In this document: piece after piece, positions 1 through 40,380 of the stretch
How the letters are laid out: every line of letters begins with the position of its first letter
How positions within the stretch are numbered: position 1 is the first letter of the stretch
From: Nitrospirota bacterium
Lineage (GTDB): Bacteria > Nitrospirota > Nitrospiria > 2-01-FULL-66-17
DNA length: 40,380 nt
Assembly (NCBI GenBank): GCA_040757335.1
Contig: JBFLXB010000003.1
Location: forward strand, 13,519-53,898
Direction of reading: 5' to 3'
Position numbers and translations under genes: made by a program
The notes under the pieces: model-generated
Database searches by the model: none
Told to the model about the DNA's origin: nothing
What the model saw: only the letters and a program-made list of their open reading frames with translations

Positions 1-127
1 GGTGCTGCTGCCGGTCAACATCCCGGGGGCGGCGTGGACCGCCGTGCAGGGACTCAATGACGCCGGCACCCTAGTCGGCAGCTTTGCCAATCCCGGCGAG
101 AGCGGCGGCCATGGCTTTGTGGTCACG
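1..127 (+). repeat. Exact 127-bp direct repeat, copy 1
   Basis: Bases 1-127 are identical to 979-1105, an offset of 978 bp (326 codons). The match includes all synonymous positions and stops at 128/1106. Because it reaches the window edge, the real repeat may be longer. It encodes one HAF unit ending GGHGFVVT. Confidence 0.95.
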
Positions 128-3100
128 GGAGTCATTCCCCCCTTATCCGACGCGGACGGCGACGGGTTGCCGGATGGGTGGGAGAGCGCCAATGGCTTGA
201 GCCCCACCAGTGCGGCCTGCCCGGACGGAGCGGACTGTGACTTTGACGGGGACACCTACCCCAACGTGGCGGAGTACCTGGCGGGTACGGGGCCGACCGA
301 TGGGGGCAGCGTGCCGCAAAGCGCGATCACGGGCTTCAGCTACACGCTCTTTGACTATCCCGGGGCGAGTTACACCGAGGCCCTGGACATCAACAATGCC
401 GGGCAGGTGGTGGGGGCGTACACCGATGCCAGCGGCGGCCATGGCTTTGTGCGGGACGGCACGGGCTACACCGCGCTCGACTGTGCAGGGGCGACTTCGA
501 CCTATGTGGCGGGGCTGAACAATGTCGGCCAGATTGTGGGCGGCTATCAGGACGCCGGCGGCGGGCAGCATGGCTTTGTGCGCAGTCTGAGCGGCGGGGG
601 CTGCACGGCGATCGATGTGCCGGGGGCGCTGGGGACCGAGGCGCGGGGGATCACGGATACAGGCCAGATCGTCGGCAACTACTACACGGGGACGCAATCA
701 GGCGGCTTTCTGCTGGCGGGCGGGGCGTTCACGCTCATCAATGTGCCGGGGGCGCAATACACGCAGCTCCAGGGCATCAACGAAGCGGGCCGGATCATCG
801 GGCTGTACTCGGACGGCGTGCAGCAGTACGGGTTTGTATGGACCGGCGGGGTCATCACCCGGCTGCCGGCGATCCCGGGGGCGACCTACACCGGCGCCAC
901 CGCGCTCAACGATAGCAATCAGTACGCGGGGTACTACGGGGATGCGAGCGGGCAGCACGGCTATCTGCTCGATGGCGCGGTGCTGCTGCCGGTCAACATC
1001 CCGGGGGCGGCGTGGACCGCCGTGCAGGGACTCAATGACGCCGGCACCCTAGTCGGCAGCTTTGCCAATCCCGGCGAGAGCGGCGGCCATGGCTTTGTGG
1101 TCACGCCGGACGCGGACGGGGATGGAATGCCGGATAGCTGGGAAGTGCAGTATGGCTTGGACCCAAATGACCCGGCCGATGCCGCACAAGATCCGGACGG
1201 CGATCTGTTTTCGAACCTGCAGGAGTATCAGTGCGGGAGTAACCCTCTAGACCCGGCGAGTGTGTGCCCACCAGCCGACACCGACGGTGATGGCTTGCCG
1301 GATGGCTGGGAGGTTCAGTATGGGCTGAATCCACTCTCGCCTGACTCAGACGGAGATGGCACTCCGGATGGCCAGGAGGACCCCGATGGGGATGCCTTTA
1401 CAAATCTAGAGGAGTATCAAGGCGGCAGCGACCCTCTGGATCCGTCGAGCACCCCGGTGGTCCTTCGCGCGGGTGGTCTTGATCCCACGTTTGGTACAGG
1501 CGGGAAGGTTGTCACCGACTTTGGCCTAGGGGATGATAGGGTCTATGCCCTTGCCATACAGAGCAACGGCAAAATCGTCGTCGCCGGATGTTCCAATTGC
1601 TCAGCAGCGCCTGACTTTGCCGTAGCCCGCTATAACCCAGACGGTAGCTTGGACAGCAGTTTTGGTGTCGGAGGAAAGGTAACAACTGATTTTGGTGCGA
1701 CCAACGACTACGCCTATGCTATTAGCCCCCAGGCTGATGGCAAGCTGGTGGTTGCGGGATCCTCGGCTGATGTAATTGCCCTAGCCCGCTACAACCCTGA
1801 TGGCAGCTTGGATACCAGCTTTGGCACCTCCGGAAAGGTGCTAACGAGTATAGGGCCGTACGGGATTGGTTATGCACGCGATCTTGCAATTCAGGCTGAT
1901 GGAAAGATAGTGGCTGCAGGATCGACGAATATGGGGGGCGGTCCTGGCATGGAGAGTTATGCATTTGCGGCGGTACGTTACAACCCTGATGGAAGTGTGG
2001 ATGCTGGGTTTGGAGCCTCCGGGAAGGTGATAACCTCCTTTGGTGGATTTGTTGCACAGGCATTTACCGTAGACCTTGAGACGGGCGGCAAGATCGTCCT
2101 GATGGGGACGGCCTGTCAAATGATCACTCTTCCAGGAGGTGTAGCCCTAGCCCGATATAACCCGGATGGAAGCCTAGACTCGACGTTCGGATCCAATGGC
2201 ACAGTTACCGGTGTCGGTCCAGGCATCTGGTGCACCGGCGGCGATGGGACAATCCAGACCGACGGTAAGATTGTGGTAGCGGTTACAAGCTTCAACAATT
2301 ATGACTTTGATTTTACGCTGGCCCGCTATACGTCTGACGGTAGCCTTGACGCCCCGTTCGGGACTGGCGGGATAGTAACAACTCAATTTAGCGCTAGTGG
2401 AGATGTTCCCTACGGAATAGCACTTCAACAAGATGGGAAGATCGTTGCAGCTGGGTACCAGAATAACGGGGCGACCTTTGCCCTTGCTCGGTATAGCTCC
2501 AATGGAACGTTAGACAACAGTTTTGGTTCTGGGGGAACGGTGACCACCGAGTTTGCCCTGGAGGCCATCGCCACTGATCTGGCAATTCAAGCCGATGGTA
2601 GGCTGGTCGCGGCTGGCTATTCCTGGGATGGGAGTAACTATTCATTCGCTTTGGCCCGGTATTTCGGTGCGGGAAGCAGTGGAGGTGATAGCGATGAAGA
2701 TGGCCTGAGCGATGCGGATGAAACCAATCTTTATGGCACTGATCCGAACAACCCTGATACCGATAGTGGTGGTGTCTGGGATGGAGACGAGGTTCGGGCC
2801 GGAACCAACCCGCTGTATGCCGGCGATGACGATCGCGATCGGGATGGCCTGACCAATGATCAAGAAACAACTGCGGGAACAAATCCGGCTCTCGCCGATA
2901 CCGACGGCGACGGCGCGGGGGACGGATTTGAGATTGCCCTCGTAACCGATCCGTTGAACCCCTTGAGCCTACCTCCCGGCTGGCGGACCCAGTCGTCCCT
3001 CCCCGGACCTAACTTTGACGACGGCTTTGGGTGGGTGGTACGGAGCATCGCGGATCTTGACGGCGACGGTGTGCGGGACATCGCGGTGGGCGCCCCTCAG

Positions 3101-6100
3101 ACCGGGACCGCATTTCCAGGCTTCACCGGACCCGGTGCCGTGTATCTCTACTCCGGCCAGACCCGTGCGCTGATTCGGATGATCCCCAACCCGAATGGGA
3201 CCGAGTCATCAATCTTTGGGTGGTATCTGGTCGAGGCCGGTGATGTCAACGGAGATGGGATCTCCGACCTGTTGGTTGGGGCCCCATTCACGGGGTCGAC
3301 CTATGCCTTCGACGCCCCGGGACGGGCGTATCTCATTTCAGGGGCGGATGGTTCGGTGATCCGGTGGTTTGACGGAGAAGGGGCGTCGGACGTCTTCGGC
3401 TGGTGCTTGGCGAACGTGGGAGACATCAACGGGGACGGGATTCCCGACCAGTTGGTCGGCGGAAGAGGAACCTATACTCCCGGCGGCTACGCGGGCTACG
3501 TCAAGCTCTTCTCTGGAGCGGATGGCGCCTTGCTCGGGCGAGTGGAGGACCCGGACGGCCCCAGCTTTGGCGGCACGTTTGGCAACGGGCACATCTTCGG
3601 CAACGCGGTCTCTGAGGCCGGGGATATCAATCTGGACGGAATTCCCGATTTCATGGTTGGGGCTGCCTTTGCCTCGCCAGGAGGCCGGACCAATGCCGGG
3701 AGCGTGTTTGTTTTCTCCGGTCGGGCTGATCTCGGGTTCCCGCTGCTGTATCGGTTCGACGGCGAGCAGCCGAACGATGTCCTCGGCGCGTGTTGCGGGG
3801 CGGTGGATTCGCTCCCGGATCTGAACGCCGACGGCTATCCCGAGCTGATGGCTGCTGCAGGAGCGGCCAACCCCAATGGGAAACTTGATGCCGGGAGTGT
3901 GTACGTTTGGTCCGGCCGAGACGGCGCACTGCTCTATCGCCTTGATGGAGAAAACCCGGAGGACTTCTTCGGGACCAACAACTGCGGGTGTGGGCCGCTG
4001 ACCAAGGTCCCTGATCTCGACGGGGATGGAGTCCAGGACCTCCTGATCGGCGCACCGCTCCTGACCGTGGGCGGCGTTCGTGACGTTGGGCGCGTCTACC
4101 TCTATTCCGGGCGAACCGGGACCTTGATCCAGACGATCCAGAACCCGGACCCGGTGAACCTCCGCATGTTCGGCAACTCGATCGACAATCTCGGAGATCT
4201 GGATGGCGATGGGAAGGTGGAGATTCTGATCGGCGCCCCAACCCTGACGTTCGATTTCCAGTTGGCCATGATCGAGACCAATCATGCCGTCGGGATGGAG
4301 GGATACGGTGCGGTCTTTGTGATGACGTTGTCGGCGGCCAACCAGCCGCCGATCGCCAACGCAGGGTCCGATCAGACCATCGAACTTTCATCACCCGACG
4401 GTGCCGCCGTCACGCTCGATGGAAGCGCCTCCAGCGACCCCGACGGCGATGCCATCACCACCTACACGTGGACCACGCCGTTCGGAACTGTGAGTGGGCC
4501 GAGTCCGTTCCTTGATCTGGTGGGTCTCCCGTTGGGGACCTATGACGTTACGTTGACCGTGACCGATGCGCGCGGGGCGACTTCGGCTCCGGATCAAGTC
4601 ACGGTGATTGTCCAAGACACCACGCCGCCCACGCTCAGCAACGTGTCGCCGAATCTGGTGGTGGAGGCGACCTCGGCGGCGGGGGCCGTGGTGACCTACT
4701 CGCTGCCCACGGCCACGGATGCCGTAGATCCCGCGCCGACAGTGTCCTGCATCCCTCCTTCGGGCAGCACCTTCCCCTTGGACGTCACGACCGTCACCTG
4801 TACGGCGACCGACTTCTCGATCAACGGAACTCAATCGTCCTTTACTGTGGCCGTGCAGGACACGACTCCGCCAGCGCTCACGTGTTCGAGTGATCTCGTG
4901 GCGGAGGCCACGTCGGCTTCAGGGGCGGTGGTCACATTCCCTCCATGTGCCGCCTCCGATACCGTCGACCCAGCCCCGGTAATCGGCTGCTCGCCGCCCT
5001 CGGGTAGTACATTCCCCCTGGGGACGACGACGGTGACCTGCACGGCCACCGACTTCTCTGGCAATAGCGGCCAAGCGTCCTTCTCGGTCACGGTGCAAGA
5101 CACCACGCCGCCCACGATCACCGTCATCCAAAGTCCGCCGCCCAACGGCAATGGCTGGAACAACACCGATGTCACGATCACGTACACGGTGACCGATGCC
5201 TCGGTGACGGCCTGTGTCCCGCCCTCGCCGATCATCGTGACCGCCGAAGGCGCCGGCCAGGCCGTCACCATCACCTGCACCGATACGTCAAACAACCAAA
5301 CGACCGTGAGCCACACGGTCAATATCGACAAGACGTTGCCCACCCTTACGTTCGGACCGGTCACGCCCGCGCCGAACGCGGCGGGATGGAATACCAGCGA
5401 CGTGACCATTGCCTTTACTACGGCAGATACCTTGTCGGGGGTGGACCCCACCAGTCCGACGAGCCCCCTGCTGTTCACGACCGATGGCGCTGGGTTGACT
5501 CAGACCGTGACGGTCACGGACCGCGCCGGCAACGGTGCGACCTTTACCTCCCCGGTGGTGAACCGCGACACGCTTGCGCCGACCGGGTCGATCGCCATCA
5601 ACGGCGGTGCGGCGTGGACCAACACCAGGAACGTCACCCTGACATTGACCTGCACCGATGCCACGAGCGGCTGCAGTCAGATGCAGTTCAGCAATAACAA
5701 CGTCACGTTCTCGCCCCTTGAGCCGTTCGCCACCACCCGGGCGTGGCAACTGTCCCCAGGCGAGGGCCAAAAGACCGTGTACGTCCGATACACCGATGTC
5801 GCAGGTCAGCTCTCGCCGAGCCTCTCGGACACGATCATGCTGGACACCACCCCCCCGAGCCTTACCGGGATCTCAGATTCGCCGGACCCCTTCCGGCCCG
5901 GCAATGGCGAGACCACCACGATTCGATTCACGCTCTCGGACAACTTGTCGGGAACCTGCACGGTCGAAGTGAGCATCCGGAATTCGTCCAACGTGCCGGT
6001 GAACACCCTCACGACCACGGCCGCCTGTCCGTCCAGTGGTGCGGCGGGATCCATTGTGTGGGACGGCCGCGACAGTTCAGGAGCGTTAGTGCCCGCGGGG

Positions 6101-6181
6101 CGGTATTCCTACCGCGTCCAGGGGATCGATCAGGCGCAGAACCGCTCTGGCGCACGAGGCGGCGACGTGCGGGTCCGGTAG
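2..6181 (+). CDS. Giant extracellular repeat protein (HAF, delta-60, FG-GAP, PKD, HYR modules), 5' partial
   Basis: The frame is open from the window edge to a TAG at 6179-6181, leaving 2059 residues. The true start lies upstream: the GTG at 2 sits inside a repeat that recurs in frame at 980. Modules in nucleotide order are HAF repeats (2-127 and 325-1105), Ca-binding DxDGDGxPD thrombospondin-3-like segments (140-310, 1106-1450, 2690-2980), seven delta-60 repeats ending ARYNPDGSLD..FG (1475-2665), seven FG-GAP repeats of the D.NGDG..D...GAP type (2990-4330), a PKD domain (4345-4615), two HYR domains (4620-5095), three Ig-like modules (5105-5850) and a FlgD-like Ig tail (5855-6178). Seven delta-60 and seven FG-GAP units each fit one seven-bladed propeller. 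There is no LPXTG, PEP-CTERM or autotransporter barrel at the C-terminus, so the export route is unclear. It is probably a secreted or surface protein; function unknown. The neighbour downstream shares the tail. Confidence 0.9.
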   Translation: MLLPVNIPGAAWTAVQGLNDAGTLVGSFANPGESGGHGFVVTGVIPPLSDADGDGLPDGWESANGLSPTSAACPDGADCDFDGDTYPNVAEYLAGTGPTDGGSVPQSAITGFSYTLFDYPGASYTEALDINNAGQVVGAYTDASGGHGFVRDGTGYTALDCAGATSTYVAGLNNVGQIVGGYQDAGGGQHGFVRSLSGGGCTAIDVPGALGTEARGITDTGQIVGNYYTGTQSGGFLLAGGAFTLINVPGAQYTQLQGINEAGRIIGLYSDGVQQYGFVWTGGVITRLPAIPGATYTGATALNDSNQYAGYYGDASGQHGYLLDGAVLLPVNIPGAAWTAVQGLNDAGTLVGSFANPGESGGHGFVVTPDADGDGMPDSWEVQYGLDPNDPADAAQDPDGDLFSNLQEYQCGSNPLDPASVCPPADTDGDGLPDGWEVQYGLNPLSPDSDGDGTPDGQEDPDGDAFTNLEEYQGGSDPLDPSSTPVVLRAGGLDPTFGTGGKVVTDFGLGDDRVYALAIQSNGKIVVAGCSNCSAAPDFAVARYNPDGSLDSSFGVGGKVTTDFGATNDYAYAISPQADGKLVVAGSSADVIALARYNPDGSLDTSFGTSGKVLTSIGPYGIGYARDLAIQADGKIVAAGSTNMGGGPGMESYAFAAVRYNPDGSVDAGFGASGKVITSFGGFVAQAFTVDLETGGKIVLMGTACQMITLPGGVALARYNPDGSLDSTFGSNGTVTGVGPGIWCTGGDGTIQTDGKIVVAVTSFNNYDFDFTLARYTSDGSLDAPFGTGGIVTTQFSASGDVPYGIALQQDGKIVAAGYQNNGATFALARYSSNGTLDNSFGSGGTVTTEFALEAIATDLAIQADGRLVAAGYSWDGSNYSFALARYFGAGSSGGDSDEDGLSDADETNLYGTDPNNPDTDSGGVWDGDEVRAGTNPLYAGDDDRDRDGLTNDQETTAGTNPALADTDGDGAGDGFEIALVTDPLNPLSLPPGWRTQSSLPGPNFDDGFGWVVRSIADLDGDGVRDIAVGAPQTGTAFPGFTGPGAVYLYSGQTRALIRMIPNPNGTESSIFGWYLVEAGDVNGDGISDLLVGAPFTGSTYAFDAPGRAYLISGADGSVIRWFDGEGASDVFGWCLANVGDINGDGIPDQLVGGRGTYTPGGYAGYVKLFSGADGALLGRVEDPDGPSFGGTFGNGHIFGNAVSEAGDINLDGIPDFMVGAAFASPGGRTNAGSVFVFSGRADLGFPLLYRFDGEQPNDVLGACCGAVDSLPDLNADGYPELMAAAGAANPNGKLDAGSVYVWSGRDGALLYRLDGENPEDFFGTNNCGCGPLTKVPDLDGDGVQDLLIGAPLLTVGGVRDVGRVYLYSGRTGTLIQTIQNPDPVNLRMFGNSIDNLGDLDGDGKVEILIGAPTLTFDFQLAMIETNHAVGMEGYGAVFVMTLSAANQPPIANAGSDQTIELSSPDGAAVTLDGSASSDPDGDAITTYTWTTPFGTVSGPSPFLDLVGLPLGTYDVTLTVTDARGATSAPDQVTVIVQDTTPPTLSNVSPNLVVEATSAAGAVVTYSLPTATDAVDPAPTVSCIPPSGSTFPLDVTTVTCTATDFSINGTQSSFTVAVQDTTPPALTCSSDLVAEATSASGAVVTFPPCAASDTVDPAPVIGCSPPSGSTFPLGTTTVTCTATDFSGNSGQASFSVTVQDTTPPTITVIQSPPPNGNGWNNTDVTITYTVTDASVTACVPPSPIIVTAEGAGQAVTITCTDTSNNQTTVSHTVNIDKTLPTLTFGPVTPAPNAAGWNTSDVTIAFTTADTLSGVDPTSPTSPLLFTTDGAGLTQTVTVTDRAGNGATFTSPVVNRDTLAPTGSIAINGGAAWTNTRNVTLTLTCTDATSGCSQMQFSNNNVTFSPLEPFATTRAWQLSPGEGQKTVYVRYTDVAGQLSPSLSDTIMLDTTPPSLTGISDSPDPFRPGNGETTTIRFTLSDNLSGTCTVEVSIRNSSNVPVNTLTTTAACPSSGAAGSIVWDGRDSSGALVPAGRYSYRVQGIDQAQNRSGARGGDVRVR
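979..1105 (+). repeat. Exact 127-bp direct repeat, copy 2
   Basis: Second copy of the segment at 1-127, in the same reading frame, at the end of a run of six HAF units. It is followed by different Ca-binding repeats, so only the HAF block appears duplicated without change. Confidence 0.95.
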
Positions 6182-6368
6182 GCGGAATGAGTAATGCGAT
6201 GTGCTCCTTTTCATCCAGGGACTCTTGACCCAACCGGGGAGGGCTGAAATGTCAGGAAAAAGATCTGGAATCGCAGCTACGATTCAAGGACTTTGCCGGA
6301 TGACGAAGCTCTCCCGGCCGAAGACCTTTCTGCCCGACCAGGTGAAGAACAAGAAGGCTGGTGGCGCC

Positions 6369-9300
6369 ATGCCAATATTTCGGTGGTTTGCTTTTGGGAT
6401 CGGAGTCCTCCTTCCGTCATTAGTACTTTTCCACGGCGAATCCCGCGCCCAAGTCGTTGAAGATTGGGTCGCCCGCTACAACGGGCCGGCAAACGGCGAG
6501 GATTATGTGGCCCGGAAAATCGTGGTTGATTCGTTGGGCAACAGCTACGTCACGGGCACGAGTTGGAGTGGGACCACGAATCAAATTGCCACCATCAAGT
6601 ATGGCCCATCTGGGACCCAACTCTGGGTCGCGACATACAGCGGGGTGGGCGGTGCGAATGCGGCCTCTCTCGCGGTCGATAGCTCAGGCAATGTCTTTGT
6701 GACCGGTACGAGCAACGGGGACTATGTCACGCTGATGTATGACACCAACGGAAACCTGCAGTGGGCCACAACCTATGACGGCGGGGGTGTGGACCAAGTG
6801 AGCACCGTGGTGCCGGACGGATTCGGGAATGTCATTGTCACGGGCACGAGTTCCAACGGGACGAACAACGACTATCTGACGGTCAAGTACGATTCATTCG
6901 GCAATCAGCAGTGGGCGGTGCCGTATGATGGTGGCGGTGAGGATCAGGTCGGCACGCTTTTCGGCCTTCCGTATGGGCTTGCCGTGGACGGTCTCGGCAA
7001 CGTCGTAGTTCACGGGACCAGTTTCAATGGGATTGATGATGACTTTGTGACGGTCAAATATGACCCCTCCGGCAATCAATTGTGGGCCCGACCGTATCAC
7101 GATGGTGGGACGGAGCAGGGCACGGCGGTCGCTGTCGATGCATTGGGAAACGTCTATGTGACGGGCGCGGGTACTGGCGGCGTGGGGAGCGAGGATTACG
7201 TGACGGTCAAGTACGACGCCAGTGGCACGCTGCAGTGGGCCAACCGGTATGACAACGGAAGCTGGGACTACGGCCTCAACGTGGTCGTCGACAACACGGG
7301 CAATGTCTATGCCCATGGGGTGAGCTCGACTGGAACGGGTGGAGACTACGCCACGGTGAAATACGATGCCTCCGGAGTTCAGCAATGGGTCGCTCGATAC
7401 GACAACGGGTTCGACGACGGCTCGTCGGCGATCGCCCTTGATAGCCTCGGCAACGTGTATGTCTCGTGCTCGAGTAGCAACGGATTTGACTATGACTATG
7501 CCACGGTGAAGTTTGACGGCTCAGGCGTTCAGCAGTGGGTCATACGGTATGACACCGGGCTTGAGGATGACGGGGTGGCCGTCGCGCTCTTTGAGGATGG
7601 GTTCGGCAATGTCAGCGTGTTCGCCACCGGGAGCAGCTCCAACGGAGCGAACTACGACTATGCCACCGTCAAGTACAGTCAGACGTCATTGGGCGTGTCG
7701 TATACGACGTCGCAGTTAACCGATGATACAGACAATCAAACGAGTCCCCAGATCAACGCCCAGGGGAAGGTGGTGTGGGTGAACGGCGTGGGGGATGTGG
7801 TGCTCTATGACGCGGGCACGGCGACAATTCTCGGTGCGAGCGCGGGGTTGCCACCACAGCTCAACGCCCAGGGGAAGGTCGTGTGGGTCAACAGCGCGGG
7901 ACAGATCGTGCTCTATGACGGAGGTGCGACAACTATCCTGTGGACAGGCGCCGGCATATATGAACCACCCCAGATCAACGCGATAGGCCAGGTAGTTTGG
8001 TCGGATTGGGACGGGACTTCTGACTATGAGATCTATTTCTACGACGGAACGGCGACAACCCAATTGACGAATAACGCGCTGGACGATCATGCGCCGAAAC
8101 TGAACGCTTCCGGGCAGCTTGTTTGGGTGTCGTTTGATGGAACAGACGAGGAAATTATGTTGTTCAACGGCAGTGGCACAGTCCCACTGACGGACAACGC
8201 ACTGAACGATTCGACGCCTGAAATTAATGACGCCGGTAAGGTCGTCTGGGTGCAGGATGACGGAGCTGGCGGGGAAATTCTCCTGTATGACGGAGCCGGG
8301 ACGCTGCAACTGACGAACAATGATTTCCCGGATTTCTATCCTCAAATCAATGCAGCAGGACAGGTTGTGTGGATCGGATTAAATGCGACTGGCCGGACGC
8401 TCGTGTACCTGTATGATGGAAGCACGACAATACATCTGACCGGCCCTGGGGGGCTCGACTATGAGCCGAAGATCAATTCCTCTGGCCAGGTCGTCTGGTC
8501 TTCCCAGACGTTCAGCAATTTTCACGTCGTCGTCTACGATGGCAATACCACCATCCAGCTGACGGACAACGCACTGGCGGCGCTTGCCGGGAACCCTCAG
8601 GTGGCGATCAACGACGCCGGAACCGTAGTGTGGGCGGGATTCGCCGGCACCGACTCCGAGATCTTTATGGCCACGCCAACCGTGAGCGGCCCGGTTGGTC
8701 CAGGTGATCTTGATGCTAGTTTTGGGATAAGTGGAATTGTAACTACGGACTTCGGTGGGTCCGACCATGCCACAGAGGTGCTCCTGCAGCCTGACGGAAA
8801 GGTGGTGGCAGTAGGCCACATTACGGGATTTGACTTCGCTCTCGCCCGCTACAACCCAAAGGGCAGCTTAGATACGACCTTTGGCTCGGCGGGCAAGGCG
8901 GTATTGGGGAATGTATTTCAGGCGAGTGCCGCCGTACTGCAGACAGACGGTAAAATTGTGGCAGCAGGATGGGGCTCAGGTTCTATTGGTGGCGGCCCCG
9001 ATCTTGCCCTAGTGCGCTTTAACTCGAACGGAAGCCTAGATACGACATTTGGCGTACAAGGCATAGTAGTAACAGACATTGGATCAACAGGCAGTACAGC
9101 TCGGGCTCTAGTGGTGCAACCGGATGGTAAGCTCGTAGTGGCTGGCGATGCCAACGGTAACGTTGCATTGGTGCGGTATAACCAAGATGGCAGCCTTGAT
9201 ACCACGTTTGGAGCCCAGGGCATAGTGATTGCTGACGCGGGTATAGCGTTCTCCATAGTCCTACAGCCAGACGCGAAGCTGGTCGTGGCTGGATATAGAT

Positions 9301-12300
9301 ATACAAGTCCACTTAGTGGATCCGACGTTCTGCTCATTCGATTCCAATCCGATGGTAGCCTTGATACCACCTTCGGGCTGCAAGGTATGGTGATTACTGA
9401 TATTGGAGGCGTTCACAATATAGCCACTGCACTGGCGTTGCAGCCAGACGGAAGACTTGTAGCGGCTGGAGGAATCTGGAATCCATCTAGCGCAGAATAT
9501 GGTGGGCTGCTACTGAGGTATAACCAGGATGGGAGCCAAGATGCTACATTCGGTTCAGGTGGTGTGGTAATAGCTGGCGGAGTTGTTGGGCTGGCTTACG
9601 CCGTAGTTGTGCAGCCGAACGGTAGAATTGTGGGTGCCGGAACTACGACTGGTGGCACCGGCGACTTTGCAATAGTCCGGTATGACCAGGATGGTAGCCT
9701 GGATTCCACTTTCGGCTCGCAAGGTAAAGTGATTACTGACATAGGAGGTTCAGGGGATGCAGCGCAAGCCTTAGTATTACAGCCAGACGGCAAGATAATC
9801 GCGGCAGGATCTGGTTTAGGTCCGAGTCCTGATTTTGCCTTGGCGCGCTATCTTGGCGACTCGGTGACAATCAACAGCCCGCCGGTGGCCAACCCGCAAT
9901 CAGTCTCAACCCCGGAAGACACCGCGCTCGCGATCACGCTGACCGGCAGCGACCCCGACGGCGACCCCCTCACGTTTGCCGTCTCGGGCGGTCCCTTAAA
10001 TGGAGTGCTCTCGGGTATCGCGCCGAACCTCACCTACACGCCGACCGCCAACTACAACGGCCCCGATAGCTTCATGTTCGAGGTGAACGACGGCACGCTC
10101 ACTTCGGCCCCGGCCACAGTCTCGATCACTGTCACGCCCATGAACGATCCACCGGTTCTGGCGGCGATCGGGAACAGCAGTGTGAACGAGGGGCAGCTCG
10201 TGCAGTTCACTGTATCGGCCACCGATGTCGATGGTAATCCTCTGACCTTCACGGCCACGGGTCTGCCCCCAGGAGCGACGTTTAATCCAGCCACGCAAAG
10301 CTTCAGCTATACGCCGGGCTTTGGAGTGTCTACATCGACCGCCAACAGCTTCTTCGATGTGTTCTTTGAAGTGAGCGATGGACAAGGCGGCACGGCTAGT
10401 GAGACCGTCCGGATCACGGTCGTCGACGTTCCACAACTGGTCTCGATTGAGGTGACTCCGGCCAACTCCGTCATCAACGTAGGCCAGACCCAGCAGTTCA
10501 CGGCGACGGGGACCTTTGACGATGGCTCCACGCGGGTGTTGACCTCCGGGGGGACGGCCGGAACGTGGCAGCCCACGGGGTCGATGGGGACGGTGCGAAC
10601 TACTCACACAGCGACCCTCCTACCTAATGGGAAAGTTTTGATCGCCGGGGGAGCCGGCCCTCTGGCCTCAGCGGAGTTGTATGATCCGGCCACAGGGATC
10701 TTTACTCCCACGGGTTCGATGGGGACGGGGCGATATGCGCACAAGGCGACCCTGTTGCCTAACGGGAAGGTCTTGATCACGGGGGGGAGACTGGATAATT
10801 CCGCCGGGAGTGAGCTGGCCTCAGCGGAGTTGTATGATCCGGCCACGGGCCTGTTTACTGCCACGGGGTCCATGGGATCGATCCGATCTGATCACACAGC
10901 GACCCTTCTGCCCAATGGGAAGGTCTTAATTACGGGGGGATCGTATTACATCTATTTCCATGCCACGGCGGAGGTGTATGATCCGGCCACAGGGGTGTTT
11001 ACCCCAACGGGGTCGATGGTGGCGACCCGAGCTCATCACACGGCAACCCTCTTGCCCAATGGGACGGTCTTGATCACGGGGTGTTGTGGCTCTGCCACGG
11101 CGGAGGTGTATGATCCGGCCACGGGTATCTTTACCGCCACGGGGTCGATGGTGGCGGCCAGAGCTTATTGGCACACGGCGACCCTTCTGCCAAACGGGAA
11201 CGTCCTGGTTGCCGGGGGGATGTATCCGCAGGACGATGGTACTGCCACGGCAGAGGTGTATGATCAGGCCATGGGGGTCTTTACACTCACGGGATCCATG
11301 GGGACGGGGCGAATGTATCACACAGCGACCCTCCTGCCCGACGGGGAAGTCTTGATTGCCGGTGGTCATAATATCGCTGTCACTCATGGTACGGCGGAGC
11401 TCTATCATTCAGTCACGGGAAACTTTAGCGCCACAGGGTCGATGGGGACAGGGCGAACGGCTCATACAGCAACCCTCCTCCCCAACGGGAAAGTTTTGGT
11501 GACAGGAGGGGGCACTGCCACGGCGGAGCTCTATGAGCTGCCTGCCTCTTCGGTTGTCTGGAACAGCAGCAACACCACTGTAGCCACACTTGACGCAAAT
11601 GGTCTGGCCACCGGCCTCACGCCTGGCACCACGACGATCACGGCCACCTCGGGCAGCATCAGCGGGAGCACGACCCTCCGTGTGAATGCCCCGCCAGTGG
11701 CGAACGCGGGGTCGGATCAGGTGGTCGAGGCGTCTTCGGCATCCGGAGCCTCGGTGAACCTGGATGGCTCAGCCTCCAGCGATCCCGATGGCGATGCCCT
11801 CACGTGTACGTGGGAGCTGGGCGGGGCCGGCCCTGCTGCTTTGGGTTGTCAGGTCACGGTGACGATCCCCTTGGATAGCTTCACCGTGACGCTGACCGTG
11901 ACCGATGCTTTTGGCGCCACGGCCACCGACACCGCTCAGATCACGGTGCAAGACACCACGCCGCCTACGATCACGGTCACTCAGAACCCTCCGCCCAACG
12001 GCAACGGCTGGAACAACACCGATGTCACTGTGAGCTTCACGGCCGCTGACGCGGTATCAGCCGCCACGTGTACTCCGGCGTCCGTCGCACTCACCACCGA
12101 GGGGGCCGGTCAGACAGTGAGTACCACCTGCACCGATGCCGCTGGTAATAGCGCAACCGCGAACCACACTGTGAATATCGACAAGACTGTCCCCACCGTC
12201 GCGTTCAGCGCCCTGACCCCCGCGCCCAATGCCGCGGGATGGAACAGCACCGACGTGACGATCGCGTTCACGGCGTCTGACGGCCTCTCGGGCCTCGACA

Positions 12301-13034
12301 CGGTCAATCCGACCAGTCCGCTGTCGTTCACCGTAGACGGCTCAGGCCTCACCCAGAACGTCACGGTGACCGACCGCGCCGGCAACATTGCGACGGTGAC
12401 GTCACCAGTCGTGAATCGCGATACGCTGGAGCCCTCCGGCTCGATCGTCATCGAGGGCGATCAAGCGTGGGTAGGCCGGAGGAACGTCACGTTGACGTTG
12501 ACCTGCACGGATGGTACGAGCGGCTGCAGCCAGATGCAGTTCAGCAACGACAACGTGACCTTCACGGCCCTGGAAGCGTTCGCCACGAGCAAGGCCTGGA
12601 CCCTTACCTCAAGCAATGGGCTCAAGACCGTGTACGTCCGCTATACGGATACGGCCGGCAATGTGTCGCCTAGTCTGTCGGACACGATCATGGTGGACGG
12701 CACGAATCCGGTGCTGAGCGGGGTGGCGGATTCTCCGGATCCGTTCCGGCCTAGCAGGGGGGAGACCACGACCATCGAGTTTACGCTCTCGGACAACTTG
12801 TCGGAAACCTGTTCCATTGAAATGAGGATCTTTTCGTCCTCCAACGTGCTCGTCAGAATCCTCACCAGTCCGGCATCCTGTCCCGCGGGTGGGGCCGTGG
12901 GGTCCCTGGTGTGGGATGGGCGCAACGGTGGAGGGGTGATCGTGCCGGACGACACCTACACGTACCGGATGCGAGGGACCGACAATGCCCAAAACGGGTC
13001 GAGCCTGGTGAGCGGGACGGTGAAGGTCAGGTAG
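6369..13034 (+). CDS. Giant secreted multi-propeller protein (SBBP, delta-60, kelch, BIG2, PKD)
   Basis: About 2221 residues. The ATG at 6369 is chosen because it opens a signal peptide (hydrophobic FGIGVLLPSLVLF, then ESRAQ). An in-frame ATG at 6249 has a better ribosome site (GGGGAGGG, 6236-6243) but would put about 40 residues before the signal. Modules by nucleotide are about eight SBBP repeats (GNVYVTG..DYVTVKYD..G.QQW, 6450-7680), about eight INA.G.VVW...LYDG units (7715-8690), seven delta-60 repeats (8700-9865), two cadherin-like Ig modules (9880-10425), a BIG2 domain (10436-10545 and 11548-11685) split by seven kelch-like HTATLLPNGKVLI.GG units (10555-11535), PKD (11689-11955), three Ig-like modules and a FlgD-like tail. 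It is probably an extracellular or surface protein; ligand unknown. The last ~430 residues match the upstream gene, so the two are paralogues by module shuffling. Confidence 0.9.
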   Translation: MPIFRWFAFGIGVLLPSLVLFHGESRAQVVEDWVARYNGPANGEDYVARKIVVDSLGNSYVTGTSWSGTTNQIATIKYGPSGTQLWVATYSGVGGANAASLAVDSSGNVFVTGTSNGDYVTLMYDTNGNLQWATTYDGGGVDQVSTVVPDGFGNVIVTGTSSNGTNNDYLTVKYDSFGNQQWAVPYDGGGEDQVGTLFGLPYGLAVDGLGNVVVHGTSFNGIDDDFVTVKYDPSGNQLWARPYHDGGTEQGTAVAVDALGNVYVTGAGTGGVGSEDYVTVKYDASGTLQWANRYDNGSWDYGLNVVVDNTGNVYAHGVSSTGTGGDYATVKYDASGVQQWVARYDNGFDDGSSAIALDSLGNVYVSCSSSNGFDYDYATVKFDGSGVQQWVIRYDTGLEDDGVAVALFEDGFGNVSVFATGSSSNGANYDYATVKYSQTSLGVSYTTSQLTDDTDNQTSPQINAQGKVVWVNGVGDVVLYDAGTATILGASAGLPPQLNAQGKVVWVNSAGQIVLYDGGATTILWTGAGIYEPPQINAIGQVVWSDWDGTSDYEIYFYDGTATTQLTNNALDDHAPKLNASGQLVWVSFDGTDEEIMLFNGSGTVPLTDNALNDSTPEINDAGKVVWVQDDGAGGEILLYDGAGTLQLTNNDFPDFYPQINAAGQVVWIGLNATGRTLVYLYDGSTTIHLTGPGGLDYEPKINSSGQVVWSSQTFSNFHVVVYDGNTTIQLTDNALAALAGNPQVAINDAGTVVWAGFAGTDSEIFMATPTVSGPVGPGDLDASFGISGIVTTDFGGSDHATEVLLQPDGKVVAVGHITGFDFALARYNPKGSLDTTFGSAGKAVLGNVFQASAAVLQTDGKIVAAGWGSGSIGGGPDLALVRFNSNGSLDTTFGVQGIVVTDIGSTGSTARALVVQPDGKLVVAGDANGNVALVRYNQDGSLDTTFGAQGIVIADAGIAFSIVLQPDAKLVVAGYRYTSPLSGSDVLLIRFQSDGSLDTTFGLQGMVITDIGGVHNIATALALQPDGRLVAAGGIWNPSSAEYGGLLLRYNQDGSQDATFGSGGVVIAGGVVGLAYAVVVQPNGRIVGAGTTTGGTGDFAIVRYDQDGSLDSTFGSQGKVITDIGGSGDAAQALVLQPDGKIIAAGSGLGPSPDFALARYLGDSVTINSPPVANPQSVSTPEDTALAITLTGSDPDGDPLTFAVSGGPLNGVLSGIAPNLTYTPTANYNGPDSFMFEVNDGTLTSAPATVSITVTPMNDPPVLAAIGNSSVNEGQLVQFTVSATDVDGNPLTFTATGLPPGATFNPATQSFSYTPGFGVSTSTANSFFDVFFEVSDGQGGTASETVRITVVDVPQLVSIEVTPANSVINVGQTQQFTATGTFDDGSTRVLTSGGTAGTWQPTGSMGTVRTTHTATLLPNGKVLIAGGAGPLASAELYDPATGIFTPTGSMGTGRYAHKATLLPNGKVLITGGRLDNSAGSELASAELYDPATGLFTATGSMGSIRSDHTATLLPNGKVLITGGSYYIYFHATAEVYDPATGVFTPTGSMVATRAHHTATLLPNGTVLITGCCGSATAEVYDPATGIFTATGSMVAARAYWHTATLLPNGNVLVAGGMYPQDDGTATAEVYDQAMGVFTLTGSMGTGRMYHTATLLPDGEVLIAGGHNIAVTHGTAELYHSVTGNFSATGSMGTGRTAHTATLLPNGKVLVTGGGTATAELYELPASSVVWNSSNTTVATLDANGLATGLTPGTTTITATSGSISGSTTLRVNAPPVANAGSDQVVEASSASGASVNLDGSASSDPDGDALTCTWELGGAGPAALGCQVTVTIPLDSFTVTLTVTDAFGATATDTAQITVQDTTPPTITVTQNPPPNGNGWNNTDVTVSFTAADAVSAATCTPASVALTTEGAGQTVSTTCTDAAGNSATANHTVNIDKTVPTVAFSALTPAPNAAGWNSTDVTIAFTASDGLSGLDTVNPTSPLSFTVDGSGLTQNVTVTDRAGNIATVTSPVVNRDTLEPSGSIVIEGDQAWVGRRNVTLTLTCTDGTSGCSQMQFSNDNVTFTALEAFATSKAWTLTSSNGLKTVYVRYTDTAGNVSPSLSDTIMVDGTNPVLSGVADSPDPFRPSRGETTTIEFTLSDNLSETCSIEMRIFSSSNVLVRILTSPASCPAGGAVGSLVWDGRNGGGVIVPDDTYTYRMRGTDNAQNGSSLVSGTVKVR

Positions 13035-13056
13035 CTGAGGTGATCTTGAAAGCAGT

Positions 13057-13089
13057 GTCCCGGCCCGCCTCACTGAGGCGGGCCGGGAC
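13057..13089 (+). terminator. Strong hairpin after the repeat-protein gene
   Basis: GTCCCGGCCCGCCTCA at 13057-13072 pairs with its exact complement at 13074-13089, a stem of at least 14 bp with a tiny loop. It lies 23 bp after the stop at 13034. T-rich sequence (GGTTTATTTATTG) follows, but without a clean U-run. Confidence 0.75.
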
Positions 13090-13241
13090 ATGTGGTTTAT
13101 TTATTGTCCTCATCGGTGTAACTTCCTTCGCTCCCCCCTGCACTTCGTAGTCAGCAGGTCGTCGGTTGCTGCCACACCTGGCCGGGGGGACGTTTTATAT
13201 GGGAGAGCGTCTGATTAGGAGTTGGGTCTGAAACACAGAGC

Positions 13242-13275
13242 CGAGGGGCGTCCAACCGGACGCCCCTCGCGTTTT
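13242..13275 (+). terminator. Intrinsic terminator
   Basis: CGAGGGGCGTCC at 13242-13253, loop AACC, then the perfect complement at 13258-13269, followed by CGTTTTCTC. This has standard rho-independent form. It stands 80 bp before the YbhB gene and 150 bp after the first hairpin, so it ends either read-through or a short transcript starting in between. No gene was seen in 13090-13241. Confidence 0.75.
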
Positions 13276-13357
13276 CTCATCGACTCGACGTACAATCCCG
13301 CCACGCCGCCTTTCCTGTTAGCGTGTGCCGATTCCTGTCTTGAGATCGAGGAACCCG

Positions 13358-13819
13358 ATGGCGTTCGAGCTCTCGAGTCCCGTGATCGGGCCCAACGTAC
13401 CGATCCCCAAGAAATACACGTGCGACGGGGCCGACCTGTCGATTCCGCTCGAGTGGCGGAACCCCCCAGAAGGCGCGCAGAGCTTTGCGCTGATCGCCGA
13501 CGACCCGGATGCGCCGGGGCGCACGTGGGTGCACTGGGTGATCCACAACCTTCCTCCCGACGCGCGCAGGCTTCCGGAAGGCGTTCCGACCACGAAAATG
13601 CTGCCCGACGGGAGCAGCCAGGGGATGAACGATTTCGGACGACCGGGATACGGCGGACCGTGCCCGCCACCGGGCCGCCCGCACCGCTACGTCTTCACGC
13701 TCTACGCGTTGGACGCGATGCTTGCCGCGGACGCGGGGGCATCCAAGGCGTCTCTGCTCAAGGCGATGACGGGACACGTCTTGGGACAAGCTCAGTGGAT
13801 CCGCCGGTACGGACGCTGA
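13358..13819 (+). CDS. YbhB/YbcL family PEBP-like protein
   Basis: 153 residues, the usual size for bacterial YbhB/YbcL proteins (the Raf-kinase-inhibitor/PEBP fold). The family's ligand-pocket motifs are present: DDPDAPGRTWVHWVIHNLP in the first half and GPCPPPGRPHRYVFTLYALD in the second. The ATG at 13358 is preceded by GAGG (13348-13351) and gives the standard N-terminus MAFELSSP. There is no signal peptide, so it is cytoplasmic. The precise cellular role of bacterial members is not settled; anion or small-ligand binding is the family's known feature. It is a single gene, convergent with the OmpA-type gene 24 bp downstream. Confidence 0.9.
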   Translation: MAFELSSPVIGPNVPIPKKYTCDGADLSIPLEWRNPPEGAQSFALIADDPDAPGRTWVHWVIHNLPPDARRLPEGVPTTKMLPDGSSQGMNDFGRPGYGGPCPPPGRPHRYVFTLYALDAMLAADAGASKASLLKAMTGHVLGQAQWIRRYGR

Positions 13820-13843
13820 CCCCGCCCACGCCCGGGCAGCCGC

Positions 13844-14650
13844 CTACTCCAGCTCCTTGAGCACTTCCTGCACGTCCGCGGGCACGAGTACGATCTCGAT
13901 CCGTCGGTTTTCGGCCCGTCCTTCGGGCGTGTCGTTGCTCGCAATCGGTCGGTAAGGACCATAGCCCACGGCCGCCAACTGCGCGCCAGCGACGCCGGCT
14001 TCCTCCAGGAAGCGCAGCACGTTGGTTGCGCGCTGGGTGGAGAGCTCCCAGTTGGTGGGGAACCGCTCGCGCAACTTCTCCCCGATCGGGACGTTGTCGG
14101 TGGACCCCTCGATTCGAATCTGTTTGTCGGTGACGGTCTTGAGGATATCCCCGACCTTCTTGAGCACACCTTTCCCCGCGGGTTTGATTTCGGCCCGACC
14201 AGAGTCGAACAGGACTTTCTCGACCAGGTTGACCGAGAGTCGGTCCCGGATCTGCGTGACTTTGATCTCGCCTTTCTTGATCTCGCCTTCGAGGTCTTTT
14301 ACGAGGCTGTCGTACGTGCCCTTGAGGCGCTTGATCTCCTCGTCTTTCTGGGCGCTCGTAATCTGGGCTTGTCGCTCCACTACGGCCAGCCGCTCATTGA
14401 GCGTCGCCAGCTCCTGCTCGACTCGTTGTTTCTCGGCCCGTTGCACGGCCAGTTCCTCTTCCAAGGTGCTCTTTTGGCTCTCGAGCTCTTTTCGTTGACC
14501 GTCGAGCGCGGCCACTTGTTGCTGCAACGTGGCCCGCTCCGCGGCTCCCTGGGATTCGAGCGCGCGATACCTCCCTTTGGAGACGCAGCCGGAAACCAGC
14601 ACAGCGGTCAATACGAGAACCATCGGCGTGTGTTTGCAACGTGTGTTCAT
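13844..14650 (-). CDS. OmpA/MotB-domain outer-membrane lipoprotein with coiled coil
   Basis: 268 residues. The ATG at 14650 has a near-perfect ribosome site (AAGGAGGAACC) just upstream on the minus strand. The N-terminus is a lipoprotein signal, VLVLTAVLVSGC, with the lipid cysteine at residue 22. Residues about 35-130 form a long Glu/Gln/Lys-rich coiled coil. Residues about 140-260 form an OmpA C-terminal domain (VLFDSGRAEIKPAG, then NWELSTQRATNVLRFLEEAG, then GRAENRRIEIVL), which in this family binds peptidoglycan. It probably tethers the outer membrane to the wall. Its start overlaps the stop of the methyltransferase gene as ATGA, so the two are co-transcribed and translationally coupled. 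Confidence 0.92.
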   Translation of the reverse strand: MNTRCKHTPMVLVLTAVLVSGCVSKGRYRALESQGAAERATLQQQVAALDGQRKELESQKSTLEEELAVQRAEKQRVEQELATLNERLAVVERQAQITSAQKDEEIKRLKGTYDSLVKDLEGEIKKGEIKVTQIRDRLSVNLVEKVLFDSGRAEIKPAGKGVLKKVGDILKTVTDKQIRIEGSTDNVPIGEKLRERFPTNWELSTQRATNVLRFLEEAGVAGAQLAAVGYGPYRPIASNDTPEGRAENRRIEIVLVPADVQEVLKELE

Positions 14651-15555
14651 GGTTCCTCCTTGGGTTGAGCTGGGAGGGGACTCCGTGCTAAACGTGCCGG
14701 CGTGGACAGCTTTCTCGCGAATCCGATCTGGGTATAGGCCCACCGGTTGACCGGCCACCAGCGGCGCCACGCAATGTCCAAACGGTTCAGGGCCATCACG
14801 GCGCGCTCGGCCCGCCCGATGCGGTCCGAGAACTGAAGCCGTTCCGGCCGCGGGATCAAAAAGGAGAAGAAATCGAATCCGTACGTCCGCTCCAGCCTGA
14901 AACCGTGGCTCGCGAGCAGGTCGCGCATCTCCTGCCGGCCGAAGGTGTTGAACTCCAGTTGGCGGCCGCGGAATGACCAGGCGTGCGTGTGGCCTCGCTC
15001 GGGATCGACCCGCGCGCGACGGCGTTCCTCCGCGTCCCACAGCAGTCCGGGGTGGTACTTGTTGTCGTAGTCCAGCACCAGCAGCGCGCCGGGTCGGCAC
15101 AGACGGGAGAGTTGCGCGAGCGCCGTGTCGTAGTCCGGGATGTGGCCGATCACGTCACCGTACGCGATCACGCAGTCGAACGAGGCGTCCGGCAACGGCG
15201 GCTTAGTGAGGTCCGAACACACGAACCGCACGTTGTGCACGCGTTCGCGCACGGCGCGCTGCTCGGCCAATGCCAGCGCGTCGGGAGACACGTCCAGACC
15301 CGTGACGTGTTTGGCGAAGCGGGCGGCGTAGAACGTGTGGTAGCCTTCGCCGCATCCCACATCCAACACCGACTCGTACGGCCCGCCGTGGCGTTGTTGC
15401 TCGAAAATTTCGCGTTGGCAGGTGTCGAAGAGTTGGTAGATCCGGATGAAGTACGGGAACTGCGCGAGGTCGAGGCCCGCGATGTTGGCGTAGAACGCCT
15501 TGACCTGTTGGACGTGCCGGGCGGGATCCGGCAGCTTGCGATGAGGCGTCAACAT
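14647..15555 (-). CDS. Class I SAM-dependent methyltransferase
   Basis: 302 residues. SAM-binding motif I is clear (VLDVGCGEG, residues 63-71), followed by an acidic motif II (VTGLDVSPDAL) and FDCVIAYGDVIGHI as motif III. The fold is the Methyltransf_11/25 type. A C-terminal extension of about 100 residues, rich in Arg and Trp, is not typical of the core fold and may set the substrate, which cannot be read from sequence. It is the first gene of a two-gene minus-strand operon with the OmpA-type lipoprotein (ATGA overlap). About 35 bp separate it from the rnhC-like gene, also on the minus strand, so all three may share the promoter at 16284-16312. Confidence 0.85.
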   Translation of the reverse strand: MLTPHRKLPDPARHVQQVKAFYANIAGLDLAQFPYFIRIYQLFDTCQREIFEQQRHGGPYESVLDVGCGEGYHTFYAARFAKHVTGLDVSPDALALAEQRAVRERVHNVRFVCSDLTKPPLPDASFDCVIAYGDVIGHIPDYDTALAQLSRLCRPGALLVLDYDNKYHPGLLWDAEERRRARVDPERGHTHAWSFRGRQLEFNTFGRQEMRDLLASHGFRLERTYGFDFFSFLIPRPERLQFSDRIGRAERAVMALNRLDIAWRRWWPVNRWAYTQIGFARKLSTPARLARSPLPAQPKEEP

Positions 15556-15589
15556 CCGCGCGGCATTATACGCAAGACCCGTGTCGAAG

Positions 15590-16240
15590 TCATTTCGCCA
15601 GCACTTTGGCCGTGGTCTTGAAGTGCACTTTGGCGAAGGTCGAGAGCGCCGCTTCCCCCTTGGCGCGCACCAGGCGTTTGGCGGCGGCGTCTACCAGGTC
15701 GGAGGCGCCTTTGGGCAGGACCAGGCCCGCTTCCTCGGAGAGCCGGTCGAGTCGCCGCACGAACTCCGCGCGCGCCACGACCGACGCCGCGGCCACTGCC
15801 ACGTCTTCCTCGGCCCGCGGGCGTTGCTGGAGCTCGATGGCCCGGCCCTTGCGCATCAGCGCGTCTTGAATGAAGCGCTCGTCGCCGAATTGATCGCTGA
15901 TGGCTCGCGTCGCCGGGCAGCCGGCCTCGAGGAGGTTCTCGATTGCGCGGGCGTGGCCCCAGCCGAGGAGTCGATTGAGGTTCTTCAGCTTGCCGTAGAG
16001 TTCGTTGTACTTGGCGGGTCCGATCGCGACCACGCTGGTACGGCAGAGCCCCGGAATGTCCCCGGCCAGGTCCGCGATCGTGCGGTCGGAGAGCCGCTTG
16101 CTGTCTCGCACGCCCGAGGCGCGCAACATGGCCGCCGTCTCTTCGTCCACGCAGACCGCGGCGATGACCAGGGGGCCGAAATAGTCGCCCTTGCCCGACT
16201 CGTCCACCCCGATCCAGGCGGAGGTCGAGTTCATGGGCAT
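15590..16240 (-). CDS. rnhC: Ribonuclease HIII-like (short form)
   Basis: 216 residues from ATG 16240 (an ATG at 16234 is equally possible; neither has a clear ribosome site). The motif GVDESGKGDYFGPLV (Asp13, Glu14) is the RNase HIII form of the type-2 RNase H active site, and DSKRLSD follows. The enzyme cleaves the RNA strand of RNA-DNA hybrids in the cytoplasm. Firmicute RNase HIII is about 300 residues with an N-terminal TBP-like substrate-binding domain; that domain is absent here. The open frame continues upstream to 16375, but that part is Pro/Arg-rich and crosses the promoter, so it is not counted. It is divergent from rpsF. Confidence 0.82.
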   Translation of the reverse strand: MPMNSTSAWIGVDESGKGDYFGPLVIAAVCVDEETAAMLRASGVRDSKRLSDRTIADLAGDIPGLCRTSVVAIGPAKYNELYGKLKNLNRLLGWGHARAIENLLEAGCPATRAISDQFGDERFIQDALMRKGRAIELQQRPRAEEDVAVAAASVVARAEFVRRLDRLSEEAGLVLPKGASDLVDAAAKRLVRAKGEAALSTFAKVHFKTTAKVLAK

Positions 16241-16283
16241 CCCGGGAAACGATGGCCGGCTGGGTGGGGCCGCATGCCGGGCG

Positions 16284-16312
16284 ACTCTAGCAGAAGGGGT
16301 TCGGCCGATCAA
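16284..16312 (-). promoter_or_regulatory. Sigma-70-type promoter for the rnhC-like gene
   Basis: Read on the minus strand: -35 TTGATC (16312-16307), 17-bp spacer, -10 TAGAGT (16289-16284). It gives a leader of about 35 nt to the ATG at 16240. It lies back to back with the rpsF promoter. Confidence 0.6.
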
Positions 16313-16323
16313 GGCAAACCGCC

Positions 16324-16353
16324 TTGCTTTCTCGTCTGGCCCTGTGCTATAAA
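16324..16353 (+). promoter_or_regulatory. Sigma-70-type promoter for rpsF-ssb-rpsR
   Basis: -35 TTGCTT (16324-16329), 18-bp spacer, -10 TATAAA (16348-16353). It starts a leader of about 65 nt before the rpsF ATG at 16427. Confidence 0.6.
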
Positions 16354-16426
16354 CCGCAGTCCTTGCTCTCGCCACGGTGCGAGGGCTTTAGAGCCAAAAG
16401 GAATCCCATCGAAGGAGTTCCATCGC

Positions 16427-16816
16427 ATGGCGGTCTACGAAACCATTTTTATCGTCAAGACCTCGGTCTCCGAGGAAGAGTTGGCGGCGCTCGTCGCCAA
16501 GGTTCGCGGGGTCATCGAAAAGCACGGCGGCGAGGTCCTTAAGGTCGAGAACTGGGGCAAAAAGAAGCTCGCGTACGAAGTCCGCAAGGAAAAGAAGGGC
16601 ACCTACGTGTTCTATCGGTTTCGCGGGCCCGGCGCGGTGGTGTCGGAGTTGGAGCGGCAGTATCGCGTCGAAGACGCGATCATCAAGTTCATCACCGTGA
16701 AATGTGATCCCAAGTTGCTCGCGGAAGAGATGGCGCGCGAAAGCGCGGCGAGCCATGCCTCCCCGGGAGGGCACGGAGGCGGGGCGGCCGCGGCGGAGCC
16801 CATGACGCCCGCGTGA
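16427..16816 (+). CDS. rpsF: 30S ribosomal protein S6
   Basis: 129 residues. The sequence starts MAVYETIFIVKTSVSEEEL and has the S6 core motif NWGKKKLAYEVRKEKKGTYV and the end of the fold at YRVEDAIIKFITVK. Residues after about 100 are a Gly/Ala/His-rich tail (SPGGHGGGAAAAEP) typical of S6 length variants. The start at 16427 follows GAAGGAG (16411-16417) at 9 bp. S6 pairs with S18 on the platform of the small ribosomal subunit. It is the first gene of the conserved rpsF-ssb-rpsR cluster; the gap to ssb is 25 bp. Confidence 0.97.
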   Translation: MAVYETIFIVKTSVSEEELAALVAKVRGVIEKHGGEVLKVENWGKKKLAYEVRKEKKGTYVFYRFRGPGAVVSELERQYRVEDAIIKFITVKCDPKLLAEEMARESAASHASPGGHGGGAAAAEPMTPA

Positions 16817-16841
16817 GCGGCCGCGGCCCGGGAGATCGGAC

Positions 16842-17273
16842 ATGGCGAGTTTCAACAAAGTGATCTTGATGGGGAACCTGACCAAGGACCCCGAGATCCG
16901 GTACACCCCGAGCGGTACGCCGGTGGCCACGTTCGGGCTCGCCGTGAATCGACGCTACAAACAGGGCGAGGAACTGAAAGACGAGGTGTGTTACATCGAC
17001 ATCGTGGTGTTCGGCAAACAAGCCGAGCACTGCGGACAATACTTGGGCAAGGGACACGGGGTGATCGTGGACGGCCGCCTGCAGCAGCGACGGTGGGAAA
17101 CCGACGACGGGCAGAAGCGGAGCAAACACGAGGTCGTGGCCCAAACCATCAACTTCCTCCCCAAGCGCACGGATCAAGGCTCTGCGGGCGGTCCGACCGG
17201 TGCCGGGAAAACGGCTGCCGCGCCCGAGGCCCAACCGCAGGAGGAGTTCGTGGATCAGGACGTGCCGTTTTGA
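16842..17273 (+). CDS. ssb: Single-stranded DNA-binding protein
   Basis: 143 residues. The N-terminal OB fold begins MASFNKVILMGNLTKDPEIR and includes TPSGTPVATFGLAVNR and DIVVFGKQAEHCGQYLGKG. A Gly/Ala/Pro-rich linker (about 108-130) leads to the acidic tip DQDVPF, the standard C-terminal peptide that recruits repair and replication partners. GGAG at 16831-16834 precedes the ATG by 7 bp. It coats single-stranded DNA in replication, recombination and repair. It lies between rpsF and rpsR as in many bacteria. Confidence 0.97.
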   Translation: MASFNKVILMGNLTKDPEIRYTPSGTPVATFGLAVNRRYKQGEELKDEVCYIDIVVFGKQAEHCGQYLGKGHGVIVDGRLQQRRWETDDGQKRSKHEVVAQTINFLPKRTDQGSAGGPTGAGKTAAAPEAQPQEEFVDQDVPF

Positions 17274-17322
17274 GCGAGTGTCGCCAACACATCCTTCACC
17301 GTTTGCCAGGAGTTGACTACCG

Positions 17323-17637
17323 ATGAGATCCGCATCCCCCGCATCGTCAACCGCTTCCGCCGCGTCGGGCAAGGACTCGCGCGCCGGTGCCGCAGGCGCA
17401 GGCGCCGCGTCAGACCGAAAATTTTTCGGGCGGCGGAAGGCGTGCCGGTTCTGCACCGACAAGGTCGTGGGGATCAGTTACAAAGACGTGTCGATGCTCC
17501 GAAACTATCTGACCGAACGCGGCAAGATCATGCCGCGGCGCCTCTCCGGGACGTGCGCGCGCCATCAACGCGAATTGACGCTTGCGATCAAGCGCGCCCG
17601 CAATATCGCGCTGGTCGCGTTCACCGAAGAGCGCTAG
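17323..17637 (+). CDS. rpsR: 30S ribosomal protein S18
   Basis: 104 residues. The first ~32 are a low-complexity Ala/Ser/Gly stretch. The conserved S18 body follows: [15 protein letters not shown], then [20 protein letters not shown] and [10 protein letters not shown]. The cysteines (CRFC plus the one in GTCARH) match the zinc-binding form of S18. The ATG at 17323 is the only reasonable in-frame start, though the leader-like extension is unusual. The usual next gene, rplI (L9), is absent: a palindromic repeat begins one base after the TAG stop. Confidence 0.95.
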
Positions 17638-17761
17638 GAGTCCGTCCATGAAAGGCCATCTGCTGCGTTGGCGCTGCGCTTCCGGTCCTCACGTACCTAC
17701 TGCGTACGCTCCGGTGCGGTGCTCGCGGCGCCTTGCATCTGGCGCTTTCCTGAACGGACTC
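17638..17761. repeat. Palindromic intergenic element A
   Basis: The 124-bp element starts GAGTCCGT (17638) and ends ACGGACTC (17761), its exact inverse. The inverted ends remain similar for about 21 bp. The centre is CCTCACGTAC (17687-17696), a 7-nt loop, then GTACGCTCCGG (17704-17714). The same core is found in element B, and a related one in element C. It begins directly after the rpsR stop and has no credible gene. A further small hairpin (GCTCGG, loop TTGCG, CCGAGC, 17802-17818) lies between it and the next gene. Confidence 0.8.
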
Positions 17762-17887
17762 AAAGCGCCGATTGCTCGGGCAGGCTCCTAGCAAGTCCGC
17801 TGCTCGGTTGCGCCGAGCGGCTTCGTGTCAACAATCTCTATCTAAATGGTGTTCAGAAGCCAGATTTCCCGGCGTCCGTGACCGGAC

Positions 17888-18361
17888 ATGGCGCGTATCG
17901 ACAAGAAGACGCTCTGGCTGGTCACCGCCGCCGCGGCGGCCCTCGTGCTCTTGCTCCAGTTCTGCCCCGCCACGCGAGCCCCGACCACGCTCACGCTCAA
18001 GACGTCGTCGGGCGTCTTGACCATCGATGTGGTGGACTCGCCGGAACGGCGGTTGTTCGCGTTGGGAATGCTCACGCGGTTTCCGCCGGATCGCGGACTA
18101 TGGCTCGTGTTCGAAGACACGGAGCGTCCGAGCCTGTGGTCCAAGACCCTCCAGGTTGAAGCGGATCTGTTGTGGCTGGACGACACCCGGCAGATCGTGG
18201 ATCGAGACCTCAGGGTCCAACCGTGCCCGCAGGCGCCCTGCCCGGACTACACCCCGGACCGCGGGGCGGTCTCGGTGTTGCTGCTTCCGCCGGGTACGGC
18301 GGAGGACGCGGCCCTGGCGATGGGACAGACCGCGTTTCTCCGGCCCGGGACCGGCTCGTGA
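17888..18361 (+). CDS. DUF192 family protein, membrane-anchored
   Basis: 157 residues. A hydrophobic segment at about 8-27 (LWLVTAAAAALVLLLQF) is an uncleaved anchor or a signal. The rest matches the DUF192 pattern: an opening strand (LTIDVVDSPERRLFALGM), then SLWSKTLQVEADLLWLDDTRQIV and the paired cysteines CPQAPCPDY, ending with VLLLPPGTAEDAAL. The DUF192 function is not established; many members are periplasmic or archaeal secreted proteins. The usual FWMK motif is changed to LWSK. The ribosome site is weak. It is alone between element A and the PilZ gene. Confidence 0.8.
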   Translation: MARIDKKTLWLVTAAAAALVLLLQFCPATRAPTTLTLKTSSGVLTIDVVDSPERRLFALGMLTRFPPDRGLWLVFEDTERPSLWSKTLQVEADLLWLDDTRQIVDRDLRVQPCPQAPCPDYTPDRGAVSVLLLPPGTAEDAALAMGQTAFLRPGTGS

Positions 18362-18380
18362 CCGTGGGCGGCCGCGCGGC

Positions 18381-18409
18381 TTGCACGCGTGAGCACGACT
18401 TGTTATAGT
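18381..18409 (+). promoter_or_regulatory. Sigma-70-type promoter for the PilZ gene
   Basis: -35 TTGCAC (18381-18386), 17-bp spacer, -10 TATAGT (18404-18409). The expected transcript start is at about 18416, only a few bases before the GTG at 18420, so the message may be nearly leaderless. Confidence 0.6.
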
Positions 18410-18419
18410 TGCCGGCGTT

Positions 18420-18953
18420 GTGAGTCGGCCGATCAAAACCAAGCCCGTTGCACGGAAACGGCCCTCGACCGCGCGCCAACGCCCGGTGCGGGCCGCGAAA
18501 GGGGCCGCGAAGGCGGGGGCCGACAAGCGGCCGTCGGTCAACGGCGCGTCGGCGCGCACGTCCAGGGGACCCGAACGGCGGATCGCGGACCGCGCGCCGG
18601 TCATGGTCCTGGAAGTCCGGGGCAAATCCTACGACAAGATTTTCGTCGGCTACGCGGAGAACATCAGCCGCAGCGGCTTGTTTCTTTCGGCCGCCAACCC
18701 GCCCGCGGTGGGTTCGACATTCCCGGTCGAGTTTGTTCTGCCGGACAATCGGACGTTGGTCCAGTGCACGTGTCGCGTCGTGTGGCAACACCGGTACACG
18801 ACAAGCGGACGGCCATCCGTGGGCGTGGGAGTCGAATTCCTCGACCTAGACACGCTCAAACGCGCATTGATCGACCAATGGGTGAAGCGAAAACTCGGCG
18901 CTGGTCGCCCCTCTGTCGCGCGATCCAACGGCGCATCCAAAGTCCGCCGATAA
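18420..18953 (+). CDS. PilZ-domain c-di-GMP-binding protein
   Basis: 177 residues from a GTG start. Residues 1-50 are basic and disordered (Lys/Arg/Ala/Pro). The PilZ domain spans about 50-160 with both c-di-GMP motifs: RRIADR (residues 53-58) and NISRSG (81-86). It then has VGSTFPVEFVLPDN and GVGVEFLDLD. The family binds cyclic di-GMP in the cytoplasm and changes partner activity, often in motility, pili or exopolysaccharide. There is no second output domain, so the partner must be another protein. It sits just before two pseudopilin-like genes, which fits a surface role but does not prove one. Confidence 0.9.
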   Translation: MSRPIKTKPVARKRPSTARQRPVRAAKGAAKAGADKRPSVNGASARTSRGPERRIADRAPVMVLEVRGKSYDKIFVGYAENISRSGLFLSAANPPAVGSTFPVEFVLPDNRTLVQCTCRVVWQHRYTTSGRPSVGVGVEFLDLDTLKRALIDQWVKRKLGAGRPSVARSNGASKVRR

Positions 18954-18982
18954 GAGGGCGTTGCTCCGCAACGGAGCGACCG

Positions 18983-19399
18983 ATGAATCTGATCCGCATC
19001 GATCCCGTAAAGAAATGGAGGGGGCAATCCGGCTTTACTCTCATCGAGATCATGATCGTGATGACGATCGTGGGCATCTTGATGACGTTGGCGGAGCCTT
19101 CGTATCATGCCCAGATCGTCAAGGCGCGCGAGGCGTCGTTGAAGAAGAGTCTGTTCGTCATGCGCGACGTGATCGACCAGTTCGCGGCGGATCAGGGGCG
19201 ATATCCGGAGAGCCTGCAGACGTTGGTGGACGAAGGCTATCTGCGCGGGCTGCCGGTGGACCCCTTCACCAAGGCGAGCGATACGTGGATCGAGGTGCGT
19301 GAAGACACGGCCGACGCGGAGGATTCGCCCGGGATCTTCGACGTGCACAGCGGCAGCAACCTGGTGGCGTCGAACGGCACGCCGTACAACGAATGGTGA
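18983..19399 (+). CDS. Type II secretion/type IV pilus pseudopilin (GspG-like)
   Basis: 138 residues. The start at 18983 has GGAG 6 bp upstream (18973-18976). A class III prepilin signal is clear: GQSG|FTLIEIMIVMTIVGIL, with cleavage after Gly17, Phe at +1 and the conserved Glu at +5. A GspG-like globular part follows (RDVIDQFAADQGRYPESLQTLVDEGYLRGLPVDPFT), ending FDVHSGSNLVASNGTPYNEW. It needs a prepilin peptidase and assembly ATPase, none of which is in this window. It overlaps the next gene by 7 bp (ATGGTGA), so the two are coupled. Confidence 0.88.
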   Translation: MNLIRIDPVKKWRGQSGFTLIEIMIVMTIVGILMTLAEPSYHAQIVKAREASLKKSLFVMRDVIDQFAADQGRYPESLQTLVDEGYLRGLPVDPFTKASDTWIEVREDTADAEDSPGIFDVHSGSNLVASNGTPYNEW

Positions 19400-19932
19400 A
19401 GGGGCAGAGCGGTTTTTCTTTCCTGTTTGTTCTTTTCGCGCTCGTCTTGGTGGGGCTCAGCATGATGGGGGCCAATAAGCAGTGGGTGACGATGATGAAG
19501 CGCGAACGAGAGGCGGAATTGTTGTTTCGGGGGCACCAGTACCGGCGTGCCATCGCGAGCTACGTGGAGTCCGTGCCGGGGGCCCGGCAGTATCCGCTGC
19601 GCGTTGAGGATCTCCTGAAAGACCCTCGAAATTCGAAACGCCATTTGCGCGCGGCCTATACCGACCCGATCACCGGAGGGCCGTTTTTCGCGGTTCCGTG
19701 TCGCGACCGGATCAAGGGCGTGTATAGTCCGAGCGACGCGATGACGCTCAAACACGACAATTTCCCTCCGGAGTACGAACAGTTCCGCGCCACCGTGTTG
19801 CATCGGGAGTGGGTCTTTCTCTACGAGCCCGGCGCGCCTGGATCGCAGCCGGCGCAGCCTGCCCCGCCGGTCGTGCCCGGCCCCAAGGGGCCCGTGGCGG
19901 CTCCTCCTGCGCTCGCTCCCATTCCCTGCTGA
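19393..19932 (+). CDS. Pseudopilin-like protein lacking Glu+5
   Basis: 179 residues. The N-terminus GQSG|FSFLFVLFALVLVGLSM has the prepilin cleavage glycine and hydrophobic helix, but +5 is Phe instead of Glu, as in tip-type minor pseudopilins such as GspK. The globular part has RGHQYRRAIASYVESVPGARQYP and YTDPITGGPF, and a Pro-rich tail (about 150-179). It overlaps the GspG-like gene and is followed after 3 bp by the thioredoxin-fold gene. It probably forms a pair with the upstream pseudopilin in a pilus-like or secretion fibre. Confidence 0.75.
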   Translation: MVKGQSGFSFLFVLFALVLVGLSMMGANKQWVTMMKREREAELLFRGHQYRRAIASYVESVPGARQYPLRVEDLLKDPRNSKRHLRAAYTDPITGGPFFAVPCRDRIKGVYSPSDAMTLKHDNFPPEYEQFRATVLHREWVFLYEPGAPGSQPAQPAPPVVPGPKGPVAAPPALAPIPC

Positions 19933-19935
19933 GGT

Positions 19936-21012
19936 ATGCCCCTCGCCGCGTGGCGCACTCATCCAGCGAGGCGATACCTCCCGGCCACGCTGGCGATTCT
20001 GGGGATCGCGGCGGCGCCCTTCGCCCTGATCGCGCTGCTGGGAGAGTCGACATCCTCGAGCGTGGCCCCGGAGATCGTGGGCATCCAGTCGTGGATCAAT
20101 TCCGAGCCCTTGACCTTGGCCGGTCTGCGCGGCAAGGTGGTGTTGGTGGACTTTTGGACGTACACGTGTATCAACTGCCTGCGGACGATCCCGCATTTGA
20201 ACGGATGGTACCGGCGCTACCGTGACGACGGTTTGGTGGTAGTCGGCATACACAGCCCTGAATTTGCGTTTGAGCGCGACCCCGAGCGGGTCAAGCGCGA
20301 AACCGCCCGCCTGGGAATCACCTATCCGGTGGCGGTGGATAGCGAGAAAAAAACGTGGGGCGCGTACCGCAATCAGTACTGGCCCCACAAATATCTGATC
20401 GACCGGGGGGGCAACATCCGGTTCACGCAGATCGGCGAAGGCGGCTACGTGGAAACCGAGTCCCACATCCGCACCCTGTTGGCCGAGGACGGCCGAACCA
20501 TCGATCCGCTGATGGCGGTGGTGAATCCCGAACCCGTGGAACCCAAGGCCATCGCCACGCCCGAGATTTACTTCGGCTCCTATTTCGGGCAATTCTTGGG
20601 TAACCCGCTGGGGCTGCGCAGCCTCGGAGAGGCCGTGTATTCGGAGCCTGCGCGGATCGAGCCCAACCTGTTCTATCTGGTGGGCGCGTGGTCCATCGGC
20701 GAGGAGTCCGTGACCGCGGTGAGCTCGGGTGAACACCGCATCCATCTGAAGTATGCGGCCAAGGCCGTGAACTTCGTCGCGGCCGCGCCGGGGCGGGAAA
20801 TCGGCGTCGAGGTCCTGCTCGACGGTCGGCCGCTCGATCCCGACGAGCAGGGTGCGGACGTGGTGCGCGACGGCCGCGGCCGCACCGTGGTGCGCGTGAG
20901 CGAGGGCCGGATGTACCGCTTGATCGATCGCCGCGCGGGCTACGGCACCCATACCGTCACGCTCGTGTTCGACCGGCCCGGGTTGCAGGCCTACACCTTC
21001 ACGTTCGGATAG
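19936..21012 (+). CDS. Membrane-anchored thioredoxin-like protein (DipZ/TlpA type) with C-terminal beta domain
   Basis: 358 residues. One N-terminal membrane segment lies at about 15-36. A thioredoxin-like domain (about 50-190) carries the redox pair in WTYTCINCLRTIPHL (Cys78, Cys81) and ends with the cis-Pro region YWPHKYLIDRGGNIR. Residues about 200-358 form a beta-rich domain like the C-terminal part of DipZ proteins (SIGEESVTAVSSGEHRIHLK). The active site faces the periplasm, so a thiol-disulfide role on exported proteins is likely. Only 3 bp follow the pseudopilin stop, so it is probably in that operon. The ribosome site sits very close to the ATG. Confidence 0.85.
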   Translation: MPLAAWRTHPARRYLPATLAILGIAAAPFALIALLGESTSSSVAPEIVGIQSWINSEPLTLAGLRGKVVLVDFWTYTCINCLRTIPHLNGWYRRYRDDGLVVVGIHSPEFAFERDPERVKRETARLGITYPVAVDSEKKTWGAYRNQYWPHKYLIDRGGNIRFTQIGEGGYVETESHIRTLLAEDGRTIDPLMAVVNPEPVEPKAIATPEIYFGSYFGQFLGNPLGLRSLGEAVYSEPARIEPNLFYLVGAWSIGEESVTAVSSGEHRIHLKYAAKAVNFVAAAPGREIGVEVLLDGRPLDPDEQGADVVRDGRGRTVVRVSEGRMYRLIDRRAGYGTHTVTLVFDRPGLQAYTFTFG

Positions 21013-21104
21013 GGTGAAAGAACCCGAGGGTCAAAAGCATCTCGCTGCTCGGCCCGTCACCACAGGGCCTGCGCGGCGCCACGCGAGCGAGGATAGGAGG
21101 GAGC

Positions 21105-21827
21105 ATGAAAGAGTGGCTGGAACAGCCGGGCTTTTTGAGCCCGTACGGCACGATGGGCGCGGACCTGAGTTTCGCCCTGGCGGTGGGCTTCACCGTCTTG
21201 TTCCTGGTGGGGTGGCGCCAGGCAAAACAACGCAAGGGGCAGACGCACCACGTGGTGACGCTCTGGGCGATGTTGGCCATGATCGCCTATTTCGTGGCCT
21301 ATTACGTGAACCGGGGGCTCGGCGCCCTCGCGTTCGAGGGCGAGGAGGGCTTCGGCGGTCCCCCCGAGCTGTATGACACCCTGTTCAGCCCGCTGCTCAC
21401 GTTCCATATCCTGGTGGTGACCATCGGGTTGGTCATGGCCGTGTATATGATCGTCCTGGGGTTTCGCACCTCGGTGCGGCAGGGTCAGACCAGGACGTTG
21501 ACCGCGGGCACTCCCAAGGGCTCCGGGCTCGCGTTTTCCGGATGGATCCTGTTGGCCGCGATCGTGGCGCCGTTGCTGCTGTTCGGGATCCGCATCATGT
21601 TCACGGCTCCCACGATCGGCAAGTTCATCGGTTGGGTGTCCACCGGCCTCTTGGTGGGGCTCGGGGTCCTGGCGGCCGAGGGCGTGGGCCGGTTCCTGTA
21701 TCCGGACGGAGAGCGCCGCCACCGCGCCATCGGCACGTTCACCATGATCCTCTATGTGATCGCCCTGTTGACCAGCACCGTGACCTGGGTGATGTTGTAC
21801 GTGATCTGGAAGCCGACCATCGGCTGA
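21105..21827 (+). CDS. DUF420 family multi-pass membrane protein
   Basis: 240 residues with about six hydrophobic helices. AGGAGGG precedes the ATG at 21105. Conserved features of DUF420 are visible: His residues in the helix HHVVTLWAMLAMIAYFVAYY and in TFHILVVTIGLVMAVYM, and H.AIGTFTMILYVIALLTS near the end. DUF420 proteins are often encoded near cytochrome oxidase genes, and one relative (CtaM) is needed for oxidase maturation. No oxidase gene is within this window, so that role is only inference. Confidence 0.8.
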   Translation: MKEWLEQPGFLSPYGTMGADLSFALAVGFTVLFLVGWRQAKQRKGQTHHVVTLWAMLAMIAYFVAYYVNRGLGALAFEGEEGFGGPPELYDTLFSPLLTFHILVVTIGLVMAVYMIVLGFRTSVRQGQTRTLTAGTPKGSGLAFSGWILLAAIVAPLLLFGIRIMFTAPTIGKFIGWVSTGLLVGLGVLAAEGVGRFLYPDGERRHRAIGTFTMILYVIALLTSTVTWVMLYVIWKPTIG

Positions 21828-21893
21828 CGGCGGGATGACGGCGCGGACCCGCACGGCGCGCCCCGCGGACATCGGCCCGCCACGCCAAGGCTC

Positions 21894-21922
21894 TTCCCAT
21901 TCCCCGTGAATTCGGGTATGAT
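21894..21922 (+). promoter_or_regulatory. Candidate promoter for the HU gene
   Basis: -35-like TTCCCA (21894-21899), 17-bp spacer, -10 TATGAT (21917-21922). The leader of about 45 nt contains the AAGGAGG ribosome site. Confidence 0.5.
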
Positions 21923-21971
21923 GGCCGCGCTTTTCAGCCTACACATCACCCTATTCCAAGGAGGCACTGGT

Positions 21972-22259
21972 ATGGCTAAGGCAATGACGAAGTCGCAGAT
22001 TATCGATCATCTGGCAACACGACTTGATCTTCCCAAGAAGACCGTAGTGAGCGGGCTCGAAACCCTGGTGACCCTCGCGTACAAGGAAGCCAAGAACGGA
22101 TTCACGCTGCCGGGTCTCGGCAAGCTGGTATTGGTCAATCGCAAGGCGCGCATGGGGCGTAATCCCCAGACCGGGGAGGCGATCAAGATCCCCGCAAAGC
22201 GCGTGGTGAAATTCCGTGTGGCCAAGGCTGCTAAAGACGCGATCCTGGGGGGGCGGTAA
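21972..22259 (+). CDS. HU/IHF-family DNA-binding protein
   Basis: 95 residues, the usual HU length. It has MTKSQIIDHLATRLDLPKKT, FTLPGLGKLVLVNRKARMGRNP and TGEAIKIPAKRVVKFRVAK, with the conserved beta-arm sequence GRNPQTGE and its intercalating proline. AAGGAGG (21958-21964) sits 7 bp before the ATG. It bends and compacts DNA. It is monocistronic by its own promoter and a downstream hairpin. Confidence 0.93.
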   Translation: MAKAMTKSQIIDHLATRLDLPKKTVVSGLETLVTLAYKEAKNGFTLPGLGKLVLVNRKARMGRNPQTGEAIKIPAKRVVKFRVAKAAKDAILGGR

Positions 22260-22290
22260 CCCGTATTCACGCCTTCAGGCATTGCAGGAT

Positions 22291-22310
22291 CGGCTTGAAA
22301 TCTCAAGCCG
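22291..22310 (+). terminator. Hairpin between HU and the Mrp gene
   Basis: CGGCTTGA (22291-22298), loop AATC, TCAAGCCG (22303-22310): a perfect 8-bp stem 31 bp after the HU stop. There is no U-run, so it may be a weak or factor-dependent terminator or part of the next leader. Confidence 0.45.
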
Positions 22311-22346
22311 GATTGACGAGAATAGCCACGTGTTGCGAAGCGTGAG

Positions 22347-23267
22347 ATGACGGCTCCCAACGACTTAAAGACCATTCTGGGAAAACTCCAGTTTCCCGAC
22401 GATGCGCAGGTCATGCGTCAGATCGTGGATCAGACGCTGCAGGTCAAGCTGCGCATGGGGCGGATCAAGCGCAAGATCGTGGTCATGAGCGGCAAGGGCG
22501 GCGTGGGCAAAAGCATGTCCACCGTCAACCTCGCGCTCGGGTTCGCACGCAAGGCCGACCGGGTCGGCGTGTTGGACGTGGACCTCAATGGCCCGTGTGT
22601 GCCCAAGATGCTGGGCATCGGGGGGAAGCGGTTCGAGCTGACGCCCGAGGGAGCCCTCCCGCCCCTCGGCCCGCTGGGCATTAAAGTCGCCTCCATGGAT
22701 TTCTTCCTCCGCGAACACGCGCCCGTGCGGTGGAAGGGGTCGATCGAATTGAGTCCGGTCTGGTTGGGCATGTTGGAAATGAACGTTATTCGGGAATTGT
22801 TGGCGGACATTGCGTGGGGGGAACTCGATATCTTGCTCGCCGATCTCCCTCCAGGGGCCGCCGCGGACAAGCCGCCGGCCCTGGCCAATTTTCTTCCGGA
22901 TCTTGACGGCGCCGTGATCATCACCACCCCGTCCGAGGTGACCACCGACGTGGTGCGAAAATCCGTCCTCTACGCGCGCGACGTGGGGATTCCGGTGATC
23001 GGCCTCATCGAGAATATGAGCGGGTATCACTGTCCTCAGTGTGGACACGAAAGCGATCTGTTTGCCGGCAGCGTGGAAGCGCTGGCCGCGGAGTTGGACG
23101 TGCCGCTGTTGGGCAAGATCCCGTTCGATCGGGACCTGAGCCAGCGATGCGACAGCGGTAACCCCTTGACCGATTCCAGTCATCCCATGGCCCGCCGATT
23201 TGACGAGATCGTCCAGCGGATCGTCGACTGTCTGAATTTCAGGGAGATCGTGGCGCAACGGTTGTAG
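22347..23267 (+). CDS. Mrp/NBP35 (ApbC) family Fe-S carrier ATPase
   Basis: 306 residues. The deviant Walker A motif is GKGGVGKS (residues 49-56), followed by LDVDLNGPCVPKMLG and DILLADLPPG. The cluster-bridging cysteines are in ENMSGYHCPQCGHES (Cys229, Cys232). Proteins of this family bind a bridging [4Fe-4S] cluster as dimers and hand it to apo-proteins in the cytoplasm. The N-terminal MIP18-like domain found in many Mrp proteins is absent. It is followed after 35 bp by the zinc-ribbon PCP_red gene, and conserved linkage to that island would suggest cluster delivery to an enzyme there. Confidence 0.92.
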   Translation: MTAPNDLKTILGKLQFPDDAQVMRQIVDQTLQVKLRMGRIKRKIVVMSGKGGVGKSMSTVNLALGFARKADRVGVLDVDLNGPCVPKMLGIGGKRFELTPEGALPPLGPLGIKVASMDFFLREHAPVRWKGSIELSPVWLGMLEMNVIRELLADIAWGELDILLADLPPGAAADKPPALANFLPDLDGAVIITTPSEVTTDVVRKSVLYARDVGIPVIGLIENMSGYHCPQCGHESDLFAGSVEALAAELDVPLLGKIPFDRDLSQRCDSGNPLTDSSHPMARRFDEIVQRIVDCLNFREIVAQRL

Positions 23268-23302
23268 CCCGCGCGTTGTGCGGGCGTGGTTTGGAGGACG
23301 CG

Positions 23303-24007
23303 ATGAAGTTCGTGTGCATGAACTGCGAGACCTTCATGCTGTTTCAGAAGGTCGAGAAACCCGGCGAAGGGTCGCTCGGCGTGGAGTTTCTCTGTCCGTC
23401 GTGCAAGGCAAGGTTTTCGATGGTCACCAACCCCGGCGAGACCCAGATGGTCCAAGCCTTGGGCGTGAAAATCGGCGGACGCACCACGGCTCCCGAAGCG
23501 TTTGAATTGACCCGCGGCACGCTCAAAGAAGGCGCGGAGTGTCCGGTTCCCGGCGCAGCCGCAATGGCGGCTCCTGCGATGACCAGCGGAGCAGTCACGA
23601 GCGAGAGCGGGGCCGGGAGTTGTCCCTTTTCATCCATGGTGGCATCCATGGGCGCGGGTGGCGCCGAACAATCAACCGCGCTGGAATGGTCAGCCGAAGC
23701 TCTCGAGCGATTGGCCAAGATCCCGGACTTCGTGCGTCCGACCGTCAAGATGGAGGTCGAAGCCTATGCCCGCCAAGCAGGCGAGACGTTCGTGACGCAG
23801 GCCATGCTCGATAAATATAAAACCGCGCCCGGAAGCCTCACCTGGTCTTCCGAAGCCTCCAAGCGCCTGGAGAACATTCCCTTCTTCATCCGCCCGATGG
23901 CCAAAAAGGAGATCGAGCGCCTGGCGCGGGAAGAGGGCCGAACGGAGGTGACCGTCGAGGTCATGGACCACGCCAAGACGGCATTCGCGAAATTTATGGG
24001 CGGCTAA
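23303..24007 (+). CDS. Zinc-ribbon protein with two PCP_red repeats
   Basis: 234 residues. GGAGG (23292-23296) precedes the ATG. Residues 5-34 hold a zinc-ribbon-like pair, CMNC and CPSC (Cys5, 8, 31, 34). A linker (about 60-125) is Gly/Ala/Ser-rich and carries two further cysteines (ECPVPG, SCPFS). Two helical PCP_red repeats follow: LEWSAEALERLAKIPDFVRP (about 128-172) and LTWSSEASKRLENIPFFIRP (about 180-227). PCP_red is the small domain at the C-terminus of the BchB/ChlB subunit of dark-operative protochlorophyllide reductase. Here the catalytic part is missing, so the domain probably binds a tetrapyrrole or another protein. The function is not known. Confidence 0.82.
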   Translation: MKFVCMNCETFMLFQKVEKPGEGSLGVEFLCPSCKARFSMVTNPGETQMVQALGVKIGGRTTAPEAFELTRGTLKEGAECPVPGAAAMAAPAMTSGAVTSESGAGSCPFSSMVASMGAGGAEQSTALEWSAEALERLAKIPDFVRPTVKMEVEAYARQAGETFVTQAMLDKYKTAPGSLTWSSEASKRLENIPFFIRPMAKKEIERLAREEGRTEVTVEVMDHAKTAFAKFMGG

Positions 24008-24035
24008 GGGCCGGTTCTTGAGAGATTTGCTTGCT

Positions 24036-24177
24036 CAGAAATCCCCTTCCCCCCTTGCGGGGGAAGGATGGGATGGAGGCTACCAGGCCCGATGATGGCA
24101 TGCCCCCGGTCGATGCGGACACCGTCTCCGTAGGCGCCCCCACCCTGCCCCTCCCCCGCATGGGGGGAGGGAAATCT
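24036..24177. repeat. GC-rich double-hairpin intergenic element
   Basis: This fills most of the 204 bp between the two PCP_red-related genes. Hairpin 1 (24045-24067) pairs CCTTCCCC with GGGGAAGG. Hairpin 2 (24150-24170) pairs CCTCCCCC with GGGGGAGG around GCAT. The flanks GGATGGGATGGAGGC and GGCGCCCCCACCCTGCC are themselves near-inverted, so the whole unit is one imperfect dyad. It may act as an attenuator or be a mobile repeat. No gene is seen in it. Confidence 0.7.
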
Positions 24178-24211
24178 CAAGCTGAGGTGAGCCAACGGCT
24201 CATGGTCACTA

Positions 24212-24982
24212 ATGGAATTGGCTCCACTTACACGGTCCTCTGACGCTATTTCCTTTATCAAGTCGCTGGAACAGGAAATCTTGGCGCACGAGGCCGTGCG
24301 GCATCCGTTTCTCGCGCGGTTCGCTTCGGAGCCACTGACCGTGGCGCAGGTTCGCGCGTTCGGGCTCCAGCACTATCAGCTCGTCAAAGTCTTTACCACC
24401 TATATGACGAATCTGCTGCCGAAGATTCCGGATCGCGACGCGGCGGAGTTGTTTCGCCACGTGTTCGACGATGAGTTCGGAGCGGTCAGCGGGCGATCCG
24501 CTGCGGTGGGCCAAGCCACGATCTTTCGCAGCCACGTGCACCTGTATCGCGATTTCTTGTCCGCGCTCGGGGTGCAAGAAGAGGAGTGGGGTCGGGTCAA
24601 GCCTTTGGCCGAGACCGAGGCGTACATCAGGGGCCACCTCGCGCTGACGCGGGACGCGGATTTCCGAGTCGGCCTCGGCGCCGTGGGGCCGGGCCATGAA
24701 TTTTCCATTCCCACCATGTTTCAGTCATTGGTCGCGGGGATCCGGCGCAATACCGACTTGAGCGACAAGCAGATCGAGTACTTCACGTTACACATCGAAG
24801 AAGACGTGGAGCACGCCGAGGTCTTCAATTCGCTGATCGCGCGCCACGCCGGGACCGAGGAAGGGCGGTCGCTCATTCGCGAGGGCGCCATGCGTTCCCT
24901 GAAACGGCGCACGCTGTTCTGGGACGGGCTGTCTCGACACGTGTTTGGCCCCGTGCCCAGCGGAGAAGGAGGACGAGCATGA
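24212..24982 (+). CDS. Heme-oxygenase-like fold (TenA/PqqC/CADD-type) protein
   Basis: 256 residues, all helical. It opens SLEQEILAHEAVRHPFLARF and includes LQHYQLVKVFTTYM, typical of TenA/PqqC/CADD relatives. Helix residues YFTLHIEEDVEHAE give an H-x3-D-x2-H set (His194, Asp198, His201), and Glu88, His107/109 and Glu163 could complete a di-metal site as in heme-oxygenase-like diiron oxidases. It may therefore be an Fe-dependent redox enzyme; the substrate is unknown. The ATG at 24212 has no clear ribosome site. Its stop overlaps the next start as ATGA, so it is translated with the four-repeat PCP_red protein. Confidence 0.82.
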   Translation: MELAPLTRSSDAISFIKSLEQEILAHEAVRHPFLARFASEPLTVAQVRAFGLQHYQLVKVFTTYMTNLLPKIPDRDAAELFRHVFDDEFGAVSGRSAAVGQATIFRSHVHLYRDFLSALGVQEEEWGRVKPLAETEAYIRGHLALTRDADFRVGLGAVGPGHEFSIPTMFQSLVAGIRRNTDLSDKQIEYFTLHIEEDVEHAEVFNSLIARHAGTEEGRSLIREGAMRSLKRRTLFWDGLSRHVFGPVPSGEGGRA

Positions 24983-25968
24983 GCCAATCGTCCGACACCC
25001 AGATCGTGTGGAGCGAAGCCGCGATGGAGCGGCTGAAACTCGCCCCGATTTTTTTGCGCGGCATGGTCAAGAAGCTGGCCGAGAAAAAGGCCCGCGAGCT
25101 GGGGATTGCGGTGATCACGGCGGAACATCTGGCCGAGTGGAAGAACACCTCGATGGGCGGCATGGGCGGGGAGGCGGGTCTGAAGGAAGCCGCGGACCAG
25201 ATCGCCAAGGGACAGCTCCCGTGGACCCAGGCGGCCAAGCAGCGCCTGGCAACCGCGCCCGGGTTCATGCAGGACATGGTCCGGCGGATCGCGGAAGACG
25301 TCGCGCGCGAACGCGGACACATGGAGGTCAACGTCGAGTTGCTGGAGAAGGTCGAAGAGCTCGGCGCGCTCGACGACGCGAAACCGCGTGAAGAAATGCC
25401 GTGGACCGAGGGCGCCACGGCCAAGCTGATGAAAAAGGTGGAAGGCACACCGCCCATGGCCACCGAATTCGTGGTCCAGATGCTCAAAGCCGACGCGGAG
25501 GACCTGGCGCGCAGCCTGGGGGTGTCCGAGATGACGGAAGACGCGCTGACCAAGGTTTGGGAAACGCCGCAGAGCGACGTGCGCTGGAGCGAAGAGGCGT
25601 GGGCGCGGCTACAGACCTCGCCGGATTTCGTGCGCAGCGGCATCAAGAAGGCCGCGGAACGGCGGGCGCGCAAGGCGGGCGCCACGGTCATCACCTCGGA
25701 ACTGCTGACCAAGTTTCGCAACGAGGCCATGATGAAGGCCGTGATGCGGATCCGCAAACTGGGCTACACCGAGCTCACGTTCGACGCGTTCGACAAGGCC
25801 AAACAAGAGGTCAAACGCCTCCAGGGCAATGAACAGGCGGAGAGCCGATTGGAAGAGATCCGCGCGTACATGAAGAAAAAGCCCCATGTCGGCGTGCTCG
25901 GCGAGGAACTAATGACGCGTTTCCGGAAATACCTCAGAGGCGAAGGAGATCTCAAGATTGGTTCTTAA
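24979..25968 (+). CDS. Protein with four PCP_red repeats
   Basis: 329 residues made almost wholly of tandem units that start with a W[ST]..A...L motif: IVWSEAAMERLKLAPIFLR (about 10-54), LPWTQAAKQRLATAPGFMQ (80-126), MPWTEGATAKLMKKVEG (140-195) and VRWSEEAWARLQTSPDFVR (202-246). The third is divergent. The C-terminal ~80 residues are helical and charged, with a partial unit (LGYTELTFDAF). It is known only as a PCP reductase family protein; no catalytic cluster-binding part is present. It overlaps the heme-oxygenase-like gene by 4 bp. It may be a scaffold or tetrapyrrole carrier for that enzyme. Confidence 0.85.
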   Translation: MSQSSDTQIVWSEAAMERLKLAPIFLRGMVKKLAEKKARELGIAVITAEHLAEWKNTSMGGMGGEAGLKEAADQIAKGQLPWTQAAKQRLATAPGFMQDMVRRIAEDVARERGHMEVNVELLEKVEELGALDDAKPREEMPWTEGATAKLMKKVEGTPPMATEFVVQMLKADAEDLARSLGVSEMTEDALTKVWETPQSDVRWSEEAWARLQTSPDFVRSGIKKAAERRARKAGATVITSELLTKFRNEAMMKAVMRIRKLGYTELTFDAFDKAKQEVKRLQGNEQAESRLEEIRAYMKKKPHVGVLGEELMTRFRKYLRGEGDLKIGS

Positions 25969-26003
25969 GTGCCTGTCCGAGTCATCGATCAGCTGAGCCC
26001 GTT

Positions 26004-26124
26004 CAGGCTGCTCAAAAAGTTCCGGCTGCAAGGCCGCAGGGAGGAGGAAACCGGAGCGTACTGGGTCGTACGTGAGGATTTCCGACGACCGAGAACGCCG
26101 CAGACGGACTTTTTCAGCAGCCTG
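26004..26124. repeat. Palindromic intergenic element B
   Basis: Left end CAGGCTGCTCAAAAAGTTCC (26004-26023) is nearly the inverse of the right end GGACTTTTTCAGCAGCCTG (26106-26124). The centre on the minus strand is CCTCACGTAC, a 6-nt loop, GTACGCTCCGG (plus 26051-26077), the same as element A. It ends 13 bp before the nikR start, so it forms that gene's leader. No gene is seen in it. Confidence 0.82.
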
Positions 26125-26137
26125 CTGGAGCGCTCCC

Positions 26138-26572
26138 GTGCATGAGAGCGCCGACCACGGCGGCCCACTCCAGCGCTTCGGCGTGTCGATCGAATCCCAC
26201 CTGCTGGAGCGCTTTGATCGCGTCATCGAGCAAAAAGGCTACACCAACCGCTCCGAGGCAATCCGCGACCTGATCCGCGATTCCCTCGTCGAACAGCAGT
26301 GGGACGAAAACCGCGACATTATCGGGACCATCACCATTGTCTACGATCACGAGGTCCGCGAGCTCTCGGACACGCTGACGGACCTCCAGCACCAGCACCA
26401 GAAACTCTTCCGCTCCACCCTCCACATCCACCTGGACGAGCACAACTGCCTGGAAGTGCTGGTAGTCCAGGGCAAAAGTAAAGACGTGAAGTACGTGGCC
26501 GATCGCCTGATCGGCACCAAGGGCGTCAAGCACGGCAAGTTCACGATGACGACGACCGGGAAAGATCTCTAG
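26138..26572 (+). CDS. nikR: Nickel-responsive repressor NikR
   Basis: 144 residues from GTG 26138, with GGAG (26127-26130) at 7 bp. The N-terminal ribbon-helix-helix is [20 protein letters not shown] followed by [16 protein letters not shown]. The C-terminal ACT-like domain carries the square-planar nickel ligands at the family positions: a His in DLQHQHQK (85 or 87), then His96, His98 and Cys104 in [13 protein letters not shown]. The tetramer binds DNA when nickel is bound and shuts down uptake genes. A dyad at 26699-26727 upstream of the next operon is its likely target. Upstream sequence is element B, so it may lack a normal promoter of its own. Confidence 0.93.
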
Positions 26573-26679
26573 TCTAGTCAAAGGCCTGCTCCGGGCCCCA
26601 GATTCCCTAGCTGCTTATAAGTCTAAAATCCCCTATTTTCTGAGCGATTCGCTCTTCTAGTAGCACGAAAATAAAATTG

Positions 26680-26709
26680 TTGACACGGAAGGTGCAGTGG
26701 TGCTATTTA
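26680..26709 (+). promoter_or_regulatory. Strong promoter for the porin/SBP operon
   Basis: Consensus -35 TTGACA (26680-26685) and -10 TATTTA (26704-26709) with 18-bp spacing. It lies in an AT-rich stretch unlike the surrounding GC-rich DNA. Confidence 0.7.
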
Positions 26710-26727
26710 TTTTACATACGTAGCACC
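26699..26727. promoter_or_regulatory. Candidate NikR operator
   Basis: GGTGCTA (26699-26705), 15 bp, TAGCACC (26721-26727): a perfect 7-bp dyad that covers the -10 and the start site. Its layout is like the GTGTTAC-N14/15-GTAACAC sites described for a Geobacter NikR. One extra half-site, TAGCAC, lies at 26661-26666. With nikR just upstream, nickel-dependent repression of the porin/SBP operon is a reasonable inference. Confidence 0.6.
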
Positions 26728-26737
26728 AAGAGAGGCG

Positions 26738-28027
26738 ATGATGCAGGTGCGATGCTGCTTGTGGGGAATGGCGGTGACGATGGTGGCAATGCTTGGTGTG
26801 GGCTCACCGAGCATCGCCGCGGACGACGACGTGTGGAAAGAGATCGAGGGGCTGAAAACGCGCCTAAGGGCGCTAGAGGAGGGGAGCGGCGCTGCAGAAC
26901 CCTTCCAGGGCGAGGCCGCAGGTCACAGGCCCCACCCGCTGCACTCGCTGGCGAAAACAACCCTCGACGGAGACATCACCATGATCGGCCAAACGACCCC
27001 GTCAGTTGCCCCGGGCCCGCAATCGGAGGGCACCATGTCGGTAGACTTGTTCTTTGAACATCAGGTTAGTGACGCCGGGCTGGTGCTGCTGCACCTCGAT
27101 GTAGCTCAGGGACAGGGGTTTCAGTTTTTCCCGGTATTTGTCGCGCCGAACGGGAATCCGACTGGTTCAAACAACGACATCGAAACGTTCGATGGTCAGA
27201 CGGCGATCCACCTGGCTCAAGCGTACTATCACCACCATTGGTTCACGAAGCGGGTCGAATTGACCATCGGCCAGTACGACCCTACGGCCTTCTTCGACAC
27301 CAATGCCTACGCGAACAGCGAGCGCACGCAGTTTGTCGCTCCGGCGTTTGGGACGAATCCGGCGCTCGAATTCGGAGGAACCGGCAACTTCTACGGATTC
27401 GGAGGCGTGTTGGAGATTCGACCGGTCGAGCCCCTCACAATGATTCTCGGCGTGATGGAGGGTGACGGTGATTACCGCGAGATGTTTACCCGGCCGTGGT
27501 CAATTGCAGAGGTGGATCTTGACCTGGACGCGTTCGGCCGCGAAGGCACGTACCGGTTTTTCGTGTGGGCAAACCATCGCCATCACGAGCCGGCGTTTTC
27601 ACTCGATCCGGATTTTCGGAACCGCGGCTGGGGTTTCAATTTCGACCAGGCGGTTTCCGCGCACGTCGGGATCTGGGCACGCTTCGGCGTCCAGGACGAC
27701 CGGGTGGCGTTTTTCGATCGGTCGGCGTCCGTCGGGGTGCAGCTGGGAGGCGGAGGTATCGGGCGTCCGCACGACGCGTTCGGCGTGGGATACGGCCTCA
27801 CGATGATCGGTGACGAGTACCAGGCGTCGCAGGCCGCGGCCGGGGCCCCGCAGTTCGACGCAAACGAAGGGTATCTTGAGGCCTATTACCGGTATGTGCT
27901 ATCAGGGGATGGCGAGCGGATCGGCGTGGCCGTGTCTCCCGACGTGCAGTATGCCACGAACGCGGGCGGCGATCGGTCGATCGACCCGATCATGGTGTAC
28001 GGGGTGAGGTTTCAGGCGTTCTTTTAG
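26738..28027 (+). CDS. Outer-membrane porin, metal-regulated (module 1)
   Basis: 429 residues (the ATG at 26741 is equally likely, being better spaced from AGAGG). A signal peptide (about 1-27, ending PSIAADDD) is followed by a short coiled coil (WKEIEGLKTRLRALEEG) like those that trimerise porins. Beta strands then alternate to the end, closing with VMVYGVRFQAFF, whose terminal Phe is typical for barrel assembly. It resembles OprB/OprO-type porins in layout. Histidine clusters are notable (YYHHHW, ANHRHHEP, GHRPHPLH). It is the first gene of an operon with the ZnuA-like gene 16 bp downstream, behind a NikR-like operator. It probably lets nickel or a nickel chelate across the outer membrane. 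Confidence 0.8.
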   Translation: MMQVRCCLWGMAVTMVAMLGVGSPSIAADDDVWKEIEGLKTRLRALEEGSGAAEPFQGEAAGHRPHPLHSLAKTTLDGDITMIGQTTPSVAPGPQSEGTMSVDLFFEHQVSDAGLVLLHLDVAQGQGFQFFPVFVAPNGNPTGSNNDIETFDGQTAIHLAQAYYHHHWFTKRVELTIGQYDPTAFFDTNAYANSERTQFVAPAFGTNPALEFGGTGNFYGFGGVLEIRPVEPLTMILGVMEGDGDYREMFTRPWSIAEVDLDLDAFGREGTYRFFVWANHRHHEPAFSLDPDFRNRGWGFNFDQAVSAHVGIWARFGVQDDRVAFFDRSASVGVQLGGGGIGRPHDAFGVGYGLTMIGDEYQASQAAAGAPQFDANEGYLEAYYRYVLSGDGERIGVAVSPDVQYATNAGGDRSIDPIMVYGVRFQAFF

Positions 28028-28043
28028 ATAGGGGAGGCAGCGC

Positions 28044-29024
28044 ATGTTCTCGATCAGGTCGTGTCAAAGGGTTCTCAGCCTCACGGTACTCGCCGCGGTG
28101 ATCGTCGCAGCGCCGACGCTTGCGGCGGACACGGGGAAGAAGATCAAAGTGCTCACCACCGTGGCGCCGGTCACGAATATCGTACGCAACGTGGCCGGTT
28201 CGAACGTGGAACTGCATGGGTTGATACCGGAAGGATCCGACTCGCACACGTTCGAGCCGGTGCCCAGCGACGTGAAGTACATCGCCCAGGCCGACCTGAT
28301 CATCGTCAACGGTTTGCACCTCGAAACACCGACCATGCACCTGACCGAGGCGAACAAGAAGAAGTCGGCCATGGTGGTCCGGTTGGCCGACCAGACGATC
28401 TCGCGCAAAGAGTGGGTCTTTGATTTCTCGTTCCCGGAAGATAAGGGCGATCCCAACCCCCACCTGTGGCTCAATGTGGCGCACGCCATGAAGTACGCGG
28501 AGCTGGTGCGTGAAGCTCTCGTGAAGGTTGATTCCGCCAACACGGCGGCCTACGATGCGAACACCGCGGCATACCTGGCCAAGCTCAAGCAGCTTGACGA
28601 GGCGATCCTGGCCACAATGAAGACGATCCCCGAAAGAAATCGGAAACTCGTGACGTACCACGACTCGTGGGCGTATTTTTGTCCGCGTTACGGGTGCAAG
28701 GTGATCGGCGCGGTCCAGCCCTCGGACTTCGCCCAGCCCACGCCCCAGGACATGGTGGCGTTGATCAAACAACTGAAAGCAGAAGCCGTACCCGCGATTT
28801 TCGGTTCCGAAGTTTTCCCCAGCAAGGTGTTGGATCAGATCGGCCGAGAGGCGGGGGTAAGGTTCATCGACACGTTGCGCGACGATGATTTGCCAGGAGA
28901 ACTCGACTCCCCGGAACATACCTACGTTGGCATGATGAAGGAGAACGTCGAAACCATGGCGCGGGTGCTGGGGGGCGACTCGTCCTTGATGAAGAACATC
29001 GATCCTGCCAACGTGGGACGCTGA
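28044..29024 (+). CDS. ZnuA/TroA-family metal-binding periplasmic protein (module 1)
   Basis: 326 residues. GGGGAGG (28031-28037) precedes the ATG. A signal peptide ends at about residue 28 (PTLAADT). Family metal ligands are in place: His68 (SHTFEP), His140 (NPHLWLN), His206 (TYHDSW) and Asp276 (FIDTL). The His-rich loop of zinc-type ZnuA is absent. A pair of cysteines in YFCPRYGC (213, 218) is not typical. ABC ATPase and permease genes do not follow: the next gene is convergent, with stops 4 bp apart. It may feed a transporter encoded elsewhere or act as a metal buffer. Cognate metal is uncertain (Ni by context; Zn or Mn by family). Confidence 0.88.
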   Translation: MFSIRSCQRVLSLTVLAAVIVAAPTLAADTGKKIKVLTTVAPVTNIVRNVAGSNVELHGLIPEGSDSHTFEPVPSDVKYIAQADLIIVNGLHLETPTMHLTEANKKKSAMVVRLADQTISRKEWVFDFSFPEDKGDPNPHLWLNVAHAMKYAELVREALVKVDSANTAAYDANTAAYLAKLKQLDEAILATMKTIPERNRKLVTYHDSWAYFCPRYGCKVIGAVQPSDFAQPTPQDMVALIKQLKAEAVPAIFGSEVFPSKVLDQIGREAGVRFIDTLRDDDLPGELDSPEHTYVGMMKENVETMARVLGGDSSLMKNIDPANVGR

Positions 29025-29028
29025 ACTC

Positions 29029-30237
29029 TCAGTAAGCCAGGACTACACCCACCACGCCGGTGTAGGTCTTTTCAGGATGGTTCGCGTCGACGGGCAGCAA
29101 GTCGTGCGTGTACTCGGCGAGAAACTTCACGTTTCGGAGGTGGTAGTACGTGACGTTTGCCGTCAGGGTACGACGGTCGAGCGCGGGCAGATCATTCGAT
29201 GAGACCTGGTTGTACAACAGCACACCCGTCCACCGGTCGCTGAAATGGGTGTCGGCTTCGATGAATCCGCCGCTGTGATCGACGGCGGGTTCGCCAGGCG
29301 TGAAGGTGGGGTGGTCGTCGTGTCCGAAGATCCAGTTGGCCCGTAGGTCGGCCCGCCGGCCGAGCGGCACGGACAGGTCAGGACCGTACCGGTAAAAGCG
29401 GTTTGATTGGCTAGTGAGCAGGTCCTGATCCTTGCCGTGATAGCCGAACACACCCAGCGTCATCCAGGGTAGGTCTGCGGCAATCCGTGCCATCTGGTTC
29501 TTGTAGGCATTCGTATCGAAATTCCCGTTGTCCAATTGTCCCAGCCCATTGCCGTTGGTTACGCCCGCCATCAGAAACGCCGGGCCGGCCGACCACGTGG
29601 TCAGCGCGCCACGGTCGTAGGTCAGTTGGAATCCCGGCGCGGCGTCTCCGGTCGCAGTGTTCACTACGTTGGTTGTGTAGATCGAGATGTCTTGAAACGT
29701 CAGGCGTTGCTCCCGCGGGTAGAACGTGTCCATGACCTGGAACTGGCCCACCACCGCGTCCCAGTCCTGGTTGCCGAGGTTGTTGAAATAGAGAAACGCG
29801 TCTTCGACCCCCACGACTTCACCGCCCTCGGAAGCCAGAAAGTAGAAATAGTACGTGAGGTCCTTGGCCAGATAACCGGTGCTGAACAATTTGACAACAA
29901 GGGGAGATTCGAAGTCCGTGGTCACCGCGGTGTCGTTACGCGCGCGAAAGTACCCGTCCGCACGGATCCCGAACATCGGGCTGGTCGGCAGATTGAGCAG
30001 GGGATCTCCGGTCTCGACCGCCTTCCCTTTGGGATCCTCGCCGGGAAACTGGTACCCGTTGCCCGCGTAGTCCTGCCCGAAGTCGTTGAGCTTGGGGAAC
30101 GCCACGTGGCACATGACGCAACTGACGTTGTACCGCCTTGCGAAGCCGGGGTTGGCTTCGGCCAGTTCCGCACACGCTCCAAGAGATGCGATCCCAATCA
30201 GGACACATTGGGCGAACCGCCGAAATCCATTCATCAT
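29029..30237 (-). CDS. Monoheme c-type cytochrome fused to an outer-membrane barrel (Cyc2-like layout)
   Basis: 402 residues. After a signal sequence (about 1-28) comes a single heme-c site in NPGFARRYNVSCVMCHVAFP (CXXCH at 40-44), then KLNDFGQDYAGNGYQFP. The rest (about 75-402) is a beta-barrel-like sequence with alternating aromatic strands, ending TYTGVVGVVLAY. One N-terminal heme plus a porin domain is the layout of Cyc2, the outer-membrane Fe(II) oxidase. The FAR...C..CH..FP.LN.FG..F..NGY pattern resembles that heme region. It may pass electrons across the outer membrane, but plain porins with this motif also exist. It has its own promoter (30278-30307). The start is ambiguous between adjacent ATGs (30237, 30234). 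Confidence 0.8.
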   Translation of the reverse strand: MMNGFRRFAQCVLIGIASLGACAELAEANPGFARRYNVSCVMCHVAFPKLNDFGQDYAGNGYQFPGEDPKGKAVETGDPLLNLPTSPMFGIRADGYFRARNDTAVTTDFESPLVVKLFSTGYLAKDLTYYFYFLASEGGEVVGVEDAFLYFNNLGNQDWDAVVGQFQVMDTFYPREQRLTFQDISIYTTNVVNTATGDAAPGFQLTYDRGALTTWSAGPAFLMAGVTNGNGLGQLDNGNFDTNAYKNQMARIAADLPWMTLGVFGYHGKDQDLLTSQSNRFYRYGPDLSVPLGRRADLRANWIFGHDDHPTFTPGEPAVDHSGGFIEADTHFSDRWTGVLLYNQVSSNDLPALDRRTLTANVTYYHLRNVKFLAEYTHDLLPVDANHPEKTYTGVVGVVLAY

Positions 30238-30277
30238 TTCATCATTACATCAGGTAGGGATGATTCACGTGCGTAGC

Positions 30278-30307
30278 ATCTTAGGTTCGTGTTGCGATCC
30301 ATGTCAA
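30278..30307 (-). promoter_or_regulatory. Promoter for the cytochrome-barrel gene
   Basis: On the minus strand: -35 TTGACA (30307-30302), 18-bp spacer, -10 TAAGAT (30283-30278), leader about 35 nt. An imperfect dyad (30259-30280) overlaps it. That dyad ends in CGTAGCATC, close to the CGTAGCACC of the NikR-like operator. Confidence 0.6.
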
Positions 30308-30355
30308 GGCGAACCCGCACCTCGCAATCCGTCGTCTCGCCTTAACTCGCGTGCG

Positions 30356-30385
30356 TTGACGACGGCAGCCCACCCGTAGTATGGT
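30356..30385 (+). promoter_or_regulatory. Promoter for the small exported protein and czc genes
   Basis: -35 TTGACG (30356-30361), 18-bp spacer, -10 TATGGT (30380-30385). The ATG at 30393 is only 7 bp after the -10, so the message would be leaderless. A perfect dyad, GCCCACC (30368-30374), 8 bp, GGTGGGC (30383-30389), overlaps the -10 and looks like a regulator site. Confidence 0.5.
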
Positions 30386-30392
30386 GGGCGCC

Positions 30393-30815
30393 ATGATTCG
30401 TCGTTTCCGTACAGGGATGCGCCTCGTGACCGTCTGGACCGCGGTGCTCGCGCTCTCGGTCTTGCCGTTCGTACACGCGCACGCCGGGGTCCCGTGGTCC
30501 CATACGGGCGATCACGCCCATCCCCCGATTGTTCACTCCGTTTTTGCCTCCGACGAGGCTGCGCATCCCCTGACGGAGCCGCAGCGTCCCGCTCCCGGTG
30601 AGGCGCTGGCAACTGCCCCGCATGACCTCGGATATCAGATCGAGGTCGTCTCGGGCATGGCCATTCCCCCGATGCTCTTTGAAGCGGGCAAGGCGGGCGT
30701 GCTCCCGACCGTGTCCGCGACCCATCAACCGGTTCCCGCCGAGGCGTTGCCACCGCTTGGCCTCATCGAGACCTCGGCTGCTCCCCGCGCTCCACCGTCT
30801 CCGTCCCTCTCCTAA
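30393..30815 (+). CDS. Small exported His-rich protein of unknown function
   Basis: 140 residues. A hydrophobic signal (about 10-26, LVTVWTAVLALSVLPFV) is followed by six histidines in 21 residues (28-48), including SHTGDHAHPPIVHS. The rest is Pro/Ala-rich with little predicted structure. It is not a family I recognise. The position, 111 bp before czcC and on the same strand, suggests a periplasmic metal-binding helper for the efflux pump. The ATG at 30393 has no ribosome site and lies next to the -10 (leaderless reading). Coding status is supported by the signal and the intact frame, but not by homology. Confidence 0.6.
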   Translation: MIRRFRTGMRLVTVWTAVLALSVLPFVHAHAGVPWSHTGDHAHPPIVHSVFASDEAAHPLTEPQRPAPGEALATAPHDLGYQIEVVSGMAIPPMLFEAGKAGVLPTVSATHQPVPAEALPPLGLIETSAAPRAPPSPSLS

Positions 30816-30843
30816 GTTTTTCCATTTCAACGGTGTGATCTCG

Positions 30844-30878
30844 ACAGACGCGTAGTGAGCGCGTCATGACGCGTCTGT
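30844..30878. promoter_or_regulatory. 9-bp dyad in the czcC leader
   Basis: ACAGACGCG (30844-30852), 17 bp, CGCGTCTGT (30870-30878). It lies between the small His-rich gene and czcC. It could be an RNA hairpin or an operator. Confidence 0.4.
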
Positions 30879-30926
30879 GCCGTCTGTTCGGATCGAGCGT
30901 GCGCGGACTCGCGCAGGAGCGTGTGG

Positions 30927-32225
30927 ATGAAGCGCGTTGGGACAGCCCTGTGGTTGGTGATTGTTCTCGCGGCAAGTGGAACCGAGCCATCGTTCGGAGC
31001 CCGCGATGAGCCCGCGACGGTGTTAACTGTGGACCGCGCGGTCGAATTGGCTCTGGAGCGCAACATGGATGTACTGGTGAGCCGGTTCGGTCTGGATCGG
31101 GCAGAGGCGAATCGACTCCTCGCCGCGGCGTACCCGAACCCCGAGTATTGGTTCAACCAGGAAGGCCTGTCCGCCGGATTTGAGCGCGAGGCCAACAATG
31201 TTCGCTACCACCGGATCGAACAGGTCATCGAGGGATTCGGGAAGCGGCGACACCGGGCGGCCGCCGGCGAGGCCGGCGTCGAAGAGGCGCGTGCGGAGTT
31301 TCAGGACACGGTACGCCTTCTGATTTTTGAGCTCAGGAAAACGTTTTACGAGGTCCTGCTGACGCAAGCGAACGCGGAAACAGCCGCCGCCAACCTCCAG
31401 CGGTTTCGTGAGGTCGTGGCGATCACCGAGTCCCGCTTCGAGCAGGGCGAGATTCCGGAGGCGGATGTGATTCGCACCAGGGTCGAGGCGCTTCGCTTCG
31501 AAGACGACGCGAGGTCGGCCGGGGTGGTATTGGCCACGGCCAAGAGTCGGTTGGCCCTCCTGATCGGTCTGGACGGGCCGGTGGAGGTCCAAGGCTCATT
31601 GGAACGCGACCTGGATCAGCTGCTTGCGGAGCCCGTGTCCTCGGCCGATCGCCTGGTCGAGCGGGCATTGGCCGCAAGACCGGATCTGGCAGCTGTCCAG
31701 GCGAGCCAGCGTCGGGCCGAAAGCGAAATGAGGCGGAATCGCGCGTTGCGCTACCCCGACCTGACGGTGGGGTTGGAGTCCGAGTACAGCGCGGGGGTGC
31801 AGGGCGCGGATGATCTCTCGACGTTCGGGTTCGGTCTGGGTGTCACGCTCCCGATCTGGAATCGGAATCGAGGCGGGATTGCCCTGGCTCAGGCCGATCT
31901 TAGGCAGGCTGAAACGCGGGTGCAGCAGCAGGAGCGCGTGATCCGGGCCGAGATCGAGACCGGGCTGGAGCAACTCCGGGTGAGCGCCGAGCGGGTCCGG
32001 GCGGTGCGCTCGCAACTACTGCCGCAAAGTCAGGAGTCCCTAACGATCGCCAAGGCGCTGTACGAGGAAGGGGCCACCGGCCTGCTGCAACTGCTCGACG
32101 CGCAACGCGCCTTCAACGAGACCCAGCTTCGCGCCCACCAGATCCTTTTCGAATACCACGTCAACCGGTGGCTGCTCGAACGCGCCGTGGGAGCCGAGTT
32201 GGTGACGCTGGGAGCGGCACCATGA
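30927..32225 (+). CDS. czcC: Outer-membrane channel of a heavy-metal RND efflux system (CzcC-like)
   Basis: 432 residues. The ATG at 30927 is favoured over the GTG at 30921 because AGGAG (30915-30919) then sits 7 bp away. A signal peptide spans about 1-24. The TolC/OEP repeat pattern is clear: two similar halves with long helices and the strand region FGFGLGVTLPIWNRNRGGI, ending LLQLLDAQRAFNETQLRAHQ. It forms the tunnel of the CzcCBA pump in the outer membrane. The stop overlaps the ATGA at 32222, and czcB's likely start is 48 bp further on. Confidence 0.9.
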   Translation: MKRVGTALWLVIVLAASGTEPSFGARDEPATVLTVDRAVELALERNMDVLVSRFGLDRAEANRLLAAAYPNPEYWFNQEGLSAGFEREANNVRYHRIEQVIEGFGKRRHRAAAGEAGVEEARAEFQDTVRLLIFELRKTFYEVLLTQANAETAAANLQRFREVVAITESRFEQGEIPEADVIRTRVEALRFEDDARSAGVVLATAKSRLALLIGLDGPVEVQGSLERDLDQLLAEPVSSADRLVERALAARPDLAAVQASQRRAESEMRRNRALRYPDLTVGLESEYSAGVQGADDLSTFGFGLGVTLPIWNRNRGGIALAQADLRQAETRVQQQERVIRAEIETGLEQLRVSAERVRAVRSQLLPQSQESLTIAKALYEEGATGLLQLLDAQRAFNETQLRAHQILFEYHVNRWLLERAVGAELVTLGAAP

Positions 32226-32272
32226 CTGGGCCGATGACGATATCAATTGAAACCGCAACCAAGGAGCAGTCT

Positions 32273-33475
32273 ATGTGGAACAGAAACCGCCTGAGCGTCG
32301 GGCGGGGGATGACGTTGGCGGCCGTTGCCGGCGTGTTTGCGCTGGTCGTGCTGGGGTGTTCGGAATCCGGCGACACGCACGCCGCGGAGTCCGATCCGGG
32401 CAGATCCGATGTCGGAGGCGCCAGGGTGCTTCGGATAACGCCAGAGGCCATTGCCGTGATCGGGCTCAGGACCGAGACAGCCGCACGCGGCCGCCTTCGA
32501 CTGCCCTTGCAGGTCAGCGGGCGCGTGACCTACGACGAGAACCGGTTCGCCCAAGTCAGCGCCCCCATCGCCGGCCGGGTCCAAAGCTTTCGCGCCACGA
32601 TCGGCGATCGGGTGAAGCAGGGCGAGCCGCTGGCTTTCATCGAAAGCCCGGACATCGGTCGGGCGCAATCGGATTACCTCCGCGCCATGGCCGATCGTGA
32701 CGTGGCGGAGCGCGCGTTCGAGCGGGCCAAGGTCTTGTTCGAGAAGAAGGGCGTAAGTCGCGGGGAGGTCCAGCGCCTGGAGGGTGACGCGCTGCGCGCC
32801 CGAGCTGCAGTCCAGGAAGCCAAACACCATCTCAGCATCCTGGGCTTTTCAGACGAGGCCGTGGCGAAGTTGGGCGAGACCGGTACGGCCCAGACCACAA
32901 TGCCCTTGGTGTCGCCCCTGTCTGGCGTGGTCGTCCGCCACGAGGCGTTTACGGGGGCGGGAGTCGAGCCAACGCAGATGCTGTATCTGGTCGCTGATCT
33001 TTCTGAGGTGTGGGTCGAAGCGGACGTCTACGAACGAGACATCGCGCGTGTGAAACCTGGACAGGACGCCGACATTCGCGTCCAGGCGTATCCGGACCGC
33101 GTGTTTTCAGGCCGCGTGGAGACGCTCGGCCGTGCGCTCGACGAGAAGACGCGTACGCTGATGGTGCGGGTCGTGGTGCCGAACCGCGATGAGGCGCTCA
33201 AACCCGGCATGCTGGCGCAGGTCGGTCTCCTCACGGACGCGGGTGAAGAGGCGCTGACAGTGTCGGCCGACGCGGTGCAGCGCGACGGCGAGCGGTCCCT
33301 CGTGTTCGTGGAGCAGGCGCCGGGCGTCTTTGCGATCCGTGAAGTCACGGTCGGACGGACCGCCGGGGGTCGCGTCGAGATCCGGACAGGCGTCGACGCC
33401 GGAGAAAAGGTGGTGACCACCGGGAGCTTTCGGCTCAAATCCGAGATGAAGAAGACCGAGATGGAGGCGGGCTGA
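32273..33475 (+). CDS. czcB: Periplasmic adaptor lipoprotein of heavy-metal RND efflux (CzcB-like)
   Basis: 400 residues. The ATG at 32273 is chosen for AAGGAG (32261-32266) and the signal that follows; upstream in-frame ATGs at 32222 and 32234 lack these. The signal ends FALVVLGC (Cys29), a lipoprotein site. The HlyD-type order is present: a barrel-sandwich half (SAPIAGRVQSFRATIGDRVKQGEPLAFI), a helical hairpin (DVAERAFERAKVLFEKKGVS), the second lipoyl half (PLVSPLSGVVVRHEAF) and a beta-barrel (GQDADIRVQAYP). It links CzcA to CzcC across the periplasm. There is no N-terminal His-rich metal-binding extension, unlike some CzcB. Confidence 0.9.
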   Translation: MWNRNRLSVGRGMTLAAVAGVFALVVLGCSESGDTHAAESDPGRSDVGGARVLRITPEAIAVIGLRTETAARGRLRLPLQVSGRVTYDENRFAQVSAPIAGRVQSFRATIGDRVKQGEPLAFIESPDIGRAQSDYLRAMADRDVAERAFERAKVLFEKKGVSRGEVQRLEGDALRARAAVQEAKHHLSILGFSDEAVAKLGETGTAQTTMPLVSPLSGVVVRHEAFTGAGVEPTQMLYLVADLSEVWVEADVYERDIARVKPGQDADIRVQAYPDRVFSGRVETLGRALDEKTRTLMVRVVVPNRDEALKPGMLAQVGLLTDAGEEALTVSADAVQRDGERSLVFVEQAPGVFAIREVTVGRTAGGRVEIRTGVDAGEKVVTTGSFRLKSEMKKTEMEAG

Positions 33476-33476
33476 C

Positions 33477-36400
33477 ATGATCGACCGTCTCATCACGTTT
33501 GCGCTCAAGCAGCGCCTCCTCATCTTGCTGGCGGTGGCGATTCTGATCGGCGGCGGGATCCTGGCCTTTGCGCGCCTTCCGATCGACGCCTTCCCGGACG
33601 TCACCAATATCCAGGTTCAGGTCATCACCAAAGCGCCGGGAATGTCGCCGGTGGAAGTCGAGCAGTTGGTGACCTTCCCCTTGGAAGTGGATCTGATGGG
33701 GCTTCCCAAGAAGACCGAGTTGCGGTCGATCTCCAAATTCGGCATTTCGGTCATCACCGTGGTCTTCGAGGACGGTACGGACATCTATTGGGCGCGGCAG
33801 ACCGTGCTCGAGCGGTTTCTCCAGGCCAAGGAAAAGCTCTCGCCAGGCGTGGAATCCATGCTGGGGCCGATCAGCACCGGATTGGGAGAGGTGTATCAGT
33901 ACCGGTTGCACGGGCCTGACTACGATCTGACCGAGCTGCGCACGCTCCAGGATTGGGTGGTCAGACCATTGCTGCGGACTGTGCCCGGCGTGGCGGACGT
34001 GAACAATCTCGGCGGGTTTCCCAAGGAGTACCAGGTCTTGGTGGATCCCGACCGCCTGAAGAACTTCGGACTCACGCTGCGGCAGGTCTTTGAAGCCGTG
34101 GAACGTAACAACGCCAATGTCGGCGGTGGGTTCATTCGCCACCAGGAAGAGCAGTACGTGGTTCGGGGCCTGGGGATGATCCATACCATCGAGGACATTA
34201 AGAATATCGTGGTCGCGTCGGAGCGCGGTACGCCCATCTTTCTCCGGGACGTGGCCGAGATCCGGCTTGGGTCGCGGACTCGGTACGGCGGGGTGACATC
34301 CGAAGGCAAAGGCGAAGCGGTCGAAGGGTTGGTGCTCATGCTGATGGGGGGCAACAGCCGCGAGATCGTCACCAACGTCAAGGCCAAGGTCGAGGAGATC
34401 AACCGCGTGTTGCCCCAAGGCGTCTCGATCGTCCCGTTCTACGATCGAACCGAATTGGTCAATCGCGCGCTCTGGACCGTGGAAAAGGCCCTGCTGGAAG
34501 GGGCGGTGCTGGTGGTGGCGGTGTTGATCCTGTTTTTGGGCAATCTCCGCAGCGCAGTGATCGTGTCGCTGATGCTGCCGCTTTCGGTCCTGTTCACGTT
34601 CGTCCTGATGAAGGGCCTGGGGCTCTCGGCCAACCTCATGTCACTGGGCGGGCTCGCCATCGGAATCGGGATGCTGGTGGACGGCGCCGTGGTCATGGTC
34701 GAGAACATCTACCGGCATCTGGCCGACAAACAGGCCCGGGGCGGCTCGACCCTTCACCACATCCTGGAGGCCGCGCGCGAGGTGGGTCGCCCGGTGCTGT
34801 TCGGCATCCTCATCATCATCGTGGTGTTTCTGCCCCTGTTCAGCCTCACCGGTGTCGAGGGTAAATTGTTCAAGCCGCTGGCCTTCACGGTCGCGTTCGC
34901 GATGTTGGGCTCGCTGATCCTCTCCCTGACGCTGGTGCCGGTGCTCTGCTCGTTGCTGCTGGCCGCGGGGGTCAAAGAGCGGGAACCGTGGCCGGTGCGC
35001 AAGGTGCGGGAGCGGTACCGACGGGTGCTCGATGCCGCGCTCGCCCGTCCGAAGGCCCTGGTGGGCGGCGCCGTGGCCTTGCTGGCGGGCGCGCTCGCGC
35101 TGTTTCCGTTCATCGGCAAGGAATTCGTGCCTACCCTGGACGAGGGCGACGTCGTGATCAACGTCACGCGGCTGCCCAGCATTTCGCTGGACGATTCGCT
35201 TCGGATCAACGGCGAGGTCGAACGGGCCTTGATGCAGTTCCCGGAGGTCAAGACCATTGTGACCCGAACCGGCACCGACGAGATCGGCGTGGACCCCATG
35301 GGACCGGAGTTGTCGGACATTTTCATCATCCTCAAGCCTGAACGCGAATGGACGGTGGGAACTAAGGATGAGTTGAAGGAGAAGATGCGGGAAGCGATGG
35401 ACCGGATCCCGGGCATTGCCTACGTATTCTCCCAACCCATCCAGATGCGCGTGGACGAAATGCTAGCCGGCGTGCGCGCACAGATCGCGGTGAAGGTCTT
35501 TGGCGAGGATATGGACGTGCTGGCGGACCAGGCCGGCCGCATCGAACGAGTACTCCGAGGCATCCCCGGTGCGGTGGACGTGCGGACCGAACAAGTGTCG
35601 GGCCAGTATTTTCTGGAAGTCGAGGCCGACCGGCAGGCGCTCGCCCGCTATGGGATCAACGTGGCGGACCTCAACGAGGTGGTGGAGACCGCGATCGGGG
35701 GGAAGGTGGCCACCGACGTGGTGGAAGGCCAGCGGCGGTTCGGGGTGCTGGTGCGGTTTCCAGAGGCGGTGCGTGGAGATGTGCAGTCCGTGGAAAACCT
35801 GGCGGTGAGCGCTCCGGACGGCGCTAGAATCCCGCTCAAACAACTGGCGACGATCCGCGTGGCAGAGGGACCGGTGCAGATCAACCGCGAAGAGGGCAGC
35901 CGGCGGATTGTGATCGAAGCCAACGTGGAAGGTCGCGACATCGCGTCGTTCGTGGCCGAGGGACAGCAGCGCATCGCAGAATCCGTGGCGCTTCCGCCGG
36001 GATACTACGTGACGTGGGGCGGCCAGTTCGAAAATCAGCAGCGCGCCATGCGTCGCCTGGGAATTGTGGTGCCGGTGGCCCTGTTCTTGATTTTCCTGCT
36101 GCTGTTTACCGCATTCAATAAATTGCGGCACGCGCTGCTGATTCTGGCCAACATCCCGTTCGCGTTGATCGGCGGTATCGTGTCGCTCTTTCTCTTCGGC
36201 CTGTATCTGTCAGTGCCCGCGTCGGTGGGGTTCATCGCGCTGTTCGGGGTGGCGATCCTCAACGGCGTGGTCCTGGTCTCCACCTTCAATCAGTTGCGGC
36301 AAGAGGGGATGGCGCTGGAGGAGGCGGTCCGTATCGGGTCCGAACGGCGGCTGCGGCCGGTGCTCATGACCGCACTGGTCGCGAGCCTCGGGCTCGTGCC

Positions 36401-36620
36401 GTTGCTCTTGGCCACCGGCCCGGGCTCCGAGGTGCAGAAGCCCTTGGCGGTGGTGGTCGTCGGCGGTCTGATCACATCGACCGCTCTGACTCTGCTGGTC
36501 TTGCCCGCCTTGTACCGGTGGGTCGAGGGGCGGCGCGAGCGAGAGTACGGGCCCGACGGCACGGTGCCCGGCGCGTCCGAGGCCGATCTCCCCGTTGAGA
36601 GCGAGGGGGTTGCGCGATGA
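33477..36620 (+). CDS. czcA: Heavy-metal RND efflux transporter (CzcA-like)
   Basis: 1047 residues, the full HME-RND length. It starts MIDRLITFALKQRLLILLAV and has the first periplasmic loop PIDAFPDVTNIQVQV. SQPIQMRVDEMLAGVRAQI and AVKVFGEDMDVL match the CzcA rather than the CusA pattern. In TM4, GIGMLVDGAVVMVEN keeps Asp402 and Glu409 (equivalent to CzcA Asp408 and Glu415), but the first acidic residue of DFG is Gly396. It is a proton-driven exporter of divalent cations (Zn, Co, Cd or Ni) through CzcBC. It begins 1 bp after czcB with GGAGG upstream, and its TGA overlaps the P-II gene start. Confidence 0.94.
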   Translation: MIDRLITFALKQRLLILLAVAILIGGGILAFARLPIDAFPDVTNIQVQVITKAPGMSPVEVEQLVTFPLEVDLMGLPKKTELRSISKFGISVITVVFEDGTDIYWARQTVLERFLQAKEKLSPGVESMLGPISTGLGEVYQYRLHGPDYDLTELRTLQDWVVRPLLRTVPGVADVNNLGGFPKEYQVLVDPDRLKNFGLTLRQVFEAVERNNANVGGGFIRHQEEQYVVRGLGMIHTIEDIKNIVVASERGTPIFLRDVAEIRLGSRTRYGGVTSEGKGEAVEGLVLMLMGGNSREIVTNVKAKVEEINRVLPQGVSIVPFYDRTELVNRALWTVEKALLEGAVLVVAVLILFLGNLRSAVIVSLMLPLSVLFTFVLMKGLGLSANLMSLGGLAIGIGMLVDGAVVMVENIYRHLADKQARGGSTLHHILEAAREVGRPVLFGILIIIVVFLPLFSLTGVEGKLFKPLAFTVAFAMLGSLILSLTLVPVLCSLLLAAGVKEREPWPVRKVRERYRRVLDAALARPKALVGGAVALLAGALALFPFIGKEFVPTLDEGDVVINVTRLPSISLDDSLRINGEVERALMQFPEVKTIVTRTGTDEIGVDPMGPELSDIFIILKPEREWTVGTKDELKEKMREAMDRIPGIAYVFSQPIQMRVDEMLAGVRAQIAVKVFGEDMDVLADQAGRIERVLRGIPGAVDVRTEQVSGQYFLEVEADRQALARYGINVADLNEVVETAIGGKVATDVVEGQRRFGVLVRFPEAVRGDVQSVENLAVSAPDGARIPLKQLATIRVAEGPVQINREEGSRRIVIEANVEGRDIASFVAEGQQRIAESVALPPGYYVTWGGQFENQQRAMRRLGIVVPVALFLIFLLLFTAFNKLRHALLILANIPFALIGGIVSLFLFGLYLSVPASVGFIALFGVAILNGVVLVSTFNQLRQEGMALEEAVRIGSERRLRPVLMTALVASLGLVPLLLATGPGSEVQKPLAVVVVGGLITSTALTLLVLPALYRWVEGRREREYGPDGTVPGASEADLPVESEGVAR

Positions 36621-36973
36621 AAGCGGTCAACGCGTATATCCGGCATGCATTGGTGGGGAAAGTGATCGAAGCACTACGGCGGGCTGGATTTTCCAACATG
36701 ACGCTTCTCGATGCGAAAGGGGTGACCACCGGCTTGCCGGCGGAGGAGTATGACTACTCGTTGGAACTTGCCGAGCAGTACATCAACGTGGTCAGGCTGG
36801 AAATCGTCTGTAGCGACCAGGATGCCGATGGGATCGTGCGCATCATCGGAGTAAACGCGCACACGGGCAAGCCGGGCGATGGTCTGGTTTTTGTCACGCC
36901 GGTCGACCACACCGTGCGGATCGCGACGTGGGGAGAGGACTCCGAAGGCGCCCTCGGGTCGGGGAGTGCATAG
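36617..36973 (+). CDS. P-II-like protein linked to metal efflux
   Basis: 118 residues. The P-II fold signature is present: MKAVNAYIRHALVGKVIEAL then GFSNMTLLDAKG at the start, and GKPGDGLVFVTPVDHTVRI near the end, matching the P-II phosphate-binding and C-terminal strands. The T-loop region (GLPAEEYDYSLELAEQY) is unlike that of GlnB/GlnK and has no clear uridylylation-site context. A separate P-II group (PII-NG) is known to sit next to czc-type efflux genes, and this fits. It probably senses a nucleotide or metal state and acts on CzcA. It overlaps czcA by 4 bp (ATGA). Confidence 0.85.
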   Translation: MKAVNAYIRHALVGKVIEALRRAGFSNMTLLDAKGVTTGLPAEEYDYSLELAEQYINVVRLEIVCSDQDADGIVRIIGVNAHTGKPGDGLVFVTPVDHTVRIATWGEDSEGALGSGSA

Positions 36974-37006
36974 GAAGCGGCGCGTCCGACGGCCATTGGA
37001 CGACGC

Positions 37007-37039
37007 CAGGGGCCGACCAGCAAGGCGGGCCCGCCCCTG
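37007..37039 (+). terminator. Possible terminator after the czc operon
   Basis: CAGGGGC (37007-37013) pairs with GCCCCTG (37033-37039), with the internal self-palindrome GGCGGGCCCGCC. A second small stem (CGTCC/GGACG, 36983-37002) precedes it. There is no U-run. Confidence 0.35.
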
Positions 37040-37118
37040 AGCACGAGTGATCAAAACGGACTGGTGGAATCGCCTGTAAGTGTTGTAGGATGAAAACCTC
37101 AACCGCCGGGACGAAGGT

Positions 37119-37727
37119 ATGAACATATACCGCCAACGGTCTCCCAGAGCGGCGAAAATCCTTGGGCTCGCGTTGGCCGTCGTCATAACCTTTTCGCTGG
37201 CGCCAGCCGCACTCGCCGGCGCGGTGTATCAGTGGACGGACGCCGACGGAGCCATCCACTTCACCGATGATCCCGGCAAGATTCCCAAGAAGTTCCGGGA
37301 TACGGTGAAAGAGATTCGTCCTCCCGATGAGCCGGACGAGCCGGAAGGCGGTCCCTCGTCGGAGCCGGAGGCTCAGCCTCGAACGCAGAAGCAGCCGGAA
37401 CCGGCTTCCGAGCCAGAGCCTGCCCAGGTAGCGCCTTCCGAACCGGTTGACGCTCGCGGCCACAACGAGAAATGGTGGAGGCAGCGGGTGCAAGAATGGC
37501 AAGACCAGAAGGCCGATGCCCAGGCGAAGCTGGCGGACGCGCAGGAACGGTTGGGGCGTGAGCGGTTTCTCAACGCGACCACGGGCAACATGCTACGGAT
37601 CCAGGAGATCTCCGCCGAGGTGGAGATGTATGAGAAACAGATCCGCGAAGCGGAGAACATGCTCACTGAGATTCTGCCCGACGAAGCCCGCAAGGCACAA
37701 GCCCCTCCCGGATGGCTGCGGGAGTAA
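37119..37727 (+). CDS. DUF4124-domain exported protein with coiled coil
   Basis: 202 residues. A signal peptide (about 1-33, ending PAALAGA) is followed by a DUF4124 unit (VYQWTDADGAIHFTDDPGKI, about 36-65), a Pro/Glu/Ser-rich linker (about 68-112) and a coiled coil (about 118-188, DQKADAQAKLADAQERLGRE). DUF4124 function is not known; the domain is common in exported proteins of Proteobacteria and related groups. It is separated by 145 bp from the P-II gene and by repeat element C from the next gene, so it seems monocistronic. Confidence 0.8.
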   Translation: MNIYRQRSPRAAKILGLALAVVITFSLAPAALAGAVYQWTDADGAIHFTDDPGKIPKKFRDTVKEIRPPDEPDEPEGGPSSEPEAQPRTQKQPEPASEPEPAQVAPSEPVDARGHNEKWWRQRVQEWQDQKADAQAKLADAQERLGRERFLNATTGNMLRIQEISAEVEMYEKQIREAENMLTEILPDEARKAQAPPGWLRE

Positions 37728-37774
37728 CTGCACTAGCCGTCAGCCGAGCGACGTTCCTGCCAACTGTCGTCTCC

Positions 37775-38016
37775 AGCCCGGGTTATTCATGAAGCATCTG
37801 CTGCACCCGCGGATACGCCGCTGCAACAGGCGGTCTCGCCGCTCAGTCGGTCAACGTACTACAGGGAGTACGCCTCCCTCCTTGCTGCGCCATGTGCAAG
37901 GTACTCCCAAGGCCCATTGCCAGCGCCTGCAGCGCGAAGCACATTCGCGGCTCCGAGCGCCTGTTTCGCGGGCGTCTGCGCGGGTTCGCAACGAACCTTC
38001 ATGAATAACCCGGGCT
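37775..38016. repeat. Palindromic intergenic element C
   Basis: AGCCCGGGTTATTCATGAAG (37775-37794) is repeated exactly inverted at 37997-38016, so 20-bp perfect terminal inverted repeats bound a 242-bp element. Inside is ACGTAC (37854-37859), 8 nt, GTACGCCTCC (37868-37877), as in elements A and B. CATCTGCTGC near the left end is shared with element A. It fills the gap between the DUF4124 gene and the next small gene. No gene is seen in it. Confidence 0.85.
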
Positions 38017-38021
38017 AACGA

Positions 38022-38050
38022 TTGCCTAATCCACTGCCTGGTGCTAGAGT
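38022..38050 (+). promoter_or_regulatory. Promoter for the small exported protein and porin/SBP module 2
   Basis: -35 TTGCCT (38022-38027), 17-bp spacer, -10 TAGAGT (38045-38050), starting 6 bp after element C. The ATG at 38061 is 10 bp after the -10, again a leaderless arrangement. GGTGCTA (38040-38046) equals one half of the NikR-like dyad, but the other half is missing. Confidence 0.5.
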
Positions 38051-38060
38051 GTGCCCTCGT

Positions 38061-38342
38061 ATGAAACGAGGGATTCTCGTCCCGGCGATCTGGGGCCTGG
38101 TTCTCTACCTGGGCCTGTTCTCGGGCTTTGCTCTGCTCCACGCATACGGCCAGGACGAGCTCGCCGACGCCCACGGATGCGTGATCGGCGCCTGGGTGCA
38201 ACACGCGAACGCCACCGATCCGTCAACGGCGCCGCCGGTTCCTCTGCCGTGTTTTCTCGGACTCCTTGAAACTGCTTCGAACACCGCGTTGCTCAAGGCG
38301 CTGCCCAGCGCCACCTCTCGCGGTCCTCCTTCCCGCGCGTAA
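38061..38342 (+). CDS. Small exported or membrane protein of unknown function
   Basis: 93 residues from ATG 38061. One hydrophobic segment (about 5-27, ILVPAIWGLVLYLGLFSGF) is followed by a short exported part with His at 27, 38 and 48 and cysteines at 40 (HGC) and 64 (PLPC). Pro/Ala/Ser-rich tail. It is not a family I recognise. It has the same context as the His-rich gene at 30393: promoter next to the ATG, a structured gap, then a metal-transport gene. Coding is supported by the signal segment and by promoter position only. Confidence 0.5.
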   Translation: MKRGILVPAIWGLVLYLGLFSGFALLHAYGQDELADAHGCVIGAWVQHANATDPSTAPPVPLPCFLGLLETASNTALLKALPSATSRGPPSRA

Positions 38343-38356
38343 CCCCATCCACTCCT

Positions 38357-38410
38357 GACACTCGGATTCCTCCGACCGCGGCATGTGTCGCCGGCGGTCA
38401 CGCGAGTGTC
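38357..38410 (+). promoter_or_regulatory. Nested stem-loop before the porin (module 2)
   Basis: Outer stem GACACTCG (38357-38364) with CGAGTGTC (38403-38410), inner stem GACCGC (38374-38379) with GCGGTC (38394-38399). It lies 14 bp after the small gene and 76 bp before the porin start. It may act as an RNA element controlling read-through. Confidence 0.45.
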
Positions 38411-38486
38411 CTCACAGTTTCGCGTGTCGTCGCCTGAGTCCGGGCCGCTCTCCGTCCCGGGCCGGCAGACGAATGAAGGAGGAACG

Positions 38487-39776
38487 ATGCAGCGAGCAAT
38501 TGTAAGCGGTTTCGTCACGGCGTGTGTGGTGATACCGGTATGGATTGGAGGAACGGAGGTCGGCGCCGAAGAACCGGCCCTCGAACGCGTAGAGCGAGAA
38601 TTGGCCGAGACCCAAGCGGCCGTACGCGCGCTGGAAGCCAAGCAACCGACCGCCGCACGGTTCAACCCTGATATATCGCTCGACGGCCTGTTTGCGGCCG
38701 GCGCGTCCACGGCACCGGATCTGGAGACGCTCGAAACCGGCGCGCACGATCCCAACCAACGGGGGTTCACGGTCCAGAACATCGAGTTGACCCTCTCGGG
38801 AACGGTGGATCCGTACTTCACCGCCATCGGGCATTTGATCTTCGGGATCGACCGCGAAGGAGAAAGCTTCATTGAAGTCGAGGAAGCCTACATGACGTCC
38901 ACCGCGCTGCCCGCGAATTTGCAACTCCGAGCCGGGCAGTTTTTCACCCAGTTCGGCCGACTGAATCCCCAGCATCCCCACGCGTGGGCGTTCGTGGATC
39001 AACCATTGATCAACGGCCGGATGTTCGGGGGGGACGGGATGCGCGGACCGGGCATGCAGTTGGCCTATCTGGTGCCGCTCCCGGTCTATGCCGAAGCCAT
39101 GGTCGCGCTGCAGGACAGTCAGGGCGAAACCATGTTCAGTTTTCGCAATGTCCCAGGGGACGAGCTCTTTGGTCGGACCTTGGTCGAGCGCCAAGTCGAA
39201 GGGATCGGCGATCTCGTAGTCACGCCGCGTTTGGCCACATCGTTTAATCCCAGCGACACCCAGACCGTGTTGGTCGGCGCGTCAGGCGCATTCGGACCCA
39301 ACGGCAGTGGCGAGTCGGCGCGAACCCAGATCTACGGGATCGACCTCTACTACAAGTGGAAGCCACTTCGGACCGTGAAGGGTTGGCCGTTCGTGGCGTG
39401 GCAGACCGAGGTGATGAATCGCAACTATGACAACGCCGCGGTGGAGGATGATCCGGCTACGGTCGCCGACGAGGCATTGCCGGAGGAACATCTCCGGGAC
39501 TGGGGCGGATACACGCAGGTGATGTGGGGTTTCACGCCGCGGTGGGTGGCTGGCCTGCGGGGCGAGTACGTGGCGGGAAAAAACGGAGACCTCACTGATC
39601 CGCTGCGCGAGCGGCGGGTCCGTGTCGCCCCGAATATGACCTTTTACCCCAGCGAGTTCTCAAAGTGGCGGATTCAATACAACTGGGACGATGTGGACAG
39701 CCGGGAGGACATCGAGCATTCGGTGTTCCTGCAGTGGGAGTTCTTGATTGGGGCGCACGGTGCACACACCTTCTAA
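38487..39776 (+). CDS. Outer-membrane porin (module 2)
   Basis: 429 residues, the same length as the porin at 26738. The ATG at 38487 follows AAGGAGGA (38476-38483). A signal peptide (about 1-26) leads to a short coiled coil (LERVERELAETQAAVRALEA). Beta strands follow with phosphate-selective-porin-like features (LRAGQFFTQFGRLNPQHPHAW, then GPGMQLAYLVPLPVY), ending in a terminal Phe (GAHGAHTF). It is probably a trimeric outer-membrane channel for a metal or metal complex. It is followed by a second ZnuA-like gene after 23 bp, so the porin/SBP pair is repeated. Confidence 0.82.
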   Translation: MQRAIVSGFVTACVVIPVWIGGTEVGAEEPALERVERELAETQAAVRALEAKQPTAARFNPDISLDGLFAAGASTAPDLETLETGAHDPNQRGFTVQNIELTLSGTVDPYFTAIGHLIFGIDREGESFIEVEEAYMTSTALPANLQLRAGQFFTQFGRLNPQHPHAWAFVDQPLINGRMFGGDGMRGPGMQLAYLVPLPVYAEAMVALQDSQGETMFSFRNVPGDELFGRTLVERQVEGIGDLVVTPRLATSFNPSDTQTVLVGASGAFGPNGSGESARTQIYGIDLYYKWKPLRTVKGWPFVAWQTEVMNRNYDNAAVEDDPATVADEALPEEHLRDWGGYTQVMWGFTPRWVAGLRGEYVAGKNGDLTDPLRERRVRVAPNMTFYPSEFSKWRIQYNWDDVDSREDIEHSVFLQWEFLIGAHGAHTF

Positions 39777-39799
39777 CGAAACCGCCAAGGAGATATGAG

Positions 39800-40380
39800 A
39801 TGAGATGGCTGCTTGCGTTCGTCTATCTTGCGGTGCTGGCGAGCCCCGTTGCGGCCGCTCCGTTGACCGTTGTCACCACCACGCCCGATTTGGCGGCCAT
39901 TGCCAAAGAAGTCGGGAAAGATCGGATCGAGGTGACCAGTATGGCTTCGGGTCTTCAGGATCCCCATTTCCTCGATCCGCGACCGAGTTTTCTCGTCAAA
40001 CTCAATCGGGCCGATCTGCTGATCGAGGGCGGACTCGAACTGGAAGTCGGCTGGTTGCCGCCGCTGCTCGCCAGCGCGCGGAACCCTCGCCTGCGGGTCG
40101 GCGAACCGGGCCGACTCGATGCGTCACAGGGTATCCAGGTGATCGGTGTACCTACCGGGCCGGTTGATCGCTCCCAAGGCGACGTTCACGGAAAAGGTAA
40201 CCCACACTTCCTGATGGATCCGCTGAACGGCGCTATCGTGGCCGACACCATCGCGCGGCGCCTGTGCAGCCTCGATGCCGGAGGCTGTGCGTCATTCAAG
40301 TCCAACGCACAGGCGTTCCGTGGTCGGATCGAAGCTGCATTGGCCAAGTGGACAACCATTCTGGCGGCGTACCAGGGCGC
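39800..40380 (+). CDS. ZnuA/TroA-family metal-binding periplasmic protein (module 2), 3' partial
   Basis: The frame is open to the window end (193 full codons). AAGGAG (39787-39792) precedes the ATG by 7 bp; an ATG at 39795 is out of frame and stops at once. A signal peptide (about 1-20, ending SPVAAA) leads to LTVVTTTPDLAAIAKEVGKD. Family ligands are visible: His56 (LQDPHFLDPRPS) and His136 (GKGNPHFLMDP), with His130 nearby (GDVHGKG). A Cys pair occurs at LCSLDAGGC. It resembles Mn/Zn-type binding proteins; ABC ATPase and permease genes may lie beyond the window. It is only distantly similar to the SBP at 28044. Confidence 0.87.
   Translation, partial: MRWLLAFVYLAVLASPVAAAPLTVVTTTPDLAAIAKEVGKDRIEVTSMASGLQDPHFLDPRPSFLVKLNRADLLIEGGLELEVGWLPPLLASARNPRLRVGEPGRLDASQGIQVIGVPTGPVDRSQGDVHGKGNPHFLMDPLNGAIVADTIARRLCSLDAGGCASFKSNAQAFRGRIEAALAKWTTILAAYQG

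Follow-up and report, generated by a model that had tools for sequence, protein, structure and literature searches.

The window, i.e. the whole stretch of DNA analysed in this study, comprises 40,380 nucleotides from a Nitrospirota bacterium. On its minus strand it carries a gene for a Cyc2-like fused monoheme cytochrome-porin, with genes of metal metabolism on both sides. The features discussed below are as follows.

29029..30237, minus strand: Cyc2-like fused monoheme cytochrome-porin gene (open frame, gene-like GC, relatives with 46-51% identity)
30154..30237, minus strand: signal peptide, residues 1-28 (read from the sequence; hydrophobic core and A-x-A)
30040..30153, minus strand: cytochrome c domain, residues 29-66, NPGFARRYNVSCVMCHVAFPKLNDFGQDYAGNGYQFPG (profile-profile match to proteobacterial Cyc2 relatives)
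30106..30120, minus strand: heme c attachment site CVMCH, residues 40-44 (invariance among relatives; shuffle probability 1.5e-4)
29032..29991, minus strand: predicted outer-membrane beta-barrel, residues 83-402, about 16 strands (weak porin profile matches, Porin_O_P/Porin_4 homology)
30278..30307, minus strand: promoter-like site TTGACA-18-TAAGAT (consensus scan, 40 bases upstream of the start codon)
28044..29024, plus strand: context, ZnuA-family metal-binding protein gene (Pfam PF01297, E 7e-72)
30921..36620, plus strand: context, czcC-, czcB- and czcA-like genes of RND heavy-metal efflux, on the divergent side of the cytochrome-porin gene (Pfam OEP, HlyD_D23, ACR_tran; TIGR00914 CusA/CzcA)

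The ORF at 29029-30237 starts with ATG and encodes 402 aa followed by a stop codon. Its GC content at the three codon positions (0.61/0.42/0.77) is similar to that of the adjoining znuA and czcA genes and identifies the minus-strand frame as a real coding gene. The sequence-only reading had given exactly these coordinates and named no strand; the ORF is confirmed, and its strand is minus. An ORF that overlaps it on the plus strand (29536-30276) has this codon-position GC pattern in mirror image and was rejected as a shadow frame. The product carries a Sec-type signal peptide, with probable cleavage between AEA and NPGF; in relatives, ASA or AQA stands ahead of NPGF. Processing as a lipoprotein is unlikely, since C22 lies in an LGAC context and is not conserved among relatives.

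Relatives of the protein were searched for in several genome collections. Some match at E 1e-5 was obtained in 44 of 58 genomes, and close relatives (46-51% identity) were found in six of them besides the own genome. When the 270 genomes available for the class were searched with a profile, a further, more distant member (G265) was recovered, which brings the clade to eight members from five families, Manganitrophaceae among them; no additional close member was found in a phylum sample of 396 genomes. Across the seven members that were aligned, ANPGFAR, CxMCH, FPxLNxFG, NG, Q and PG are invariant. Scanning of genome contigs revealed three loci, belonging to Candidatus Manganitrophaceae, Nitrospirae and Elusimicrobia, the third match being more distant, and a viral contig scan gave no match to the clade. 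In the Elusimicrobia contig (L046:3491-7298), the distant cytochrome-porin is followed by apparent c-type cytochrome, Rieske and cytochrome b genes, an arrangement that, judged from sequence, looks like an electron-transfer cluster. The own genome (3.56 Mb, 99% complete) contains two further CXXCH-bearing homologs and one heme-less homolog. In one paralog, on contig C19 (L043:5730-7187), a His-rich stretch, EDHPHDDAAADEHPHDAEAEQKHEHG, is inserted and might bind metal.

A single heme c site at residues 40-44 had been proposed earlier, and this holds: CVMCH is the sole CXXCH among all ORFs of at least 100 aa in the 40-kb window, and the same scan revealed no cytochrome gene near the cytochrome-porin gene. 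A chance occurrence was ruled out by shuffling of the mature chain, in which CXXCH arose in 0.0145% of 200,000 shuffles. CXXCH is present in all eight clade members, and C40, M42, C43 and H44 are invariant across the seven aligned sequences; the motif and its surroundings form the best-conserved part of the clade proteins. Besides H44 and M42, the clade alignment contains no invariant His or Met, and thus the second axial heme ligand corresponds to no obvious conserved residue.

The region behind the cytochrome domain is likely to form a barrel, predicted to have about 16 strands, as judged from several weak signals. The C-terminal chain is rich in glycine and aromatic residues and ends in VVLAY, with Y402 replaced by F in relatives. 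The heme-less homolog in the own genome matches Porin_4 and Porin_O_P, and it aligns with the clade barrel (E 1.6e-7). A family profile of 27 rows gave weak matches in the PDB to PhoE (E 0.012), OprP (0.17) and OmpU (0.54), all of which are 16-strand porins; PDB searches with the single protein or a 7-row alignment returned no porin match. AlphaFold models built from four and three sequences had very low confidence (pLDDT 37 and 33, respectively); the first contains strand segments that may amount to about 16, which at pLDDT 37 is no more than a hint. A simple amphipathicity score did not cleanly delimit 16 strands. The earlier suggestion of a barrel directly after the heme site is supported indirectly by the porin profile matches, the Porin_O_P/Porin_4 homology and the C-terminal aromatic residue, whereas the AlphaFold models were unusable for this purpose. 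Cyc2 itself has been modelled on OprO/OprP (Keffer et al. 2021, PMC8406198). Weak barrel likeness links the clade to OprO/OprP and to general porins (Porin_O_P, Porin_4), but those porins have no heme domain.

According to Keffer et al. 2021 (PMC8406198), Cyc2 is recognized by AXPXFAR[Q/K][T/Y], CXXCH, PXL, a 16-strand porin and a minimum length of 365 aa. Like Cyc2 of Acidithiobacillus and Mariprofundus, the protein combines a signal peptide, one CXXCH behind it, FAR upstream, PXL downstream (CVMCHVAFPKL) and a porin-like domain, in a chain that exceeds 365 aa. It had been described as shorter than many Cyc2 proteins, which does not disqualify it, as its 402 aa lie above the published limit. 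The full signature reads ANPGFARRY-N3-CVMCH-N3-PKL; unlike Cyc2, it has FARRY in place of FAR[QK][TY], with R where Q or K is expected. The strict motif is missed by all eight clade members, which have FARKF, FARRF, FARRY or FAKRF. It is passed by 26 of the 49 cytochrome-porins collected here, so the strict filter leaves out other relatives too. Pfam and NCBIfam scans found no model matching either the cytochrome-porin or the tested proteobacterial Cyc2 relatives; empty scans are thus no evidence against kinship.

Profiles built in this study were more informative. The FARQT-type references, which are homologs of Cyc2 and not proven oxidases, are proteins on plasmids of Caballeronia, Methylocystis, Paraburkholderia, Ideonella, Acidithiobacillus and Polymorphobacter; most of their genes adjoin c-type cytochrome genes, and one also adjoins a high-potential iron-sulfur protein gene. 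The clade profile matched the proteobacterial FARQT profile in the cytochrome domain, with 52 columns aligned (E 2.2e-11); a lack of any Cyc2 profile match, named earlier as one part of a refuting condition, thus does not apply to the profiles built here. The clade differs from this proteobacterial set in having LN..G....NGYQ instead of GR.FK..GYT, and its barrel sequence could not be aligned with theirs. Near full-length homology, over cytochrome and barrel, was found to two groups of FARKY cytochrome-porins from Nitrospira and other Nitrospirota (hhalign E 8e-28 and 3.5e-35). Identity to these groups is about 20-30%, and the clade is distinct from them, with NP.FA[RK][KR][FY] and mostly CxMCH. 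In a tree of 49 rows, the eight clade members group together with 100/100 support, and the FARQT-type sequences, four of them from Nitrospirota relatives (G002, G011, G019, G028), fall in a separate division (100/99). An AU test did not reject a grouping that unites the clade and the FARQT division (p 0.38), so the deep order of the tree is tentative. A search with the FARQT profile found no FARQT member in the own genome; its best matches there were the cytochrome-porin of the window and the C6 paralog (E 3e-7 to 7e-7). G011 has a clade member at a distance of about 3 kb from a FARQT Cyc2-like gene with CHFQHYP (L036:6578-12327), and two CarboxypepD_reg proteins are encoded between them. On these sequence comparisons, the protein is a Cyc2-like fused monoheme cytochrome-porin of a distinct clade, and no strict Cyc2 by the published motif. 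The Cyc2 identity proposed earlier thus stands as to layout and kinship but not in the strict sense, given the deviating motif and the position of the protein outside the FARQT division.

The nickel and zinc surroundings noted earlier are real: NikR, an OprB-type porin, a ZnuA-type protein and CusA/CzcA-type RND efflux genes were identified. The cytochrome-porin gene is convergent with znuA, from which four bases separate it, and the gene at 30381 is transcribed divergently from it. A perfect inverted repeat (GCCCACC-N8-GGTGGGC, 30368-30389), unique in the window with no mismatches, overlaps the start of the latter gene. The consensus scan that revealed the promoter-like site saw two sites against 0.6 expected; if this site is real, the cytochrome-porin gene would be a single-gene transcription unit. 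An operon with znuA or czc was rejected, because these lie on the opposite strand and the gene has a promoter-like site of its own. A perfect palindrome, GTGCTA-N15-TAGCAC, occupies 26700-26726, in the gap that separates nikR (26072-26572) from the OprB-type porin gene (26738); it is the sole match in the genome with up to one mismatch allowed, and it is possibly a NikR operator for the porin-znuA-like unit. Control of the cytochrome-porin gene by NikR was rejected, as its promoter contains no such palindrome. At six clade loci (5-19 kb, several on short contigs), blastp against the window ORFs found no NikR, ZnuA or Czc homologs, and, close pairs excepted, these loci share no conserved neighbour. 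The metal genes are probably incidental neighbours and not partners: a separate promoter-like site and the convergence with znuA set the cytochrome-porin gene apart, and the compared clade loci have no nickel, zinc or Czc genes nearby. A component of the nickel/zinc island, e.g. a metal-responsive porin, would account for the flanking NikR, ZnuA and Czc genes, but the opposite strand, the separate promoter-like site, the missing NikR-type palindrome and the relatives' loci make it highly improbable, and the suggested metal-linked sensor porin finds no support. Elsewhere in the window, two giant ORFs (2-13034; 2059 and 2277 aa) contain DUF5122 beta-propeller, FG-GAP, Kelch, PKD and Ig-like domains, and a ParA/NUBPL ATPase, two PCP_red-domain proteins and a heme-oxygenase-like iron redox protein are encoded side by side at 22347-25968.

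The host genome encodes System I heme c attachment (CcmE and Cytochrom_C_asm). One family search of the 61-contig assembly gave no match to ResB, and System II was rejected on these grounds. Searches of the same kind found no match to MtrB_PioB, nor to the heme-copper oxidase COX1 in this 99% complete genome; two bd-like oxidase matches were found. Without a heme-copper oxidase match, the classical iron-oxidation chain seems unavailable to the host. Noncanonical bd-like oxidases have been reported in this part of Nitrospirota by a study of Manganitrophaceae, in which Cyc2 was also proposed for Mn(II) lithotrophy (PMC9040806).

Taken together, the protein is fairly likely to be a Cyc2-type outer-membrane monoheme electron conduit. 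After export, it would carry one covalent heme c on its short N-terminal domain. In a porin of roughly 16 strands, this domain may lie inside the periplasmic end or right at it. The donor would be a small reduced species, with dissolved Fe2+ as the likeliest candidate; it would go into the pore and pass an electron to the heme, and from there to a periplasmic c-type cytochrome; in this host, the electron would end at a bd-like oxidase and not at a heme-copper oxidase. Fe(II) as the donor is plausible but tentative. This conduit reading draws on the signal peptide, CVMCH and PxL, which agree with the layout that Keffer et al. 2021 (PMC8406198) give for Cyc2, on the profile match to plasmid-borne Cyc2 relatives near c-type cytochrome or high-potential iron-sulfur protein genes, and on the full-length match to Nitrospirota cytochrome-porins together with the porin kinship. 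It also fits the Ccm heme attachment and bd-like oxidases of a host in which MtrB/PioB was not found, and the occurrence of the clade in Manganitrophaceae, where Cyc2 is a proposed route to Mn(II) lithotrophy (PMC9040806). Against it stand the deviating cytochrome motif, the lack of a nearby cytochrome gene in the window, the unconserved clade neighbourhoods, the uninformative AlphaFold models and the missing heme-copper oxidase match. MtrAB, MtoAB and PioAB share the function of an outer-membrane electron conduit but differ in having a separate multiheme cytochrome and a larger barrel.

A true Cyc2 iron oxidase sustaining growth on Fe(II) would explain the identical layout, the similar cytochrome signature and the length. 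It is nevertheless doubtful, as the protein misses FAR[QK][TY] and lies outside the FARQT division, its homology to the proteobacterial set is confined to the cytochrome domain, and the host has no heme-copper oxidase match. The presence of the clade in Manganitrophaceae and other Nitrospiria families, and of a VIT1-family Fe/Mn transporter gene about 1.1 kb from the G265 member, would agree with a cytochrome-porin that serves another donor or direction, e.g. Mn(II) oxidation or electron export. This is unlikely, however: a single VIT1 neighbour is weak evidence, and among the relatives searched the clade occurs in two of six genomes of a Manganitrophaceae-like family (f9), where it is not core. 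Less probable still is that the NPGFAR[KR][FY] clade, seen here in few Nitrospiria families only, forms a separate class for a donor other than Fe(II), such as Mn(II); with no second axial His or Met conserved, its heme might have an open or unusual coordination site at the pore. The heme-less barrel relative in the own genome would suit a solute porin with a structural or sensory heme, but the CXXCH region is the most conserved part of the protein and is kept in all eight clade members, which renders that reading quite improbable.

Single-heme porins are leading candidates for bacterial electron uptake from dissolved metals, and most of their homologs beyond the few tested iron oxidizers have no function assigned. 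The clade is a small, little-described branch in relatives of Nitrospira; it escapes the strict published motif filter and is present in Manganitrophaceae and other uncultured Nitrospirota. Any such pathway in this host, with no heme-copper oxidase match, would need to end in poorly understood bd-like oxidases. The function of one clade member would tell whether the role of single-heme porins reaches beyond classical Cyc2.
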